From Prauserella alba (GTDB taxonomy: Bacteria; Actinomycetota; Actinomycetes; Mycobacteriales; Pseudonocardiaceae): a stretch of DNA of 64,000 nucleotides. Below, piece by piece: positions 1-64,000 of the stretch. A program made the position numbers and the translations under genes. Under the pieces are notes generated by a model. It saw only the letters and a list, made by a program, of their open reading frames with translations. It was not told the DNA's origin and searched no databases. Where the stretch lies: the NCBI RefSeq assembly GCF_024171735.1, contig NZ_JAMTCH010000005.1, forward strand, positions 310,001 to 374,000, read 5' to 3'. Every line of letters starts with the position of its first letter. The first letter of the stretch is position 1.

Positions 1-593
1 TGCGCGGTCACGGGCGGGTGCTGCTGTCGTTCCTGCCCGCCTCGGTACTCGGCGCCGTGGTCGGGACGATCCTGCTGCTGTCGCTGCCCCCCGACGCCTT
101 CGAGACGATCGTTCCGGTGCTCATCGTGCTGGCGCTGGTGCTGGTGCTGGTGCAGCCGAAGGTGTCGGCGTGGGTGACGCGCAGGCGGCAGCGCCGGGGT
201 GCCGGCGATGCCGACGGCGGGTCGATGTCCGCGAAGGGCGCCGTGGGGCTCGTGACGCTGATCTTCCTGATCGGCATCTACGGCGGGTATTTCACAGCGG
301 CGCAGGGCGTGATGTTGATGGCGGTCATGGGCATCCTCATGACCCTGCCGTTGCAGACGCTCAACGGCATCAAGAACGTGCTGTCCGCGGCCGTCAACAT
401 CGTCGCGGGCACGGTGTACGCCTTCGTCGCGCCGATCAGCTGGCCGGTCGTGGCGCTGCTGGCGGTCGGGTCGGTCGTCGGCGGTCAGCTGGGCGCGAAG
501 ATCGGCAGGAAGCTGCCTCCGCGGGTGCTGCGCGGGGTGATCGTCGTCGTGGGTACCGCCGCGGCCGTGCAACTGGTGGTGCAACAGCTGTGA
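1..593 (+). CDS. TauE/SafE-family membrane permease (5' end outside window)
   Basis: This is the C-terminal part of an integral membrane protein; the reading frame is open from base 3 and the true start lies upstream. It shows at least five strongly hydrophobic stretches, a Gly-rich segment near the end (VGSVVGGQLGAKIGRKLP) and a basic loop (WVTRRRQRR) between helices. This matches sulfite exporter/anion permeases of the TauE/SafE (DUF81) family, which move small organic or sulfur anions across the membrane. The in-frame GTG at 18 is not a plausible start because a membrane segment begins immediately after it. Its stop overlaps the start of the next gene by 4 bp. The substrate cannot be told. 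Confidence 0.85.
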   Translation, partial: RGHGRVLLSFLPASVLGAVVGTILLLSLPPDAFETIVPVLIVLALVLVLVQPKVSAWVTRRRQRRGAGDADGGSMSAKGAVGLVTLIFLIGIYGGYFTAAQGVMLMAVMGILMTLPLQTLNGIKNVLSAAVNIVAGTVYAFVAPISWPVVALLAVGSVVGGQLGAKIGRKLPPRVLRGVIVVVGTAAAVQLVVQQL

Positions 594-1552
594 GCCCGGG
601 TGTGACCGGACGTGTGACGGTCGCCGTCGTCGGGATGGGAGCCGTCGGGACGGCCCTGGCCGGGGCGCTGGCGGCGGCGGGTCACGACGTCGTGGCCTGC
701 GGCAGGCGGCCGTTGTCGAACATCGAGGTCACCGAAGGCGACAGCACGGCAACGTATCCCGTGCGCTGGGCTGCCGCGCCCGGCGAGGTCGGGCCCGTGG
801 CACTGACGGTCCTCGCCACGAAGATCCACGACACCGGTGGTGCCGCGGAGTGGCTCGCGGTGCTCACCTCGGCCGGTGGGAGCGTTCTCGTGGCGCAGAA
901 CGGCGTGGACCAGGTCGAACGGGTGGGCCCGCTCGTCGGCGCAGCAGGCGAGCACCACCGCGGGACCGATTCCGCGGGAGCAGGTTCGGCGGGAACCGTC
1001 GTGCCCGCGCTGGTCTACGTCAACGCGGAACGCGTCGCGCCGGGTGTGGTGCGCACGCGCCGCAGCGACCGCGACCTCGTCGTGCCCGGCACCGACGAGG
1101 CGGCGCCGGTGGCGGACCTGCTGGCCGGCGCGGGGCTGGCGGTGGAACGGTCCGCGGACTTCGCGACGGCGGCGTGGCGGAAGATGCTCACCAACGTCTC
1201 GGCGAATCCGATCACGGCGCTGACGGGGCGGCGGGTCGAGGTGCTGGCCGAGCAGCCGGTGGCCGAGCTGGCGATGCGGGTGCTGCGCGAGGCGGTGGCC
1301 GTCGCCAACGCCGAGGGTGCGCAGCTGACCGACGCCGACGCCCACGAGGTCCTCACCTGGTTGCAAACGCTTGCGCCCGGCAGCACCACGTCGATGCTGC
1401 AGGACCGCGACGCGGGCAGGCCGCTCGAGCACGACGGGCTGACGGGCACGATCGTCCGCCTCGGCGATCGGCACGGTATCGACGTCGGAGCCAATCGCAC
1501 GCTGCTGTCCCTGCTGTCGGCCGTGTCGCCCGGCGCCTCCGCCACCCGCTAG
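590..1552 (+). CDS. panE: 2-dehydropantoate 2-reductase (ketopantoate reductase)
   Basis: A 320-residue NADPH-dependent reductase that converts ketopantoate to pantoate in pantothenate/CoA synthesis. The N-terminus carries the Rossmann motif GMGAVGTALAGALAAAG, and the middle has the KMLTNVSANPITAL segment with the family's conserved Lys and Asn. Length fits the ApbA/PanE family. The GTG start at 590 overlaps the upstream permease stop (GTGA), so the two are probably translationally coupled; longer in-frame extensions only run through the permease gene. Its stop codon overlaps that of the convergent aminotransferase by 3 bp. Actinomycetes often carry several PanE paralogues, so a 2-ketoacid reductase with another substrate is possible. 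Confidence 0.88.
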   Translation: MSPGVTGRVTVAVVGMGAVGTALAGALAAAGHDVVACGRRPLSNIEVTEGDSTATYPVRWAAAPGEVGPVALTVLATKIHDTGGAAEWLAVLTSAGGSVLVAQNGVDQVERVGPLVGAAGEHHRGTDSAGAGSAGTVVPALVYVNAERVAPGVVRTRRSDRDLVVPGTDEAAPVADLLAGAGLAVERSADFATAAWRKMLTNVSANPITALTGRRVEVLAEQPVAELAMRVLREAVAVANAEGAQLTDADAHEVLTWLQTLAPGSTTSMLQDRDAGRPLEHDGLTGTIVRLGDRHGIDVGANRTLLSLLSAVSPGASATR

Positions 1553-2643
1553 CCGAGCGGGAAGGCGCGGGCTGCGGCGATCAGCATGTCGTTCTCGGCC
1601 GGCTCGCCGATGGTCACGCGCACGCCGTCGGGGGCGTAGCCGCGTACGACGACCTTGTGCTCCAGGGCGTGCTCGGTGAACTCCCCGGTGCGTTCGCGCA
1701 GCGGCAGCCACAGGAAGTTGGCCTGCGTCTCCGGTACCTCGAAGCCGGCGTCGCGCAGCTCGGCCACGACCCGAGCGCGCTCGGCGACGATGGCCCGGCA
1801 GCGCTCCATCAGTTCGTCGGCCGCGTCGAGCGACGCGATCGCCGCGCGCTGGGCCAGCGCGTTGGTGCTGAACGGCACGTAGACCTTCCGCAGCGCCGTG
1901 ATCACCTCGGCGGGGCCGACGCCGTAGCCGACGCGCAGGCCCGCGAGCCCGTAGGCCTTGGAGAACGTCCGCAGCACGAGCACGTTCGGGTAGTGGCGGG
2001 CCAGTTCGACGCCGTCGGGCACGTCGTCGTCGGTCACGAACTCCCGGTACGCCTCGTCCAGGACCACCAGCACGTGCGGCGGCACGGCGTCGAGGAAGCG
2101 GGTGAGCGCCTCCCTGCGCACGACGGTGCCCGTCGGGTTGTTCGGGTTGCACACGAACACCAGGCGCGTCGCGGGGGTGATCGCGGCGAGCATGGCGTCG
2201 AGGTCGTGGGTGTGGTTCTCGTCCAGCGGCACCGGTGCGGCAGCGGCGTTGGCGATCTGCGTGGCGATCGGATAGGCCTCGAACGAGCGCCACGCGTAGA
2301 CGACCTCCTCGCCGGGCGCGCACATCGCCTGCACGAGCTGCTGGCACAGCGCCACCGAACCGCACCCGACGGTGATCCGCTCGGTGGGCACGTCGAGTTC
2401 GCGGGAGAGCCGTTCGGTCAGGGCCGTCGACACCATGTCCGGGTAGCGGTTGACCTCCGCGGCGGCTTCGGCGATGGCGCGCGCGACGCTCGGCAGCGGT
2501 CCCTGCGGTGTCTCGTTGCTGGCCAGCTTCACCGCCCCCGGCACGGTCCGTCCCGCGACGTAGGCGGGCAGGCTCTCCAGATCTGGCCTGGTGCGCAGCT
2601 GCTGCGCGGACGGGTCCGCCGGGGACTGGGATGCGCTGGACAC
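1549..2643 (-). CDS. Aromatic amino acid / histidinol-phosphate aminotransferase (Pat/HisC type)
   Basis: A 364-residue fold-type I PLP aminotransferase. Visible motifs are KLASNETPQGPLP near the N-terminus, NPNNPTGT for substrate/cofactor binding, VVLDEAYREF with the cofactor-contacting Asp and Tyr, and the Schiff-base Lys in FSKAYGLAGLRVGYG. The family includes HisC (histidinol phosphate to imidazole-acetol phosphate) and the actinobacterial aromatic aminotransferase Pat/HisC2 (phenylpyruvate to phenylalanine). No his genes are nearby, so the Pat role is the better guess. It stands alone on the minus strand, convergent with panE and sharing stop-codon bases with it. Confidence 0.88.
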   Translation of the reverse strand: MSSASQSPADPSAQQLRTRPDLESLPAYVAGRTVPGAVKLASNETPQGPLPSVARAIAEAAAEVNRYPDMVSTALTERLSRELDVPTERITVGCGSVALCQQLVQAMCAPGEEVVYAWRSFEAYPIATQIANAAAAPVPLDENHTHDLDAMLAAITPATRLVFVCNPNNPTGTVVRREALTRFLDAVPPHVLVVLDEAYREFVTDDDVPDGVELARHYPNVLVLRTFSKAYGLAGLRVGYGVGPAEVITALRKVYVPFSTNALAQRAAIASLDAADELMERCRAIVAERARVVAELRDAGFEVPETQANFLWLPLRERTGEFTEHALEHKVVVRGYAPDGVRVTIGEPAENDMLIAAARAFPLG

Positions 2644-2859
2644 GGTGACGGCTCCCTGCTCTCGATCCGGTTGTGCGGGCGGGTCCGGCGCGTGGGATCA
2701 CTCCACGTGCCGGTTCCACGCGTGCGGCCGCGTGGTGTCACCTCAACTTAACGCGGCCGGTGGCTCGGCGGTCGAGGGATGCGAAATCGTGCGAACCGGT
2801 CGGCGCCGAGGTGCGTCACAGCTACAGTGACGAACAACGAGTCGACCGGGGGTGTGATC

Positions 2860-3369
2860 GTGACCGAACCCAGCACGACGCGCGACGACGACGCGGTGCG
2901 GCAGTCGGCCGGCCCCGAAGGGAACGGCGGATCCGTCGGCCTGCCTCCGACCGCGCCCGCGCTGGACTTCGCCGACGGCGCGGCGGGCAGGCTCGCCCCG
3001 GTGGCCGAGGAGCTGAACCAGGTCCGCGAGCAGATCGACAACGGCGAGCTGCGCCTCGACGAGGGCGCCGCCCACAACCTCCTGGCCACCCTCATGCAGC
3101 TGCAGGCGCACGTCCACCGGCTCATCGCCGACGCGGGCGAGAACATCGCCGCGCCGCTGCGATTCGGCGACAACTTCGTCGGCGAGACCCTGGCCCAGCG
3201 GCTGCGGGGCGCCGCGGACGGAGACGCCAACGCCGCGCTGCCCGTGCTCACGGCGTACGCCGCACAGTTGGAGAAGCTCGAAGGCATCGTCCGCGCCGCA
3301 TCCGGCATGATCACCACGGCCGACGAGGACGCGGGCGAAGACCTGCAGCGCATCGGGAGGTACGAGTGA
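2860..3369 (+). CDS. Helical protein upstream of PPE gene (possible type VII partner)
   Basis: About 169 residues, unrecognised by name. The N-terminus is polar and disordered-looking (MTEPSTTRDDDAV); from about residue 45 the protein is predicted helical with long amphipathic stretches (EELNQVREQIDNGELRLDEG, LLATLMQLQAHVHRLIADAG). GTG starts at 2827, 2854 and 2860 share a frame; a GGGGG run 7-8 bases before 2860 favours that one. It overlaps the next gene (TGATG) and is followed by PPE-like and EspG-like genes, so it probably acts with them in type VII secretion, for instance as a helical partner of the PPE protein. That role rests on context only. Confidence 0.7.
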   Translation: MTEPSTTRDDDAVRQSAGPEGNGGSVGLPPTAPALDFADGAAGRLAPVAEELNQVREQIDNGELRLDEGAAHNLLATLMQLQAHVHRLIADAGENIAAPLRFGDNFVGETLAQRLRGAADGDANAALPVLTAYAAQLEKLEGIVRAASGMITTADEDAGEDLQRIGRYE

Positions 3370-4757
3370 TGGCGAACTGTCTGCCGCTGCCGTGGCCCCC
3401 GCGCGAGCCGGAAGGCCCACCGCCGGGCAAGGACGCCTTGGAATCGGAGTTCGACTGGCAGGCCCTGCCCCATCGGGAACTGCACCGCATGGCGACGATG
3501 GGGGTCGACGCGGAGACGGCTGATCAGGTGGCCGGCAAGTGGGCCAACCTCGGCGCCGAACTGCAGAACATCGGCGACAGTCTCCGCACCGCGTTGCGCG
3601 ACGCCGCCGAAGGCTGGCAGGGCGGCGGTGTCGAACAGGCCCGGCGGCGGGTCGATCAGCTGTCGACCTGGACCGACCAGACCGCGCGGGACAGCCACGG
3701 GGTCGGCACGGCGATCCAGGCGCAGGCGCACCTGGCGCAGTGGGCGAAGAACAACATGCCGGAGCCGCCGCTGTCGCTGCACCCGTGGCCGTGGCTCCCG
3801 CTGCCGACGCTGCCGGTCGAACCGATCGCCCCGATCGGCGGGTTGGAACCGCACGAGCGCGACGACGTCGTCGCGCTCGGCGGCCGGGACCCGGAGCCGG
3901 GAACACGCTCCGGTCTGTCGGGGGAGATCGACGTGCTGGGCGACGGCGCGTCCGGAGAAACGGGAGGTGCGACCGGGCGGCGTCCCGGTGACGGCGGATG
4001 GGCGCTGGGCGGCGGCGCTGCCGGTTCCGGCGGGGCCGGTTCCGGTGGCTCTGTCGGTTCGAGTGCCGACGGTTCGAGTGCTGCCGGTTCCGGTGGCGCG
4101 GGTTCGGCCGGTGCCGGTTCCGGCGGCGGTGGTGGCGGTTTCGCCGACGCGGCCGGGCTGCCCCTCGACCCGATCACCGGCGTCGAGCAGCGCGAGGAAC
4201 TGCATCGCCAGGCGGCGCAGGTCATGCGGACCTACCAGCTCGAATCCGGCAACGTGTTCCGCGGCGTGCCGCAGTTCGTGATGCCCGGCGAGGACATCAT
4301 CAAGGACGATCCGCGCGAGCCGGGGAAACCCGCGCCGTCCCCGGAGAATCCCGGGACCGATCCGTCGCGGCGCGTCGGCCCGCAGAGTCCCGGCGGTGGC
4401 GGGTTGCCGCCCGGTGTCGTGGCGGCACCGTTGGCCGCGGGTGCGGCTTCGGGAATGGCCGCGGGAGCGGTCGGTGGCGCGCCGGGCTCCGGAATGCAGA
4501 CCGGTGCCGGTGCCGCGGGTGCGTCGCCGGGTGCCGCCGGTGGGCAGGCCCCGTCGGCCGCCGGTGCGGCGCGCGGCACCGGCGGCGCGCCGATGGGCAT
4601 GATGGGCGGCGGTGCGGGAGCGCGGCCGAACCAGGACGACGAGACCGAGCACAACTCGCCGTCGTACCTGCAGGAGGAGGACGACGTCTGGGGTATGCCG
4701 GTCGGTCAGGTCGCGCCCCCGGTGATCGGCGAACGCGGCTGGCGCGGGGACGAGTGA
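3369..4757 (+). CDS. PPE-domain-like type VII secretion protein with Gly-rich tail
   Basis: A 462-residue protein. The first ~150 residues are helical, with a WXG motif in a helix turn (EGWQGGGVEQARRRV) and a Pro-rich linker (MPEPPLSLHPWPWLPLP), as in actinobacterial PPE/WXG100 substrates. The second half is low complexity: Gly/Ala/Ser repeats (GSGGAGSGGSVGSS) and a methionine/glycine-rich stretch (GGAPMGMMGGGAGA), ending in an acidic tail. ATG at 3369 overlaps the previous stop; GTG at 3366 is the alternative. The downstream EspG-like gene would encode its chaperone. A T7SS substrate exported to the envelope or medium is likely; the ESX core genes (EccB-E) are not in this window. Confidence 0.8.
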   Translation: MANCLPLPWPPREPEGPPPGKDALESEFDWQALPHRELHRMATMGVDAETADQVAGKWANLGAELQNIGDSLRTALRDAAEGWQGGGVEQARRRVDQLSTWTDQTARDSHGVGTAIQAQAHLAQWAKNNMPEPPLSLHPWPWLPLPTLPVEPIAPIGGLEPHERDDVVALGGRDPEPGTRSGLSGEIDVLGDGASGETGGATGRRPGDGGWALGGGAAGSGGAGSGGSVGSSADGSSAAGSGGAGSAGAGSGGGGGGFADAAGLPLDPITGVEQREELHRQAAQVMRTYQLESGNVFRGVPQFVMPGEDIIKDDPREPGKPAPSPENPGTDPSRRVGPQSPGGGGLPPGVVAAPLAAGAASGMAAGAVGGAPGSGMQTGAGAAGASPGAAGGQAPSAAGAARGTGGAPMGMMGGGAGARPNQDDETEHNSPSYLQEEDDVWGMPVGQVAPPVIGERGWRGDE

Positions 4758-4763
4758 CGGCGG

Positions 4764-5522
4764 GTGCGTGACGAGGCTTCCGGATGGATCACGCTCCACC
4801 CGGGCGAGTTCTACCTGGTGTGGCGGACGCTGGAACTCGGCGAGCTGCCGCCCGTGCTCGGCGTGCCGCGGGTCGGGGCCACGGAGTCCTTCCGCGCCGA
4901 GTTGATCGCGCTGGCCGACGAGTCGCTCGCGGATCGCGGACTGGGCACGGTGCGGTCGCCGGCCCGTGACCTCGCCGACCTGCTGCGCACGTTGGCCACA
5001 CCGGACGTGTCGGTGGACCTGAGTGCCTCGGGAGCCGACACCTCGTTCCGCTCGTACGGCGCCGTCGGCGAGCGCGGCGCGGTGACGGCGGGCACGTCGG
5101 GGCAGGAGGTGCTCATCGGTCCGGTGCGGCCGGCTGAGCTCGTACCGACGATGTTCGAGGCGTTGCCGGACGTCGAAGCGGGCCCGGGAGCGCCCGCGAA
5201 CGTCGGGTATGCGGATTATCGGCGCGCGTGCCGGGCAGGGGACCACGAGGGCGCGAGCGGGTTCCTCGACGCGCTGGCCGAAGCCGGGGTGCGGTCGTCG
5301 CAGGCGTCGATGTTCCTGCGCGCGATCGAGGGCAGGCGCGCAGGCGGGTACGTCGGTGCGACCTCACGCACCCGCGGGCGCACGCAGGGCACCGTGAACT
5401 GGGTCGATACCGAGCACGGCCGTTACGCACTGCGCAAGCTGGGTGACTGGGTGACCGTGACGCCCGCGGATGTGGCGAGATTGCGGGTCATGGCGGAGGA
5501 AATGGTCGACGATCTGACCTAA
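4764..5522 (+). CDS. EspG-family type VII secretion chaperone
   Basis: A 252-residue protein matching the ESX secretion-associated EspG family: N-terminal FYLVWRTLELGELPPVLGVP, central alpha/beta core, and a C-terminal TVNWVDTEHGRYALRK segment typical of the family. EspG proteins bind the helical tip of cognate PPE proteins in the cytosol and keep them soluble for the ESX machine. It starts with GTG six bases after the PPE-like gene, which supports a chaperone-substrate pair in one operon. Length is within the usual 250-290 residues. Confidence 0.85.
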   Translation: MRDEASGWITLHPGEFYLVWRTLELGELPPVLGVPRVGATESFRAELIALADESLADRGLGTVRSPARDLADLLRTLATPDVSVDLSASGADTSFRSYGAVGERGAVTAGTSGQEVLIGPVRPAELVPTMFEALPDVEAGPGAPANVGYADYRRACRAGDHEGASGFLDALAEAGVRSSQASMFLRAIEGRRAGGYVGATSRTRGRTQGTVNWVDTEHGRYALRKLGDWVTVTPADVARLRVMAEEMVDDLT

Positions 5523-5532
5523 GGTCGCGGGC

Positions 5533-7602
5533 ATGAGCACGCAGGGCAGCGACGCCACGAGCACGGGCGCAGCGGAAGGTACGCGCACATCACGAGGCAC
5601 TCGCACATCAGAGGGCAACACGTCTGCCGAGACCGGCATCCCCGAGGTCCTGTGGACGCCGTCGCCGGAGCAGGTCGAGCGCACGCGGGTGGCGGATTTC
5701 CGCCGGTGGCTGGCCGACGAGCGCGGCGTCACGACGAGGAACTACGCGCAGCTGCACGAGTTCTCGACGACCTCCCTCGGTGATTTCTGGTCGGCCGTCG
5801 CCGAGTACCTCGGCGTGATCTGGCACGACCAACCCGGCAGGGTGCTCTCGGAACCGGTGATGCCGGGTGCGACGTGGTTCGCGGGCGGCACGCTGAACTA
5901 CGCCGAGCACGCGCTGACCGGCGGTGTCGCGGGCGCGGCGAAGGCGGACGACGACGTCGCGGTGATCTTCGCGCGGGAGGACGGCCTCGAGCGGCGGCTG
6001 ACGTTCGGCGAGCTGCGCGGCCAGGTGGCGGCGGCGCGCGCGGGTCTGAAGGAACTGGGTGTCGGCAAGGGCGACCGCGTGGTGGCCCTGGCTCCGAACT
6101 GCCCTGAGACCCTCGTGGCGTTCCTGGCCGCGGCGAGTTTGGGCGCGATCTGGTCGTCGTGCTCGCCGGACTTCGGGGTGCGCGCGGTCGCGGACCGGTT
6201 CACGCAGATCGAGCCGAAGGTGCTGTTTGCGGTCAACGGCTACCGCTACAACGGGCGTGCCTTCGACATCCGCCCCACCGTCGACGAACTCGTCGGCCAG
6301 TTGCCGGGTCTGGGCGCGACGGTGCTGATCGACTACGAGGGCGGCGGCACGATGCCGGGTGCCCGCGGCTGGGACGACCTGCTCGCCGCGCATGCCGGAG
6401 CCGAGCTCGCGTTCGACGCCGTCGAGTTCGACCATCCGCTGTGGATCCTGTACTCGTCCGGCACGACCGGCCTGCCCAAGGGCATCGTGCAGGGCCACGG
6501 CGGCATCACCCTCGAACATCTGAAGGCGCTCGCGCTGCAGCAGGACCTGGGTCCGGGCGAGCGGTTCTTCTGGTTCACCACGACCGGCTGGATGATGTGG
6601 AACTTCCTCATCTCCGGCCTGCTCGTCGGCTCGACCGTGGTGCTGTACGACGGCAGCCCCGGCCATCCCGATCTGGGCGCGCTGTGGCGGCTGTCGGCGC
6701 GGCACGGCGTGACGGTGTTCGGCACGTCGGCGCTGTTCGTGCAGAGTTGCCTGAAGGCGCATCTGAAACCGGCCGAGGACCTGGACCTGTCGTCGCTGCG
6801 GGCGATCGGGTCGACGGGCGCTCCGCTGTCGGAGGAGGGCTTCCGGTGGATCGCCGAGGCCATCGGGCCGCACGTGCAGATCTGTTCGGTGTCCGGTGGT
6901 ACGGACCTGTGCACGGCGTTCGTCGGGTCGGCGCCGGACGTGCCGGTGTGGCTGGGTGAGCTGTCGTGCCGGAGTCTGGGTGCGGCGGTGCACGCCTACG
7001 ACGACAGCGGGCGCGCGGTCGTCGACGAGGTGGGCGAACTCGTGGTCACCAGGCCGATGCCGTCGATGCCGGTGATGTTCTGGAACGACCCCGACGGCAG
7101 CAGGCTGCGCGAGGCGTACTTCGAGGACTTCCCCGGCGTGTGGCGGCACGGTGACTGGATCAAGATCACCAGGCGCGGCTCGGCGGTCATCTACGGCCGC
7201 AGCGACTCGACGCTCAACCGCGGCGGCGTGCGGATGGGCACGGCGGAGTTCTACCGGGTCGTCGAGAGCTACGACGCGGTCGTGGACTCGCTGGTCATCG
7301 ACACGTCGGCGGCGGGCGACGAGGGAGAACTGGTGTGCTTCCTCGTGCTCGCGGAGGGTGTCGCACTGGAGGATTTGGAGCCGGACCTGCGGAAACAGCT
7401 GCGCGCCGCGCTGTCGCCGAGGCACGTGCCCGACCGGTTCGTGGTGGTCGACGCCGTGCCCCGGACACTGAACGGCAAGAAGTGCGAGGTTCCGGTCAAG
7501 AAGATCCTCTCCGGTGCCGACCCGGACCGCGCCGTCTCCCGCGACGCCCTGGCCAACCCGGACGCGTTGACGGCCTTCGTGGAGTACGCCGAACGCCCCT
7601 GA
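5533..7602 (+). CDS. Acetoacetyl-CoA synthetase
   Basis: A 689-residue acyl-adenylate-forming enzyme that activates acetoacetate with ATP and CoA. It has the adenylation P-loop LYSSGTTGLPKG, the family-typical FWFTTTGWMMWNFL and GGTDLCTAFVGS segments, the hinge YGRSDSTLNRGGVRMGT and the C-terminal catalytic Lys region LNGKKCEVPVKKIL. Length and the N-terminal ACAS-like domain distinguish acetoacetyl-CoA from acetyl-CoA synthetases. The first ~40 residues are rich in Thr/Ser and look disordered. It starts with ATG 10 bp after the EspG gene stop but has no functional link to it. Confidence 0.92.
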   Translation: MSTQGSDATSTGAAEGTRTSRGTRTSEGNTSAETGIPEVLWTPSPEQVERTRVADFRRWLADERGVTTRNYAQLHEFSTTSLGDFWSAVAEYLGVIWHDQPGRVLSEPVMPGATWFAGGTLNYAEHALTGGVAGAAKADDDVAVIFAREDGLERRLTFGELRGQVAAARAGLKELGVGKGDRVVALAPNCPETLVAFLAAASLGAIWSSCSPDFGVRAVADRFTQIEPKVLFAVNGYRYNGRAFDIRPTVDELVGQLPGLGATVLIDYEGGGTMPGARGWDDLLAAHAGAELAFDAVEFDHPLWILYSSGTTGLPKGIVQGHGGITLEHLKALALQQDLGPGERFFWFTTTGWMMWNFLISGLLVGSTVVLYDGSPGHPDLGALWRLSARHGVTVFGTSALFVQSCLKAHLKPAEDLDLSSLRAIGSTGAPLSEEGFRWIAEAIGPHVQICSVSGGTDLCTAFVGSAPDVPVWLGELSCRSLGAAVHAYDDSGRAVVDEVGELVVTRPMPSMPVMFWNDPDGSRLREAYFEDFPGVWRHGDWIKITRRGSAVIYGRSDSTLNRGGVRMGTAEFYRVVESYDAVVDSLVIDTSAAGDEGELVCFLVLAEGVALEDLEPDLRKQLRAALSPRHVPDRFVVVDAVPRTLNGKKCEVPVKKILSGADPDRAVSRDALANPDALTAFVEYAERP

Positions 7603-7608
7603 CCCCCG

Positions 7609-7713
7609 CGTGTTGCGGATCCCGGGGCCCGTGTTGCAGGTTCCGGGGAGCGTGTTGCGGGTTCCGGTGGCCGTGTTGCGGATTCCGGGGCGTGTGTTGC
7701 GCCTTTGGGGTGC
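7609..7713. repeat. Tandem 21-bp-period repeat (five degenerate units)
   Basis: Five units each begin with (C)GTGTTGC; the GTGTTGC cores sit at 7610, 7631, 7652, 7673 and 7694, exactly 21 bp apart, followed by a variable GGNTCCGGGG-like half. The array starts immediately after the acetoacetyl-CoA synthetase stop. A related GTGTTCTGC pair, also 21 bp apart, lies at 7780 and 7801. Translated in one frame the units would give a V-L-R-I/V-P-x-x heptapeptide, but no start or codon context supports a gene. Confidence 0.8.
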
Positions 7714-8117
7714 GTGTCGTGTCCTGGGAGCGACGGCTACCGCACCGCCGGCGTGCTGACGCGCGTGTCGTCCTCCCGCGTGTTCTGCGTTCGGACCCGC
7801 GTGTTCTGCGCCCGGTTGGTACCTGCACTGTCGTACGACTGTGCACTCGCGCGTGTCCTGCAGTGCCGTGGTCGTGGCGGTGAGGGTCTCGCCGTGGTCG
7901 CTGCTGTTCGGCGGCTTCGGCGAGGCGGGCCGCCACGTGTGTGGGGCGAGGGTCCGACGCCGCACCCGCCTGCGGATATGCGCGAGCCGACCCAGGGTGG
8001 GCAATGATCACGCAGGTCAGGGCTGCCGCGGTGCGGTCGTGCACGCGAAAGGGGGGTGGCTGGAGGTTCGGTACGGGGCATGCGTAGACTATGACGGCAG
8101 TGGTCGCGACCGACCTG
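7714..8117. other. Intergenic stretch without a convincing gene
   Basis: Non-coding sequence between the 21-bp repeats and the tRNA genes. It holds scattered degenerate copies of the repeat (GTGTTCTGC at 7780 and 7801, GTGTCCTGC near 7853) and short overlapping open frames on both strands with no supporting ribosome binding site. A TAGACT box near 8084 could be the -10 element of the tRNA-Ser promoter; no good -35 is visible. Confidence 0.5.
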
Positions 8118-8207
8118 GGAGGCTTCGCCTAGTCCGGTCTATGGCGCCGCACTGCTAATGCGGTTGGGAGTGACCCTCCCTCGCGGGTTCAAATCCCGCA
8201 GCCTCCG
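8118..8207 (+). tRNA. tRNA-Ser (anticodon GCT)
   Basis: A 90-nt tRNA with the long variable arm of class II tRNAs. The acceptor stem pairs GGAGGCT (8118-8124) with AGCCTCC (8200-8206), discriminator G at 8207. The anticodon stem CCGCA/TGCGG encloses the loop CTGCTAA with anticodon GCT at 8154-8156, reading AGC/AGT codons. The T arm contains GGTTCAAATCC. CCA is not encoded. Confidence 0.97.
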
Positions 8208-8269
8208 CTGACACTCGGTTCACCCCGGGCGTCGGACCCGACAAGCCGTCGGGTACAATTGAATACGAT

Positions 8270-8342
8270 GCGCCTGTAGCTCAACGGATAGAGCATCTGA
8301 CTACGGATCAGAAGGTTTGGGGTTCGAATCCCTACAGGCGCG
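8270..8342 (+). tRNA. tRNA-Arg (anticodon ACG)
   Basis: A 73-nt tRNA. The acceptor stem pairs GCGCCTG (8270-8276) with CAGGCGC (8335-8341), discriminator G at 8342. The anticodon stem TCTGA/TCAGA holds the loop CTACGGA with anticodon ACG at 8303-8305 (wobble A read as inosine). The T loop is GGTTCGAATCC. A TACAAT box at 8254-8259 is a likely -10 promoter element. It lies 62 bp after tRNA-Ser and is followed by a strong terminator. Confidence 0.97.
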
Positions 8343-8346
8343 CAAC

Positions 8347-8378
8347 CAAGAAACCCGCTGTCACCAGCGGGTTTCTTG
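8347..8378 (+). terminator. Rho-independent terminator after tRNA-Arg
   Basis: A perfect 14-bp stem: CAAGAAACCCGCTG (8347-8360) pairs with CAGCGGGTTTCTTG (8365-8378) across a TCAC loop, followed by CTTTTC. It sits 4 bp after the tRNA, so it ends tRNA transcription. Confidence 0.93.
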
Positions 8379-8725
8379 CTTTTCAAGGTCATGTTGTTGA
8401 TCACCGGGGTGGGCCGGAGAGCTCCGTTACGTCTCCGATTGCTCTGCTGTGCCGAAAGCAAGATCAATTCGGGGCTGAGTTGCTCCGGGAGCGGTTCGCG
8501 GCTTCGTCCCGGAACGATGCGCCCGTGGTCCATCGCGCCACGTACGGGTGGTGCGGTTAGTGGCGGCTGGTTGCGTGTCGATGTCGCCGGATTCCACCGG
8601 AGCGCTCCATACACCTGTGGCCTGGTGCCCGCTCCGACGATCGAGTGATGCGGTGCGCATCGTGACGGTTTCTGTCGGTCGGGGTCGGCATGCTGTGGCG
8701 TGGCTGTTGATGTGGGGAGGTGTCG
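8379..8725. other. Intergenic stretch, no gene seen
   Basis: About 350 bp between the tRNA terminator and the DUF5710/HNH-like gene. Open frames on the minus strand run across it but lack ribosome binding sites and overlap the next gene antisense. No copy of the tRNA-Arg 3' end or integrase remnant was noticed, so an attachment site cannot be claimed. Confidence 0.45.
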
Positions 8726-9541
8726 GTGAGGGCTGAGCCGATTTGGCTGGACGTTCCGTTCGGCGAGAAGGACGCAGCCAAGGCTGCCGGAGCTCGTTGG
8801 GATCCGGAGGCGAAGCGCTGGTATGCACCTCGGCCGGGCATGGTGGAGCTTGAGCAGTGGGCGGCGCAGCCGGACGTACCCACCTTGCTTCCTGGTGAGG
8901 ACCGGAGTTTCGGCTCCGGGCTGTTCGTCGATCTTGTGCCTAGCTCGTGCTGGTTCACCAACGTTCGGTACTGCGTCGCCGAGCGCGACTGGGAGCGTCT
9001 GCGCCGCATGATGCTGGCGCGCGCCAACCATCGATGTGAAGTGTGCGATCGACGGGAAGATCGGCGGGTCAAGCGTTGGCTCGAAGCTCATGAACGGTGG
9101 GCTTACGACAACGCGACGACCACGCAGACGCTACGCAGGTTGATCATCCTCTGCTCGGACTGCCACCGCACGACTCACTTCGGGTTGGCTGAGGTTCGTG
9201 GCCTGGATCGGGAGGCCTTCGATCACCTGATCGCAGTCACCGGTATGACTGTCCGTCAGGGACAGGCGCACGTCGACAGGGCGAAAGAGACCTGGCGGCG
9301 ACGGTCGGCCCGGAACTGGCATCTCAACCTGGACATGCTGACCACTGCTGGCATCACCGTGGCCAAGCCGCCCGACGCCCGCAAACGACGCGACGTCGCC
9401 GCGGCCGAGTTGAGGGAGTCACGTCAACAACCGGCCGCACCGTCGGAGGGCGACCGGCGGCGTTACGAGACGCCCGGTGACGTCGATTCGTCGACTGAGG
9501 TGCGGCGGTCCTGGCTTGGTCGACTGCTCCGGCATCGCTGA
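8726..9541 (+). CDS. DUF5710 / HNH-like zinc-finger protein
   Basis: About 271 residues. The first ~50 residues (WLDVPFGEKDAAKAAGARWDPEAKRWYAP) match DUF5710, a small domain found in DNA-metabolism proteins. A zinc-binding core follows with CEVC at about residue 105 and CSDCH about 45 residues later, the spacing and His expected of an HNH/McrA-like nuclease or a structural zinc knuckle; the catalytic HH pair of classical HNH enzymes is not obvious. GTG at 8726 is chosen because GGGGAGG (8714-8720) lies 5 bp upstream; GTG at 8720 would overlap it. It sits next to, and convergent with, a type I restriction system, so a defence role is possible. Confidence 0.72.
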   Translation: MRAEPIWLDVPFGEKDAAKAAGARWDPEAKRWYAPRPGMVELEQWAAQPDVPTLLPGEDRSFGSGLFVDLVPSSCWFTNVRYCVAERDWERLRRMMLARANHRCEVCDRREDRRVKRWLEAHERWAYDNATTTQTLRRLIILCSDCHRTTHFGLAEVRGLDREAFDHLIAVTGMTVRQGQAHVDRAKETWRRRSARNWHLNLDMLTTAGITVAKPPDARKRRDVAAAELRESRQQPAAPSEGDRRRYETPGDVDSSTEVRRSWLGRLLRHR

Positions 9542-9545
9542 CCTA

Positions 9546-12500
9546 CTACCCCGGTCGATCCTCGTTCTCTTCGAGGGCGGCTTCGTAGAAGGCGTTGGCG
9601 AGCTCCGTTTTGATGTCGTCGATGGCGGGACCGTCGCTGAAGAAGTAGTCGGCCATGGTGTTGTGGGCGCCTTGGTTGTCGACGATCGCTTCGGTGACGG
9701 CGGTGTGGAAGTCCTGTGACTCCATGAACTGCTTCTTCGAGTTGACCTTGGTCTGGTTGACCAGCTCCGGGTAGGCGAGTAGTCGCTCGAGCAGGCCCAG
9801 GGCGAACTCGCGGATCTGCGATTGGGCGAACGACTCGGCTCCGAATAGGTCGTTCATTTTGTCGATGACGATCTGGAGTGCGACGTACTTCGGGTCTTTC
9901 CGTGTACCGGTTCCGGCGGCGCTGATGCCCTTCAACTCGCCGTCGCCGGTCAGCGAGATGTCGACTGCGGTCTTCTTGGTGTGTTTGACGCCGACGAGGA
10001 CCACGTCGGAGAGGTCGACGTCTGCGGTCCAGGACGAATCCTTGATGACCTTCTCCAGGAGCCGTAGGAAGATCGACAGCATCTCCATGTACTCGTCGCC
10101 GTAGTTGACGATCTGGCTCATGAAGTCGTAGAGCCGGACGAATGTGGAGACGTCCTTGCGGAACAGGTCGAGTTCGTTGCGGGTGAGTTCGTCCTCGGCC
10201 TCGATCGCCGCGGCGTAGCGGCGGGCGAACTCGTTCTTCGCCGGGCTGATCGCCGCAGAGAGCGCGCTGTTTCCCTTGCGCTCCAGCCACAGTTTCGCGA
10301 CCTCGCGCACCTGCTCGGGTGTAAAGATCCCGGGCTGGGCGAGTTTCCTGGCGAGGTGGAAGACAACGTATGGGTCGGTCTCGGTTTCCAGCGTCGCGTT
10401 GGTGAAGTAGGGCTCGAACGCGGCTCGGATGTCCTCGGGCTTGTTGACGAAGTCGAGGACGAAGGTCTTCCGTTTCTGCTCCCCACCCGGCGTTCGGTGG
10501 GTGCGGTTCAGCCGGGAGAGCGTCTGCACGGCGGTCAGCCCGGGGAGTTTCTTGTCGACGTACATCGCCGACAGCAGCGGCTGGTCGAACCCGGTCTGGA
10601 ACTTGTTGGCCACCAGCATGATCGAGTACGTCTCGCCCTTGAACGTGGCGGCCAGGTCCGAGCCGGCGCCAGGGTTCAGGTTGGCCTCGGTGAACTCGTC
10701 GTCCTTGGTCGGTTGCGGTCCCCAGTCGGTGGTCCACTCTTCGTGCTCGTCCAGAGTCACCGTGCCGGAGAAGGCCACCAACGTGCGGTAGGTGTAGGAG
10801 TCGTCGAGGGCGGCTCGCTTCGCGATGTAGGCATCGATGGCCTTCTTGTACTTGACCGCGGCCTTGCGCGAGTCGGTCACGACCATCGCCTTCGCCCTGC
10901 CCTCCAGCAGCTCGGCAACGTTGGCGTGGAAGTGCTCGACAATGATCTCCACTTTCCGGCTGATGTTGGTCGGGTGCAGCTTCACCCACCGCATCATCCC
11001 CTTCCGCGCCGCGGCCTCCTCCACGACGACGTCACCGTCGCCGTTCTCGAGCTGACCGGCGATCTTGGCCGCGGTCTCATAGGACTGGTAGCCCTTGAGC
11101 ACGTCGAGGATGTAGCCCTCCTCGATCGCCTGCCGCATCGAATACAGGTGGAACTCGACGGGCTTACCGTCAGCGCCCTTGCGGCCGAACAGCTCCAGCG
11201 TCTTGTTCTTCGGGGTCGCGGTGAACGCGAAGTACGAGATGTTCTGCGACTCGGCCCGCTCGGTCATCTCCGAGGCCAGGATCGACTCGACGTCGATCTC
11301 GCCACCGTCCTCGATCTCCTGCACCTGCTCCGCCGTGAGGACGGCCTTGAGCTGGGAGGACATCTGCCCGGCCTGCGAGGAGTGAGCCTCATCCGCGATC
11401 ACCGCGAACCGCCGCCCCTTCAACGAGGCGTCCGCGCGGATCTCGTTGAGCGCGAACGGGAACGTCTGCACCGTCACAGCGATGATCAGCTCACCGTTCT
11501 TCAACGCACTCGCCAGCAACCCAGACTTCGACTTCGCCCCGGCCTTGCGCACGTCTTCGGGGCTGATCGTGGCCACGATGTTCTTGTTCTCGTTGACCTG
11601 CCGGATCGCATCCTGCAGCTGTCCGTCGAGCACGGTGCGGTCCACGACCACGATCACCGAGTCGAAGACCTTCTCGTCGCTGACGTGCATCCGCGCGAGG
11701 CGGTGGGCGGTCCAGGCGATGGTGTTCGTCTTCCCGGACCCGGCCGAGTGCTCGATCAGGTAGCGGTGCCCGACTCCTTCGTCCCGTACGGCCTTGACGA
11801 GCTCCGTCACAGCTTCCCACTGGTGGAACCGTGGGAAGAGCAGATTCGTGCGCCGCACCGACGTGCCGGTCGTGACGTCCCACTCCTGCTTGGTCTCCAC
11901 GATCATCAGCTTGCCGATGATGTGCAGCCAGGCGTGCTTCTCCCACACCCGCTCCCACAGGTACGCCGTGGCCGACTTGCCGGCCTCGCCGGGCGGGTTA
12001 CCGGCAGCGCCGTCGTCGTGGCCGGTGTTGAACGGCAGGAAGTGGGTCTTCTCGCCCTCCAGCTTCGTGGTCATCGCAGCCAGGTCGTTGGACACGGCGA
12101 AGTGCACCAGCGCCCGGTGCCCGAACGACAGCAACGGCTCGCGCCTGCCGTTGGTCATGGGCTGGCGGTCCTTGCGGTACTGGTTAATCGCCTCATCGAG
12201 CGACTGAGTGAAGTCGGTCTTCAGCTCGGCCGTGGCAACCGGAAGCCCGTTGACGAAGAAGACCAGATCGATGCTGCGCTGGTCAGCGGTGGAGAAGTGC
12301 ACCTGCCGCATCACCCTCACCCGCATCGCGGCGTACTGCGCGTTGGTGGTGGCGTTCAGGCTCGTCTCGGGGCGGAACTGCGCCATCTTCAACCGGCCAC
12401 CGCCGATGTATGACACCCCATCGCGCAGGGTGTTCAGCATCCCGCCACCATGTTCCAGCGGCTTGTCGAGCGTCGCGGTCAGCACATCGAGGAACTTGCC

Positions 12501-12692
12501 CTCGGACCCAGCAGCTCGCATCGCCTTCTCGTACGCCGCCTGCTGGGTCTCCTCGAGCCAGGCGAACAGATCCTCGGGAAACAGCGCCCGCTCCCGGTCA
12601 TAGCCGGTGTCGTCGGCCGAGTACAGCCACCCGTTCGCCGCGAGGTGCTCGCAGATCTCCGACTCGAAGACGACCTCGTTGTGATCGGCCAT
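9546..12692 (-). CDS. hsdR: Type I restriction enzyme, R (endonuclease/translocase) subunit
   Basis: A 1048-residue HsdR. The N-terminal nuclease domain has Asp142 (IDLVFF) and the E-x-K pair at 156-158 (TAELK). The helicase/translocase part has Walker A SAGSGKTN (about 316-323), the DEAH box at about 434-437 (IADEAHSSQ), FAFTATP, and TGFDQPLL later. It cuts DNA lacking the cognate methylation after ATP-driven translocation, in complex with HsdM and HsdS. The ATG start at 12692 overlaps the hsdS stop (ATGA); a GTG one codon upstream is the alternative. No frameshift was seen and length is normal, so the system looks complete. Confidence 0.96.
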   Translation of the reverse strand: MADHNEVVFESEICEHLAANGWLYSADDTGYDRERALFPEDLFAWLEETQQAAYEKAMRAAGSEGKFLDVLTATLDKPLEHGGGMLNTLRDGVSYIGGGRLKMAQFRPETSLNATTNAQYAAMRVRVMRQVHFSTADQRSIDLVFFVNGLPVATAELKTDFTQSLDEAINQYRKDRQPMTNGRREPLLSFGHRALVHFAVSNDLAAMTTKLEGEKTHFLPFNTGHDDGAAGNPPGEAGKSATAYLWERVWEKHAWLHIIGKLMIVETKQEWDVTTGTSVRRTNLLFPRFHQWEAVTELVKAVRDEGVGHRYLIEHSAGSGKTNTIAWTAHRLARMHVSDEKVFDSVIVVVDRTVLDGQLQDAIRQVNENKNIVATISPEDVRKAGAKSKSGLLASALKNGELIIAVTVQTFPFALNEIRADASLKGRRFAVIADEAHSSQAGQMSSQLKAVLTAEQVQEIEDGGEIDVESILASEMTERAESQNISYFAFTATPKNKTLELFGRKGADGKPVEFHLYSMRQAIEEGYILDVLKGYQSYETAAKIAGQLENGDGDVVVEEAAARKGMMRWVKLHPTNISRKVEIIVEHFHANVAELLEGRAKAMVVTDSRKAAVKYKKAIDAYIAKRAALDDSYTYRTLVAFSGTVTLDEHEEWTTDWGPQPTKDDEFTEANLNPGAGSDLAATFKGETYSIMLVANKFQTGFDQPLLSAMYVDKKLPGLTAVQTLSRLNRTHRTPGGEQKRKTFVLDFVNKPEDIRAAFEPYFTNATLETETDPYVVFHLARKLAQPGIFTPEQVREVAKLWLERKGNSALSAAISPAKNEFARRYAAAIEAEDELTRNELDLFRKDVSTFVRLYDFMSQIVNYGDEYMEMLSIFLRLLEKVIKDSSWTADVDLSDVVLVGVKHTKKTAVDISLTGDGELKGISAAGTGTRKDPKYVALQIVIDKMNDLFGAESFAQSQIREFALGLLERLLAYPELVNQTKVNSKKQFMESQDFHTAVTEAIVDNQGAHNTMADYFFSDGPAIDDIKTELANAFYEAALEENEDRPG

Positions 12693-13900
12693 CACGCCGC
12701 CTCCCGCACATCGATCTGGCCCGTGACGGCCGCGGTGATCAAGGCCGAGCGGCGCTCTCGCGCCAGCTCGATGAACTGCTCCGTCTCGGCGATCAGTGTG
12801 TCGATCTTCGCGGTTTCGTCGTCCAGGCGGGCGACAATCCGCTGCTGCTTATGTAGGGGAGGTAGCTGCATCGGGAGGTTCACAATGTCGGACTGGCTAA
12901 TGTTCAGCATCGACTGACTTGCGCCGGTCGCCTCCAATTCGATCAGAGCACGCCATCGGCGGCTTCCGAGTACGGCCGCTACGAATCGCGGGTCGGCTCG
13001 CCTCGTATCGAGTGAGAAGGCGTAGAGCTTGTCAGGGAGCATGAGCCGGGGGAAGTCACCGTCGACCACAGCTGCGCTGCCGACGAGGTCGCGGGTGTTT
13101 GCGCGCGACACGATGAGATCGCCTCGCATGACGACGGCGGTCGGGCGGGGGGACTCGTCTTCTGGCAACTCCTTGTTCTCCATTGGACGGAAACGACCGC
13201 CATTGGCCGCTCCGGTCTTGAGAACCGCCCACGTATCGACACCATCCGCTGGCCACGCGTAGCACTGTGGGCTCCACCCCTGACGGACCGATCGAACGAT
13301 GTGTTTCAGCCGCGCCCCACTCGTGGCGACCGTGGATACTGCGTCTTCGACCGTCGCCCGGTGACGCTCGTGGAGCATCGCGATCAGGCGTTGCTGCTCC
13401 TCGATGAGGGTGTCGATGCGGGCGGTCTCGCGGTCGAGGTAGTCGGCGATGGCACGTTGTTCGGCGTATGACGGGATGTGCGCGTCGATCGTCTTCAGAA
13501 CCGAGAACGGGACCTCGGTTGTCCGGACGTTGGCTTGGTCTCCTGCGCCAATTCCCCGCTCGCGCTTGATCAGTTCCTCGGTGAACCAGGACGACTTCAT
13601 CAGATAAGCGATGAAGTTCGGGTCTGTTCCTTCCCGCGTTCGCATGACTTCGTAGTGGTACGTGACGAGACCGTCTTCCGCAGCGACACCCATAGCGCCA
13701 GCGCGAATGCTCATCTTGTTGAAGACGATGTCGTTTCGTCGGCAGACCTTGTACGCGTCGAGCGACTCTGCTCGCTGAGGGGCATCCGTCAGCTCACGGC
13801 GCCGGACGACGCCGCGGGTCTGAGAGACCGACATCAGCGGGAGATCAATACCCGGGATGCGCTCGTCGACCTTCTCCATCGCGTGTCCGAATCGCGTCAC
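12692..13900 (-). CDS. hsdS: Type I restriction-modification specificity subunit
   Basis: A 402-residue HsdS that sets the bipartite DNA target for the methylase and nuclease. It has two target-recognition domains, each followed by a conserved helical spacer: AIADYLDRETARIDTLIEEQ at about residue 150 and IVARLDDETAKIDTLIAETE near 360. The near-repeat of these spacers is the hallmark of the family. It overlaps hsdM by 4 bp at its start and hsdR at its end, so all three genes form one M-S-R operon. The target sequence cannot be predicted by eye. Confidence 0.94.
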   Translation of the reverse strand: MTRFGHAMEKVDERIPGIDLPLMSVSQTRGVVRRRELTDAPQRAESLDAYKVCRRNDIVFNKMSIRAGAMGVAAEDGLVTYHYEVMRTREGTDPNFIAYLMKSSWFTEELIKRERGIGAGDQANVRTTEVPFSVLKTIDAHIPSYAEQRAIADYLDRETARIDTLIEEQQRLIAMLHERHRATVEDAVSTVATSGARLKHIVRSVRQGWSPQCYAWPADGVDTWAVLKTGAANGGRFRPMENKELPEDESPRPTAVVMRGDLIVSRANTRDLVGSAAVVDGDFPRLMLPDKLYAFSLDTRRADPRFVAAVLGSRRWRALIELEATGASQSMLNISQSDIVNLPMQLPPLHKQQRIVARLDDETAKIDTLIAETEQFIELARERRSALITAAVTGQIDVREAA

Positions 13901-15654
13901 TGCTCAACCTCCCGCAGCAGGTCAAGGATCTTCGCGACCTGTTTCTCCAGGTCAGCGTCGATCTCGGCGAGGGGGCGGGGCGGCACGTACTTGTAGAAGT
14001 GCCGGGTGAACGGGATCTCGTAGCCGACCTTGATCTTGCTCCAGTCGATCCAGGCATCGGGGACGTGCGGCATCACCTCGGCGTCGAAATACGCTCGGAT
14101 GACCTCGGCACGCCCGTCGTCACCAGCGGTGGACCCGCCGTAGGTGAAGGGCACGTTCTCAGTGTCGCGCTTCTTGGTGTCAGGCTTCGGCTCGCCCTTG
14201 CGGTCGACGACCGGGTTGCCGTCGTCGTCGAGGAGTGGCCGTTCGACAGTGACGGTCCAGTAGCCGAACTCGTCGGTGCGCAGGATCTTCGACGTTTCGG
14301 GGTCGGCGTCGGTGTAGTCGGTGTAGAGCTGCACGATCTTGGCGCGGTCGCCGTCGCTGATCTCACGTCCCTTGTCACCGAGGTTCTTGCGCATCTTGGT
14401 CCAGAACCCCGAGCCATCGATGAGCTGGACGGTGCCTTTGCGGTCGGGGTACTTGGTGTTGTCGAGGATCCAGATGTAGGTGGCGATACCGGTATTGAAG
14501 AACATGCTGGTCGGCAGCGCGATGATCGCGTCGACGAGGTCGTTCTCCAGTAACCACTGACGAATGCTCGACTCGTTCGGCTTCTTGGGATCCGCGGCCT
14601 TGCCGTTGAAGAGCGGTGAGCCGTTCATGACGATCCCGGCTCGGCCGCCACCGTCTTCTGGTGCCCGCATCTTGTGGGCGAGATGGAGCAGGAAGAGCAT
14701 CTGCCCGTCCGAAGTCGACGGCAGGCCAGGGGCGAACCGGCCGTAGGGGCCGGCTTCGTCGTGCTCCTTCTTGATCGCTTTGGCGTACTGTTTCCAGTCG
14801 ACGCCGTACGGCGGATTGGACATGCAGAAGTCGAACTGGCGGCCCCGGAACGCGTCCTCGGTCAGGGTGTTGCCGAAGGCGATGTTGGTCGCGTCGTGGC
14901 CCTTGGCGAGCAGGTCGGACTTGCAGATCGCGTACGACTGCGGGTTGTACTCCTGGCCGTACAGGCGCAGCTTCGCGTCCGGGTTCTGGCCGAGCAGATG
15001 TTCCTCGGCCAGGGCGAGCATGCCGCCGGTGCCCGCGGTGGGGTCGTAGAGCGTGCGGACGATATCGGCTTCGGTTAGGTCTGCGTCCTTCTCGGCGAAC
15101 AGGAGGTCGACCAGCAGGCGGATCGCGTCCCGCGGGGTGTAGTGGTCACCCGAGGTCTCGTTCGCCGCCTCGTTGAACTTGCGGATGATGTACTCGAACG
15201 CATCACCCATGTCGGCGTTCGACACCGCGTTCGGATGCAGGTCTATGCGCTTGAACTCGGTGATGACCTCCCGCAGCAGGTCGGCCTTGTCGAGGGCGAG
15301 GATCTCCTTCTTGAAGTCGAAGTACTCGAATACGTCGACGTCGGGGGAGAACCGGTCGATGTAGTCGGCAAGGTTGTCGGCCAACCCGTCGGCATCGGCC
15401 AGAAGGTTGGCGAACGAGTAGTTCGAGGTGTTGTAGAAGGGTCTGCCGGTGGCCTTCTTGACCTCGACCTGGAGCCGGTTCGGGTTGTCGTACTTCGCTG
15501 CTAGCTTGCGGACCGTGTCGCGGTCGGGTTCGAGGATGCAGTCGAGGCGCCGCAGGATGGTGAGCGGGAGGATCACGTTGCCGTACTGGTTGGGGCGGTA
15601 CGGGCCGCGAAGTTGGTCGGCGATCGACCAGATGAAGCTACCGAGGTTGCTCAC
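13897..15654 (-). CDS. hsdM: Type I restriction-modification DNA methyltransferase subunit (N6-adenine)
   Basis: A 585-residue HsdM. It shows the SAM-binding motif DPTAGTGGM at residues 204-212 and the catalytic NPPY at 280-283, characteristic of N6-adenine methylases. The helical N-terminal domain and the HYTPRDAIRLL segment before motif I are also typical. Start is GTG at 15654 with AAGGAG just upstream on the minus strand. First gene of the hsdMSR operon. It is slightly longer than the E. coli type, with a C-terminal extension that contacts HsdS in this subfamily. Confidence 0.95.
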   Translation of the reverse strand: MSNLGSFIWSIADQLRGPYRPNQYGNVILPLTILRRLDCILEPDRDTVRKLAAKYDNPNRLQVEVKKATGRPFYNTSNYSFANLLADADGLADNLADYIDRFSPDVDVFEYFDFKKEILALDKADLLREVITEFKRIDLHPNAVSNADMGDAFEYIIRKFNEAANETSGDHYTPRDAIRLLVDLLFAEKDADLTEADIVRTLYDPTAGTGGMLALAEEHLLGQNPDAKLRLYGQEYNPQSYAICKSDLLAKGHDATNIAFGNTLTEDAFRGRQFDFCMSNPPYGVDWKQYAKAIKKEHDEAGPYGRFAPGLPSTSDGQMLFLLHLAHKMRAPEDGGGRAGIVMNGSPLFNGKAADPKKPNESSIRQWLLENDLVDAIIALPTSMFFNTGIATYIWILDNTKYPDRKGTVQLIDGSGFWTKMRKNLGDKGREISDGDRAKIVQLYTDYTDADPETSKILRTDEFGYWTVTVERPLLDDDGNPVVDRKGEPKPDTKKRDTENVPFTYGGSTAGDDGRAEVIRAYFDAEVMPHVPDAWIDWSKIKVGYEIPFTRHFYKYVPPRPLAEIDADLEKQVAKILDLLREVEQ

Positions 15655-15814
15655 AAGGCTCCTTACTCGACGATGCCTGCTCCGTGCTCAGCGTGAGCCC
15701 CGCGCATCCTCTGAACAGGTGATGCGTGGTCCGCGGCATCCGGTGCTCACACAGGCATCATCGCCCATCACGTGTTCATGTCACATCACACCTACCGCAC
15801 GGCGCCTCCGAGCG

Positions 15815-16228
15815 TTATGCGAGGTGGTACTCGAGGATGTCGCAGTGGTCGATGTTGTGCTGCTGCAGGAGGGTGAGTGCTCGATCGGACACCACCAGTC
15901 GTCCGGTGGCGGTGAGGCCGATATCGTCCTCGCCGGCCGTTCCGGTGACGACGAACCAGCGGAGTGGTCGGATGGCCGCGCGCTCGTCGTCTCGCAGGTC
16001 CTCGTCGACCGTGGTCACCTCGGCGGTGTGCAGCCTATACCGGCCGAGTGTGCTGGTGGAGAGAGTCGCGGCGAGGTCGTCGGTGACGAACAAGCAAGGG
16101 TATCGTTCGATCAGTTCGTCGCCGAGCCAGCCGTCGAGCTCCAGATGTGCGTGCTCAACGCGTGGTGGATGCACGCTCGGGTCCATGACGAGGTTCTCTC
16201 CGAGCTCGCCGATAGCGGCAGGGCGCAA
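15815..16228 (-). CDS. Putative immunity protein, paralogue of the next upstream gene
   Basis: At least 137 residues, no known domain recognised. It is clearly a divergent copy of the neighbour at 16249-16686: both share a PAAIGELG/PDVAGELG start, a THPP/VHPP segment, ERYPCLFV/ESFPCFVV, GEDDIGL/GVDDIGV, LVVSDRAL and a C-terminal CDI-E-Y motif. The only standard start is TTG at 16228, but homology continues about five residues further upstream (VAYYALRP aligning with MAYHLLSP), where no ATG/GTG exists. The true start may therefore be non-canonical, coupled to the upstream stop, or lost. Position just downstream of a type VII toxin suggests immunity. Confidence 0.68.
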   Translation of the reverse strand: MRPAAIGELGENLVMDPSVHPPRVEHAHLELDGWLGDELIERYPCLFVTDDLAATLSTSTLGRYRLHTAEVTTVDEDLRDDERAAIRPLRWFVVTGTAGEDDIGLTATGRLVVSDRALTLLQQHNIDHCDILEYHLA

Positions 16229-16248
16229 GGCGTAGTAGGCAACGATCG

Positions 16249-16686
16249 TCAGGTTCCCTGGTAGTCCTCGATGTCGCAGCCGTCGAGGTCGAAGCGGCGA
16301 AGGAGCTCGAGGGCGCGGTCGGAGACGACCAACGATGCCCGTCGGTCGACGCCGATATCATCTACGCCTGCCTGTCCGAAGATTTTCAGCCAGACGAACT
16401 CCGGTAATTCGCGAACGTCCATACCTTGCCGGAGCTCTTCGGCTTCGGGTGTCACGGTAAGTTGCATATCGGCGAGTTCGAATGATCCGAAACCTGATTC
16501 TTGGAGTGCTTTCCCCAGCTCGGCGGATACGACGAAACAGGGGAAGGATTCGAGGAGGTCCGATCCGAACCACGCGCTGATGACGTACTCGAGCTGGTGA
16601 ACGACCGGAGGATGCGTGGACGTGTCGAGCACGGTCCCGTCGCCGAGCTCGCCCGCCACGTCGGGACTCAGGAGGTGGTATGCCAT
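16249..16686 (-). CDS. Putative immunity protein for the adjacent nuclease toxin
   Basis: A 145-residue acidic protein. No catalytic motif is visible. It follows the toxin stop by 4 bp on the same strand, the usual place for the cognate immunity gene in polymorphic toxin loci. Its fold appears mixed alpha/beta, with aromatic and acidic residues and LVVSDRALELLRRFDLDGCD near the C-terminus. A paralogue follows at 15815-16228, about 40% identical by eye over the conserved blocks, suggesting immunity-gene duplication for protection against variant toxins. Function is inferred from position. Confidence 0.75.
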   Translation of the reverse strand: MAYHLLSPDVAGELGDGTVLDTSTHPPVVHQLEYVISAWFGSDLLESFPCFVVSAELGKALQESGFGSFELADMQLTVTPEAEELRQGMDVRELPEFVWLKIFGQAGVDDIGVDRRASLVVSDRALELLRRFDLDGCDIEDYQGT

Positions 16687-16690
16687 GTCG

Positions 16691-17818
16691 CTACCTTACG
16701 GGTGGGTTGAACTGGTTGCCGTACTTGTTGTCGATGTGCGTAGCGAAGTCCAGTAGCTCTTCGGTGGAGGCGTTGGGATGATCCTTGTAGAACTCATTCC
16801 ACTCCTTCCTGATGCTTCTCAGGTGAAGTTGTGCGTTAGCTTCTTTGGGTATTCCGCGCAGGTTCTCGTATGAGTGCATCTCGGCCGCGGAGATTCCCGA
16901 ATCGGGGTACTTCTTGAGTGCTTGTTGCTCGACGGCGTGGTGGACGACGACCTTGCCTTCGAGGTCGGGGTGCTTTTCGAAGAAGGTTTTGCGGTAGTTG
17001 GTGTGGGTGGCGTGGCCGAACTTCGCGGGTGCGTGTCCTGCGGCTTTGGCGATGTCGGTGGCCTTGTCCGCGGCCTTGCCGGCGGTGGCGGCCCATCCGG
17101 CGAAGGGGACGGCGGCGGCTCCGGAGATGGCGGCTTCGGTGTAGCGGCCTTGCCCGGCGTACCAGGCGGCGTTGGTGCCGTCGGCGAGTTCGCCGATGCC
17201 TGGGATGAGGCCGGCGAGGTCGAGGGCGCCGTGGCCCATTGCGCTGAGGGTGGTTTCCTCTTCGGCCGGGGTGATGCTGCGGAGGGCTTGCGCGGTGTCG
17301 TCGGCGACCTGTTTGAGTTGGTGGCGTGCCCGGTTGAGGGTGTCGCGGGCTGCCTGTCGGGTCGATTCGCCGGGGTCGGAGAACGGTTCGACGGTGATGC
17401 ACGTCGGGTTGCCGGCGGCGGCGTTGGCCTGGTTCTGGTGGGTGGCGTCGGCGACTGCTTGATCGTGTTTGGCCTGGGCTTTCGCGGTCTGCTGCTGCGC
17501 CTGCTTCCACAGTTCGATGGCCTCGCGCGCTTGGCCCTGTGCCCAGCGCAGTGTTCCGGCATAGAGCCCGAGGACCTCGCCTGCGTAGGTCAACGAGTCA
17601 CCGGCCTCGTACCACCTGGTCGGTTCGTAGGAGAACTCGTCACGGAAGGCATTCGCTGCTGGTCCGGTCCATGCGCCCGTGTCGATCGCTCGCAGTCCGA
17701 TCGCGGCGTTGACGGCCTGCTTGCCGCGCGAATTGAGGATCTGGACGTTCTTGTCGATCGCTTCGGGGTTGCCCTGGATTAGCGCTCGCGGGTTGGCGGT
17801 CTCGCCCAGTTCAGCCAT
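16691..17818 (-). CDS. WXG-headed polymorphic toxin with C-terminal nuclease-like domain
   Basis: A 375-residue, three-part protein. Residues 1-115 are helical with a WXG motif (AWTGPAANAF, W50), the head used for type VII export. Residues ~190-255 hold a pre-toxin segment (GLIPGIGELADGTNAAWYAG then AAAVPFAGWAATAGKAADK) common ahead of toxin domains. The last ~90 residues contain VVVHHAVEQQALKKYP (His293-294), ENLRGIPKEAN and LHLRSIRKEWNEFY, resembling HNH/His-Me-finger nuclease toxins. The gene overlaps the WXG100-like gene upstream by 8 bp and is followed by two immunity candidates. Likely an antibacterial effector; DNA or RNA as target is not resolved. Confidence 0.84.
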   Translation of the reverse strand: MAELGETANPRALIQGNPEAIDKNVQILNSRGKQAVNAAIGLRAIDTGAWTGPAANAFRDEFSYEPTRWYEAGDSLTYAGEVLGLYAGTLRWAQGQAREAIELWKQAQQQTAKAQAKHDQAVADATHQNQANAAAGNPTCITVEPFSDPGESTRQAARDTLNRARHQLKQVADDTAQALRSITPAEEETTLSAMGHGALDLAGLIPGIGELADGTNAAWYAGQGRYTEAAISGAAAVPFAGWAATAGKAADKATDIAKAAGHAPAKFGHATHTNYRKTFFEKHPDLEGKVVVHHAVEQQALKKYPDSGISAAEMHSYENLRGIPKEANAQLHLRSIRKEWNEFYKDHPNASTEELLDFATHIDNKYGNQFNPPVR

Positions 17819-18128
17819 CGGCCACGTCCACAGCCGGGTCGTCGGGCAGCGCGCCCTTGGCCTGCTGCTCGGCCTCTCGGTAGGCCTGGGCCGAGGCCTT
17901 CAAGGCCTGGCCGATCTCCTCGGCGTCGTCTACGAGCTCGTCGATCCGATCGCTCCACCGGACGCACACGTCCATGAGCGCGTTCCGCAGCGGCTCGTCA
18001 CCGTACATTTCCGGCTCGCCGGTCAAACTGCGCAGTTCGAAGTTGTCCTGTGCCTCGACGGCCTTCTGCACTGCGGTTCCGGCTTGTTCGAGCGTGTCGA
18101 CATCGACGTGATAGCCCGGTCCGTCCAT
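17811..18128 (-). CDS. WXG100-like / ESX partner protein
   Basis: A 105-residue, all-helical, acidic protein (MDGPGYHVDVDTLEQAGTAV start). It has the size of WXG100/ESX proteins, with a predicted break around the GEPEMYGDEPLR segment; a strict W-x-G is absent. It immediately precedes, and overlaps by 8 bp, a WXG-headed toxin, matching the small helical partners that pair with LXG/WXG toxins for type VII secretion. GGGGGAG lies just before the ATG. Confidence 0.78.
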   Translation of the reverse strand: MDGPGYHVDVDTLEQAGTAVQKAVEAQDNFELRSLTGEPEMYGDEPLRNALMDVCVRWSDRIDELVDDAEEIGQALKASAQAYREAEQQAKGALPDDPAVDVADG

Positions 18129-18164
18129 TTCTCCCCCTGTAGTCGCACGTAACGGCAGGGTAAC

Positions 18165-18183
18165 TACCGGAGTGACTCCGGAG
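18165..18183. promoter_or_regulatory. Overlapping palindromes upstream of the toxin operon
   Basis: CCGGAGT-G-ACTCCGG (18165-18179) and the perfect 12-bp palindrome GACTCCGGAGTC (18172-18183) overlap 37-55 bp before the WXG100-like gene start. The position suits an operator over the promoter of the toxin operon. No regulator is assigned. Confidence 0.45.
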
Positions 18184-18295
18184 TCAACCGAACACCGCGT
18201 CTACGAGTCGTCCGGTGAGAGCGCACACGTGCGGTGCACAGGTGCTGTGGCGCTGTCGGCCCACTCTGTGATGCCGCCGGCCAGGCGTGGAAGGT

Positions 18296-19003
18296 TCAGT
18301 CGAGGGTGGTTCGGCCTTGTGCCACGGCGGTGAGTCGGGCGCGGTCGGCGACCGTGATGAATTTGCGGGCGCGGGCGATGATGCCTTGTTCTTCGAACCG
18401 GGTCAGTTTGGTGATGAGGGTGGTGCGCCCGGTGGGGATGAAGTCGGCGAGGTCTTCGCGGGTCCAGGGGACGGTGAAGGCCCAGCCGTGTTCGGTGCGG
18501 TAGCCGCAGGTGTCGAGCAGGTAGTCGAGGCGTTCGGCGATGTGCTGGAAGCTGACCCGGGTTTGGGTCACGGTGCGCTGGTGCTGGGCGATACGCATGC
18601 GGCGGTTGGCGATCACGAGCAGCCCGATGGCGGCCTCGGAGTGCTTGTCGAGGAACGCTCGGAATTCCGGTGCCGGGATGCGGCGCACGACGACGGTGCT
18701 CATGGCGACGACGCTGGCCATGCGCTGTGGGTGGGCCGGGTCCAGTACCGCGGCCTCGCCGATAAGGTCGCCGGCAGCGGCGACGTCGAGGATCACGGTG
18801 GCACCGTTGGCGTCCTCACCCACGACCTGGGCGACGCCGGAGGTCACGAGCATGACCCATTCGCCGGGGTCGCCGACGTGGATGAGCCGTTCCCCGCGGG
18901 AGAACCGTGTCGAGATGCCCAGACTGCCCAGTTCGCCGCGGAGCGGCTCGCCGAGCAGGTCCAGGAGCGTTCCGGGCCGGGGTTGTTGCGTGCCACCCAC
19001 CAT
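18296..19003 (-). CDS. Crp/Fnr-family transcriptional regulator
   Basis: A 235-residue regulator with an N-terminal cyclic-nucleotide-binding beta-barrel and a C-terminal winged helix (REDLADFIPTGRTTLITKL as recognition region). The phosphate-binding cassette is intact in outline: GEAAVL with the Gly-Glu pair, then QRMASVVA with the Arg expected to bind a cyclic phosphate. No cysteines for an Fnr cluster are visible. The gene lies on the strand opposite a class III cyclase-like gene 600 bp away, which suggests it senses a cyclic nucleotide made locally. It is separated from the 134-residue gene upstream by only 11 bp, so they are probably co-transcribed. Confidence 0.88.
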   Translation of the reverse strand: MVGGTQQPRPGTLLDLLGEPLRGELGSLGISTRFSRGERLIHVGDPGEWVMLVTSGVAQVVGEDANGATVILDVAAAGDLIGEAAVLDPAHPQRMASVVAMSTVVVRRIPAPEFRAFLDKHSEAAIGLLVIANRRMRIAQHQRTVTQTRVSFQHIAERLDYLLDTCGYRTEHGWAFTVPWTREDLADFIPTGRTTLITKLTRFEEQGIIARARKFITVADRARLTAVAQGRTTLD

Positions 19004-19014
19004 GAGCGTTCAGG

Positions 19015-19419
19015 CTAGCCTTTCCCGCGTGTGGAGTCGTTGGTCGTTGTCGGCTCCGGCCACGTGTCGTGCGGGTGGCCGGAACCGGTGAACAGGCCGA
19101 GCCTCACCAGCTCTCGTCGTATCCAGTCGGCGAGCTGGTGGAGTTCGCCGCCCGCGGGTTCGTCCTCATAGGCCAGTAACACCGGATGCGGCCGGCCGGT
19201 TCGATGGCGGGCCGCGTGGTGCAGAGCCTGACGCACCTCGGAGGTCTGCAGGGGACGGACGTGCCGTCCGTTTCCGGGACGCAGGGCTGGTTTGAGCACC
19301 ATCACGGCCTCGACGGTCTCTGCGAGCGAGAAGTGGTGTTCCACGGTGATCGCGAGCTTGTGCTCACCATCGACCATCCGGCGCCCGATCGTTCCCATGA
19401 TCTTCAGGGGACCACGCAT
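19015..19419 (-). CDS. Hypothetical protein co-transcribed with the Crp-type regulator
   Basis: About 134 residues, not recognised. The N-terminal half contains repeated basic and hydrophobic stretches (HKLAITVEHHFSLAETVEAV), the C-terminal half LADWIRRELVRLGLF and a polar tail. No signal peptide, metal motif or membrane segment. No strong ribosome binding site precedes ATG 19419; ATG 19398 is the alternative start. It lies 11 bp upstream of the Crp-type regulator and directly downstream of the perfect palindrome at 19430-19451, which probably controls both genes. Confidence 0.6.
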   Translation of the reverse strand: MRGPLKIMGTIGRRMVDGEHKLAITVEHHFSLAETVEAVMVLKPALRPGNGRHVRPLQTSEVRQALHHAARHRTGRPHPVLLAYEDEPAGGELHQLADWIRRELVRLGLFTGSGHPHDTWPEPTTTNDSTRGKG

Positions 19420-19429
19420 GCGCCGGTCT

Positions 19430-19451
19430 GAACGTTCACCGGTGAACGTTC
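19430..19451. promoter_or_regulatory. Perfect 22-bp palindromic operator
   Basis: GAACGTTCACC (19430-19440) is followed directly by its exact reverse complement GGTGAACGTTC (19441-19451); each arm itself contains the palindrome GAACGTTC. It sits 10 bp upstream of the 134-residue gene start and 145 bp upstream of the divergent cyclase-like gene, so it is placed to control one or both. A Crp-type dimer is the obvious candidate binder; the sequence is not the classical TGTGA-N6-TCACA. Confidence 0.65.
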
Positions 19452-19596
19452 GCGGCTGACGGTTGATGCCGGGTGATATCCGAACCGGGAATCGGCCGCA
19501 TCAAGTGCCTGATGCGTTCAGCGGCGAACCGAAAATCCGTTCCGGCGGTCCCACACTCCGTTCCGTGATCATTACGACACGGAGGGATGGGATCTG

Positions 19597-20328
19597 ATGG
19601 CGCTGTTGTCGTGCGCCAGGTACGAGGCGCAGTCGCACGCCGTGTTTGCCGTGGACATGGTCGGGTCGTCGAGGGTGCCCGACGACCTTCTCGACCCGAT
19701 GAAGTCCGAGCTGGAACAGCTCCTGGACCACGCGCTCGGCTCGGTAGGGCTGGACAGTGGGCAGGCACGGCACTTCCGCGAAACCGGTGACGGGGTCATG
19801 GTCGCCTACCCCGAACGCCACCTGGCCGCGCTGACCGAGGTGGTGTTCTATCTCGACCACCTCCTGCGCACCCGTAATCGCCATGCGCGATTCCCGATCC
19901 GGGCGCGTGTGGCAGTGCATGTGGGTCCGATGCACGAGAACGGTCGGTACCACCGGACCTACATCACCTTGACTCGGCTTCTGTCGGCCAGGGCGTTCTG
20001 CGACGTGGTCGCTCACTGGTGCCGGCGTGATGCGACCGGCGAACGGTTCGGTGCGGCGCTCATCATGAGCGAGACGGTCTGGTCTCGGATCGTCGAGCCG
20101 TGCCGTGTTCCCCTCGTGCCCGCCGCGCGGTGCGCCCGGGCCACCGTGGCTACCGAGGACTTCCATGGCCAGGCGTGGCTGCATTTCCCGGGCCTGGAAG
20201 CCGATACCGCTCTGACCACCTGCTATCTCGACAGCGTGCCGGACCGGCGCGGCGGGACAGGCGCCGAGGGGGCGGTCCCGCAGGCCGACACGGCCACCTC
20301 GTGTGTCGGGTGGTGGGGATATGCCTGA
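19597..20328 (+). CDS. Class III nucleotidyl-cyclase-like protein
   Basis: A 243-residue single-domain protein resembling class III adenylate/guanylate cyclase catalytic domains. The first metal-binding Asp is in FAVDMVGSS (about residue 20), the second in the hairpin RETGDGVMVAYP (about 66-70), followed by IRARVAVHVG, which matches the cyclase R-x-G-I-H-x-G strand. In the TVNLAARL position it reads TYITLTRL: the transition-state Arg is kept but the Asn is Ile, so it may be a divergent or inactive cyclase. GGAGGG lies about 10 bp before the ATG. It overlaps the next gene and faces a Crp-type regulator, suggesting a small cyclic-nucleotide signalling unit. Confidence 0.7.
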   Translation: MALLSCARYEAQSHAVFAVDMVGSSRVPDDLLDPMKSELEQLLDHALGSVGLDSGQARHFRETGDGVMVAYPERHLAALTEVVFYLDHLLRTRNRHARFPIRARVAVHVGPMHENGRYHRTYITLTRLLSARAFCDVVAHWCRRDATGERFGAALIMSETVWSRIVEPCRVPLVPAARCARATVATEDFHGQAWLHFPGLEADTALTTCYLDSVPDRRGGTGAEGAVPQADTATSCVGWWGYA

Positions 20329-20866
20329 AGCACTGCCCCAGGCGTGGCCGGTGCGGGCGGTCTACCGGAGCCGCATCGCCGCGAGCGCCTGCCAGGCGTT
20401 GAGGCGCGATGCGGGACACCTCCGACTCGTCAGGGCCACCGAGGACGCCCGGACGGCGCAGTCGCGACGGCCTCGCTACTACCTGCTCGACATGCGGTGG
20501 CGCACCGACTCGATCGAGATCCCGTTACCCGAGAGCGCGTCGCACGAACGCTGGCTCACGTTGCAGGTCGAGTGGGGCGTCGCCGACTCGTACCTCCTGC
20601 TCGCCACCGGACCCGAGAACGGCATCGACCTGCTCGACCGGCACGTGCGCCGCGCCGTTCGCGAGATCGGGCACGCGCAGCACACCGACGTGTTGGCCAT
20701 CCGGCGCCATGTCGAGAAGGCCATGGCGGGGCAATCACACGACACCGCGACCGGACTGAACTGGACCGTGACGAGCGTCCGCGCTTCGACTCGCCCCACG
20801 TCATCCACGGACTGGCGTCAGCGGCTCGACCAGGACCTTCACGACGAGCTCGACACGGGATACTGA
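20321..20866 (+). CDS. Partner protein of the cyclase-like gene, unknown function
   Basis: About 181 residues, unrecognised. It looks alpha/beta with a strand-rich centre (YYLLDMRWRTDSIEIPLP, LTLQVEWGVADSYLLLATG) and a helical part containing DLLDRHVRRAVREIG. Arg-rich, with no transmembrane or signal segment. ATG at 20321 is preceded by a GGTGGTGGGG run and overlaps the stop of the cyclase-like gene by 8 bp, so the two are translationally coupled and probably function together. An upstream in-frame GTG at 20303 is less likely. Confidence 0.6.
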   Translation: MPEALPQAWPVRAVYRSRIAASACQALRRDAGHLRLVRATEDARTAQSRRPRYYLLDMRWRTDSIEIPLPESASHERWLTLQVEWGVADSYLLLATGPENGIDLLDRHVRRAVREIGHAQHTDVLAIRRHVEKAMAGQSHDTATGLNWTVTSVRASTRPTSSTDWRQRLDQDLHDELDTGY

Positions 20867-20982
20867 TCGACACGCAACGCTGACGCCCAGCAGGACCGGG
20901 TCGCTCCGACCACCCACGGCTGGAACAGACCGTTCGTCCACTCGGATAGTCGGTGTTGATGCCGGGGCCGATGTTTGCCAGT

Positions 20983-21675
20983 TCACGACGCCGCGGCTAG
21001 CGGGAGGCGTTCGAGCACATGCCATCGGTACTGGTGGTCGGTCCGGTACAGCTCGACCAGCCGTAGCTCGGCGATGGTGATCGCGGTTGACGGTAGTGAC
21101 CGGGCCTTGCGGGCGGCGGCGATGAACGGACCGGGCGGCTGCACCTGGTTGCTGTAGGCAATGCCCACGTGCGGGCGGTACTGGGTCAGCGGGTCGACGT
21201 CGTCATAGCCGGAGGCCGCGGACACTGCTCGGTGTAAGGACAGCAGCGGAGACCATGGGGCAACGCTGAAGCGAAGTGCGCCGGGGGAACCGGCCAGAGG
21301 GAGTAGGTGGAGGTCGAAGGGTCTTGCCGTCCGGCAGTGTTCGCGGACGGTGGAAACCGCGGTGTCGAGCGTGCCGGCGGGTACGTCGTCGACGTACCCG
21401 AAACGTCGCACGGTCAGATGCAGGCTCTCCGGCGGGATGAGATCCAGGCCGCGCTCCGGAAGGACCGCCTGGCACCGCTGGCTCAGCTCAACGACGTGAG
21501 GCTCGTGCTCCAGGGTGACCATCCAGTGATACGAGCGCCGATGGGGCCGGTCCCAGTGACACAGCATCTGGTCGATCTGCTCGAACGCAGTTTGATCGTT
21601 GCGGGCGACGCTGGCGGGGTCGTCGGGGTCGTTTGGCGGCCTGGTCGGGAAGGTCGAGCTGTACGAGGTGCCCAT
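20983..21675 (-). CDS. 2H phosphoesterase (2'-5' RNA ligase / LigT-like)
   Basis: About 230 residues. The first signature motif SLHLTVRRF (H-x-T) is intact; the second reads RPHVGIAY, where the usual T is G. These enzymes hydrolyse 2',3'-cyclic phosphates or 2'-5' linkages in nucleotides and RNA. The start at 21675 (MGTSYSS) is chosen because longer frames overlap the upstream regulator gene, leaving a 35-bp gap to it. It is probably co-transcribed with the XRE regulator at 21711-22994. Placement next to nucleotide-handling genes suggests a small-molecule nucleotide substrate; altered motif 2 makes activity uncertain. Confidence 0.72.
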   Translation of the reverse strand: MGTSYSSTFPTRPPNDPDDPASVARNDQTAFEQIDQMLCHWDRPHRRSYHWMVTLEHEPHVVELSQRCQAVLPERGLDLIPPESLHLTVRRFGYVDDVPAGTLDTAVSTVREHCRTARPFDLHLLPLAGSPGALRFSVAPWSPLLSLHRAVSAASGYDDVDPLTQYRPHVGIAYSNQVQPPGPFIAAARKARSLPSTAITIAELRLVELYRTDHQYRWHVLERLPLAAAS

Positions 21676-21710
21676 GCGGTACACACCTACCTGTCTCCGA
21701 GTAGCAGCCC

Positions 21711-22994
21711 TCAACCGGTTGAACCGGAGATGGCCTGAACCTCGGGACGATCGCGCCAGATGCGGAGTTGGTCGGTGAACTCGAGGACCTGCGGTTCGTT
21801 GGCCCAGCGCTGGGTGAGTCCGTGCAAGGTGGTGGCCCGCTGCCAGACCGACCGGATCGGTTGATCCGCGCACACCCGCAGCGCTTCCCGTCCCAGCGCA
21901 AGAGCCTGCTCCAGGTCTGCGTCTTGCTGTCGGAGCACGGCCGTGGCGATGTCGAGCCGGACCAATGCCCGGCTCCAGTCGGAATCCGCGTGTTCGACGG
22001 CCGGGTCGATGTCGCCGGTGTAGTGCAGCACGCGCGGGGTATCGCCCAGCGGGACGTAGGCGGTCGCTGCGTTCGCGGCCACCCGGGCGTAACCGTATGG
22101 CTCGAAGGAGATGCACGGCGTAAGTTCGGGGTCGATGTCATACCGATCGAGCAGTGCCAGGGCTCGTTCAACGGCCGCGTCGGCACCGGCGCGGTCGCCG
22201 AGCTGACCGAGAGCTCGAGCCTCACCGTTGGCCAGGAGGCGAATGCTTTGGGGGCTGTTGGGCGCCAACGCGTGGCCCCGTGCTGCGTCGGCGTGGGCGC
22301 GGGCGTAGTCGGCTTGGTAGTACGCGCCTAGTGATCGTGTGCCCCATACCCACACCTGCAGGTCGATGTCCTCGATTTCGGTGGCGAGGTGCAGGGCTTC
22401 CGCACAGTACGCGCTGGCAAGCCGGAATCGGCCAGTGTTGATGGCCATGTAGCCCAGTAGCCCGGCAAGCTGCGCCGCCACGCGGTGTAGTTGGCAGCGG
22501 GTTCGCAGGAGCTGACGGCCGCTCAACAGTTGGTGAACCTGCCGCCGCAGCCGCGCCGTGGGTGGGCCCAATTCCGACGGGCCGCGTTGCTCGTACTCGG
22601 CGATGATGCGATGCACCTGGTCTTCCAGAAGCCGCAGCTGCCCGTCACCGATGTTCGAATCCTGCAGCTCGTGAAGCTGCAGCAACACTTCGTCCGGGTC
22701 ATCCCAGGACGACGCGGTTCGGTCCGTTGGCTCCTGGACAGTGGGGGACCAATGTTGAGCGTCAGTCTCACGCAGAAGCTCATCGAGTTCGGCGGGCGTT
22801 AGCTCAAGCGCCGTCCGCAGACGGGGGCGCTGCTCAGGAAGGGGGACGACGGCGCCGGTCTCCCAGCGCCAGACGGTGCTCCGCTCGACTCCAAGCGCTT
22901 CTGCGAACCGCTCCTGGGTATAACCCAGCCCAGCACGGCGCGCGGCCAAACCACGTCGCTGACGTGCCATGCCCACCCCAAGTGCCTTCGCCAA
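21711..22994 (-). CDS. XRE-type HTH regulator with TPR-like C-terminal part
   Basis: A 427-residue protein. The N-terminal HTH (YTQERFAEALGVERSTVWRW, about residues 24-43) is a typical XRE helix-turn-helix. The remaining ~330 residues are helical repeats resembling TPRs (LASAYCAEALHLATEIEDID, YARAHADAARGHALAP), as in actinobacterial regulators that sense ligands or partners through repeats. It has the same architecture as the regulator at 24087-25346, and both control regions share the motif TGCAG-N5-ATGCAG. Transcribed away from the HAD gene. Confidence 0.86.
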   Translation of the reverse strand: MAKALGVGMARQRRGLAARRAGLGYTQERFAEALGVERSTVWRWETGAVVPLPEQRPRLRTALELTPAELDELLRETDAQHWSPTVQEPTDRTASSWDDPDEVLLQLHELQDSNIGDGQLRLLEDQVHRIIAEYEQRGPSELGPPTARLRRQVHQLLSGRQLLRTRCQLHRVAAQLAGLLGYMAINTGRFRLASAYCAEALHLATEIEDIDLQVWVWGTRSLGAYYQADYARAHADAARGHALAPNSPQSIRLLANGEARALGQLGDRAGADAAVERALALLDRYDIDPELTPCISFEPYGYARVAANAATAYVPLGDTPRVLHYTGDIDPAVEHADSDWSRALVRLDIATAVLRQQDADLEQALALGREALRVCADQPIRSVWQRATTLHGLTQRWANEPQVLEFTDQLRIWRDRPEVQAISGSTG

Positions 22995-23402
22995 GGACGT
23001 CTCGCGACATCACAACCTACGGGCCATGACCCCACCTGACCCGGTCGATTGTAGCGGTCGCGGCTGCACAATCGCCGCAGGTCAACGCCGCGCATGCAGC
23101 TGCGATGCAGAATGCCGATGCTCGCAACCGCGGCGTCCGCCGCGCCACCGCTGCAGTCTTCCGCCGATACCAGTTGAAACCGGTGGGCGAGCGGTACAAC
23201 TCCACCGTTTCCTGTATCGAAGCCCACTATCTCGTCGACTGAGTAAGGCGCGGCAGATCAGATGAGGTCAAGGTCAACCAATCCCGGTCGTCGCAACGCC
23301 CACCGAGCCATGCGCCTGGTCAAGGTGCGGTTGGAAGTTGGTTCGCGGTGTCCGCGTAACGTCTCGACCGACTGCCGTGGAGACGTGAGAACGGGGCCTG
23401 TA
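22995..23402. other. Divergent control region between XRE regulator and HAD gene
   Basis: About 400 bp with no convincing gene; short frames on both strands lack ribosome binding sites. It must carry the promoters of both flanking genes. The motif TGCAG-N5-ATGCAG at 23095-23110 is described separately. No hairpin terminator was noticed. Confidence 0.5.
23095..23110. promoter_or_regulatory. TGCAG-N5-ATGCAG motif, copy 1
   Basis: TGCAGCTGCGATGCAG lies about 100 bp upstream of the XRE regulator start at 22994. The same TGCAG-N5-ATGCAG pattern occurs at 25423-25438, about 77 bp upstream of the second XRE regulator. The shared position makes it a candidate operator for this pair of regulators. 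Confidence 0.45.
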
Positions 23403-24059
23403 GTGATCCATTCGGTGGTGTTCGATGTCGGCGAGACGCTGCTCGACGACACACGTGAGTTCGGAGCCTGGGCTGACTGGATGGGTGTCCCGCGGCACAC
23501 CTTCTCTGCAGTGTTGGGGGCCGTCACGGCGGCGGGGCACAACAACGCGATGACCTTCGAGGTCCTGCAGCCGGGATTCAACCTCGATGTCGAACGTCAA
23601 CGCCGCGAGGACGCAGGCGCGGGTGAGCAGATCGATGAAGACGATCTCTACGACGACGTCCGGCCAGCCCTGACAGACCTACGCGACGCGGGCTTGTGGG
23701 TGGGGGTCGCCGGTAACCAGACGTCCAAGGCTGCGGGCTTACTCCGAGCGTTGAGCCTGCCGGTTGACGCGATCGCGACATCCGGACAATGGGGCGTCGC
23801 CAAGCCTGACCCCGGCTTCTTTGCCAAGGTGGCCGACCTCGCTCCAGGAGACCCGGATGGGGTGCTGTACGTCGGCGATCATCGTGACAACGACGTAGTC
23901 CCCGCCCGCAGGGCCGGCCTGAAGCCAGTGCTCATTCGCCGCGGACCGTGGGGCTACCTGTGGTCGGGCGATCCCGCTGTGCAGCGCGACGCGGAATGGG
24001 TCATCGACTCGCTCACGGAGCTTCCCGCGCTGATCAGCGGAAGGACGGGGCGCGGTTGA
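23403..24059 (+). CDS. HAD-family hydrolase (phosphatase-like)
   Basis: About 218 residues. Motif I is FDVGETLLDD with nucleophile Asp8 (Gly replaces the usual general acid Asp two residues later), motif II/III region VAGNQTSKAAG and GVAKPDPGFF with the conserved Lys, and motif IV VGDHRDNDVVPARRAG with two Asp. This fits HAD phosphatases acting on small phosphorylated metabolites. GTG at 23403 begins directly at the conserved beta strand; GTG 23385 is possible. A rare TTA (Leu) codon is at 23739-23741. Divergent from the first XRE regulator and convergent with the second. Confidence 0.86.
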   Translation: MIHSVVFDVGETLLDDTREFGAWADWMGVPRHTFSAVLGAVTAAGHNNAMTFEVLQPGFNLDVERQRREDAGAGEQIDEDDLYDDVRPALTDLRDAGLWVGVAGNQTSKAAGLLRALSLPVDAIATSGQWGVAKPDPGFFAKVADLAPGDPDGVLYVGDHRDNDVVPARRAGLKPVLIRRGPWGYLWSGDPAVQRDAEWVIDSLTELPALISGRTGRG

Positions 24060-24086
24060 CGATCCGTGTGCGCTGCCCTCCTGCTG

Positions 24087-25346
24087 TCAGGGGAGCCCGT
24101 GGAGACCGTGTTGGAGGGCGCGGCCGTGTGTCAGGTGCAACTGGGTAACGATCGCACGTACTTGGGGGTGGGCACGGACGTGCTCTGGAGCGACCGACTG
24201 AGCCGTGTGCAGGGCATCCAGTGTTTGCTGTGACTGGCCTGCGAGGTGGTAGGCGCGGGCCAGGTCGATGTAGAAGTGGGACCGACGCTCAGCAGGCAGA
24301 TCATGGGAAGGCTGCCATCCCGTGGCGGTACGCAGCGCAGCTCCGACGTCACCCAGTTCTACAGCCAGTGACAGCTGGTGAATGCGCACCGAGGTCGGGC
24401 CGAACACGGTCCCCAAGTGGACGCCTTCGTTGACCCGCTGAGCGACGTGCATGGCCTCGTCGATGTGTGCGCGGGCGTCGACTGCTTGTCCCCCGCGCGC
24501 GGCGAGCACGGCGGCACGCATGTGCAAGCTTCCATAGGTCGCCGCTGCCGTTTCTGACTCTGACGGCGACATACGATCGGCGGCGTGAACCAGCATGGTG
24601 CGGCCCGCGGCAAGGTCACCGGAAGCAAAGAACACCTCGCCACGCACATACGATCCGCTGGCGTGAATGAGTTCGTCGCCGGTCAACACGGCTGCGTCGC
24701 CGAGTAGGCCGATGATGTGGGCTGACAAGTCGTAATAGCCATACTTGTCAGCAAGGGCATCGGCCCCGCGATAGACCTGGACGAGCAACTGCGCGTAGCG
24801 CCGACGCTGGTCACCAGAGCTCGCCGCGACAGCGCGGTACAGCTCGGTCAACAGGACGGGTACCTCGATGGCGAGCGCACCATAGTTCGCTCGAAGTCGC
24901 TTGTCCACGATGGACGCAACGACCGGTCGTAGCTGCTCGAGCGACCGAATCGGCCCGTCTGCCGGGAAGTCCCGCGTGGACAACACGCGACGTAGTGCGG
25001 GGATCTGCGAGGGCACGATATCCGCAGTGCGTTCCCGCGGTGCCGCGAGTTCCGACGAAGACCACCGGTCCTCGGCCTTGCTCTGCGGCGGAGCCACGCC
25101 CGGCATGTTCTCGTTCGCCGGACCGGACTGGGCATTCGGACTCAATACATCGATGAGGTCCGCCACCGACATACGCAGCACCTGAGCAAGGCGGGGCTGT
25201 TTACGTGCAGGTGGCGTGGTCTGTCCGGACTCCCATCGATAAACCGTCGACCGGTCGGTGCCCATACCGACGGCCGCAGCGAGCTGCTCCTGAGTCAACC
25301 CCATCGCCCGGCGCCGGCGCACCAGCGCTGTGCGCTTGTCTGGCAC
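24087..25346 (-). CDS. XRE-type HTH regulator with TPR-like C-terminal part (second copy)
   Basis: A 419-residue protein with N-terminal XRE HTH (LTQEQLAAAVGMGTDRSTVY, about residues 17-36) followed by a Pro/Ser-rich linker and helical repeats (ARAHIDEAMHVAQRVNEGV, YIDLARAYHLAGQSQQTLDA). It parallels the regulator at 21711-22994 in size, layout and control motif. It is divergent from the 13-gene operon starting at 25762 and is the best candidate for its regulator. Confidence 0.86.
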   Translation of the reverse strand: MPDKRTALVRRRRAMGLTQEQLAAAVGMGTDRSTVYRWESGQTTPPARKQPRLAQVLRMSVADLIDVLSPNAQSGPANENMPGVAPPQSKAEDRWSSSELAAPRERTADIVPSQIPALRRVLSTRDFPADGPIRSLEQLRPVVASIVDKRLRANYGALAIEVPVLLTELYRAVAASSGDQRRRYAQLLVQVYRGADALADKYGYYDLSAHIIGLLGDAAVLTGDELIHASGSYVRGEVFFASGDLAAGRTMLVHAADRMSPSESETAAATYGSLHMRAAVLAARGGQAVDARAHIDEAMHVAQRVNEGVHLGTVFGPTSVRIHQLSLAVELGDVGAALRTATGWQPSHDLPAERRSHFYIDLARAYHLAGQSQQTLDALHTAQSVAPEHVRAHPQVRAIVTQLHLTHGRALQHGLHGLP

Positions 25347-25761
25347 CTGCAGCCCCTCTCACCGTCATTCCAGCGAATCTCGGTCGCATCTTCGCAGGTC
25401 ATCTCTCCGCGCGCAGCAACCGTGCAGCATTCATGCAGCCATTGTGCTCTGGTCCAGCCCGCAGCTTGCCGCTTCACTGATCGGCGAGCGCCCTGCGAGT
25501 GGCGACACACGGCCGCTGCGCCGACCTGGCGCTCTCCCCTCCGCACGGGGATTCCTTGAAAACACAAGGGGACATCGTGAGACGCTCCTGCCGATCCGCG
25601 ACCGCGCACCTGTTGCGACAGCGCTCGCACCACAGGCATGCCTGCGATGCTCTACCCCTCGGCACACATGTCGCACACAACGGTGCACACAGCCGCACCC
25701 ACGGGTCCACCCGAAGGGGTCATGCGGTCCCTCACTCACTGCTGGCCTCGATAGGACCCGC
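25347..25761. other. Divergent control region of XRE regulator and 13-gene operon
   Basis: About 415 bp. Open frames run through it on both strands without ribosome binding sites; I see no gene. It must hold the promoters for the second XRE regulator and for the large plus-strand operon. It contains the motif TGCAG-N5-ATGCAG at 25423-25438. Confidence 0.5.
25423..25438. promoter_or_regulatory. TGCAG-N5-ATGCAG motif, copy 2
   Basis: TGCAGCATTCATGCAG lies 77 bp upstream of the XRE regulator start (25346) and 324 bp upstream of the operon start (25762). It repeats the pattern and orientation of copy 1 at 23095-23110 with an unrelated 5-bp spacer. Confidence 0.45.
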
Positions 25762-26055
25762 ATGACTGGGCACAGCGCTGACGAGACGCACCAGCAGGTC
25801 GATCGTCTGATCTCGCTCGGCTGGTCCTTCATTGGTTCGCCGACGCAGGGATTACTTCTGCGCAGTTACGACACCGCGGACGCGGTCGACACCCTCGAGA
25901 TTCCCGTCACCGGCGACTGCCTCGCCTGGCGCACCCACGTCGATCGCACCGGCGAGCGCGTCACTTGGCGACGCCGTGGCGCGCTCGACGAGTGTGTAAC
26001 CGCTCTGCTGGAACTGCCCGAACCTGAACCGTCGACGTCGGAGCAGTCATCGTGA
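25762..26055 (+). CDS. Small unknown protein, first gene of the 13-gene operon
   Basis: A 97-residue protein without a recognised domain. It appears alpha/beta: an N-terminal helix (HQQVDRLISLGWSF), several strands (GLLLRSYDTADAVDTLEI, CLAWRTHVDRTGERVTWRRR) and an acidic/Pro-Ser tail. ATG at 25762 follows a long stretch with poor coding appearance, so longer in-frame versions are unlikely. Its stop overlaps the start of the next gene by 4 bp. It may be a small accessory or carrier-like protein, but no phosphopantetheine motif is present. Confidence 0.6.
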   Translation: MTGHSADETHQQVDRLISLGWSFIGSPTQGLLLRSYDTADAVDTLEIPVTGDCLAWRTHVDRTGERVTWRRRGALDECVTALLELPEPEPSTSEQSS

Positions 26056-27287
26056 ACGCCTCCAACCTTGTTGCGTCCGGCGAGGGATACTCCGCGCCCG
26101 AGACAGGGTCGTTGGGATCGCCAGTGGTGATCATCATCCCGGGCGCGACTTACCGCTATGTCGACGAGGTGGCCCGCCAGTCCGAAGACGCCGTGCACGC
26201 GGCCGTCGGCGAACGCACGCCTGTGCGCACCGTGCTCGTGGACACCAGCGACCCCACCGACACCCGTGCGCGTGAGGCGTTGCTGTACTCGTCGACGAGC
26301 TGCGCCCGGCACGTCGTCGCTCTTCCGCAAGCCGGGTGGGGCGCGGCCGTGGCGCGAGGTTTCCGGCACGCCCTGCATCTCGAGGCGGGTCTGGTCATCG
26401 TCGCCGACGCCGACACGCCCACCGGCGAGGCCGCTTCCGTTGGCCAGTTTCCGCTGGCCACCGCGATCACAACATTGTGCGAGCAGAGACTGCCTGGCGT
26501 GGTGTGCAGTCCGGTGGCGCGACCGTGGTGGCAGCGGATGTTCGCTGCCCATGCCCTTCGGCCGCTGATGGCTCCTGGCCTCGGGCTCACGCTGGTAGAT
26601 CCCCAGGTGCGCACGCTGGTGCTCTCGCCCCGTGCGGTTCAGATCGCGCTCAACCCACGCTGGCGGCTTGACACGCCCGGTGGGCACGGGCTCGCCGTCC
26701 TGACGGCCGCACGCCTCGCCGGCATGGACGTGGATCAGGGCCCATCGCGTACCCCGAGCGTCGATATGGCTCAGCTCGCCTACGACGTCGGAGACCTCGT
26801 CGACCGCGACCGCGGGATCGGACTTCTGCAGACTGCGCTCGCCACGGCGCGACTTGCGCGCGCTGTGTCCGCTCACGCGGTCCCGCCGTGGATCACCGAC
26901 CTCGTACCAGGCAACGTCAACGGCCACGAGGTCCTCGACACCGCGCTAACCCACGCCGCATACACCCGCGCCCAAACCGCTCCATCGGGTCCAACGACGC
27001 CGAGTGCCGGTGACTGGCCTGGCCCTCTGATCGAGGCGTGGCACGCGGCCAGAGGGCTCGCACCTGATCTCACCGCGATCGCGAGTTGGCTGTGGGACGC
27101 CTACGCGCACCGTGTTCATACCTGGCTGCGCACCGCGGTCCGCCTCGACGCACACCCAGCGCGGCTATGGCGGTCAGTGATCGCCGCCAACACCGCGTTC
27201 CTGACCGCGACCGCTACTCCCATCGCCCCCACCACACCGCTCACTTCGGAGAACCATGAACGCCACCGACTACCCCATGCCAGCTGA
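26052..27287 (+). CDS. GT-A-like glycosyltransferase-related protein
   Basis: A 411-residue protein. It begins with a nucleotide-sugar-transferase-like Rossmann start (VVIIIPGATYRYVDEVARQ) and has VIVADADTPTGEA, a DxD-like acidic motif expected to hold the metal and nucleotide sugar, then ALNPRWRLDTPGGHGLAVL. The layout resembles the GT2/GT81 glycosyl-phosphoglycerate synthases. The C-terminal ~130 residues are helical and Thr/Pro-rich at the end. It overlaps both neighbours. A sugar- or glucuronate-transfer step in the pathway is the likely role; the acceptor is unknown. Confidence 0.65.
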   Translation: MNASNLVASGEGYSAPETGSLGSPVVIIIPGATYRYVDEVARQSEDAVHAAVGERTPVRTVLVDTSDPTDTRAREALLYSSTSCARHVVALPQAGWGAAVARGFRHALHLEAGLVIVADADTPTGEAASVGQFPLATAITTLCEQRLPGVVCSPVARPWWQRMFAAHALRPLMAPGLGLTLVDPQVRTLVLSPRAVQIALNPRWRLDTPGGHGLAVLTAARLAGMDVDQGPSRTPSVDMAQLAYDVGDLVDRDRGIGLLQTALATARLARAVSAHAVPPWITDLVPGNVNGHEVLDTALTHAAYTRAQTAPSGPTTPSAGDWPGPLIEAWHAARGLAPDLTAIASWLWDAYAHRVHTWLRTAVRLDAHPARLWRSVIAANTAFLTATATPIAPTTPLTSENHERHRLPHAS

Positions 27288-27702
27288 TGGCCACTGGCGT
27301 ATCCGCGCCCACCTCGTTATCCACGCCCACGAAGACACGAGCGGCGAGGCTCACGTCGCCGTCGTCCGTTCCGAAGACCGAACCTGGGTGCTGCCCGGAG
27401 GCCCCGTTGATTCGGCACCAGTGAAGCGATCTCTGCTCGAGCACGTTCGGAATCAAGCCGGGGTCGAGGTACCTGACTCTGCGCTGTCCTGGGTCGGCAC
27501 GTTCGAAATCGCAGACGACCCGAACGTACTCGTGCTGGTGTGGGAAACCAGCCTCGCCCGGACCATGTTCTCCACGAACGAGGACTGCCAGTGGGGCGAC
27601 TACGCCGACCTGCGTCAGCCACCCGGCGAAGTCACCGCGTTCGACACCGATGCCACCGGCTCGCACAGCCTCGCCCACCTCATTCCGGCCCGCCACCCCT
27701 GA
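27256..27702 (+). CDS. Nudix-fold protein with degenerate Nudix box
   Basis: A 148-residue protein with the Nudix beginning (LVIHAHEDTSGEAHVAVVRS, WVLPGGPVD) and the strand after the box (VGTFEIADDPNVLVLVWETS). In the box (G-x5-E-x7-REUxEExGU) only the leading Gly and trailing A-G-V are kept; the catalytic RE-x-x-EE is replaced by LLEHVRN. It probably binds, rather than hydrolyses, a nucleotide or nucleotide sugar, or uses altered chemistry. It overlaps the GT-like gene by 32 bp. A 90-bp gap follows before the epimerase gene, which may hold an internal promoter. Confidence 0.72.
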   Translation: MNATDYPMPADGHWRIRAHLVIHAHEDTSGEAHVAVVRSEDRTWVLPGGPVDSAPVKRSLLEHVRNQAGVEVPDSALSWVGTFEIADDPNVLVLVWETSLARTMFSTNEDCQWGDYADLRQPPGEVTAFDTDATGSHSLAHLIPARHP

Positions 27703-27792
27703 CCGACGGCGGGGCGGTGGCGCGCCCCTCCCCCCCGACCGCCCACCGCTCCGCCGTCCCCATGCCACGACCAGTTCTCGGAGGTTCACGAT

Positions 27793-28800
27793 ATGCCGCA
27801 TGCCGCGCGCGCTTTCCGCGCCTTAGCGGACAGCTCGATACGTGCTGTGGTCACCGGAGCGGCGGGATTCATTGGCGGGCACCTCACCGCCCGGCTCTTG
27901 GCCGAAGGGGCCGACGTGTGTGGCCTCGACCGGCGCCATCCGGCCAGCGATCTGGTGGCGCGACGCAACTTGGCAGAGGGATGCGGCCAATCGCGGTTCA
28001 GCTTTCACCACGTTGACCTCCTGACGCCGGGATGGGAGCCGGTGTTGAACGGTGCGGACGTCGTGTTTCACCTCGCCGCTGTACCCGGTGTTCGCCCCTC
28101 GTGGGGTGCGGCGTTCGATGAGTACGCGTCCTGCAATGTCATCGCCACGCAACGAGTCATGAACGCGGCGATCCACGCGCGCGTTCCTCGAGTGGTGGTC
28201 GCGTCGTCCTCGAGCGTGTACGGCCGTACCGACGGCCGGCCCAGCACCGAGAACGCCGCCACGCGACCGCTATCACCTTACGGCGTCACCAAGCTGGCCA
28301 CCGAAGCACTCGCGCTGGCGCACGCCGGGCGGGCCGACAGCCCGACGACGGTCGCCGCCCTGCGTTACTTCACCGTGTATGGGCCCGGGCAACGCCCCGA
28401 CATGCTCATCGGCCGTGTGCTGTCGGCCGCGCTCGAAGGCACACCGCTGACCGTCTACGGCTCCGGTGAGCAACGACGCGACTTCACCTACATCGACGAC
28501 GTCGTCGACGCGACGCTCGCGGCCGGACGCTCCCACGCTAGTGGCGCGTTCAACGTCGGCGCGGGCGCGGCGACCAGTGTCAGTGAGGTGCTGCGCGTCG
28601 CCGAACAGCTCACCGGCCGCCCGGTCCCTACTCGGCCGGCGCCGGCCGCTGATGGCGACGCTCCAGGGACGTTGGCGGATTCCACGCTCGCCAGGGACGT
28701 CTTTGGCTGGCGAGCCCGCGTCGACCTCCAGGCGGGTATGCGGCGACATCTGAAATGGCACTGCAGCCGACACGCCACCCGGTGCGCCAGCACCGCCTGA
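27793..28800 (+). CDS. NAD-dependent sugar epimerase/dehydratase (extended SDR)
   Basis: A 335-residue extended SDR. It has the cofactor motif TGAAGFIGG (21-29), DVVFHLAA, the SSS-VYG catalytic Ser/Thr region, the YxxxK pair in SPYGVTK, and the RYFTVYGPGQRPD segment typical of UDP-glucose/UDP-glucuronate 4-epimerases. It probably interconverts or modifies a nucleotide sugar, plausibly the UDP-glucuronate made by the last gene of the operon. GGAGG at 27780-27784 precedes the ATG. Codon 11 is a rare TTA (27823-27825). Confidence 0.87.
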   Translation: MPHAARAFRALADSSIRAVVTGAAGFIGGHLTARLLAEGADVCGLDRRHPASDLVARRNLAEGCGQSRFSFHHVDLLTPGWEPVLNGADVVFHLAAVPGVRPSWGAAFDEYASCNVIATQRVMNAAIHARVPRVVVASSSSVYGRTDGRPSTENAATRPLSPYGVTKLATEALALAHAGRADSPTTVAALRYFTVYGPGQRPDMLIGRVLSAALEGTPLTVYGSGEQRRDFTYIDDVVDATLAAGRSHASGAFNVGAGAATSVSEVLRVAEQLTGRPVPTRPAPAADGDAPGTLADSTLARDVFGWRARVDLQAGMRRHLKWHCSRHATRCASTA

Positions 28801-28837
28801 ATCCCGTCCCCGCTTGAAGAAAGGGAACCGATACTGC

Positions 28838-29818
28838 ATGTTGTCGTTAGCAGCTGACGAGGCGACGCGCTTGTTCGCCCGGACGTGCGCGTCGGTATCG
28901 CGGCGGGGCCGCGACGTAGCTCCGCGGGGAATGTCCACCCGAGAAGTTCTGGGCGCGGAGCTGGTCCTCCGAAACCCGCGCGAGAGGTTGGTCGATGCCG
29001 CGCCTGCGCGCGTGCTGAACCCCGCGTTCGCCGCTGCGGAAGCGTTGTGGATCTTGTCCGGTTCCGACGGGGAATGGATCTTCACCTTCAACGAGCGGTT
29101 GCGCCGGTTCACCGACTACGGCCGACTCCAGGGGGCGTACGGGCCCCGACTGCGGCGATGGCGGGGCGAGGTTGACCAGCTCGACGCGGTGCGGCGCAAG
29201 TTGTTGTCGGACCCGTCGACCCGGCAGGCGGTGATCACGCTGTTCGACCCCGCCACTGATTTCGCCGGCTACCGGGATGTGCCCTGCACGTTGGGCTACC
29301 GGTTCTCGCTACGTGACGGCGCCTTGCACATGTTCACCAGCATGCGCAGCCAGGACGCGTGGCTGGGTCTGCCCTACGACCTGTTCACCTTCACGATCCT
29401 GCACGAGCTCCTCGCGGGCTGGGTCGACGCTGAACTGGGCGAGTACCACCACGCGGTCGATTCGCTCCACCTCTACGAGAACCACCTGAGACCTGCCGCG
29501 GGCCTTCCGTCTCCATTGGGCCCTCGGTCGGTGATGCCGCCGCTGGCCGTGCCGTGGCGCGACTTCGACGCGTTGCTGACTCAAGTCATCGCCGGTGAAC
29601 CGGTCGGTCACGTGGGGTGGGACGACTTCGCAGTCGTGGTGGCCAGCTACCGCCGGTGGAAAAGCGGGAACCGCGACGCCGCCCAAGCCACCATCGCCAA
29701 CAAGAGTGGCCCGCTGGCTACAGCGCTGCGGGATTGGTACGCGCTGTTGACCGATCGTCCCGAGACGATCGCCGCCGCGCCCGCCACGCCGAGTTCGCCA
29801 AAGGAGGTCGTGGCGTGA
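28838..29818 (+). CDS. Thymidylate-synthase-like enzyme, probable (d)CMP 5-hydroxymethylase type
   Basis: About 326 residues, thymidylate synthase superfamily. The nucleophile Cys150 is in DVPCTLGYRF; the phosphate-binding RS-x-D is R170-S171-D173 in MRSQDAWLGLPYDLF; the ribose-binding HLYENH is near 211. The residue that recognises the uracil ring in true ThyA (Asn in LGLPFN) is Asp181 here. The same Asn-to-Asp change marks enzymes that hydroxymethylate cytosine nucleotides (T4 dCMP hydroxymethylase, MilA). The His after the catalytic Cys is Thr. The start is taken at ATG 28838; a TTG 24 bp upstream is possible. Codon 4 is TTA (28847-28849). The next gene, a carbamoyltransferase, could act on the hydroxymethyl product. 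Confidence 0.82.
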   Translation: MLSLAADEATRLFARTCASVSRRGRDVAPRGMSTREVLGAELVLRNPRERLVDAAPARVLNPAFAAAEALWILSGSDGEWIFTFNERLRRFTDYGRLQGAYGPRLRRWRGEVDQLDAVRRKLLSDPSTRQAVITLFDPATDFAGYRDVPCTLGYRFSLRDGALHMFTSMRSQDAWLGLPYDLFTFTILHELLAGWVDAELGEYHHAVDSLHLYENHLRPAAGLPSPLGPRSVMPPLAVPWRDFDALLTQVIAGEPVGHVGWDDFAVVVASYRRWKSGNRDAAQATIANKSGPLATALRDWYALLTDRPETIAAAPATPSSPKEVVA

Positions 29819-31527
29819 GCAGGCGATCGGCGCGCGTGGTTCTGGGGTTGTGCGCGTTCACACACGATTCGGCCGCGGCGCTCATCGTGGACGGACACCT
29901 CGTCGGGTTCTGCGAAGAAGAACGGCTCAGCGGGATCAAACATGACCGGTCATACCCAACCCACGCTATCGCGTGGCTATTGGATGCCGCCGGACTGTCC
30001 ACTCACGACATCGACGTCGTGGCCTACAACTTCGTTGCCGCCCGATACCTGCCTGCGGCCGTCGCCTCGGCGCGCTACGTGGTACGTCGTGACACCGCCG
30101 CGCGTGCTCTACCGCGTGCGCGCTCGTTCGTGAAGGTCGCCTACCGCACTCACGACCGTCTACAACAGCTTCGAGCTCGGTTTCCGCACGCGTGTGTGGT
30201 CGCGGTGCCGCATCACCGGGCACACGGGTTGTACGCCTTCGCCGCCTCGGGCCGCTCCCGGGCAGCCGTGCTGGTTGCCGACAGTCTCGGCGAAACCGCC
30301 ACCACCAGCACCGCCCTGGCGGATTCCTCCAGCGAGCGGGTGCACTATCAACAACTCGCAGCGCTGTCCGATCCAGCCTCGCTCGGATACGTCTACGGCG
30401 CTGTGACCGAGCATCTCGGCTGGCGGCGCGGCGACGAGGAAGGAACGGTGATGGCCCTGGCCGCGCTCGGCGATCCGGCTCGATTCCGGAACCTGTTCTC
30501 CGACGCGGTGCGGCTCACCGAGACGGGCTTCACCGTAGACCCGACGTTGTTTCACCTTCGCATGTTGTCCGGGCGAGCATCGCGGATCACGCGCGCGTTC
30601 GTCGAGCGCGGATGCCACGCCCGCCGCCCCGAAGAACCGGTCGAGGTGGTGCACCGTGATCTCGCCGCGGCCCTGCAGGAACGCACCGAGCAGGTCATGC
30701 TTCACCTCGCCTCGCAGGCGTCCCGCCGCTCGGGACAGAGCACGCTCTGTGTGGGCGGCGGGGTCGCGATGAACTGCGTCGGCATCGGCCGCATCGCCGA
30801 GAGCGACCTGGTCGACGAGGTGATGGTTCCTCCGGCACCTGGTGACTCGGGCACTGCCATCGGCGCCGCGATCGAACAATGGGTGCGGGCGCGGGGGACG
30901 CTGCCGACCGGGGTTGCTGGCGCCTGCTACCTCGGGCCGAGCTTCCCTGAGCCCGCTATCCCGGCTGCCACCGGGCTGCGCGTGCGTGCCGTGGATCGTC
31001 CGGCCCGCAAGCTGGCTCGAGAACTCGCCGACGGGACGATCGCGGGTCTGTTCACCGGCAGGCTCGAGGCGGGCCCACGGGCGCTGGGGCACCGGTCCAT
31101 CCTCGCCTCTCCGCTTGCCCCTGGTGTGGTCGATCGGCTCAACGCGACGGTGAAGTATCGCGAATCCTTCCGGCCCTTCGCGCCGGTCGTGCTCGCCGAC
31201 AAGGCCGTGGACTACTTCTCGCTGCGACAGCCGTCCCCGTTCATGTCGATGGCGGCCCCCGTGACCGATCTGGCCCGGCAGCTCGTCCCGAGCATCGTGC
31301 ACACCAATGGCACCGCCCGCGTACAGACCGTGGACGCCGAGCAGAATCCGCTGTTGGCCGAGGTGCTGACCGAGTTCGCGGCTATCACGGGAGTTCCCGT
31401 GCTGATCAACACCTCGCTCAACATCAAGGGCAAGCCCATCTGTGGCACTCCGGAGATGGCGTTGGAATGCCTGACCGAGTCCGGCATCGACGCGCTCCTG
31501 CTCGACGATCGGTGGGTGACGCGATGA
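29815..31527 (+). CDS. O-carbamoyltransferase (TobZ/CmcH/NodU family)
   Basis: A 570-residue carbamoyltransferase that moves the carbamoyl group of carbamoyl phosphate, through carbamoyl-adenylate, to a hydroxyl group. Visible are the Kae1-like start LCAFTHDSAAALIVDG with His17-Asp18, CEEERLSGIKHDRSYP, VPHHRAH, DEEGTVMALAALG, CVGGGVAMN and the C-terminal domain EAGPRALGHRSILASP and PVLINTSLNIKGKPI. Such enzymes decorate nucleoside, aminoglycoside and beta-lactam antibiotics. A perfect AAGGAGG (29801-29807) precedes GTG 29815, which overlaps the stop of the thymidylate-synthase-like gene. That coupling suggests it carbamoylates the hydroxymethyl pyrimidine made by the previous enzyme. Confidence 0.92.
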   Translation: MSRRSARVVLGLCAFTHDSAAALIVDGHLVGFCEEERLSGIKHDRSYPTHAIAWLLDAAGLSTHDIDVVAYNFVAARYLPAAVASARYVVRRDTAARALPRARSFVKVAYRTHDRLQQLRARFPHACVVAVPHHRAHGLYAFAASGRSRAAVLVADSLGETATTSTALADSSSERVHYQQLAALSDPASLGYVYGAVTEHLGWRRGDEEGTVMALAALGDPARFRNLFSDAVRLTETGFTVDPTLFHLRMLSGRASRITRAFVERGCHARRPEEPVEVVHRDLAAALQERTEQVMLHLASQASRRSGQSTLCVGGGVAMNCVGIGRIAESDLVDEVMVPPAPGDSGTAIGAAIEQWVRARGTLPTGVAGACYLGPSFPEPAIPAATGLRVRAVDRPARKLARELADGTIAGLFTGRLEAGPRALGHRSILASPLAPGVVDRLNATVKYRESFRPFAPVVLADKAVDYFSLRQPSPFMSMAAPVTDLARQLVPSIVHTNGTARVQTVDAEQNPLLAEVLTEFAAITGVPVLINTSLNIKGKPICGTPEMALECLTESGIDALLLDDRWVTR

Positions 31528-32591
31528 CGAGAACCACCACCGCGTCCGGGCTGCGCATCGGATACAGCCTCTGGGGCTTCCTCGGACCTGGTGTCACCGA
31601 CACCCCGGACGGCGGGCGCAGCCACCGCCATACCTTGATCGACGGGTTGATCGCCGCCGGGCACGAGGTCGTGTTCCTCCAAGCCAACCGGGACCTCACC
31701 GAAGCGGGCACCGACCTACGCGAGACCTACACGTGGGCCGACGGACTGCCCGAAATCGACGTGCTCATCCTCGAATGGCGTTGGCCCATCCCCGGCCGCA
31801 ACACCACACCCTGCGGCCAACCGGGCCACACATGCGACCTGCATCGTCAGCGGGAACTGCTCGATTACTACACCGAACAGGGCTTGCCGACGATCCTCTG
31901 GGACAAGGACCAACGGCTCCCCGCCGAGGATCACCTGCGCCAGCACCCGAGCATCACCGTGGCCGAACCAGCTCTGCACCCCAGCCCGGGTGCCCACAGC
32001 CTGTTGTTCCCGATCGCCGACGAGGTCCTTGACTCCTTCGACCCCCGTGCGGTCGCCGCCGGCGCCCGGCAGTGGCCGTTGGTGTACGTCGGCAACCAAT
32101 ACGATCGCGACGACGCGTTCGACACCTATTTCGCCCCGGCCGCCGCCCGGCATGCCCACCGCGTCGCCGGGAAGTGGACCAATACCAACCGGTGGCCGCA
32201 CGTGCGGTTCGCCGGCAGAGTCCCGTTCATCGTCGTCGAGGACCTCTACCGTGACGCGACCTCGACCGTACTCCTACTACCCGAACGATACGCACGCCGT
32301 GGACACATGACACAGCGAATCTTCGAAGCGGTCCTGGCCGGATGCCTGCCTCTGACTCCCGTCACTATCCGGTCCGCCTCGCGGTTCGTCCCGACCAGTC
32401 TTCACGTCACCTCGGGTAGCGACACGGCCGACCGTGTCTCGCGACTGATGGACATGCCTGAGCGGCATCGGGCGGACCTACTAACGGCATGCGCCGCACG
32501 GCTGGAACTGTTTCGCCTCAGTACCCAGCTCGATCACCTCGACGCGCTCTTGCCTGCTGCCCGAACCGAGCTGACAAGCCTGACACCGTGA
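31524..32591 (+). CDS. GT-B-like glycosyltransferase-related protein
   Basis: A 355-residue protein. The N-terminal half resembles a GT-B acceptor domain (LRIGYSLWGFLGPGVTDTPD, SHRHTLIDGLIAAGHEVVFL), and the C-terminal half carries LVYVGNQYDRD, VPFIVVEDLYRDATSTVLLL and RGHMTQRIFEAVLAGCLPL, the family signature where Glu contacts the donor sugar in GT4/CgeB-like enzymes. ATG at 31524 overlaps the carbamoyltransferase stop (ATGA). Probably transfers a nucleotide-activated sugar in this pathway. Confidence 0.68.
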   Translation: MTRTTTASGLRIGYSLWGFLGPGVTDTPDGGRSHRHTLIDGLIAAGHEVVFLQANRDLTEAGTDLRETYTWADGLPEIDVLILEWRWPIPGRNTTPCGQPGHTCDLHRQRELLDYYTEQGLPTILWDKDQRLPAEDHLRQHPSITVAEPALHPSPGAHSLLFPIADEVLDSFDPRAVAAGARQWPLVYVGNQYDRDDAFDTYFAPAAARHAHRVAGKWTNTNRWPHVRFAGRVPFIVVEDLYRDATSTVLLLPERYARRGHMTQRIFEAVLAGCLPLTPVTIRSASRFVPTSLHVTSGSDTADRVSRLMDMPERHRADLLTACAARLELFRLSTQLDHLDALLPAARTELTSLTP

Positions 32592-32638
32592 ACACTCGTC
32601 AACACCGCCCACTCGGATCCGATTCCGGAGGGAACCCC

Positions 32639-33154
32639 GTGCAGAAGATCGCCATCTGTGGCTGTGGCGGATCAGGCAAATCCGCCCTCGCCCGCCAGCT
32701 CAGCACCCGTCTTGATCTCCCCGTCACCCACCTCGACATGGTCTATTACGACCAGGACTGGAACCCGCTGAGCCAGGAGGAGTTCGCAGCCGTCCAGCGA
32801 CAGCTGGTCGCAGGCGAGGAGTGGATTCTCGACGGCAATTACGCCTCGACCATGCCCATCCGGCTCGCCGCAGCCGACGTCGTGATCTTCCTCGACATCC
32901 ACCCACTGGTGTGCCTGTGGGGCATCCTGAGGCGCCGCAGGCAACACCGCGCCTCGGACGAGCTCTCGCGCCACCTGCGCGGGAACCTGAACTGGGGCTT
33001 CGTCAAGTACATCCTCGGCTACCGCAAGACCATGCGCCCGAAAGTGCGGGCGCTGCTCGACGAACACGCCGCGGGCACCGTCGTCACCCTCACCAGCCGC
33101 CGCGCCGTGCGTCGCTACCTTGCCACCCTCTCCACAGGCCCACGCCGATCATGA
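32639..33154 (+). CDS. P-loop nucleotide/small-molecule kinase (adenylate-kinase-like, FlaR type)
   Basis: About 171 residues. Walker A is CGCGGSGKSALARQL near the N-terminus; WILDGNYASTMPIRL and VIFLDIHPLVCLWGILRR follow, as in DNA topology modulation/FlaR-like kinases. GTG 32639 is preferred because GGAGGG lies 6 bp before it; GTG 32588 (overlapping the previous stop) is possible. The family is related to adenylate and shikimate kinases, so phosphorylation of a nucleoside or sugar intermediate is plausible. Stop overlaps the methyltransferase start. Confidence 0.8.
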   Translation: MQKIAICGCGGSGKSALARQLSTRLDLPVTHLDMVYYDQDWNPLSQEEFAAVQRQLVAGEEWILDGNYASTMPIRLAAADVVIFLDIHPLVCLWGILRRRRQHRASDELSRHLRGNLNWGFVKYILGYRKTMRPKVRALLDEHAAGTVVTLTSRRAVRRYLATLSTGPRRS

Positions 33155-33963
33155 CTGAATCCACCAACCCGTTCCTCGACGAGCGCCGCCGTGACGCGCT
33201 CTACGGGGACGCGAGCCGGCTCACGCAACGCACCGCAGCGCTGCATAGCGCGAAGTTCGAGGGTGAACCGGTTGCGAGTGTCATCGCGGGTTTCGGACAA
33301 GTTGGCCCCGGTCATCTCCTCGACGTCGGATGCGGACGAGGTGGTACGACAGCACACCTCGCGCGGCGATGGTGGCCGCGGCGGGTCACCGCGCTGGACG
33401 CGTCACCAGCTTTGTTAGCGGAAGCCCGCCGCCGCGTCTGCGACAACGTTCCCGACGGCGAGGCCCGCGTCGGTTTCGTCGCGGCCGACTTCCACGACAT
33501 TCCACTGCCCGACGACGACTGCGACGTCGTCGTCGCCGCGTTCTGTCTCTACCACTCGCCGGCACCGGAAACCGTGCTCGCCGAGTTTCGCCGCTGTCTG
33601 CGCCCGGGCGGCCGGGCCATCCTCGTCACCAAATCCGCCGACAGCTACGCGACGCTCGACGAGCTTGCCGCCGCGTCCGGGCTCGCCCCCGACGCCCGTA
33701 GCCGGTCGTCGCTGTATGACAGCTTCCACAGCGGCAACGCGGAGTCCGTGGTCTCGGAGGAGCTTCGTGTCCAGGCCGTGCGTCACGACCGCCATCGGTT
33801 CCAGTTCGCTGACGCCGACCATCTCGCCGCGTACCTCGCGACGAACCCCAGGTACTCCCACCATGCCCCGGAAAGCCTGGCAGAACGGTTCACTTTCGTC
33901 CTGAATGGACACGGAGTAACGACCGAGTCCACCGTGACCTACGTCGTGGCGAGCGCGACATGA
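33151..33963 (+). CDS. Class I SAM-dependent methyltransferase
   Basis: A 270-residue methyltransferase with motif I LLDVGCGRGGTTAHLAR, the acidic LDASPALLAEARRR ribose-binding turn, ADFHDIPLPDDDCDVVVAAF (motif II/III) and LRPGGRAILVTKS. It resembles UbiE/small-molecule O- or C-methyltransferases. It overlaps both the kinase gene and the next gene by 4 bp. A rare TTA codon (33415-33417) is present. The substrate is presumably the cluster's product. Confidence 0.88.
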   Translation: MTESTNPFLDERRRDALYGDASRLTQRTAALHSAKFEGEPVASVIAGFGQVGPGHLLDVGCGRGGTTAHLARRWWPRRVTALDASPALLAEARRRVCDNVPDGEARVGFVAADFHDIPLPDDDCDVVVAAFCLYHSPAPETVLAEFRRCLRPGGRAILVTKSADSYATLDELAAASGLAPDARSRSSLYDSFHSGNAESVVSEELRVQAVRHDRHRFQFADADHLAAYLATNPRYSHHAPESLAERFTFVLNGHGVTTESTVTYVVASAT

Positions 33964-34739
33964 CACCACGCACCTTCCGTAAGACGTTCCGCGACGCCGC
34001 CAGCGCCAGTGCGGCCATCGAACACCACCGATGGCTCTCCGAGCTCGACGCAGACGTGGATCTACCCGTGGTGGTTCAGAACATCGGCACCGTGGTCGAC
34101 TTCGAGTTCGTTACCGGACCCACCGCGACACCACGAGACGCCGCCGTCGTGGCCGAGACGCTCGGGCGAGTGCACCGAGCCGCGTGGGACGCCGGGCTGG
34201 ACCGCGTCGACGTGAACCAGCCGTATCTCCTACCGAGCGGGCACACGATCTCCGGATTCGCCCCGCCGCGCCGGGACCGCCTGCGTACGGCCCTCGCGTC
34301 CGTGTCGAGCCCACTGTCCGGCGATATCGTCGACCGCTGGCTCGCCGCGGATCTACCCGCTGCCCTGTACAAGGACGCCAACCCACGCAACGTGATCATC
34401 TCGCCCACGCGCGGTCCCGTCCTGGTCGACTTCGACACCCTCACACTCGCCCCCATCGGCTACGACCTCGCGAAATTCATCGTCACCCTCGCCATGACCT
34501 TCGGTGACCGCCCCCGCGAGCTAGTGCTCAACACACTCGAGACCTACCGCACAGCGATGGGAATCAGCGCGGCCGAATGCCCGCTGGAATACGTCCAAGT
34601 GTGGGCCGAACTCCACCACCTACTCACCGCCCCCTGGATCGGCCGCCACTACACCCACAGCTGGAAACACACCCGCCCCTGGACCGCTGGTGACGTCGTC
34701 GTAGCCGCCCGCACACCACTGCCATCAAGGAGTCGATAA
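33960..34739 (+). CDS. Aminoglycoside-phosphotransferase-like kinase (short N-lobe)
   Basis: A 259-residue APH/kinase-fold protein. The catalytic loop is YKDANPRNVIIS (Asp as base, Asn for metal) and the metal loop VLVDFDTLTLAPIGYDLAKF. The N-lobe is short and lacks an evident Gly-rich loop. Such proteins phosphorylate small molecules, often the product of an antibiotic cluster as self-protection. It overlaps the methyltransferase stop by 4 bp. A second APH-like gene follows two genes later. Confidence 0.76.
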   Translation: MTPRTFRKTFRDAASASAAIEHHRWLSELDADVDLPVVVQNIGTVVDFEFVTGPTATPRDAAVVAETLGRVHRAAWDAGLDRVDVNQPYLLPSGHTISGFAPPRRDRLRTALASVSSPLSGDIVDRWLAADLPAALYKDANPRNVIISPTRGPVLVDFDTLTLAPIGYDLAKFIVTLAMTFGDRPRELVLNTLETYRTAMGISAAECPLEYVQVWAELHHLLTAPWIGRHYTHSWKHTRPWTAGDVVVAARTPLPSRSR

Positions 34740-34743
34740 GCGC

Positions 34744-35406
34744 ATGCCCGTCACCACCGAGCTCATCCTCGCGCGCCACGGCGAGGCCCACTGCAACGTC
34801 GCCGGCATCGTCGGTGGCGAAGCGACCTGCACAGGCCTCACCGACCAGGGCCACGCTCAAGTCCGCCGGCTCGCCGTCCGCCTCGACCAGGAACACACCA
34901 CCGCGCCGATGAGTGCCCTCTACACAAGTCCACGACGACGGACCGTCGACACCGCCGCGCACCTCGCGGACCAGCTGAACCTCGAAACCCGCGTCGAGCC
35001 CGCCTTGCGCGGCCTCGACCACGGCGAGGCCGACGGACGGCCGTGGACGGCGATCAAGCGACGCTTCGGTGGCCGACCCCAGCAGTACCCGCATCGGCCC
35101 ATCGCCGCCGGGGCGGAAACGTGGAACGCGTTCATCTCGCGCTGCCGTGCCGTGCTCCGCAGGATCCTCGACAAGCACGAGGGCGAACGTGTCCTCATCG
35201 CGGCCCACGGCGAAACCATCGAAGCCAGCTTCGCGTTGTTCCTCCCACTCCCGCTCGACGACACCGAGCTGGCAGGACAGATCACCGGTCATTCGTGCTT
35301 GACGCGGTGGCAGCGTCACCGCAACACGTTCGGGCACGACGTCTGGATGTTGGCGGGCCACAACGACACGAACCACCTTCGCTCACCGATGGAGGTGATC
35401 ACGTGA
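34744..35406 (+). CDS. Histidine phosphatase family protein
   Basis: A 220-residue phosphatase with the catalytic LARHGEAHCN (His12), LYTSPRRRTVDTA, LDHGEADG and the second His in VLIAAHGETIEA. It is of the phosphoglycerate-mutase/CobC type. In this operon it may remove the phosphate from a nucleotide intermediate or reverse a kinase used for self-protection. GTGA overlap with the next gene. Confidence 0.9.
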   Translation: MPVTTELILARHGEAHCNVAGIVGGEATCTGLTDQGHAQVRRLAVRLDQEHTTAPMSALYTSPRRRTVDTAAHLADQLNLETRVEPALRGLDHGEADGRPWTAIKRRFGGRPQQYPHRPIAAGAETWNAFISRCRAVLRRILDKHEGERVLIAAHGETIEASFALFLPLPLDDTELAGQITGHSCLTRWQRHRNTFGHDVWMLAGHNDTNHLRSPMEVIT

Positions 35407-36254
35407 GCCACGAATCCGACAAACTTGCGCGCCTCCGTGACCTCGCGGAGTCCGCGCTCCACACGCCCGTAGAGATCGCTACCGGTCAGCTCGGTCATGC
35501 CACCGGCACCGTGGTGAAAATGCGAGGACGCGGCGTCGATCTCATCGCCAAGCTGCACCGGTCACCGTCCCTGCATGAGCGGGAGGTGCACGCCTACCGC
35601 GCGTGGACACCGCACCTTGGTTCGGCTGCCCCGGAGCTCATCGCCGTAGCACCCGAGCTGCACGGGATCGTCATCACCGCACTCCCAGGAACGCCGCTGG
35701 ACACCCAATCGCTAGGCCCCGACGACGAACGCGACGCGCATCGCGATGCTGGCCGCATCCTCGCACGACTGCATTCCCTTCCCGCTCAAGCCGCCGCCAG
35801 CGACATGACCGACTACTTGGCCGACCGTGGCGAACACTGGCTCGCTCGGCTCGGCCACCACATCACCCAGCACGACGCCCACCTCGTACGCGAACACCTT
35901 CGTCTTCTCCGATCAACCACGCACGCCCGCGTCGCGCCTTGCCATCTGGACTTCCAACCACGAAACCTGTTGTGGCACACCGACCGACGCACCCGCGTCA
36001 TCGACTTCGAGAACAGCCGCGAAGACCTCGCCGCCCGAGACCTGGCACGCCTCGCGACACGAATATGGCCCCAGCGGCCAGACCTGCGCGAGGCGTTCCT
36101 CGACGCCTATGGCCCGCTGGACACCAACGACACCGCCGTGCTGCACCACGTCACGGCCCTCGAAGCCGTCACGAGCATGGCGCACGGACTCCAACACGGA
36201 GACGACTACCTCGTCGACCTCGGCCGCCGACTCCTCGCCAACCTCGGCCACTGA
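35403..36254 (+). CDS. APH-like phosphotransferase
   Basis: A 283-residue kinase-fold protein. The N-lobe has VEIATGQLGHATGTVVKMRG and a Lys in DLIAKLHRS; the C-lobe has the catalytic CHLDFQPRNLLW and the metal loop TRVIDFENSREDLAARDLARL. It resembles aminoglycoside/homoserine-type phosphotransferases. GTG 35403 overlaps the previous stop. Paired with the phosphatase upstream, it may phosphorylate the pathway intermediate or the finished product. Confidence 0.82.
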   Translation: MSHESDKLARLRDLAESALHTPVEIATGQLGHATGTVVKMRGRGVDLIAKLHRSPSLHEREVHAYRAWTPHLGSAAPELIAVAPELHGIVITALPGTPLDTQSLGPDDERDAHRDAGRILARLHSLPAQAAASDMTDYLADRGEHWLARLGHHITQHDAHLVREHLRLLRSTTHARVAPCHLDFQPRNLLWHTDRRTRVIDFENSREDLAARDLARLATRIWPQRPDLREAFLDAYGPLDTNDTAVLHHVTALEAVTSMAHGLQHGDDYLVDLGRRLLANLGH

Positions 36255-36275
36255 GCATTGACGGGAGCACACCTC

Positions 36276-37589
36276 ATGGAAACCGTGACCGTCCTCGGCG
36301 CCGGCTACGTCGGACTAACCACCGCAGCATGCCTGGCCCACCTCGGCCACCGCGTCCACGCCATCGACGCGGACGCCGCGCGGGTTCACCGGCTCCAAGC
36401 TGGGGAGATCGACCTGCTCGAACCCGGCCTTCCCGAGATGGTCCGCGCACACCAGCAGACCGGTCACCTCAGTTTCTCCACTGACCCCGGGAGCCGGATC
36501 GGCGGTTCCGACGCCGTCTTACTCTGCCTGCCAACGCCAGCCCGTGTCGATGGTTCCGCCGACCTCGCAGCCGTCCGGAGTTGGCTGCCACATCTGCGTC
36601 GACACCTCTCGCCCGGCCGGCGGATCATCCTCAAATCCACCGTTCCACCAGGCACCCAACGGCAGCTCGTCACCGTCCTCGATCGCCCCGACATCGCGAT
36701 GATCAGCAACCCCGAATTCCTCCGCGAAGGACACGCGATTCACGACTGGCTGAACCCCGACCGCATCGTCATCGGCGCCGACGAACCCGAATCGACCCGC
36801 TACCTGTCCTCCCTCTACACCAGCCTCGACGCCCCAGTCGTCGAAACCGACCCGACAAGCGCCGAGCTCATCAAGTACGCGGCGAACACCTTCCTCGCGC
36901 TCAAGATCACCTACGCCAACACCCTGGCCGAGCTCTGCGAACACATCGGCGCCAACATCACCGACGTCCGCACCGGCATCGGACACGACCCCCGCATCGG
37001 AAACACTTACCTGGACGCAGGCCCCGGCTGGGGCGGTCCATGTCTACCCAAGGACGTCCGGGCACTGGTATCGACGGGCACCCGCACTACGACGGACCTC
37101 GGACTGCTCCACGCCCTGCTCGAAACGAACGCATATCACCAACGACGCATCGTCACCCTTGTCGAGCAACTCCTACCGCGTCCGCTCACCGGTGCGCGGG
37201 TCGCCGTACTTGGTCTCGCCTTCAAGGCCGCGACGAACGACCTGCGTGACTCCCCAGCTCTACATATCGCCAACCTGCTGGCGGCACGTCGAGCCCACGT
37301 CACCGCGTATGACCCCGCTATCGACGCCTCCGCCACGCCGACAGCCGGTCAGCTCACACTCACGGAAAGTGCAACCGCGGCAGTCGCGGGCGCCGACGTG
37401 GTCCTCGTACTGACGGAATGGCCGGAATTCGCCGAACTGCCGTGGCACCACCTTGCTAGGGACATGCGAGGCGACGTCGTGCTCGATACTCGTGGAAAAC
37501 TCGACCGTACGCTCCTGCGAGGGGCCGGTCTTCACCTCCGGACGCTCGGTGAACCGTTCAGCGAGATCGCGGCAGCAAGAACCGCATAA
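36276..37589 (+). CDS. UDP-glucose/GDP-mannose 6-dehydrogenase family
   Basis: A 437-residue NAD-dependent dehydrogenase that oxidises C6 of a nucleotide sugar to the acid. Motifs: GAGYVG near the N-terminus, LKSTVPPGT, NPEFLREGHA, conserved Lys200 in ELIKYAANTFLALK, and the catalytic Cys256 in GWGGPCLPKD. GGGAG precedes ATG 36276 by 9 bp. Last gene of the operon; its likely product UDP-glucuronate could feed the SDR epimerase and the glycosyltransferases. A TTA codon lies at 36519-36521. Confidence 0.9.
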   Translation: METVTVLGAGYVGLTTAACLAHLGHRVHAIDADAARVHRLQAGEIDLLEPGLPEMVRAHQQTGHLSFSTDPGSRIGGSDAVLLCLPTPARVDGSADLAAVRSWLPHLRRHLSPGRRIILKSTVPPGTQRQLVTVLDRPDIAMISNPEFLREGHAIHDWLNPDRIVIGADEPESTRYLSSLYTSLDAPVVETDPTSAELIKYAANTFLALKITYANTLAELCEHIGANITDVRTGIGHDPRIGNTYLDAGPGWGGPCLPKDVRALVSTGTRTTTDLGLLHALLETNAYHQRRIVTLVEQLLPRPLTGARVAVLGLAFKAATNDLRDSPALHIANLLAARRAHVTAYDPAIDASATPTAGQLTLTESATAAVAGADVVLVLTEWPEFAELPWHHLARDMRGDVVLDTRGKLDRTLLRGAGLHLRTLGEPFSEIAAARTA

Positions 37590-37828
37590 GTGTCTAGGCT
37601 GCCGAGTACCGTCTGGCACCGCCGTCGAGCCGGTTGAGGTCGCCAGCAGATCGGGAGCGCGATGCCGCGACGCATATCCCTGTTGTCAGCGCCGATCCCG
37701 ATCGAGGCGACGTGCCGCTACGAGGTCGCGGCTCGACTCGGTATCCTGACGATCATGCCGGTCAGATACCCGGCGCCGGCCACCGCCCGTACCGCGAATA
37801 CGACCCCCGCGTTGTCGATGCCCCGGGC

Positions 37829-38614
37829 TTACGCTTCTGCGACGAGGTCGACCTCGATGTGCCCGCCCTCCGGTACGCCGTCACCCCGCACCACGACACA
37901 CGACGCCGTGACCTCGACGGCCACACGCGGGCCGTCGGGCAGTCTCCCGGCGTACCGTCCGGCCGGAGGCATGGCCGCGTAGTCGTCCACCTTCAGAACT
38001 CCCTCGACGAGCGGGCCTTCGAGCCGGTGCGGTCGGCCGAGCGCGCGCTCGGCCGCCGCGAGGTCGCCATCCCGCACGCAGGTCCGGATGTACGTTGACG
38101 AGCACGGGGTGTCGCCGGCGACCGACAGCAGCTCGACGCCCTCTACGGCGAACCCGTGCCGCGCACCCGCCTCCCGTAGCGTTTCGACGTCACCGGAACC
38201 GCGACGGCCGAACGTGAAGTTTGCCCCAACGACCACGGACGCCGCGTGCAACCGCCCCACCAGTACGTCGGACACGAATTCCGCGGGCGACAGGTCCGCG
38301 AACGCCCGACTGAAGGGCAGTACACACACCTCGTCCACACCCTGGGACCAAGCGAGCCGGGCCCGCCGCTCGGGGCTGCACAGCGCCGCCGTGTCGCGCG
38401 TCGGTCCGACCACGCGTCCGGGGTGCGGGTCGAAGGTCACCAACACCGTCGGCAGCCCCTGGGCACACGCCCGTTGCAGCACCCGGGCGTGGCCGCGATG
38501 CATGCCGTCGAAGACCCCGAGAGTCACGGAACGTGGCTCCAGGTCGGCGGGCACGTCGGTGAGTCCCCACCACAGCGTGCCCGCGCGCTCGGCCACTCCG
38601 GCGGTTCGGGTCAT
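37829..38614 (-). CDS. FAD-synthetase-like nucleotidyltransferase (RibF N-terminal type)
   Basis: A 261-residue RibF-like protein. The adenylyltransferase motifs are present: LGVFDGMHRGHARVL, TFDPHPGRVVGP, VVGANFTFGRRGSGD and SSTYIRTCVRDGD. The C-terminal riboflavin-kinase half is shortened to ~70 residues; the RPHRLEGPLVEG strand is there, but the catalytic kinase region of bifunctional RibF (usually ~310-340 residues) is largely missing. It would make FAD from FMN, apt beside flavin-dependent oxygenases. A hairpin (38647-38691) lies between it and the dioxygenase gene upstream. Confidence 0.82.
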   Translation of the reverse strand: MTRTAGVAERAGTLWWGLTDVPADLEPRSVTLGVFDGMHRGHARVLQRACAQGLPTVLVTFDPHPGRVVGPTRDTAALCSPERRARLAWSQGVDEVCVLPFSRAFADLSPAEFVSDVLVGRLHAASVVVGANFTFGRRGSGDVETLREAGARHGFAVEGVELLSVAGDTPCSSTYIRTCVRDGDLAAAERALGRPHRLEGPLVEGVLKVDDYAAMPPAGRYAGRLPDGPRVAVEVTASCVVVRGDGVPEGGHIEVDLVAEA

Positions 38615-38646
38615 TACACCTCCTCGGATCGATCCACGTCCTCAGG

Positions 38647-38691
38647 CGCTGGGGTGGGCACGACGCGACCAGCGCCGCGCCCACCCCAGCG
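38647..38691 (-). terminator. Hairpin between dioxygenase and FAD-synthetase-like gene
   Basis: Perfect 13-bp arms CGCTGGGGTGGGC (38647-38659) and GCCCACCCCAGCG (38679-38691) with a 19-nt loop. It lies 7-51 bp downstream of the dioxygenase stop on the minus strand and before the next gene, so it is an intrinsic terminator or attenuator; no U-run is obvious. Confidence 0.65.
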
Positions 38692-38697
38692 GGCCGG

Positions 38698-41119
<2,422 letters not shown>

Positions 41120-41160
41120 CGCCTACTCCTTTTCGTGGTTGGAACGGTGGGATGCGGCCC

Positions 41161-41721
41161 TCACGCGGGAATGCGGGAGAACGCCACGTCGGACGGCAGC
41201 CCGAACCAGCTCGCCTCGGGGCAGTCCATGGACGCCACCCAGTGCGGCTGGGAATCGACGGTGCCGAGTTCGTGGAATCGACCGCCGAAGAACAGCAACG
41301 GCTCCGCGGATCCGAATTCGATGTCTGCCACCTCGCCGAGTACGAGCACGTGGTCACCTCCGTCATAGACGCGCCACGGCCGGCACGAGATCGTCGCCGC
41401 GTTGCCCAGCAGCACGGGCGCCGTCGGGCCGTGAGCCCATTCCGGTGGCCGCTCCTGCGGTTTGCCCGCGAAATGCCAGGCGACGTGCTGCTGTTTGGCC
41501 GACAGGATGTTCACGGCGAACGGCGCGTCGGTGAGATACCCGCCTGCCTTGGACGTACGGGTCAACGTCACCTGGCACAGCGCGGGTTCGAGGGACACGG
41601 CCGTGAACGCGTTCACCGTCGCCCCGTGCGGGGTGCCGTCCGGTGCTGCGCAGCTCACCACGGTCACGCCGGTCGCGAACCGGCCGAACCCGTCGCGTAC
41701 GAGGCGGGGGTCGAGTGTCAT
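41161..41721 (-). CDS. Flavin reductase (HpaC-like)
   Basis: A 186-residue flavin:NAD(P)H reductase domain protein: RDGFGRFATGVTVVSC, HGATVNAFTAVSLEPALCQV, FAVNILSAKQQHVAWHFAG. It supplies FADH2 to the HpaB-type oxygenase encoded next. ATG 41721 has GGAGG 8 bp upstream; longer frames would run through the hairpin at 41758-41797 and are rejected. Confidence 0.88.
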   Translation of the reverse strand: MTLDPRLVRDGFGRFATGVTVVSCAAPDGTPHGATVNAFTAVSLEPALCQVTLTRTSKAGGYLTDAPFAVNILSAKQQHVAWHFAGKPQERPPEWAHGPTAPVLLGNAATISCRPWRVYDGGDHVLVLGEVADIEFGSAEPLLFFGGRFHELGTVDSQPHWVASMDCPEASWFGLPSDVAFSRIPA

Positions 41722-41757
41722 CGCGGATACCTCCATGCCGCATCGACGTGTGGAACC

Positions 41758-41797
41758 GGCGGTCCCGGCCGCGGGGACGACCACGGCCGGGACCGCC
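41758..41797 (-). terminator. Hairpin between alpha/beta hydrolase and flavin reductase genes
   Basis: Perfect 13-bp arms GGCGGTCCCGGCC (41758-41770) and GGCCGGGACCGCC (41785-41797), 14-nt loop. It lies just after the hydrolase stop and before the reductase ribosome binding site, so it may attenuate or stabilise within the operon transcript. Confidence 0.6.
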
Positions 41798-41804
41798 GAA
41801 GCGA

Positions 41805-42737
41805 TCACCGGAGTCGGTCGCGGAGGAAATCGACGGCGGCACGGTGCAGTTCCTCGCTGCGCGGCACGGCACCGGACATCCAGAACACGCCGTGGACGAG
41901 GCCGTCGAACCGGCGCACGGTCGCCTCGGCACCCGCCTTTCGCAGGGAGTCGCCGAACTGTTCCGCCTCGTCCCGCAACGTGTCGTACTCATTGGTGAGG
42001 ATCAGCGTCGGCGCCAGCGAACCGAGCGATGGTGCCCCGGCGATGTTCAGCCGCGGATCGGCAACGTCATCGGGCCCGTTGACATACTGCGCTCTGAACC
42101 ACTCCAGTGCAGCCAGGTGGATGATGTAGCCCTCGGCATACTCGCGCCGGGACGCGGTGTCGGCTGCCGGGTCGATGAGCGGGTAGACCATGACGTGCGC
42201 CGCTACGTCCGGTCCACCCGTTTCGCGGGCGCGCAGCGCGGCCGACACGACGAGGTTTCCGCCGACGCTGTCGCCGAGCACGGCCAGCCGTTCCGGGTCG
42301 CCGCCGTACGATCCGATCTCCTTGCCGACCCACTGCAACGCCGCGAAGACGTCGTCGTGTGCAGCGGGGAACTTCGCTTCCGGGGCACGACGGTAGGTGA
42401 CCGTGACGACGATTGCGCCGAGGTCGTCGGCGAGGAATCGTGCCGGCGAATCGACCACGTCGAGGTCGCCGCCCACGAAGCCACCGCCGTGGGCGTAGAA
42501 CACGACCGGCAGCGGCGCGCTCGTACCGGTGTCGGGAACATAGATGCGCGCACATTGGCCGGCCTCGTCGCCGTACGAGACGTCGACGACCCGCGAGACC
42601 TGTGGACCCGGCTTCTGCAAACCAACGAAACTCTCGACGGCCTCGCGGGTTGCCGCGACGCCGACCTTCTCGAACGACTGGAAACCCTGTTGCTGCAATC
42701 CGTTCAGCAGCTCCTGAACGGCGGGGTCGAGCGGCAT
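41805..42737 (-). CDS. Alpha/beta hydrolase (HSL/carboxylesterase family)
   Basis: A 310-residue hydrolase. The oxyanion-hole motif is YAHGGGFVGGD and the nucleophile Ser lies in LGDSVGGNLV; acid and base residues lie near NEYDTLRDE and DGLVHGVF. It matches hormone-sensitive-lipase-type esterases. Between a Baeyer-Villiger-type monooxygenase and an aromatic hydroxylase, its probable task is to split the aryl ester formed by the former into a phenol and an acid. AAGGAG precedes the ATG. Confidence 0.88.
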   Translation of the reverse strand: MPLDPAVQELLNGLQQQGFQSFEKVGVAATREAVESFVGLQKPGPQVSRVVDVSYGDEAGQCARIYVPDTGTSAPLPVVFYAHGGGFVGGDLDVVDSPARFLADDLGAIVVTVTYRRAPEAKFPAAHDDVFAALQWVGKEIGSYGGDPERLAVLGDSVGGNLVVSAALRARETGGPDVAAHVMVYPLIDPAADTASRREYAEGYIIHLAALEWFRAQYVNGPDDVADPRLNIAGAPSLGSLAPTLILTNEYDTLRDEAEQFGDSLRKAGAEATVRRFDGLVHGVFWMSGAVPRSEELHRAAVDFLRDRLR

Positions 42738-42770
42738 GCGACTACTCCTTCGTAGACGGTGAAGTGGTGG

Positions 42771-44432
<1,662 letters not shown>

Positions 44433-44514
44433 GGCAAACCTGCCTCTCTCGAGTGGTGACCGACTTTGTGCAGGTCAGACTGCGGTGGCCAGTGGGGCTG
44501 CGACAGGGCGAGAT

Positions 44515-44535
44515 CACCCCATTCACCACCCCATT
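44515..44535. promoter_or_regulatory. Direct repeat CACCCCATT x2 in divergent control region
   Basis: CACCCCATT occurs at 44515-44523 and 44527-44535, a 12-bp period, in the 177-bp region between the BVMO gene and the ATPase-LuxR regulator. Repeats of this kind are common binding sites for LuxR/MalT-type activators; binding is not shown. Confidence 0.4.
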
Positions 44536-44609
44536 GGCCCGTCGGCCGTTACCCGGGTGGCCCGGTACGTGCGATCCTGCTGGGACGCACGACGGCACGA
44601 GGAGGTGTC

Positions 44610-47147
44610 ATGAGTGGTGCCGGGTCCACGCTCGCGTCGTTGACGAGCTTCGTGGGCAGGAGGGGTGACCTCGCGTCTCTGGGCGAGCAGGTTCGGGCGT
44701 CGCGGCTGGTCACGGTGACCGGGCCCGGCGGGGTCGGCAAGACGAGGACCGCGACGGTCACGGCCGACCGGCTGCGCTCGACGTTCGCCGACGGCGTGCA
44801 CGTCGTCGAACTCGCCAGTGTCACCGACGCCACCCAGCTCGCGCCCACGGCCGCGACGGCGCTCGGCGTGGCAGACCAGTCCAACCGTGCCGCCGTCGAA
44901 CGGATCATCACCCACCTGTCCGGCCGCGACACCTTGTTGCTGTTGGACAACTGCGAACACCTGCTCGAAGCCTGCGGCAGATTCGTGACCACCCTGTTGG
45001 AGGAACTGCCCGGACTCAGAGTGATCGCAACGAGCCGGGAGCCGCTGGGGTTGAGCGCAGAACAGGTGCACCTGCTGGGACCGCTGGCCGTGCCGACCGA
45101 GACCGATATCTCCAGTGGCGGTTCACTCGACCACGTACCGGCCGTGCAGCTGTTCCGCGACCGCGGCCGCAGCGCCGTTCCGGACTTCGAGGTCTGCGCG
45201 CACAACCGCGATGCCGTCGCACAGCTGTGCCGGCGCCTGGACGGCATGCCGCTCGCGATCGAGCTCGCCGCGGTGCGACTGCGGTCGCTGTCGGTCGCGC
45301 AGATCGTCGAGCGCCTCGACCACAGATTCCAGCTGCTCAGCGCGGGCAACCGCGATTCGGACCCGCGGCAGCGCTCACTGCGTGCGCTCATCGACTGGAG
45401 CCACGAGCTCTGTGACGACGACGAACGACTGCTGTGGGCCCGGCTGTCGGTGTTCCCCGCGGCCGCCGACCTGGAGAGCATCGAGGACGTGTGCGGGTTC
45501 GGCGCGCTGGCGGACCACCGGCTGCTCGAAGCCGTCGACGGTCTTGTGAGCAAATCCGTCATCACCGTGGAACGGCGGCACGAACAGGTGCGCTACAGCC
45601 AGTTCGTCACGTTACGCGAGTACGGGGCCGAGCTACTGGAACAGTCCGGTGAGGCGGAGACGCTGCATCGGCGCCACCGCGACCACTACACCCGGCGCGC
45701 TTCGCACATGGTGGACCGGTGGTGCGGGCCGCACCAGGCCGAGGACTTGGCCCGGCTGCGCGACGACCATCCGAATCTGCTCGTCGCGCTCGCATGGTCG
45801 GTGGAGACCCCGGGTGAGGCAAGGCCCGGAGCGCACCTGGCCTCGCTGCTGCGCTATCACTGGATCGCGGGCGGATTCCTCACCTACGGCAGGCGCTGGC
45901 TGGAGCGGCTGCTCGACCGGCTCGACCCGGACGTGCCGGAACGGGGCCACGCGCTGTGGGTCGCGGCGTGGGTGGCGCTGATCCAGGGCGACCGCAATGT
46001 GGCGCGGCGCTACCTCGGTGAATGCGGCCGACTCGCCGACCGGCTGGATGACCACGCCATGCGCGGGCACACGGCCCACTGGCGCGCACTGCTGAACCTC
46101 TTCGAGGGTGATCTACTGCCCGCGATCGTGCTGTACGACCAGGCGATCTCGTGGCACCGGTCGGTGGGTGATCTGGGCGCCGAACTCACGGCCGGCTACC
46201 AGCTCGCCATGGCGCAAACCTACGCAGGACGCACCGAGGAAGCGTTGCGCACCTGCCACGACGTCGACGTCCGCGGACTGGAACACGGCGAGCTCTGGGC
46301 CCGCGGTTACGCGTTCTGGGTGCGCGCGATCTGCCAGGTCCATCTCGGTGACCGCATTGCGGCACGGGAAGCGATCCGCGTGACGATGGACATCGAGCGC
46401 GAGTTCCGCGACGGCGTATGCACCGCGCTGACCACGGAAGTCGCGTCGTGGGTGGCGGCCTCGTACGGGCACTTCGAGAACGCGGCTGCGCTGGCGGGAG
46501 CCGCAGGTGCGGTGTGGCGGCAACTCGGCACGAACCTCGCGGCCTTCGGCCCACACGCGTCCGCGGACGGCCGTGCGCACGGCGCCCGCATCGACGACCA
46601 GCTGGGACCCGACCGCGCCGACGCCATCCGGGCACAACACGCGAACGTCTCGGTGACCGAGGCCGTCACGTTGGGGATTCGGCTCGCCGACAAGGCGGGA
46701 GAACCGGCACCACCGCGTAACGCCGTAGGGCGGGCAAGCGCCGGGCCCGAGAACCTGCTTCTGCGGGGCGGGCTCGCCGCGGCCGCCGCCGGAGCCGACG
46801 CTGGCACCGGGGAGAATCTCACAGCGGGGCCGGCGGCCACTCGTTCGGCGGCATCCGACGGCGTCGCTCCGGCGGGACGCAGACCGTCCCGGCACGCGGT
46901 GCCCAAACGCCCGGTGCCAGAGCGCGCGGTGCTCGGTGATTCGGCGTGTACACCCGAGGTTGCGTTGACCAGGCGAGAACAGCAGGTGGCAGCACTTATC
47001 GCTGACGGTAAGAGCAACAAGGAAATCGCAGAGAGCCTGACGATCTCGCATCGCACTGTCGATGGCCACGTCGAACGCCTCCTGCGCAAACTCGACGTTG
47101 CTTCCCGAACGCAGATCGCTTCGTGGTTCGCCACGTTGCCCAGGTGA
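44610..47147 (+). CDS. Large ATP-binding LuxR-family regulator
   Basis: An 845-residue regulator. The N-terminus has a STAND/NB-ARC-like ATPase with Walker A GPGGVGKT (38-45), LLLLDNCEHLLEACG as Walker B, and ATSREPLGL (sensor). A TPR-like helical middle follows (YQLAMAQTYAGRTEEALRT), then an Ala/Pro/Arg-rich linker and a C-terminal LuxR HTH (LTRREQQVAALIADGKSNKE, then IAESLTISHRTVDGHVERLL). GGAGG precedes ATG 44610. Divergent from the aromatic operon, it is its probable activator. It contains a TTA codon (45612-45614), so it may depend on the rare leucyl-tRNA. Confidence 0.92.
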   Translation: MSGAGSTLASLTSFVGRRGDLASLGEQVRASRLVTVTGPGGVGKTRTATVTADRLRSTFADGVHVVELASVTDATQLAPTAATALGVADQSNRAAVERIITHLSGRDTLLLLDNCEHLLEACGRFVTTLLEELPGLRVIATSREPLGLSAEQVHLLGPLAVPTETDISSGGSLDHVPAVQLFRDRGRSAVPDFEVCAHNRDAVAQLCRRLDGMPLAIELAAVRLRSLSVAQIVERLDHRFQLLSAGNRDSDPRQRSLRALIDWSHELCDDDERLLWARLSVFPAAADLESIEDVCGFGALADHRLLEAVDGLVSKSVITVERRHEQVRYSQFVTLREYGAELLEQSGEAETLHRRHRDHYTRRASHMVDRWCGPHQAEDLARLRDDHPNLLVALAWSVETPGEARPGAHLASLLRYHWIAGGFLTYGRRWLERLLDRLDPDVPERGHALWVAAWVALIQGDRNVARRYLGECGRLADRLDDHAMRGHTAHWRALLNLFEGDLLPAIVLYDQAISWHRSVGDLGAELTAGYQLAMAQTYAGRTEEALRTCHDVDVRGLEHGELWARGYAFWVRAICQVHLGDRIAAREAIRVTMDIEREFRDGVCTALTTEVASWVAASYGHFENAAALAGAAGAVWRQLGTNLAAFGPHASADGRAHGARIDDQLGPDRADAIRAQHANVSVTEAVTLGIRLADKAGEPAPPRNAVGRASAGPENLLLRGGLAAAAAGADAGTGENLTAGPAATRSAASDGVAPAGRRPSRHAVPKRPVPERAVLGDSACTPEVALTRREQQVAALIADGKSNKEIAESLTISHRTVDGHVERLLRKLDVASRTQIASWFATLPR

Positions 47148-47786
47148 GCCGGGCGGCGACGAGGCCTACGGATATGGACCCGTCGGTGTTCCGGCCACCG
47201 TGCTGCAGGGGTGTGCTTGTGGTGGGTCGTGCCGCCGTACGTGCCGACGGCACGTACGGCGGAAGGTGCGGTTTCTGACGCGGGATGGTTGCTCCCGCGC
47301 CACACCTCGACCATGTCGGCTAACGCGGCCTCCATACTCTCCCGCATCGCGCTGGCCTCACCTGTGGACGCGTCATTATTCGTTGGCTCGGTTTCACCGG
47401 CCTCTCCACCGCTCCGGCACCTGATCAACCACGCCCACAGAGACAGCACCGCGGCGACAGCGGACGCCGACGACACCCCTGTATCGACCGGAATGACCGG
47501 AAATCCCTACCTCGCCACGACGCTACCGCCCCGCGATATGCGCAGCGACAGCGTGCTGGCCACCTCGGCCGCACGATCTTGTAGGCCGTGAACGCTCGGT
47601 GAGCCGTGCGTCGCACTGACTGCAGCGAGAAGTGCGTAAGCGGTCTCGGCAGTTGCTGTGCGTTCACACGAATCGACCCGCGCAACTCGGCCACTGTTTC
47701 AAGACCGTGCGTGACGGTCCGCAGCGCCGTTTACCCGGCGGTCAGGCCTTGGTTCGCCGTCCTTTCATGCGCTCCGTGACGGCCGT
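47148..47786. other. Gene-poor stretch with one hairpin
   Basis: About 640 bp. Open frames run on both strands but none has a good ribosome binding site or domain. The hairpin at 47232-47262 lies 85 bp after the LuxR regulator. The rest is probably decayed sequence. Confidence 0.45.
47232..47262. terminator. Perfect 14-bp hairpin after the LuxR-type gene
   Basis: CCGCCGTACGTGCC (47232-47245) pairs with GGCACGTACGGCGG (47249-47262) across GAC. Each arm contains CGTACG. It lies 85 bp downstream of the regulator stop; a transcription terminator is likely although no T-run follows. Confidence 0.6.
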
Positions 47787-48167
47787 TCAAACTGCCAGCC
47801 GACCGCCCATGGGCAGATCGAACTCGGAGCCGTGTACTCCTGCAGCGAACGCGGACCATTCACCTGCGGTGTAGGAGAGGGTGCCGGCTGCCTCGTGGCG
47901 TGTCCGCAGGTCCACCGCCCCGTCGGTGTGGACGACGATCTCGATGGCCGGGTTGGAGCCGGCTGGGACTCGCCCCGTGACTTCGTCGAGGAGGTCGGCC
48001 CAGTCGCGAGCCGGCACGCTCAGGACCGGACCGGTTCCGTGGTCCTTGGTGTCCCGGATATGGACGACATCGCCGCCGAAGCTGACCTCGACGCATTCCT
48101 GGGACGGGTTGCTGAACGAACTCTTGAACCAGCTCTGTGCCGCGCTGGCGGAGTGGGTGTTGTTCAC
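47787..48167 (-). CDS. DUF397 protein (two DUF397 segments)
   Basis: A 126-residue protein. The first DUF397 segment (SWFKSSFSNPSQECVEVSF, then HIRDTKDHGTGPVLSVPARD) is clear; a diverged second copy follows (LSYTAGEWSAFAAGVHGSEFDLP). DUF397 proteins typically accompany Scr1-type XRE regulators in actinomycetes and act as their small partners (as in the WhiJ/BldB type systems). It overlaps the Scr1-like gene by 4 bp. Confidence 0.88.
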   Translation of the reverse strand: MNNTHSASAAQSWFKSSFSNPSQECVEVSFGGDVVHIRDTKDHGTGPVLSVPARDWADLLDEVTGRVPAGSNPAIEIVVHTDGAVDLRTRHEAAGTLSYTAGEWSAFAAGVHGSEFDLPMGGRLAV

Positions 48168-49039
48168 GGCTGTCCCTCCATCTCTTTGCGGACCTCGTGG
48201 ATCATCTCAAGCGAGGCGTCGAGATCCAGCGCACGGTCGATAGCCTCGTCCAGACTCGCGCTCAGCTCGCGAACGATGTGCGGTTTGTCGATGAGTGCGC
48301 CGGTGGTGACGGCTTCCTGCCAGACCATGTCCTGCAGGAGCTGGGAGTGGAACGAGAGGATCGTCAAGCCACCGCCGATGACGGGGTGCGCTCCCGCGCC
48401 GTAGGGCATCACGTGGATCTTGATGTGGTCACGGCGTTCCTCGGCCAGGCTCGCCAGGCGGGAGAGCTGGTGGACCATGATGTCGCGGCCGCCGACCTCC
48501 TGCCGTAGGGCCGTCTGGCCGATGACGACGGTGAGGTCGATCGGATCCGGCCCTTCCAGCCGCGTCTGCCGGGCGAGTCGGGATTCGATCCGTGGGCCGA
48601 CGTCGACCGGTTTGATGTAGGGGGAGCCGCCGCGGATCATTGCGCGGGCGTAGTCGGCGGTTTGCAGCAGACCGGGAATGGTCTCCGCGGTGTACTGGCG
48701 GAAGGCCCTGCTGCCGGCCTCCAAGCCGATGAAGCGAAGGAACTCCTCCGAGTACAGGCGGGCGTAGTCGTCCCACCATTCCCGTCGCTCAGTCTGGCTA
48801 CGTAGAGCCTCAAGTTCGTCGGTCTGCTCGTCGGACAACCCGTAGGTCCGGGCCAACGCTTCCAACTTGGGTGCCGTCAGTTTGCGCTTGGCGATCTCGA
48901 TCGACGACAGGTTGTTGCCGCCGATGCCGGTTTCCTTGCCCACCGCGCTGAGCGTCAAGCCCAGCTGCTCGCGACGCTCGCGCAGCCGTAGGCCCAGTTC
49001 GAGCGCTTGCACCGTGCTCGAAGTTGGCGCGTTTCCCAT
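48164..49039 (-). CDS. XRE-family regulator of the Scr1 type
   Basis: A 291-residue regulator. N-terminal HTH: RLRERREQLGLTLSAVGKET and GGNNLSSIEIAKRKLTAPKL. The long C-terminal Scr1-like domain follows (LGLEAGSRAFRQYTAETIPG, LLQTADYARAMIRG, VVIGQTALRQEVGG). Such proteins pair with DUF397 partners and regulate development or metabolism in actinomycetes. Operator-like TGAGT repeats lie 96-160 bp upstream of its start. Confidence 0.92.
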   Translation of the reverse strand: MGNAPTSSTVQALELGLRLRERREQLGLTLSAVGKETGIGGNNLSSIEIAKRKLTAPKLEALARTYGLSDEQTDELEALRSQTERREWWDDYARLYSEEFLRFIGLEAGSRAFRQYTAETIPGLLQTADYARAMIRGGSPYIKPVDVGPRIESRLARQTRLEGPDPIDLTVVIGQTALRQEVGGRDIMVHQLSRLASLAEERRDHIKIHVMPYGAGAHPVIGGGLTILSFHSQLLQDMVWQEAVTTGALIDKPHIVRELSASLDEAIDRALDLDASLEMIHEVRKEMEGQP

Positions 49040-49134
49040 CAGCGGCGCTCCCTGCAGGTTCTGAGTACGTCATGCACCGAAACCAGTATTGCAGTCGCGC
49101 ATCGGGAAGTACACACGATTGGAGCATACCGTCA

Positions 49135-49199
49135 TGAGTACTCTCACCATAATCTGAGTGTACTCACGATGATACATCCGATCATCTGAGTACATGCTC
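49135..49199. promoter_or_regulatory. Cluster of TGAGT-type operator repeats
   Basis: Three related sites occur in 65 bp: TGAGTACTCTCA (49135-49146, containing the palindrome GAGTACTC), TGAGT-GT-ACTCA (49155-49166) and TGAGTACATGCTC (49187-49199). They lie between the Scr1-type regulator and the small plus-strand gene at 49231 and are a likely autoregulatory operator region. Confidence 0.55.
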
Positions 49200-49230
49200 G
49201 GACGTGGTTGATACGGAGGAGGTGACCGCG

Positions 49231-49644
49231 ATGACCTTCAACGGCTACTGGCTCGTTGTCCCGACACCGAAAAACTCCGATCGTTCTCGGGTTGGACAGC
49301 TCAGTCAGCACCGACGCGACTCCCGCTCATGCGGCCGCCCCGGCGCAACGTCTGCGCCGTCGCCAAAGCCAGAGAACGCAGCAGCGGCGGTGAATGAACG
49401 GCACCACGGGAGGCCCCGACCTCCGGAAACTCACCCATCCGAGCTCCCTGACCGATCCGCTGCCGCGTGCGCGGCGGTCCCCCGCGTGGATCGGACAGGG
49501 CTCGACCATGGCGGCCCCATCGATGCCCCGAACTCTGTTGGGGCCGCCATGGTCTCGATGACACCCGGCGGGCGGACGCCGACCCCGACCTCCGTCTGCC
49601 CGCTGGGGCCCAAGGTCGCCCCCGCGGCGTGGTGGGAACCATGA
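49231..49644 (+). CDS. Small orphan protein (uncertain gene)
   Basis: A 137-residue frame starting at ATG 49231 with a good GGAGGAGG ribosome binding site 8 bp upstream. The first ~20 residues (MTFNGYWLVVPTPKNSDRSR) look protein-like; the rest is Pro/Arg/Ser-rich without fold features, and a perfect 16-bp inverted repeat lies inside it. It may be a short real gene whose 3' part is degenerate, or a leader translated into the next gene, whose ATG overlaps its stop. Confidence 0.4.
   Translation: MTFNGYWLVVPTPKNSDRSRVGQLSQHRRDSRSCGRPGATSAPSPKPENAAAAVNERHHGRPRPPETHPSELPDRSAAACAAVPRVDRTGLDHGGPIDAPNSVGAAMVSMTPGGRTPTPTSVCPLGPKVAPAAWWEP
49504..49554. repeat. Perfect 16-bp inverted repeat
   Basis: GACCATGGCGGCCCCA (49504-49519) and TGGGGCCGCCATGGTC (49539-49554) with a 19-nt loop. 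It lies inside the weak frame 49231-49644, upstream of the gene at 49641, and could be a terminator or attenuator hairpin. Confidence 0.65.
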
Positions 49645-50090
49645 AGCGGCGCAAGCTTCTGAACAGCGTCCTGGCAGTGCTCGAGCGCGCTGGATGGAGA
49701 GCTTCGGACACCTGGACTGTGCGCTGTCACAACGAACAAGGCCGCACAGTGACGTTGCAGGTTGGTGTAGCCCTCGACGGGATCACGATCACGCCATCCT
49801 CATCAGGACGACTTACGCTCACAACAGCCGAAACCGGCCAGCTGCGCGCGGCCCTCCGTGACGCATTGTCCGCACGTGCGCCCCTTGTTCCTGAGGGGGC
49901 GCCGCTACCGCGCCGTTCCAACACGTTTGACCAAGCGCACCCGCGCGCCCTGGACGACGCACCGCCGCGAGTGCGGCGTTACCTCGCCACGCCGAGCCGG
50001 ACCGAAGGCACCACGTTTCCCGGCACCGCAAGCGACCCGCCTCGTTGGCCGGGCAGCGATCCGGCTCGCACCTTCATCCGGGCAGCGTGA
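49641..50090 (+). CDS. Hypothetical protein of the small plus-strand group
   Basis: A 149-residue protein, not recognised. The first ~75 residues look like a small alpha/beta domain (LLNSVLAVLERAGWRASDTW, ITITPSSSGRLTLTTAETGQ); the rest is Pro/Arg/Thr-rich and probably disordered. GGTGGGA precedes the ATG. It overlaps the previous frame's stop by 4 bp. No functional clue. Confidence 0.5.
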   Translation: MKRRKLLNSVLAVLERAGWRASDTWTVRCHNEQGRTVTLQVGVALDGITITPSSSGRLTLTTAETGQLRAALRDALSARAPLVPEGAPLPRRSNTFDQAHPRALDDAPPRVRRYLATPSRTEGTTFPGTASDPPRWPGSDPARTFIRAA

Positions 50091-50160
50091 GCTGCCAAAG
50101 CCACAGGCGGCACCTCACCGGAAACCGCCAGAGTTCTCCATCACCTATGGAAGGCCGCCC

Positions 50161-50472
50161 ATGCACATCACCTTCGGCAAAGTCACGGAGACCACGCCCT
50201 GCCCCGGCGTACACAGCGCCACCCTGAAGCACTATCCGCGCACCGTGGCCGGCCGGCCCGTGACGATGCCCTACATCAGCAACGGACTGTGGGACCAGCA
50301 TCAGATCGTCATGCCATCGCTGTGTTCCCGCAAGTATCTGATTCCACCGGACGTTGACGACGATCCAGAAGTTCCTGTGTGCGTGGAATGCAGAGATCGA
50401 CTCGCGAACGCTCACGAGTCCCGCGTCTCACCGCGGCCGCGTGTACCTACGCCGGCGACCATCGCGTCCTGA
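50161..50472 (+). CDS. Small zinc-ribbon-like protein
   Basis: A 103-residue protein with GGAAGG 6 bp before the ATG. It contains Cys residues at PSLCSRKYLI and a CVECRDR pair that could form an incomplete zinc ribbon, preceded by HYPRTVAGRPVTMPYISNGL. Seems conserved-looking and soluble. No function assigned. Confidence 0.6.
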   Translation: MHITFGKVTETTPCPGVHSATLKHYPRTVAGRPVTMPYISNGLWDQHQIVMPSLCSRKYLIPPDVDDDPEVPVCVECRDRLANAHESRVSPRPRVPTPATIAS

Positions 50473-50609
50473 CCCGTCATGTGCCCCGTGAGTAGCGATT
50501 CGCTGTGGGACGCCACGAAATGCGCGACAGTGCAGGAAATCCGGTCGTGACCGCACGGGACCACGGCCCCGGTGGAGTCCACAGCGCAGAGACGATGGAG
50601 GCACCCACG

Positions 50610-50879
50610 ATGCCGTTTCTAGCCGCCGAACGGGCACTCCTGGGAGCTCCCGTTGAAGCCTCGCTGACGTCCCCCGAGATCGAAGTGGAGTGGCCCACGG
50701 ACGATATGGACGACCCACACGGCACGGCACAAGCGCGGCGTTCTGATGAACCCCTCGCCCAACACCGATCAGCACAACAGATGCCCCCAGGACAACCCGG
50801 GGACCGATGGCAGCCCCCTCTTGACGGATCCGAGTTGGCGCGCGTCCTTCAGCTGATGCGTAAGAAGTGGAACATGTGA
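50610..50879 (+). CDS. Small acidic/Gln-rich hypothetical protein
   Basis: An 89-residue frame from ATG 50610, chosen because GGAGG (50597-50601) lies 8 bp upstream; in-frame upstream codons lack such a site. Sequence MPFLAAERALLGAPVEASLT then acidic and Gln/Pro-rich, ending ELARVLQLMRKKWNM. Nothing recognised. Confidence 0.45.
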   Translation: MPFLAAERALLGAPVEASLTSPEIEVEWPTDDMDDPHGTAQARRSDEPLAQHRSAQQMPPGQPGDRWQPPLDGSELARVLQLMRKKWNM

Positions 50880-51159
50880 CGCCTCGTGCGCCTGCCTCTT
50901 GGCAGGGTTGGGGACGAGCGGGTGCCGCCTCATGTCCTGAACTTCGAACGCGCGGTTGAGCTGGCGATCGCCAGTACGGGAAAGTCGGTGGCGAGTCGTG
51001 TTTCCCGATGACGCTGGCAGCGGTGCAACGCTGGCCAGCGCAGCGAAGGCGGACTCGGATCGAACGTGTCCGCCGTGAAGGCTGCTCGATGTGAAGGCGT
51101 GATTTCCGCGCCGTCCTCGCTGATCAGCTCGGCGCTGTTCCAGCTCGATAGTTGGATTT

Positions 51160-51768
51160 CTACGCGCGGGCCCGTCGTCGCGCCGTGGAACCCAACGTGC
51201 ACGCATGGACGATGAGCGCGGCAATCGTGAGTAGACCGGCGGCGGTGGTTCGTGGTTCTGCGGTCGGATATCCGGTGATGGGTAGGAAGGCGATGGCTTC
51301 CGGGATCAGGTTCTGGATCAGACCTGAGCCGTACCAGGTCACGACGGCCAGAGCGCCGGCCCAGAGCGGGCCGACAAACGGGGCCACGAGTTGGATCAGG
51401 GCGGCGAGGGCCAGCACGTTGGTGATGGCGAACAGCCAGTCGGTTCGCCCGGCCACGTGGGGGATGACGGCTGCTGCACACAACACCGGTAGCGCAACAC
51501 CGGCCAGAGCTGTCGTGGTGGCGACGAGGCGGGCGCGGTGTCCACCAGCGGCGCATTCCCATTCCCAGAGCCGCGGGCCGGTGATGATGGCGACGACCGT
51601 GGCGCAGGCGATGCCGCACAGGTCGGAGATCACGAGTTCGTTCGGCCTGGCCGGCGACAGGTCGATTCGCAGCGTCCAGGTGCCGGCCAGGTAGGTGATC
51701 GCGGCCAGGGCAGCCGTGGCCATGAGGGCCCGGTGGGCGGCCCTGGTCGCGAGGATGATGCGGATCAT
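51160..51768 (-). CDS. Integral membrane protein of the ABC transporter operon
   Basis: A 202-residue protein with about six hydrophobic segments (ALMATAALAAITYLAGTW, LVATTTALAGVALPVLCAAA, FAITNVLALAALIQLVAPFV). No known motif. Its ATG at 51768 overlaps the stop of the larger membrane protein gene upstream (ATGA), so both belong to the ABC operon. Probably a permease or immunity component. Confidence 0.78.
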   Translation of the reverse strand: MIRIILATRAAHRALMATAALAAITYLAGTWTLRIDLSPARPNELVISDLCGIACATVVAIITGPRLWEWECAAGGHRARLVATTTALAGVALPVLCAAAVIPHVAGRTDWLFAITNVLALAALIQLVAPFVGPLWAGALAVVTWYGSGLIQNLIPEAIAFLPITGYPTAEPRTTAAGLLTIAALIVHACTLGSTARRRARA

Positions 51769-53033
51769 GTGGAGGGCAGGTCCTTGTCGGTGAGGGTGCA
51801 GCCTTCCAGTTGGGCGCGGTGGTTGTGGATCCACTGCTTCACTCGACTTTCGTTCATGTTTGCGAAGGCGTCTGTGCTGCGTCCGGTGCGCAAGTAGGTT
51901 TCCAGGCCCCTGTAGACCGCGAATGTGTCCTCGTCGGGTCCGGATGCAGAGCAGGAGTGGAAGCCCAACAGTGTGGCGGTCAGTCCGGAGGAGACGGTGT
52001 CGACGCTGCCGTCGGCCTTGAGCGGGGCGATCAGGGTGCCGTTGGCCGTGGGGCCGCCCATGGGATGGCTGGGAAGTAAGCCCTGGTCCCAGATCTTCGT
52101 GAAGGCGGCAGGTTTGGCGCCGTATCGGTCGAGGACGGGGTCGAACGCAGCGACGAGCTGATCGAGACGTGCAGCGTGGCCGGCATGGACGCAGTACTCG
52201 ATGCCGCGCTGGGTCAGGCACGAGCGTTGCGGGGCAGGGTCGGCGACGTAGGTGGCGGGCGCGGCGGCGAACGCCGGAATGACACCCACGATCACCGCAG
52301 GCATGAGGCACCCGGCCACGATGGCAGCGTGGCCTGCCGGTGCGCGTCGCCCGCGGGCATTCCATCGTAAGAAGGCCGCTGCCGTGCCAGCGCATGCGGT
52401 GGCGACGGTCAGGAAGAATACGGTCCGGAACAAGGCGAGGGTGAGCGGTTCGCTCTCACCGAGCAGTGGTTCGTAGCTCAGTTGCGGGACGTACGGTGCT
52501 GCCGCGTTGGCGCCGTAGACGGCGACGGCATCCAGCAGGTAAGCGCCCACCGCCACCAGCGGCACCGCAACGGTCGACCCAGTGACGGTGCCCACCGCGT
52601 AGCCGAGCGCCGTCGCGGCGGCGATCGCCACGAGGCCGGATGCGATCACCAGCAGGTCGGGCCCGCCAGGCGGATCGGCCAGGGCCGTCAGCACGGTCAG
52701 CGGCAACATGCCCACGGCATAGGCACCGACGTACCAAGCGGTCAGCATGCCCAGATGACGAGCGATCACCGCGCCACCCAGGCGGCGAGCGTAGGGCTGG
52801 ACCCACACGTGGCTCGATCGGTTGAGCCGGGTCGCCCACAAGGTCGCGGCCGCTGCGGCCATGGGGCCGGCGAGCCGGAAGTGTTGGTGCCATTGCGCGT
52901 CGGTCAACGACCAGTGCAGATACGGCCACGACCACATTTGCCCGGTCCCGACCAGGGCAACCAGCAGTACCGCAGCGGCAGGGGCCAGAACATACAGCGG
53001 ATGCAGGGGCCAGAACAGGCGTCGCGGGCTCAT
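51765..53033 (-). CDS. ABC transporter permease-like membrane protein
   Basis: A 422-residue protein. The first ~270 residues form about seven membrane segments (APAAAVLLVALVGTG, ADPPGGPDLLVIASGLVAIA, LTVATACAGTAAAFLRW); the last ~150 residues are extracytoplasmic-looking with Cys residues (RSCLTQRGIEYCVHAG). It follows the ATPase gene with a 4-bp overlap, so it is the likely transmembrane partner. Confidence 0.8.
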   Translation of the reverse strand: MSPRRLFWPLHPLYVLAPAAAVLLVALVGTGQMWSWPYLHWSLTDAQWHQHFRLAGPMAAAAATLWATRLNRSSHVWVQPYARRLGGAVIARHLGMLTAWYVGAYAVGMLPLTVLTALADPPGGPDLLVIASGLVAIAAATALGYAVGTVTGSTVAVPLVAVGAYLLDAVAVYGANAAAPYVPQLSYEPLLGESEPLTLALFRTVFFLTVATACAGTAAAFLRWNARGRRAPAGHAAIVAGCLMPAVIVGVIPAFAAAPATYVADPAPQRSCLTQRGIEYCVHAGHAARLDQLVAAFDPVLDRYGAKPAAFTKIWDQGLLPSHPMGGPTANGTLIAPLKADGSVDTVSSGLTATLLGFHSCSASGPDEDTFAVYRGLETYLRTGRSTDAFANMNESRVKQWIHNHRAQLEGCTLTDKDLPST

Positions 53034-53767
53034 CGGTCATCTCCCAGGGTGTCCATGAACGTGCGATAGCCGCGTTCGAGGGCCGACTCCAGTCCGTTAC
53101 CGGGGTGATTGGGCTGGGCCAGCGCGGAGGTGAGCTCATCGACTGTGCCGTCGAACGCGATGGTTCCTCCGGCCAAGACGCCGACCCTATGACAGAGGAA
53201 CTGCACGTCGTCCAACACATGCGTGGACAACAGCACCGTGCGTTTGCCCCCGAGCGCAGTCAGCACTTCGCGCACGCGCAGACGCTGGCTGGGATCCAAC
53301 CCGACCGTGGGTTCGTCCAACACGAGCACGTCGGGGTCGTGGGCCAGACCTGCTGCCACACCCAGGCGTTGCCGCTGCCCGCCGGAGAGCGTGCGAACCC
53401 GCTCATGGGACCGGCCGCCGAGATCAACGGCCTCCAATGCGCGCTGAGCCGCCGGTGCGGTCGCGCGCCGGTCCACGCCGTTGAGCCACGCCGCATAGCT
53501 GATGGTGTCGATCAACCGCATCTCGCCCGGCGTGGTGAAACGCTGCGGTACGAAGCCCACCCGCGGCGTCTCGGACGATCCTCCGAGCGACACGTGACCA
53601 GATCGCGGGCGGCGCATGCCGACGAGAATGGACATCAGCGTCGACTTTCCCGCTCCATTTTCCCCCAGCAGGCCGGTCACCCCGGGGGTGATGCACCAGG
53701 TGACATCGCGCAGCACCTGCTTGCGGCCATAGCGAAAACTGACAGAATCTAATCGAACCTCGACCAT
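53030..53767 (-). CDS. ABC transporter ATP-binding protein
   Basis: A 245-residue ABC ATPase: Walker A LLGENGAGKSTLM, Q-loop FVPQRFTTPG, signature LSGGQRQRLGVAAG, Walker B VLVLDEPTVGLD and H-loop LLSTHVLDDV. It is of the drug/peptide export (CcmA/NatA-like) class. ATG 53767 is used; the longer frame would pass through a hairpin. It would energise export of the secreted peptide encoded just upstream. Confidence 0.93.
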   Translation of the reverse strand: MVEVRLDSVSFRYGRKQVLRDVTWCITPGVTGLLGENGAGKSTLMSILVGMRRPRSGHVSLGGSSETPRVGFVPQRFTTPGEMRLIDTISYAAWLNGVDRRATAPAAQRALEAVDLGGRSHERVRTLSGGQRQRLGVAAGLAHDPDVLVLDEPTVGLDPSQRLRVREVLTALGGKRTVLLSTHVLDDVQFLCHRVGVLAGGTIAFDGTVDELTSALAQPNHPGNGLESALERGYRTFMDTLGDDR

Positions 53768-53792
53768 GAGAACCCCCTCGAAGAATATGGCA

Positions 53793-53834
53793 ACGCGTGT
53801 GGACGGACTGTACCGAAAGCCCGTCCACACGCGT
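53793..53834 (-). terminator. Hairpin between secreted peptide gene and ABC genes
   Basis: Perfect 14-bp arms ACGCGTGTGGACGG (53793-53806) and CCGTCCACACGCGT (53821-53834), 14-nt loop. It lies between the peptide gene stop (53867) and the ATPase start (53767) on the minus strand. It would act as a partial terminator, giving more peptide than transporter transcript. Confidence 0.65.
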
Positions 53835-53866
53835 GCACAGAACCCGAACGTCACGCCACGAGGCGA

Positions 53867-54292
53867 TCAGCACAACGTGGGATGTCCGGATTCATGCGTT
53901 GCCCATGCGCGCCATCCGTCTTTGTTGATGTAGCTGACCACGCCCTCGAGGTAGTATGCATTCCTTGCCCCGCATTTGGCCTTCACATCGTAGTACCCCG
54001 GGGCCGAGGTCGCGCCGTTGGCGACATCGCTGTCGGGCCAATTGTTGTAGTCGATGTACAGGGTCCCTCCCACGGTTTCGCCGCGGTGACAGTTCGTCCC
54101 AGTTCGGCCGGTCAACGTGTTTCCGCTCTGAGTGGGATCCCAGGCGTGCACCGTGCACCCCGCTCGTGGCGCGCCGCTGTCAGGAGCTTCGGTGGAGTTT
54201 GCCCAGGCCGGAGACGTGACGGCCAGCAGGCTCATGCCAGCCGTGCTGAGCGTCAATACAGACGCTGCGGCCGCCTTCTTTACCGTATTCAT
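53867..54292 (-). CDS. Secreted Cys-containing peptide/small protein
   Basis: A 141-residue precursor. Residues 1-31 form a Sec signal peptide (MNTVKKAAAASVLTLSTAGM, ending SPAWA before NSTEAP). The mature ~110 residues contain four Cys (AGCTVH, TNCHRG, AKCGAR, PTLC at the very end) and Trp/Tyr-rich segments (YIDYNNWPDSD, DGWRAWATHES), consistent with two disulfides. ATG 54292 has an AAGGAAAGAGAG upstream; the longer frame adds a leader without support. The gene precedes an ABC export operon. A bacteriocin-like or inhibitor protein is possible; no family recognised. Confidence 0.75.
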   Translation of the reverse strand: MNTVKKAAAASVLTLSTAGMSLLAVTSPAWANSTEAPDSGAPRAGCTVHAWDPTQSGNTLTGRTGTNCHRGETVGGTLYIDYNNWPDSDVANGATSAPGYYDVKAKCGARNAYYLEGVVSYINKDGWRAWATHESGHPTLC

Positions 54293-55141
54293 CAGTTCTC
54301 TCTTTCCTTGAGGTGAGATGTGAGTGTTGGTGGTGTAAATGAGTTCCACGCGGCCTCGCCGGAAATGAGTTCAAGGCCGCATCGCCGACGGGCGTCATTG
54401 TCGTTCGCTTTTAGGTATGCGTGTGCCTAATCGGCGAGAAAAACCGGTCCGATGCTCCTTGTGTGGATAACATCGGTCCGTGAGCTGTTACATGATGCGC
54501 GTAGCGCCTCCCCAGGCGTCCGTACTTTAAGCGCACGCGCGCATCCGGTGGCAACGTGTTCGCCTATCGACAACACGAATGAGTGAACACGCCTGCAGGG
54601 GTGGCAGGTTACGAGGCTGGGGCTGCCATGTGACCTGTGCGAGATAGCGTCCGGGCTCGCCCGCACCGCTGCTGGTTCGTCGGCCTGTCGGCAAGGTCCA
54701 GCGATCCCCATGGCGCATTTGCTCAGGGTGAGACGAGTAGAACTACCTAATACTGTGAGTATTTGACCTGGGGTCCATTCGCGCGAATGGGGCATTAATG
54801 GAGTAACTGGTTGCCTCTTGCAGTGAAGCCTCGGTACCCAAGGGTGTCCGGGCACGCACCTGGGTTCTGGGGAACGGCGCACGCTACGTATCTGCATCGC
54901 AACCAGTCGGAGAGTCGGCACGACCGGCCAAGGCAAGGGTCGTCTCCGCATCCGCGGTGCGAGCGGGCGCGCGGGGGAGAGGCCTGGCCCGATAACCACA
55001 CAATCGTCTGCCGCGGTGTTTCGGCGCCCGTCGGGACTTCGCGGCCCGGTCCCCTCACTACATAGGGCCTGCCCAACGGGAAGGCCGCAAGGTCACGCGT
55101 TGTCCAGTGCGCGCGTGACGTGAGAACAGAGGGGGACGCAC
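54293..55141. other. Gene-poor divergent control region
   Basis: About 850 bp between the peptide gene and the divergent NB-ARC regulator. The open frames in it lack ribosome binding sites. AATACT-GTG-AGTATT at 54749-54763 is a small perfect inverted repeat that could be an operator. Promoters for both flanking genes must be here. No terminator or repeat array seen. Confidence 0.45.
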
Positions 55142-57469
55142 ATGCCAACGAGGGCACTCAACGCATTCGCGGCAGCGGTACACAGACTCCGGCGCTGGCA
55201 CGGCATGTCACTGGCCGACCTGGCGGAGAAGACGACCTACAGCGCGAGCTATCTCTCGAAGATCCTGCACGGCGAACGACGCTTGGCGCCCGCATTGGTC
55301 AGCGAGATCGACGACATCCTCGACGCCGGCGGTGAGCTGATCCAGCTCGCCCGCGAGCAAGACAGCGGCGATCGCCCCCGTAGCCGGCCCATGCAGCTAC
55401 CGGCAGCACCAGCCGACTTCGTCGGTCGCGCATCGATTCTGCACGAGCTCGACGCCGCTCTGGTGAGTGACGCCCGCCCGGGCGCCCCGATCACGGCGGT
55501 CATCGAAGGTGGGTTCTGGACCGGCAAGACCGCATTGGCGCTGCATTGGGTCGCGCGCATCGAGCAACGGTTCCCCGGCGGATGCCTGTTCGCGGACTTG
55601 CGAGGCCTGGCCCCTGGCAGTGCCCTCACCCCGGACGAGGTTCTGGACGGATTTCTGCACGCCCTCGATGCCGGACCGGATGCGATGCGCGGCACCCTCG
55701 CCGAACGGGCCGCGCACTACCGGTCGCTGCTGGCCCAGCGCCCGGCCGTGGTCGTACTCGACAACATCGCCAGCTACGACCAGGTAGCCGATCTACTGCC
55801 CGGCGCGGGCAGCGTCGTGGTGCTGACCAGTCGGGAACGCCAATCCTCGCTACTTTTGCGCACCGGTGGCGTGCACATCACCCTCCCGCCCCTCACCGCC
55901 CACGAAGCATTGACCCTGCTACGCATGCGAGCGGGTCACGCCCGCATCGACGTCGAGCGCGATGCAGCCATCAGGATCGCCGCTCGCTGTGGACACCTGC
56001 CGATGGCGATCCTCATCGCAGCCGAACGTATCCAGCAACATCCCCGTGAAGCCCTGCAGACGCTGGCCGAACGCCTCGACAGTGATACCCGACGTCTCGA
56101 CGTCTTCACCTCGTCGGACCCCGCGGTGAACGTACATGCGGTCATCGACCTGTCCTACCTCGCGCTCGCGCCCCGAACCCGCCGGGTCTTCCGCCTCGCA
56201 GGCATCATTCCGGCCAGCCTGATCAGCGCCGACGCTGTCGCTGTCCAATGCGGGCTGCCTGCCACCACCGCACTCGACGCACTCGACGAACTCCGCCACG
56301 CCCACCTGGTCGACGACGCCCCGGATCATTCCGACCAGGTACAGATCAACGATCTCCTGCGTTCCTACGCAACTGGGCGCGCCATCGTGGACGACCCATT
56401 GTCGGAGATCGAACATGCCCATGACCGCCTCCTACGGTGGTACGCCGCCACGGCATGGCGAGCAGCCCACGCGTTGGCGCCCGGCTGGGCCGACCCCGTC
56501 CTCGAATGCCCGTCCCCAGTCAACCCGCCGTTTACCACCGGCGACTACGAGGCCGCTCTCGCATGGTGTGACAAGGAAGCACACACCATCATCGACATCG
56601 CCCGTCACGCCCGATCCCACAACGCCAAGGACGCAGCCTGGATACTGCCCACGCTCTTGCAGCCCTACTTCCAGCTCACCGACACCTGGACGACGTGGCT
56701 CACCGCTGCCGCGGAAGGCCTCGCTGCCGCTCGCGATCTCGAAACCGACCTCGGCATCGGCCGCTGCACCCAAAGTCTCGGATGGGCACTACATCACGCC
56801 GGGCACACCGACCATGCACTCGACCACCTTCGCCAAGCCGCGGATCTGCAGGCATCATCGGGTGACAGAGCAGGACTGGCGTGGAGCGAGTTCGCGACCG
56901 CTACTGCCTACTCCTCAGCCGGACACCATGTCGAGGCGCGAACCGCCTACGAGCATGCCGCTCAGTTGTTCGACCAGACCGAGTTCCCGCTCGGCGCCGC
57001 GATAGCCAGAGCCCTGCTCGCCGCCACGCACGAAGCCCTCGGCAACAACGATCGCGCTCGTGCCTACGCCAACGATGCGCTCGCTTGCGTGTTGACCATC
57101 GCTCCTCGACACCCCGCAGCCGCCCTGGCCCATCACCAGCTCGGAATCGTTCTGTCAGCACAACAGCAACCACGTGCGGCGCTCACGCATTTCGACGCAG
57201 CACTGACCATTCATCGCCACAGCCACCAGCCACGTTGCCATGCCGAGACTCTGGAAGCGCGGGGCAATGCCCTGCTCGCACTCGGGCTCGTCGACGCCGC
57301 GCGAGCTTCCTATCGGGACGCGATGGAACTCTGGCAGAACCTCCACGACCGTCGCGGATACGAACTCCACGCCAGGATGGCCACGCTGAGCCCACCCGAC
57401 GGCGAGGCACGCGCGATAGGCGCTAGCTCGCCCGATGGTGCTGACATCAGACCAACCGTCGGGCCGTAG
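55142..57469 (+). CDS. XRE-NB-ARC-TPR signalling regulator
   Basis: A 775-residue protein. N-terminal XRE HTH (WHGMSLADLAEKTTYSASYL), then an NB-ARC/STAND ATPase with a Walker A variant EGGFWTGKTALALHW (about 123-130), Walker B VVVLDNIASYDQ and LTSRERQSSLLLRTGG, a winged-helix part (FRLAGIIPASLISADAVAVQ), and C-terminal TPRs (GRCTQSLGWALHHAGHTDHA, LAHHQLGIVLSAQQQPRAAL). AGAGGGGG precedes the ATG. These proteins act as ligand-responsive regulators in actinomycetes. Divergent from the secreted-peptide/ABC operon, it may control that operon. Confidence 0.9.
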   Translation: MPTRALNAFAAAVHRLRRWHGMSLADLAEKTTYSASYLSKILHGERRLAPALVSEIDDILDAGGELIQLAREQDSGDRPRSRPMQLPAAPADFVGRASILHELDAALVSDARPGAPITAVIEGGFWTGKTALALHWVARIEQRFPGGCLFADLRGLAPGSALTPDEVLDGFLHALDAGPDAMRGTLAERAAHYRSLLAQRPAVVVLDNIASYDQVADLLPGAGSVVVLTSRERQSSLLLRTGGVHITLPPLTAHEALTLLRMRAGHARIDVERDAAIRIAARCGHLPMAILIAAERIQQHPREALQTLAERLDSDTRRLDVFTSSDPAVNVHAVIDLSYLALAPRTRRVFRLAGIIPASLISADAVAVQCGLPATTALDALDELRHAHLVDDAPDHSDQVQINDLLRSYATGRAIVDDPLSEIEHAHDRLLRWYAATAWRAAHALAPGWADPVLECPSPVNPPFTTGDYEAALAWCDKEAHTIIDIARHARSHNAKDAAWILPTLLQPYFQLTDTWTTWLTAAAEGLAAARDLETDLGIGRCTQSLGWALHHAGHTDHALDHLRQAADLQASSGDRAGLAWSEFATATAYSSAGHHVEARTAYEHAAQLFDQTEFPLGAAIARALLAATHEALGNNDRARAYANDALACVLTIAPRHPAAALAHHQLGIVLSAQQQPRAALTHFDAALTIHRHSHQPRCHAETLEARGNALLALGLVDAARASYRDAMELWQNLHDRRGYELHARMATLSPPDGEARAIGASSPDGADIRPTVGP

Positions 57470-57958
57470 GTGGGGTAAGCACGACGGTCGCGGCAGGTGG
57501 ATGAACTTGCCCACGATCACAACTGTGGGTCGTCTCGCAGCCGCCGACCCGTAACGCCGTTCCGCGGAGCCGGTCGATGCGCAGCAGACTCACCATGGTG
57601 TTGGCGGGCCAGTGCGGTCATCATGATTTTCATGCGCCAACGGGCACACCACGCCATCACTCGCGCCGTCGCCGCGCCTCCGCTTCTGCGCTCCTGGCCT
57701 GGCCGCGCCGCGATCGAGCAGTCAGCCACCGAGCTGCGCCAGGCCGCTGGCACCATTGGAACGGAAGATCCTGCCGCCGAACTCGTCCTGCATGCTGTGC
57801 GACTCAACGACTGGTGGCTCGTGGCCAACCAACCCGGCGTGCCCTGCCCAGGTGGCCACGGCCCCCGGCTCGCGAGCGTGGAATGAAGAAGTCGTCATCG
57901 AGCTGCAGGAGCTGTGGCGTCGCCTCGAGCCACTACTCGCGCCGTCACCGCCCCTCGA

Positions 57959-57994
57959 TGTTCCCGCATATCGATAAATCGATATGCGGGAACA
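57959..57994. repeat. Perfect 17-bp inverted repeat with 2-bp centre
   Basis: TGTTCCCGCATATCGAT (57959-57975) and ATCGATATGCGGGAACA (57978-57994) flank AA. Near-palindromic, so more like a protein-binding site than a terminator. Confidence 0.7.
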
Positions 57995-58036
57995 ATGCGG
58001 CTCCGCGGAGGGTGTCCGCCACTCGCGGTCCGACTG

Positions 58037-58087
58037 GTGTCCATCCTGTCTAGATGACAATGATGTTCATCTAGACAGGATGGACAC
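58037..58087. repeat. Perfect 21-bp inverted repeat with 9-nt loop
   Basis: The 21-base arm 58037-58057 starts GTGTCCATCC and ends CTAGATGA; its exact complement is 58067-58087. The loop is 9 nt. AT content is higher than the surroundings. Too long and symmetric for a usual terminator; may be a binding, recombination or replication-related site. Confidence 0.7.
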
Positions 58088-58406
58088 AGGATGAGCACCC
58101 AAAGTGCACACCATTGTCCATTGTGATCCGTGGCCGTGGGGCTAGTTCACGGTCACAGTGGGCTTATGGGAAATCGTTCACCTCCGGCGGCGTTGATGCG
58201 CTGCAGCTGACCGGTTGTTACGTGACAGGTGCCTTGCCCTCCCCAGGTGGCCACGTGTCCGCTCAATCAAGGCGCTCCGCGTGCTGCGGCTGCGTGGGTT
58301 GATGCCCCAGAGCCTACGCAGCTCACCGCGGTACGCGGAGCGCCCTCTCTCCTCCCCATCAGTACGCACTCGTGATGCTGGTTCATGTCCTGATTGGAGG
58401 AGGGTG

Positions 58407-58754
58407 ATGGCGTATTTCCTGTTGCAGTGCGGCCATACGCGCTCGTTGGACGAGGTCGCTGAGCACGATATCGCCGAGCTGATCGCCCAGCCCGAAATGA
58501 TTCCCCGCCTGTCTTGGTGCGAGGGCTGTCGCCGGTGGGGCCGGGTCCACGAACTGGTTCCCACATCGCGACCTGGTATCGCCGATGACGTGCCCCCCGA
58601 AGGGGCTCTGCCAGGGGATGCCGGGACTGGAGGCGACGTCGTGGTCCCCGGTCCCCGCAGCGAACCATCATCCGTACCTGCTGCGGGCGAGTCTTTCTTC
58701 GGCGAACTCGGCCACGAGTTGGCCGGTCCGACTGGCAAGCAGGTCGGCGAATGA
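58407..58754 (+). CDS. Small protein with zinc-ribbon-like N-terminus
   Basis: A 115-residue protein: LLQCGHTRS and, 30 residues later, SWCEGCRRWG, giving a CGH...CxxC zinc-ribbon-like arrangement in the first 55 residues, then a Pro/Gly-rich tail. GGAGGAGGG precedes ATG 58407 (GTG 58404 is the alternative). Function unknown. Confidence 0.6.
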   Translation: MAYFLLQCGHTRSLDEVAEHDIAELIAQPEMIPRLSWCEGCRRWGRVHELVPTSRPGIADDVPPEGALPGDAGTGGDVVVPGPRSEPSSVPAAGESFFGELGHELAGPTGKQVGE

Positions 58755-58831
58755 GTGCCCCCGTGACGCGATCGGAGCACAGCGAGATGACGGCGAGGAT
58801 CCCCGAGCCAGCATTGGCTATCCCGGCGGAG

Positions 58832-59470
58832 TCAGGCGCCGACGAGCACCATGAGCAGGGCCCCGCAGAACAGGAACGGCCCGAACGGCACCGTCGCCGG
58901 CCCCGGGCGAGTCCGGTGTTGGCGGGCCGGCACGGCTACCACCAACGCCAACACCGACGCCGCGATCAGCGCGCCGGCGACGTGGGCCCAGCCGATCCAA
59001 CCGGTGACGAGCCCGACCAGCCCGGCCGCGGGCAGATCCCCTGCCCCGACCCCGCCGCCGCTGGCCAGGGCGAGGAGCAGAAAGAAGACCACGGCAGAGG
59101 CCGCCGCAGCGAGCGCTCGCAGCCCGGGTTCGGGAGTGTTACGCACCAGGGACACCGATGCCAGTGCGAGGGCTGTAGCGCCCAGCTGTGGCCAGGCCAG
59201 CACGCGCGGCAGGCGGTGCTCGCACCAGTCGATGATTCCCAACGGAATCGCCACCCCCGCGGCGAGGCCGAAGGCGACCAGCTCACCGCGCCCGGCCAGT
59301 CGCCAGGCCAGCGCCGCGAATACGACGCCGGTGAGCGCGGCGCCGAGCCACCCCGAACGCGCCCAACGCCGTTCGGGGCCGACGAAGCTGCGAGTTGCCG
59401 CGCTCGCCGCCGCCCCCACACCGAGGCCGGCCGCGGCGGCGGCGACCACCCACCACCCACTCGCGACCAT
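58832..59470 (-). CDS. Prepilin peptidase (type IV leader peptidase, A24)
   Basis: A 212-residue membrane protease with about six hydrophobic segments. Catalytic Asp residues lie in GIIDWCEHRLP and GAGDLPAAG, the standard A24 pair. It lacks the N-terminal methylase domain, as usual for TadV/CpaA-type enzymes. Cuts prepilin leaders before pilus assembly. ATG 59470 has GGAGG 4 bp upstream; longer frames are rejected. It lies on the minus strand ahead of the Tad-type genes on the plus strand. Confidence 0.85.
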   Translation of the reverse strand: MVASGWWVVAAAAAGLGVGAAASAATRSFVGPERRWARSGWLGAALTGVVFAALAWRLAGRGELVAFGLAAGVAIPLGIIDWCEHRLPRVLAWPQLGATALALASVSLVRNTPEPGLRALAAAASAVVFFLLLALASGGGVGAGDLPAAGLVGLVTGWIGWAHVAGALIAASVLALVVAVPARQHRTRPGPATVPFGPFLFCGALLMVLVGA

Positions 59471-59701
59471 GCCACCTCCGTGTCCCGCGGCGCGTACGTG
59501 ATCATCCTGACCGCGGTCGCTGTGGGCTCGCGGCGCTGGCGGGACAGTCTCCACCCAACGGGTGAACTTCCTGGCAGTCGCGTCGTCGGCGAGGAAGTAC
59601 GCGCGAAAGTCGATTTCTGGGCCGGCGCCGGCACGGGGGAGTGGCGCCCTGACGTGCGGGGCCGGTGTGGACAGCGATCGTTGATGCTTTGGGGGACCGT
59701 G

Positions 59702-60280
59702 ATGACTCACCACCGCTCCACCGGCTTCGTCGTGGCCATCCTTGTGGGCGTCGCCGTGAGTGCATGCAGCTCCGCCACGGGCGGGAACCCACCGTCCTCA
59801 CCCGCACCGTCCTCGGAGTCGACTGCCACGAGCGCTGCAACGACCACGGCCACCCCTACGCCCGCCGAGACTGCCGGTGACCGGGCCATCCGGGCGTATC
59901 TGGGCATGTGGCGCGACATGGCCGCAGCTGCCAAGACCTCGGACTGGCGCTCACCACGGCTGGCGCGCAACGCCACAGGGAAGGCGTTGTCACGGATCTC
60001 GCGTGGCTTGTATGCCGACCACTACAACGGACTCGTCACCAAGGGCGAACCCCGCAACAACCCCGAGGTGGAGGCCGTCACACCAGCCGACAATCCGACC
60101 ACAGTGGACATCGTCGATTGCGGCGATGACAGCGACTGGGTGAAGTACCACGCCGACACCGGCAAACCCGCCAACGACGGTCCGGGCGGGCGGCGGCACA
60201 TCACAGCACGGGTCGAAAAAGCGGTCGACGGCTCGTGGAAGGTCACCGACTTCGCCATCCAGGACGTGGGCACATGTTAG
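59702..60280 (+). CDS. Lipoprotein of the Tad-type locus
   Basis: A 192-residue protein with a lipoprotein signal peptide: hydrophobic VVAILVGVAVSACSS with the lipobox Cys at about residue 22, then a long Ser/Thr/Pro linker. The folded part (AIRAYLGMWRDMAAAAK, HITARVEKAVDGSWKVTDF) resembles small NTF2-like domains of actinobacterial lipoproteins. Ends overlapping the next gene by 7 bp. Likely envelope-anchored accessory of pilus or secretion assembly. Confidence 0.78.
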   Translation: MTHHRSTGFVVAILVGVAVSACSSATGGNPPSSPAPSSESTATSAATTTATPTPAETAGDRAIRAYLGMWRDMAAAAKTSDWRSPRLARNATGKALSRISRGLYADHYNGLVTKGEPRNNPEVEAVTPADNPTTVDIVDCGDDSDWVKYHADTGKPANDGPGGRRHITARVEKAVDGSWKVTDFAIQDVGTC

Positions 60281-61326
60281 CCCGCGCGTTCGGTATCGCC
60301 GGAATGACCGCGACGTTGGTGTGGTGCGCAGCCAACGCTGCATGGGCTGGCGGGTGGGGCAGCGTGGATTGCAACAGCGACCCCACGCCGTACTGCGACC
60401 TCGGCGCCGGCAGTGCCCCTAACCCGCCCTCCGCACCTGACCCTGCGCCGCCGCGCCCGCAGGCGGAACCAGAACCGGAAGGCGGCGGCGGGGCGGCACC
60501 CGAGCAGGAGCAGCCGCAGGGTGACCGGATCGTCGGCGGCAGCGACACCGAGGCCGACTGCTCCTACGTGCTCAGCGACTACCAACCACCGACCGGTGGT
60601 GTCCAGACCATCACTGGACCCCGCTCATCCGGGACACCTGGCGGTGTCCGACCCATTCCCCACACCACCGGCACCGCCGTCGCCGAAGCAGGACCTCCCG
60701 GCGGGGACGTGGTGTTGGCGCAGGACGGAGACAGGGGTGGTGGCTGGTATGTCTACCGGTGCAGCAGCGAGGGCACCCGCGACAGCCTGTACCGGGCGCC
60801 GGTGTGGATCCCGGCGAGCCAGGCTCCGGCCGATGCGAAGCCGCCGGCACCGTCACCAGAGGATCTGGCCCGCCAAGCCCGCTCACAGCTACGCCTGCCC
60901 GATCCGACGATCGGCTCGAACCCTGCCGGTACCCAGCTGGTGCGAGTGCCCACCTGGCTGTGGATCGACAGCAGGCTGTGGCGCCCGCATACCGCCACAG
61001 CTTCCGTTCCAGGCGTATCAGTCACCGCAACCGCCCGGCCGACGTCGGTGTCGTGGTCGATGGGCGATGGCACCACCCTCACCTGCCGGGGCCCCGGAAC
61101 CGAGTTCCCGGCGGATGCCGATCCGGGCAGCGCATCCCCGGATTGCGGCCACACCTACCAACGTTCCTCGGCCGGTGCCGCTGACGCACGGTTTCCGGTC
61201 ACGGCCACCGTGTCGTGGCAGATCACCTGGTCGGGCGCCGGCGAGCAAGGCCGCTTTCCGAACATGACCACCGACGACGAGACCTCGTTCCGCGTCGCCG
61301 AAGCCCAAGCACTCGGCACCGGATAA
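60274..61326 (+). CDS. Exported Pro-rich protein of the Tad-type locus
   Basis: A 350-residue exported protein: signal peptide MLARAFGIAGMTATLVWCAA ending WA, a Pro/Gly/Glu linker (PPSAPDPAPPRPQAEPEPEG), then beta-rich folded regions (PGVSVTATARPTSVSW, ATVSWQITWSGAGEQG). Common in actinomycete Tad-like loci, but the molecular role is unknown. ATG 60274 overlaps the lipoprotein stop. Confidence 0.75.
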   Translation: MLARAFGIAGMTATLVWCAANAAWAGGWGSVDCNSDPTPYCDLGAGSAPNPPSAPDPAPPRPQAEPEPEGGGGAAPEQEQPQGDRIVGGSDTEADCSYVLSDYQPPTGGVQTITGPRSSGTPGGVRPIPHTTGTAVAEAGPPGGDVVLAQDGDRGGGWYVYRCSSEGTRDSLYRAPVWIPASQAPADAKPPAPSPEDLARQARSQLRLPDPTIGSNPAGTQLVRVPTWLWIDSRLWRPHTATASVPGVSVTATARPTSVSWSMGDGTTLTCRGPGTEFPADADPGSASPDCGHTYQRSSAGAADARFPVTATVSWQITWSGAGEQGRFPNMTTDDETSFRVAEAQALGTG

Positions 61327-61444
61327 ACCGCCACCCGAATTCGTCGACAACTTCGCACAACCTGTCCCGTTTCCTGACTGCGTTGCTGCTGCTGACAAGC
61401 ACCGGCACACGCGGTGCGGACGAGCTATGCCTGGAGAACCCGCG

Positions 61445-62143
61445 ATGACCAGCACGACGACCCCCACGCACGGCGAACACACGGTGCAGGCCGGAGCCTG
61501 GGCCGATCCGTCCGGCACGGCCAGTCACCGGACCAGGTCCGCGCCGCGTCGGCGCATTCCGCACCTGGTGACTGGGGCGCTGTTGGTCGTGGCCTGTGTG
61601 GCCGGCGCGCTGTGGTGGAGCACGGCCGCCGCAGCGCGCACACCGGTGGTAGCGCTGGCCCACCCGGTCACCGTCGGGCAGCTACTGACGCGCGCCGACC
61701 TGCGCACTGTCGACGTGTCCACCGACGTCGACCTCGATCTTATTCCCGCCGATCGCGCCCACAGCCTCGTGGGACGGCCGTTGGCCACCAGCCTGCCCGC
61801 AGGCGCTCTACTCAATGGCGAGGTCGTCGGCCCGACCGCCCTGCCGGGCGAGGGCCGTGCGGTGGTCGCCGTCGCCCTCGCGCCGGGCCGATACCCACCG
61901 GAACTTGCCGCCGGCCACCCGGTGCGCGTGCTGGTCACCACGTCAGAAGGTGGTCCTGCTGTCACCGAAGGGCCCAAGCCCGGGGCTGCGTGGTCTGCCA
62001 CCGTGCTCGGCCTGGTCCCCGCCGAGACAGACCAGACCACGGTCGTCTCGCTCGAAATGTCCACCGAACAGGCCGGGCAGCTTGCGCAAGTTCCGGCCGA
62101 GCGGATCGCCCTGGTCCTGCAGTCGGGCGGGGGTGATCGCTGA
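61445..62143 (+). CDS. SAF-domain (CpaB/RcpC-like) membrane protein
   Basis: A 232-residue protein with a membrane helix at about 45-65 (LVTGALLVVACVAGALWW) followed by an SAF domain (HPVTVGQLLTRADLRTVDVS, RPLATSLPAGALLNGEVVG). It corresponds to CpaB/RcpC in Flp/Tad pilus systems, which sits between inner membrane and outer complex. ATG 61445 is preceded by GGAG at 8 bp; ATG 61427 is possible. Confidence 0.82.
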   Translation: MTSTTTPTHGEHTVQAGAWADPSGTASHRTRSAPRRRIPHLVTGALLVVACVAGALWWSTAAAARTPVVALAHPVTVGQLLTRADLRTVDVSTDVDLDLIPADRAHSLVGRPLATSLPAGALLNGEVVGPTALPGEGRAVVAVALAPGRYPPELAAGHPVRVLVTTSEGGPAVTEGPKPGAAWSATVLGLVPAETDQTTVVSLEMSTEQAGQLAQVPAERIALVLQSGGGDR

Positions 62144-63054
62144 TGCTCATCGCCGTGGGCTCGGTCAAAGCCGCACCAGGCGTGACCACCGTGACCACCG
62201 CCCTGGCAGCGCTGTGGCCTGAGGCGCAGCACACCCGCCGTCTGGTGGCCGAACTCGATCCCTCCGGTGGGGATCTGGCTGTCCGCTACGGGCTGCCCGC
62301 CACGCCGGGCTTGGCCAGCTTCGCCGCCTCCACCCGTCGCACCCGCGAGCCTGCGGCCGTGTGGGACCACACCCACCTTGTCTCGGGAGGCAGCCATGCC
62401 CTGCCCGCCCCACCGGCTGCCGCTCAGGCCCACGCGGCGCTGACCATTCTGGCCAGCGGACCGGGCCGTTCACTTCTCCGTGGTGCGGCGGCCAACCCCG
62501 GCGTGGTGCTGCTCGCGGACTGCGGACGACTCGACCCCGCCACACCCGCCGAGGCGATCGCTCGCCAGGCCGATGTTCTGCTCCTGGTCAGCGGCACCCG
62601 CCCGGACGAACTGGCGCACACCGCCACCCGCCTTGGCGAGCTGGCCGCGTGGACCCCGCGGCCCTGCCTGCTGCTCACCGGCACCGGCCATTCCACCCGG
62701 GACGTCGAACGCGCCCTCGGCATCCCCACGATCGGCCGCCTGCCCCACGACCCGACCGGCGCCGCTGCCCTCACCAGGATCACGTCACCTGCGCAGCGTC
62801 GCCGTGGCCTGGCTCGCCGCATCGCCGCGCTCGCCCGCGCCCTCGCCGCCCCGAGCGCTACGCCACGACCGACACCAGCTGGCGGCCCGCCTGCGGCCGT
62901 GCCCGGAGTGCCGCCGCAACAGGTCCGCACTGCTGGCGCGAGCCTGCCCGGCCCGCCCTCGCCCTCAGCGCCGGCGTCGCCGCCATCGGCGGGAGAGCCG
63001 GCCCGTCGCGACGACCAGCACTCCACGTCGGCCCGAAAGGAGCCCCTGTCATGA
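62143..63054 (+). CDS. CpaE-like P-loop protein with degenerate Walker motif
   Basis: A 303-residue MinD/ParA-superfamily protein. The deviant P-loop reads VKAAPGVTTVTTALA: the signature Lys of KGG is kept but the usual GKTT Lys is Val, so ATP hydrolysis is doubtful. ELDPSGGDLAVRYG and CGRLDPATPAEAIARQAD follow. The C-terminal ~80 residues are a Pro/Ala-rich tail. In Tad systems CpaE/TadZ localises the pilus machine. ATG 62143 overlaps the previous stop. Confidence 0.75.
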   Translation: MLIAVGSVKAAPGVTTVTTALAALWPEAQHTRRLVAELDPSGGDLAVRYGLPATPGLASFAASTRRTREPAAVWDHTHLVSGGSHALPAPPAAAQAHAALTILASGPGRSLLRGAAANPGVVLLADCGRLDPATPAEAIARQADVLLLVSGTRPDELAHTATRLGELAAWTPRPCLLLTGTGHSTRDVERALGIPTIGRLPHDPTGAAALTRITSPAQRRRGLARRIAALARALAAPSATPRPTPAGGPPAAVPGVPPQQVRTAGASLPGPPSPSAPASPPSAGEPARRDDQHSTSARKEPLS

Positions 63055-64000
63055 CCTCCATCCACCACACCACCGCTGCGCCGGTCGGGGAGCCTGGCGA
63101 GCCGCGTCACCGGTTGCGCGCGCGCCTACGCGAGGCGCTGGCCACCGAGATGCCCGACCGCATCGAGGCCGCTGGCGAGGGCGCCACCGCCAGTGGCGGG
63201 CCGATGCTCCCGAACTCGCGACGCCGCCACATCGGCCGCGAGATCGTCGAAACCGCCCTGGCCTCCCACAGCGAAGCCGAACTACTCGCCGGGCGCGCAC
63301 TGCTCGACTCGGCCACCGAAAGCGCCGTCGTCGAGCAGGTGTTGGACGAGGTGTTCGGACTGGGCCGACTGCAACCACTGCTGGACGACCCATCGGTCGA
63401 GACCATCGTGGTCAACCGCTTCGACCGGGTGATCGTGCACTACGCCGACGGGCGCCGCGCCCCAGCCGCACCCGTGGCCGAGTCCAACGACGAACTCACC
63501 GACCTGATCCGCACACTGGCCGCGCGGGCCTCGTCGGAGGAACGCCGGTTCGACCGCGGCTCGCCAGCACTGAACCTACAACTGCCCGGCGGCGAGCGGC
63601 TGTTCGCAGTGCTGGGTCTGACCGCCAGCGGGGTCACCGCATGCACGATCCGCCGGCACGGCTATCGCACGACCACCCTCGCCCAGCTGCGCCGCGGAGG
63701 CACCCTCGACGGGGAACTGGAACAGTTCTTGCGTGCCCTGGTGCGAGCGCGCAAGAACGTCCTGATCACCGGCGGCACCGGGGCAGGCAAGACCACGCTG
63801 CTGCGTGCCCTGGCCTCCGAGATGGACCCGCTCGAGCGGATCGTCACGATCGAAGACGCCTTCGAACTCGGCTTGGACCTCGACCCGACCCTGCACGCCG
63901 ACGTGACCGCGTTGCAGGCACGCCAGCCCAACGTCGAAGGCGAAGGTGCGATCGATCAGGCCGAGCTCGTGCGCTGGGGACTGCGCATGTCCCCGGACCG
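63051..64000 (+). CDS. cpaF: CpaF/TadA-family secretion ATPase (3' end outside window)
   Basis: The first 316 residues of a VirB11-like ATPase: start MTSIHHTTAAPVGEPGEP, N-terminal domain with LGRLQPLLDDPSVETIVVN, and Walker A GGTGAGKTTLLRALASEMD. Walker B and the remainder continue beyond base 64000. It powers Tad/Flp pilus or type II/IV-like secretion. AAGGAG at 63037-63042 precedes ATG 63051, which overlaps the preceding stop (ATGA). Confidence 0.9.
   Translation, partial: MTSIHHTTAAPVGEPGEPRHRLRARLREALATEMPDRIEAAGEGATASGGPMLPNSRRRHIGREIVETALASHSEAELLAGRALLDSATESAVVEQVLDEVFGLGRLQPLLDDPSVETIVVNRFDRVIVHYADGRRAPAAPVAESNDELTDLIRTLAARASSEERRFDRGSPALNLQLPGGERLFAVLGLTASGVTACTIRRHGYRTTTLAQLRRGGTLDGELEQFLRALVRARKNVLITGGTGAGKTTLLRALASEMDPLERIVTIEDAFELGLDLDPTLHADVTALQARQPNVEGEGAIDQAELVRWGLRMSPD

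Follow-up and report, generated by a model that had tools for sequence, protein, structure and literature searches.

An actinobacterial gene cluster pairs a predicted cytosine-nucleotide hydroxymethylase with a putative relative of T4 DNA beta-glucosyltransferase

In the 64,000-nucleotide stretch of Prauserella alba DNA analysed here (the window), positions 25762-37589 hold a plus-strand run of genes whose stop and start codons overlap at many junctions, as the first-pass annotation had described and the gene coordinates bear out. Within this run, a putative viral-type cytosine-nucleotide hydroxymethylase (E) is conserved beside a glycosyltransferase (G) that appears to be a relative of the viral enzyme adding sugar to hydroxymethylcytosine, and this suggests an undescribed sugar-bearing cytosine compound. 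The reading that we prefer, and to which we give about an even chance, is that a chromosomal, T-even-like hydroxymethylcytosine toolkit makes a small molecule, namely a 5-hydroxymethyl-(deoxy)cytidine carrying a sugar and a carbamoyl group. To our knowledge, this would be the first cellular pathway in which a dCMP-type hydroxymethylase occurs together with a relative of a phage DNA beta-glucosyltransferase. A literature search, with most subscription journals outside its coverage, found no paper describing the cluster. The genes and their upstream neighbours are as follows (TS, thymidylate synthase; BGT, DNA beta-glucosyltransferase; UGDH, UDP-glucose dehydrogenase).

23262..25346: HAD hydrolase (plus strand) and XRE/TPR regulator (minus strand), from family matches
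25762..27702, plus strand: A, B and C, upstream neighbours outside the conserved core
27793..28800, plus strand: D, SDR, UDP-glucuronate 4-epimerase-like (Pfam Epimerase, 7e-53)
28838..29818, plus strand: E, predicted TS-family cytosine-nucleotide 5-hydroxymethylase with dCMP-type residues (homology, residues)
29815..31527, plus strand: F, O-carbamoyltransferase of the NodU/TobZ/GdmN/NovN family (Pfam, 2e-61 and 3e-42)
31512..32591, plus strand: G, GT-B glycosyltransferase, apparently related to T4 BGT (profile, fold)
32639..33154, plus strand: H, P-loop kinase of PRK08118 type (NCBIfam PRK08118, 7e-48, below its cut-off)
33151..33963, plus strand: I, SAM methyltransferase (Pfam Methyltransf_11, 6e-24)
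33960..34739, plus strand: J, APH-fold kinase with YKDxNxRN and DxD motifs (Pfam APH, 1e-11)
34744..35406, plus strand: K, histidine phosphatase, alpha-ribazole phosphatase-like (Pfam, 5e-35)
35403..36254, plus strand: L, second APH-fold kinase, with HLDxxPRN and DFE motifs (Pfam APH, 8e-21)
36276..37589, plus strand: M, UDP-glucose 6-dehydrogenase, optional (TIGR03026, 1.6e-123)

The conserved unit is smaller than the 13-gene operon originally claimed. Genes D-J (27793-34739), usually together with K-L, recur in near-constant order, beyond chance, in 19 loci from many genera; the genes are thus conserved together and are not scattered, unrelated neighbours. D, E, F, G and H are matched in all 19 cluster loci, which come from at least five actinobacterial families; D is in two pieces in loci L040 and L142 and has merely 38-39% identity in L145 and L146, and G is split in two pieces in G300/L117. 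I is present in 18 loci (missing from Glycomyces L003), as is J (the contig of L146 stops before the J position). K and L are each found in 13 of the 19 and are missing together from six, one of which is cut by a contig end. M is an optional member, present in five of the 19 loci and in two broken loci and missing from 14. Among the 12 loci with clustered flanks, no transporter family occurs in more than two, an unusual situation if the product is secreted. Searches of Pfam, NCBIfam and PDB sequences agree with the families first named for the epimerase, the TS-family protein, the carbamoyltransferase, the P-loop kinase, the methyltransferase, both APH-fold kinases, the histidine phosphatase and the UGDH.

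With its start moved to the ATG at 28838, E has 326 residues; homologues called full length have 315-328. Its best PDB match is MilA, a CMP 5-hydroxymethylase (5.8e-35, against 1.7e-15 for the best TS), which supports the modified-cytosine pathway proposed earlier. E is the sole TS-family match in its own genome, which encodes ThyX for dTMP, and the canonical TS sites Asn177, His147 and Trp80 read D, T and L in E. A housekeeping TS is rejected on these grounds, and E probably does not make dTMP, an outcome that the first-pass annotation had named as one that would count against its own proposal. The catalytic Cys is C150, and the Asp at the Asn177 site (D181 in E) is found in all 19 E orthologues, counts for the 19 being drawn from 11 alignment rows, L036 and seven more loci. 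The MilA-Lys133 site likewise has Arg in 19/19, the MilA-Ala176 site has Ser in 17 and Gly in two (L003 and L144), and none of the 12 orthologues read at the Trp80 site has Trp there. At the Cys, Asp177, Ser167, Arg126 and His207/Tyr209 sites the letters of E are those of T4 gp42, while the Trp80 site is I in gp42 and L/M in E. The available text of PMC5175136 ties MilA Ala176 and Lys133 to ribose preference. Neither residue occurs in any of the 19 orthologues, which speaks against a MilA-type CMP assignment; E is predicted to be a cytosine-type pyrimidine hydroxymethylase, with dCMP a more likely substrate than CMP. Both Ala and Lys are present in 13 of 17 control loci with TS-like enzymes, including all nine with a strong MilB-like neighbour. 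In a TS tree, the E sequences group in a single clade (100/100) placed among lineages from phages, but backbone support is low (86/46, 95/76), and T4 gp42 sits on a very long branch. Three of 68 rows (V_L064, V_L074, V_L086) were left out of this tree, and viral L078 has no full ORF. A plasmid search with E gave matches that were all below 60% identity among the matches listed (20 of 188 records).

F directly follows E in the 18 loci that have both on one contig. It matches NovN in the PDB (8e-82) and the Nol-like phrog_1601 (4e-102); NovN and GdmN carbamoylate natural-product scaffolds. F scores 279 bits against NovN (phmmer) and 189 bits against its best phage match (tblastn), the two programs being different, and its identity to phage carbamoyltransferases is 26-33% among the matches listed (tblastn). 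In viruses, according to the available text of PMC8670742, a TS-like enzyme and a carbamoyltransferase yield 5-carbamoyloxymethylcytosine, the carbamoyltransferase acting both on 5hmdCTP and on DNA. By analogy with these viral pairs, the adjacency of TS-like E and F makes the carbamoyloxymethyl step of the first-pass annotation plausible.

The GT-B fold earlier given to G stands, and the assignment can be made more precise: judging from profile, Foldseek and hhalign comparisons, G is probably a relative of T4 BGT, a link that leans on viral intermediates. The AlphaFold model of G (pLDDT 89) finds T4 BGT by Foldseek at ranks 2, 6, 7, 8, 9 and 12; the top-ranked hit is a protein other than BGT, and the fold is matched equally well by further GT-B enzymes. 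A family profile that includes viral homologues matches T4 BGT at 6.8e-9, the only PDB match at E<=1 (as two sequence versions), while a cellular-only profile reaches it at E=0.37, a weaker value than the 0.13 of a chance-like SurE match. Similarly, hhalign gives 93.6% with viral homologues and 5.5% without them; the score is 57.7, and 20 shuffles reach at most 23.6. The alignment covers the C-terminal part of BGT alone; the catalytic residue of the T4 enzyme is Asp100. A single-sequence viral search with G returned nothing useful. G-positive genomes number 12 of 386 and 12 of 394 in two sets, which, with the P. alba genome in both, makes 23 distinct genomes. A TS-like enzyme is present in 18 of these (16 E-type, two other TS-like; in G300 the E-type enzyme is on another contig than G); in the other five, whose clusters are broken or incomplete, the DNA read contains none. 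Five of seven viral loci with G also carry a TS-like enzyme, and G homologues, viral and cellular, usually adjoin hydroxymethylases.

The remaining genes are consistent with sugar-nucleotide supply and tailoring. D has MoeE5 as its best PDB match (5.1e-78; next 8.4e-58) and is expected to turn UDP-GlcA into UDP-GalA; together with the UGDH M, it supports the uronic-sugar donor proposed earlier. A second UGDH lies elsewhere in the genome. H, for which a PDB search gave no match at 0.01, is possibly a nucleotide kinase. The motifs of J are invariant in 9/9 aligned sequences and those of L in 8/8; a PDB search with L gave nothing useful, and K matches TIGR03162 at 2e-22, below the cut-off. The kinases and phosphatase had been assigned to self-protection; J is conserved to the same degree as the pathway enzymes, K and L less so, which argues against a purely protective role. 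For the ten proteins D-M, PADLOC gives a match with I (mad2, 5e-22), a weak one with M (mad2, 4e-4) and none with the other eight, and a known defence system is rejected on this basis.

The gene families, motifs and co-conservation are established at the sequence level, whereas the substrates of all enzymes, the sequence of reactions and a free metabolite as the end product are inferred. E would place a hydroxymethyl group on C5 of a cytosine mononucleotide, more likely dCMP than CMP. M or another UGDH would provide UDP-GlcA for conversion to UDP-GalA by D, G would transfer the uronic sugar onto the 5-CH2OH, and F would then carbamoylate a hydroxyl on either the base or the sugar. Subsequent methylation may be due to I, phosphorylation to H, J and L, and phosphate removal to K. 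Counting against this reading are the want of a shared transporter family, the dependence of the BGT link on viral homologues, the higher score of F with NovN/GdmN than with phage carbamoyltransferases, and the loci that lack K, L or M. The likeness to T-even phages lies in the gp42 residue set of E, in the apparent kinship of G with beta-GT in profile and fold, and in the closeness of the hydroxymethylase and beta-GT-like genes, here with F between them. Unlike the phage system, the cluster is chromosomal and without replication genes, its expected sugar is a uronate and not glucose, and it adds a carbamoyltransferase, an epimerase, a methyltransferase, APH-fold kinases and a phosphatase. The viral 5-hydroxymethylcytosine carbamoyltransferase systems found by MetaGPA, in the available text of PMC8670742, likewise have a TS-like gene adjoining a NodU/TobZ-family carbamoyltransferase; F, however, has its best scores with NovN/GdmN among the enzymes compared, and the present cluster is non-viral and adds a beta-GT-like enzyme and sugar-nucleotide genes. 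If the proposed pathway is correct, phage DNA hypermodification would be tied to natural-product chemistry, and the cluster would be a clear target in the search for a novel class of cytosine nucleosides bearing sugar and carbamoyl groups. In our opinion, it is a source of candidate hydroxymethylcytosine-modifying enzymes and makes hydroxymethylcytosine glycosylation outside viruses a directly testable question.

A TS-family cytosine-nucleotide hydroxymethylase is also a feature of mildiomycin (milA/B/C) and bacimethrin-type pathways, and mildiomycin shares the uronate donor. In a mildiomycin/blasticidin-like route, hmCMP would be cut to free 5-hydroxymethylcytosine, and G would be a cytosylglucuronate-type synthase placing the uronate onto N1. 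We consider this unlikely, although MilA is the nearest solved relative of E, a UDP-uronate supply is encoded (D, M), and UDP-glucuronate is the donor of MilC in the available text of PMC11784345. A MilB-type hydrolase accompanies the core as one weak match (L038; 31%, 1.4e-4), with none in the other 18 of 19 loci and none found in the P. alba genome by a search run without a positive control. Nine of the 17 control loci with related enzymes do carry such a hydrolase (a tenth is weak), and the one control member checked matches PDB MilB at 2.1e-60. Moreover, the Ala/Lys pair of MilA, present in all nine MilB-bearing controls, is lacking from E, and G resembles T4 BGT, i.e., an enzyme attaching sugar to the hydroxymethyl group instead. 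The glucuronate transfer to cytosine N1 suggested earlier is thus not supported, and the most likely scheme, with uronosylation of the 5-CH2OH, is unlike the mildiomycin-type N-glycosyl route; dCMP-type rather than CMP-type residues, the carbamoyltransferase and the beta-GT-like enzyme further set the cluster apart from mildiomycin and bacimethrin. Polyoxin biosynthesis, in the available texts of PMC5003785 and PMC4029187, makes use of carbamoyl chemistry as well as a TS-like C5 methylase acting on UMP, so that E might modify UMP C5 like PolB, and F might carbamoylate an amino-acid or sugar part, cf. carbamoylpolyoxamic acid. We give this very little credence, since E is of cytosine type, with Asp and not Asn at the base-reading site and Thr at His147, and neither peptide-type enzymes nor a peptidyl part is found among D-M.

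The pathway might also end in genomic DNA, as hypermodification or defence: H would act with a nucleoside diphosphate kinase to raise hm-dCMP to hm-dCTP, which, once incorporated, would be glycosylated by G and carbamoylated by F within the DNA, much as happens in T-even and carbamoylating phages. The dCMP-type residues of E, the BGT kinship of G and the nucleotide-type kinase H fit this scheme, as do the viral carbamoyltransferase activity on DNA cited above and a related G-TS module found with genes read as NDK-like and DnaQ-like in viral L092 and chromosomal L149. We nevertheless find it doubtful. Beyond the core genes (M counted as core), no family is common to more than three of the 12 clustered loci, so that no polymerase or nuclease travels with the cluster; the methyltransferase, the phosphatase and the APH-fold kinases suggest the tailoring of a small molecule; and the PADLOC result is also unfavourable. 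A small probability is likewise all that we assign to a broader formulation. In it, the chromosomes of some actinobacteria would encode a T-even-like system for making 5-hydroxymethyl-deoxycytosine and for adding sugar and carbamoyl groups to it, in nucleotides or in DNA; the result would be either an antiviral nucleotide or a mark, epigenetic or defensive, on the host's own DNA. UGDH, epimerase and glycosyltransferase genes are common in polysaccharide loci, which would suit a cell-surface or exopolysaccharide sugar pathway with E serving an unrelated nucleotide need. This is highly improbable in view of the conserved E-F-G adjacency and of G relatives accompanying hydroxymethylases in viruses; nor did Pfam find polysaccharide polymerase, flippase or other membrane-protein families among D-M.

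Genes A-C are matched in none of the 18 other cluster loci and recur without D-G in the same-genus genome G258, with different cargo downstream; for this reason they are rejected as pathway genes and drop out of the 13-gene unit. Neither Pfam nor NCBIfam gives a match for A, B or C; B and C lack one in Pfam (E<=0.05), NCBIfam (0.05) and PHROGs (0.01). From the single sequence of B, AlphaFold produced no usable model (pLDDT 39). The names 'GT-A-like' (B) and 'degenerate Nudix' (C) are therefore unproven, and B as a proven GT-A enzyme is rejected. Further upstream, the HAD hydrolase and XRE/TPR regulator possibly form a regulatory pair: HAD relatives and a gene read as XRE-like adjoin the cluster in L142 and L143, and such genes occur in G258 too.

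The first-pass annotation had described 13 genes, lettered A to M here, as a single operon that looks like a modified-pyrimidine pathway.

25762–37589, plus strand: gene run A–M

Many adjacent genes of the run overlap by a few bases, with clearer gaps at C–D (90 bp), D–E (37 bp) and L–M (21 bp); the start of E is better placed at the ATG at 28838, giving 326 aa. E, the predicted TS-family hydroxymethylase, was searched in 390 family genomes (TS-like match at 1e-20 in 35; at least 58% identity in nine, the window's genome included), in 396 phylum-wide genomes (four matches, one an additional close relative) and by pattern in GTDB contigs (four loci, three close). The GT-B glycosyltransferase G was searched in 386 family and 394 class-wide genomes, 12 of each being positive. 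Among the 19 E-orthologue loci (the window, L002–L004, L034–L041, with L117 continuing L040, and L142–L148), the epimerase D, E, the O-carbamoyltransferase F (best solved relatives NovN and GdmN), G and the P-loop kinase H were each matched in all 19. The methyltransferase I is missing only from Glycomyces L003 (18/19), and the APH-fold kinase J only from L146, whose contig stops short of it (18/19). The histidine phosphatase K and the second APH-fold kinase L occur in 13 loci, the UDP-glucose dehydrogenase M in five, and A–C in the window alone. The recurring unit is smaller than proposed: it comprises D–J, in most loci K and L too, with M as an optional member, and leaves out A–C. Gene order is constant, except that D lies at the opposite end in L003, L142 and L144. 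D is broken in two in L040 and L142, and its identity is just 38–39% in L145 and L146; in genome G300 the set is divided between two contig ends, with G and I each in two pieces. No family outside D–M was common to more than three of the first 12 loci (flanks up to ~10 kb; loci preceding the class-wide sample).

The closest solved structures to E are those of the CMP 5-hydroxymethylase MilA (5.8e-35); no true thymidylate synthase scores better than 1.7e-15. According to one published account, the base-reading residue is Asn177 in E. coli TS and mostly Asp in cytosine-modifying systems (PMC8670742); it is Asp in 19/19 E orthologues. The ribose preference of MilA reportedly rests on Ala176 and Lys133, whose replacement by Ser and Arg shifts the enzyme to dCMP (PMC5175136). 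In E orthologues (11 aligned rows, L036 and seven read individually) the Lys133 site is Arg in 19/19 and the Ala176 site is Ser in 17, with Gly in two (L003, L144), the residue pattern of T4 gp42. The controls were 17 related TS-like loci that lack the cluster (L042–L058): the MilA pair Ala + Lys is present in 13 and absent from four, a strong MilB-type neighbour accompanies nine, all with Ala + Lys, and a tenth has a weak match. One control-locus hydrolase, when checked, matched MilB at 2e-60; neither F nor G had a match at 1e-4 in any of the 17. The same MilB-type queries gave a single weak match on the cluster loci (L038; 31%, 1.4e-4) and none in the window's own genome, in a search run without a positive control. 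That genome encodes ThyX and has no TS-family match other than E, and E is therefore dispensable for dTMP. A 65-sequence tree places E as a single clade (100/100) among phage hydroxymethylases, with weak backbone support. The control loci L042, L043, L044, L047–L051 and L055, in which MilA-type TS genes adjoin MilB-type hydrolases, are bacimethrin-like clusters of the family; several of them also carry ThiD-like and TenA-like genes, as named from sequence reading.

For G, Pfam returns Glyco_trans_1_2 alone, below threshold. With a deeper profile that includes homologues from viral contigs, T4 DNA beta-glucosyltransferase (beta-GT; 6.8e-9) is the sole PDB match at E≤1, and hhalign gives a probability of 93.6% and a score of 57.7, against at most 23.6 for 20 shuffled beta-GT sequences. 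The predicted structure (pLDDT 89) matches T4 beta-GT at ranks 2, 6, 7, 8, 9 and 12, interspersed with other GT-B enzymes; beta-GT Arg269/Glu272 align, by hand count, with Arg269/Glu272 of G, which are invariant in 13/13 homologues. The kinship is weakened by the cellular-only profile, which reaches beta-GT at just E=0.37 and ranks a SurE match (0.13) above it, with an hhalign probability of 5.5%. A TS-like enzyme is present in 18 of 23 distinct G-positive genomes, 16 times of E type (in G300 on a separate contig) and twice another TS-like protein (G904, G952); in the DNA read, none is present in G259, G163, G383, G148 or G995, whose clusters are broken or incomplete, gene G being intact in G163 nonetheless. 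Within the DNA read, five of seven viral G loci carry a TS-like gene, and two of 28 viral loci found via E carry a G relative. G and its relatives usually accompany hydroxymethylases, in cells and viruses.

Most likely, D–M encode a pathway whose families, motifs and co-conservation are observed and whose substrates, step order and product we infer. E would form 5-hydroxymethyl-dCMP (or -CMP), and M and D would supply UDP-galacturonate; D matches the UDP-glucuronate 4-epimerase MoeE5 (5e-78), and M can be optional because a second UDP-glucose dehydrogenase is encoded elsewhere in the genome. G would glycosylate the hydroxymethyl group with the uronic sugar, analogously to beta-GT with glucose. 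F would then be the carbamoylating enzyme, I would methylate, H, J and L (J and L with conserved motifs) would phosphorylate, and K would dephosphorylate.

The mildiomycin-like route sketched in the first-pass annotation, a 5-hydroxymethyl pyrimidine joined to a UDP-glucuronate-derived sugar, is in our opinion improbable, given a cluster devoid of MilB-type hydrolase, one weak match aside, and a G related to beta-GT. We consider modification of DNA or nucleotides equally doubtful; replication genes are not conserved with the cluster in the 12 loci compared, which favours a small molecule instead. The DNA or nucleotide reading keeps some weight because the missing conserved transporter tells against a secreted product. 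It gains from a related module, found in both virus and chromosome, in which G and TS go together with an NDK-like kinase, a radical-SAM-like protein and a DnaQ-like exonuclease (names read from sequence):

L092, 3183–9591: second G-containing module, viral contig
L149, 9297–13763: second G-containing module, chromosome

This module may be a mobile nucleotide-modification cassette. On another viral contig (L060, 4382–8858), a carbamoyltransferase-like gene, a kinase-like gene (read from sequence), a small gene and a TS-like gene follow in succession, an arrangement like that of published 5-carbamoyloxymethylcytosine systems. No paper on a cluster such as D–M was found in the literature searched, most subscription journals being outside its coverage; the proposed reading is of a phage-type glycosyltransferase serving a hydroxymethylcytosine pathway inside a bacterial biosynthetic cluster.

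The site, in a genome of 5.6 Mb, exchanges and loses gene sets, since one same-genus genome (G258) carries other cargo there and another (G259) a broken, partial cluster. G258 matches window 16247–21932 at ~93–94% and has A-B-C, a D remnant and then a different gene set, H alone being retained further along; window 16247–28000 is thus an exchange hotspot. B was found in just two of 21 genomes searched, G258 and the window's own. G259 has F–M at 93.7% nucleotide identity, with frame breaks in F and G and a split in the called I. Its site lacks D, E and the beginning of F, a transposase-like gene (by sequence reading) lies at the break, and its whole genome has no E at 1e-20.

To the left, GC falls from ~70% to 63% at a tRNA-Ser/tRNA-Arg pair (8118–8343), near type I restriction-modification genes HsdR, HsdS and HsdM (9546–15654), a possible left edge of a genomic island. 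A protein with a T7SS secretion-signal domain (15815–17818) adjoins small genes that have paralogues in G258, and the group looks like a polymorphic toxin/immunity array. On the minus strand, 37829–44432 encodes an FAD synthetase, a catechol 1,2-dioxygenase, an HpaB-type monooxygenase, a flavin reductase and an FMO-like protein, an aromatic-catabolism cluster with no apparent link to A–M. In three loci a second TS-like gene lies just upstream of D (L002, 3961–5040; L034, 15252–16028; L035, 15167–16231), without the conserved Tyr209 and adjoining a large divergent gene of ~1,024 aa. Immediately after the cluster in Amycolatopsis palatopharyngis (L002, 15118–15900) lies a domain like that of DddA, the double-stranded-DNA cytosine deaminase (Pfam 2e-20).
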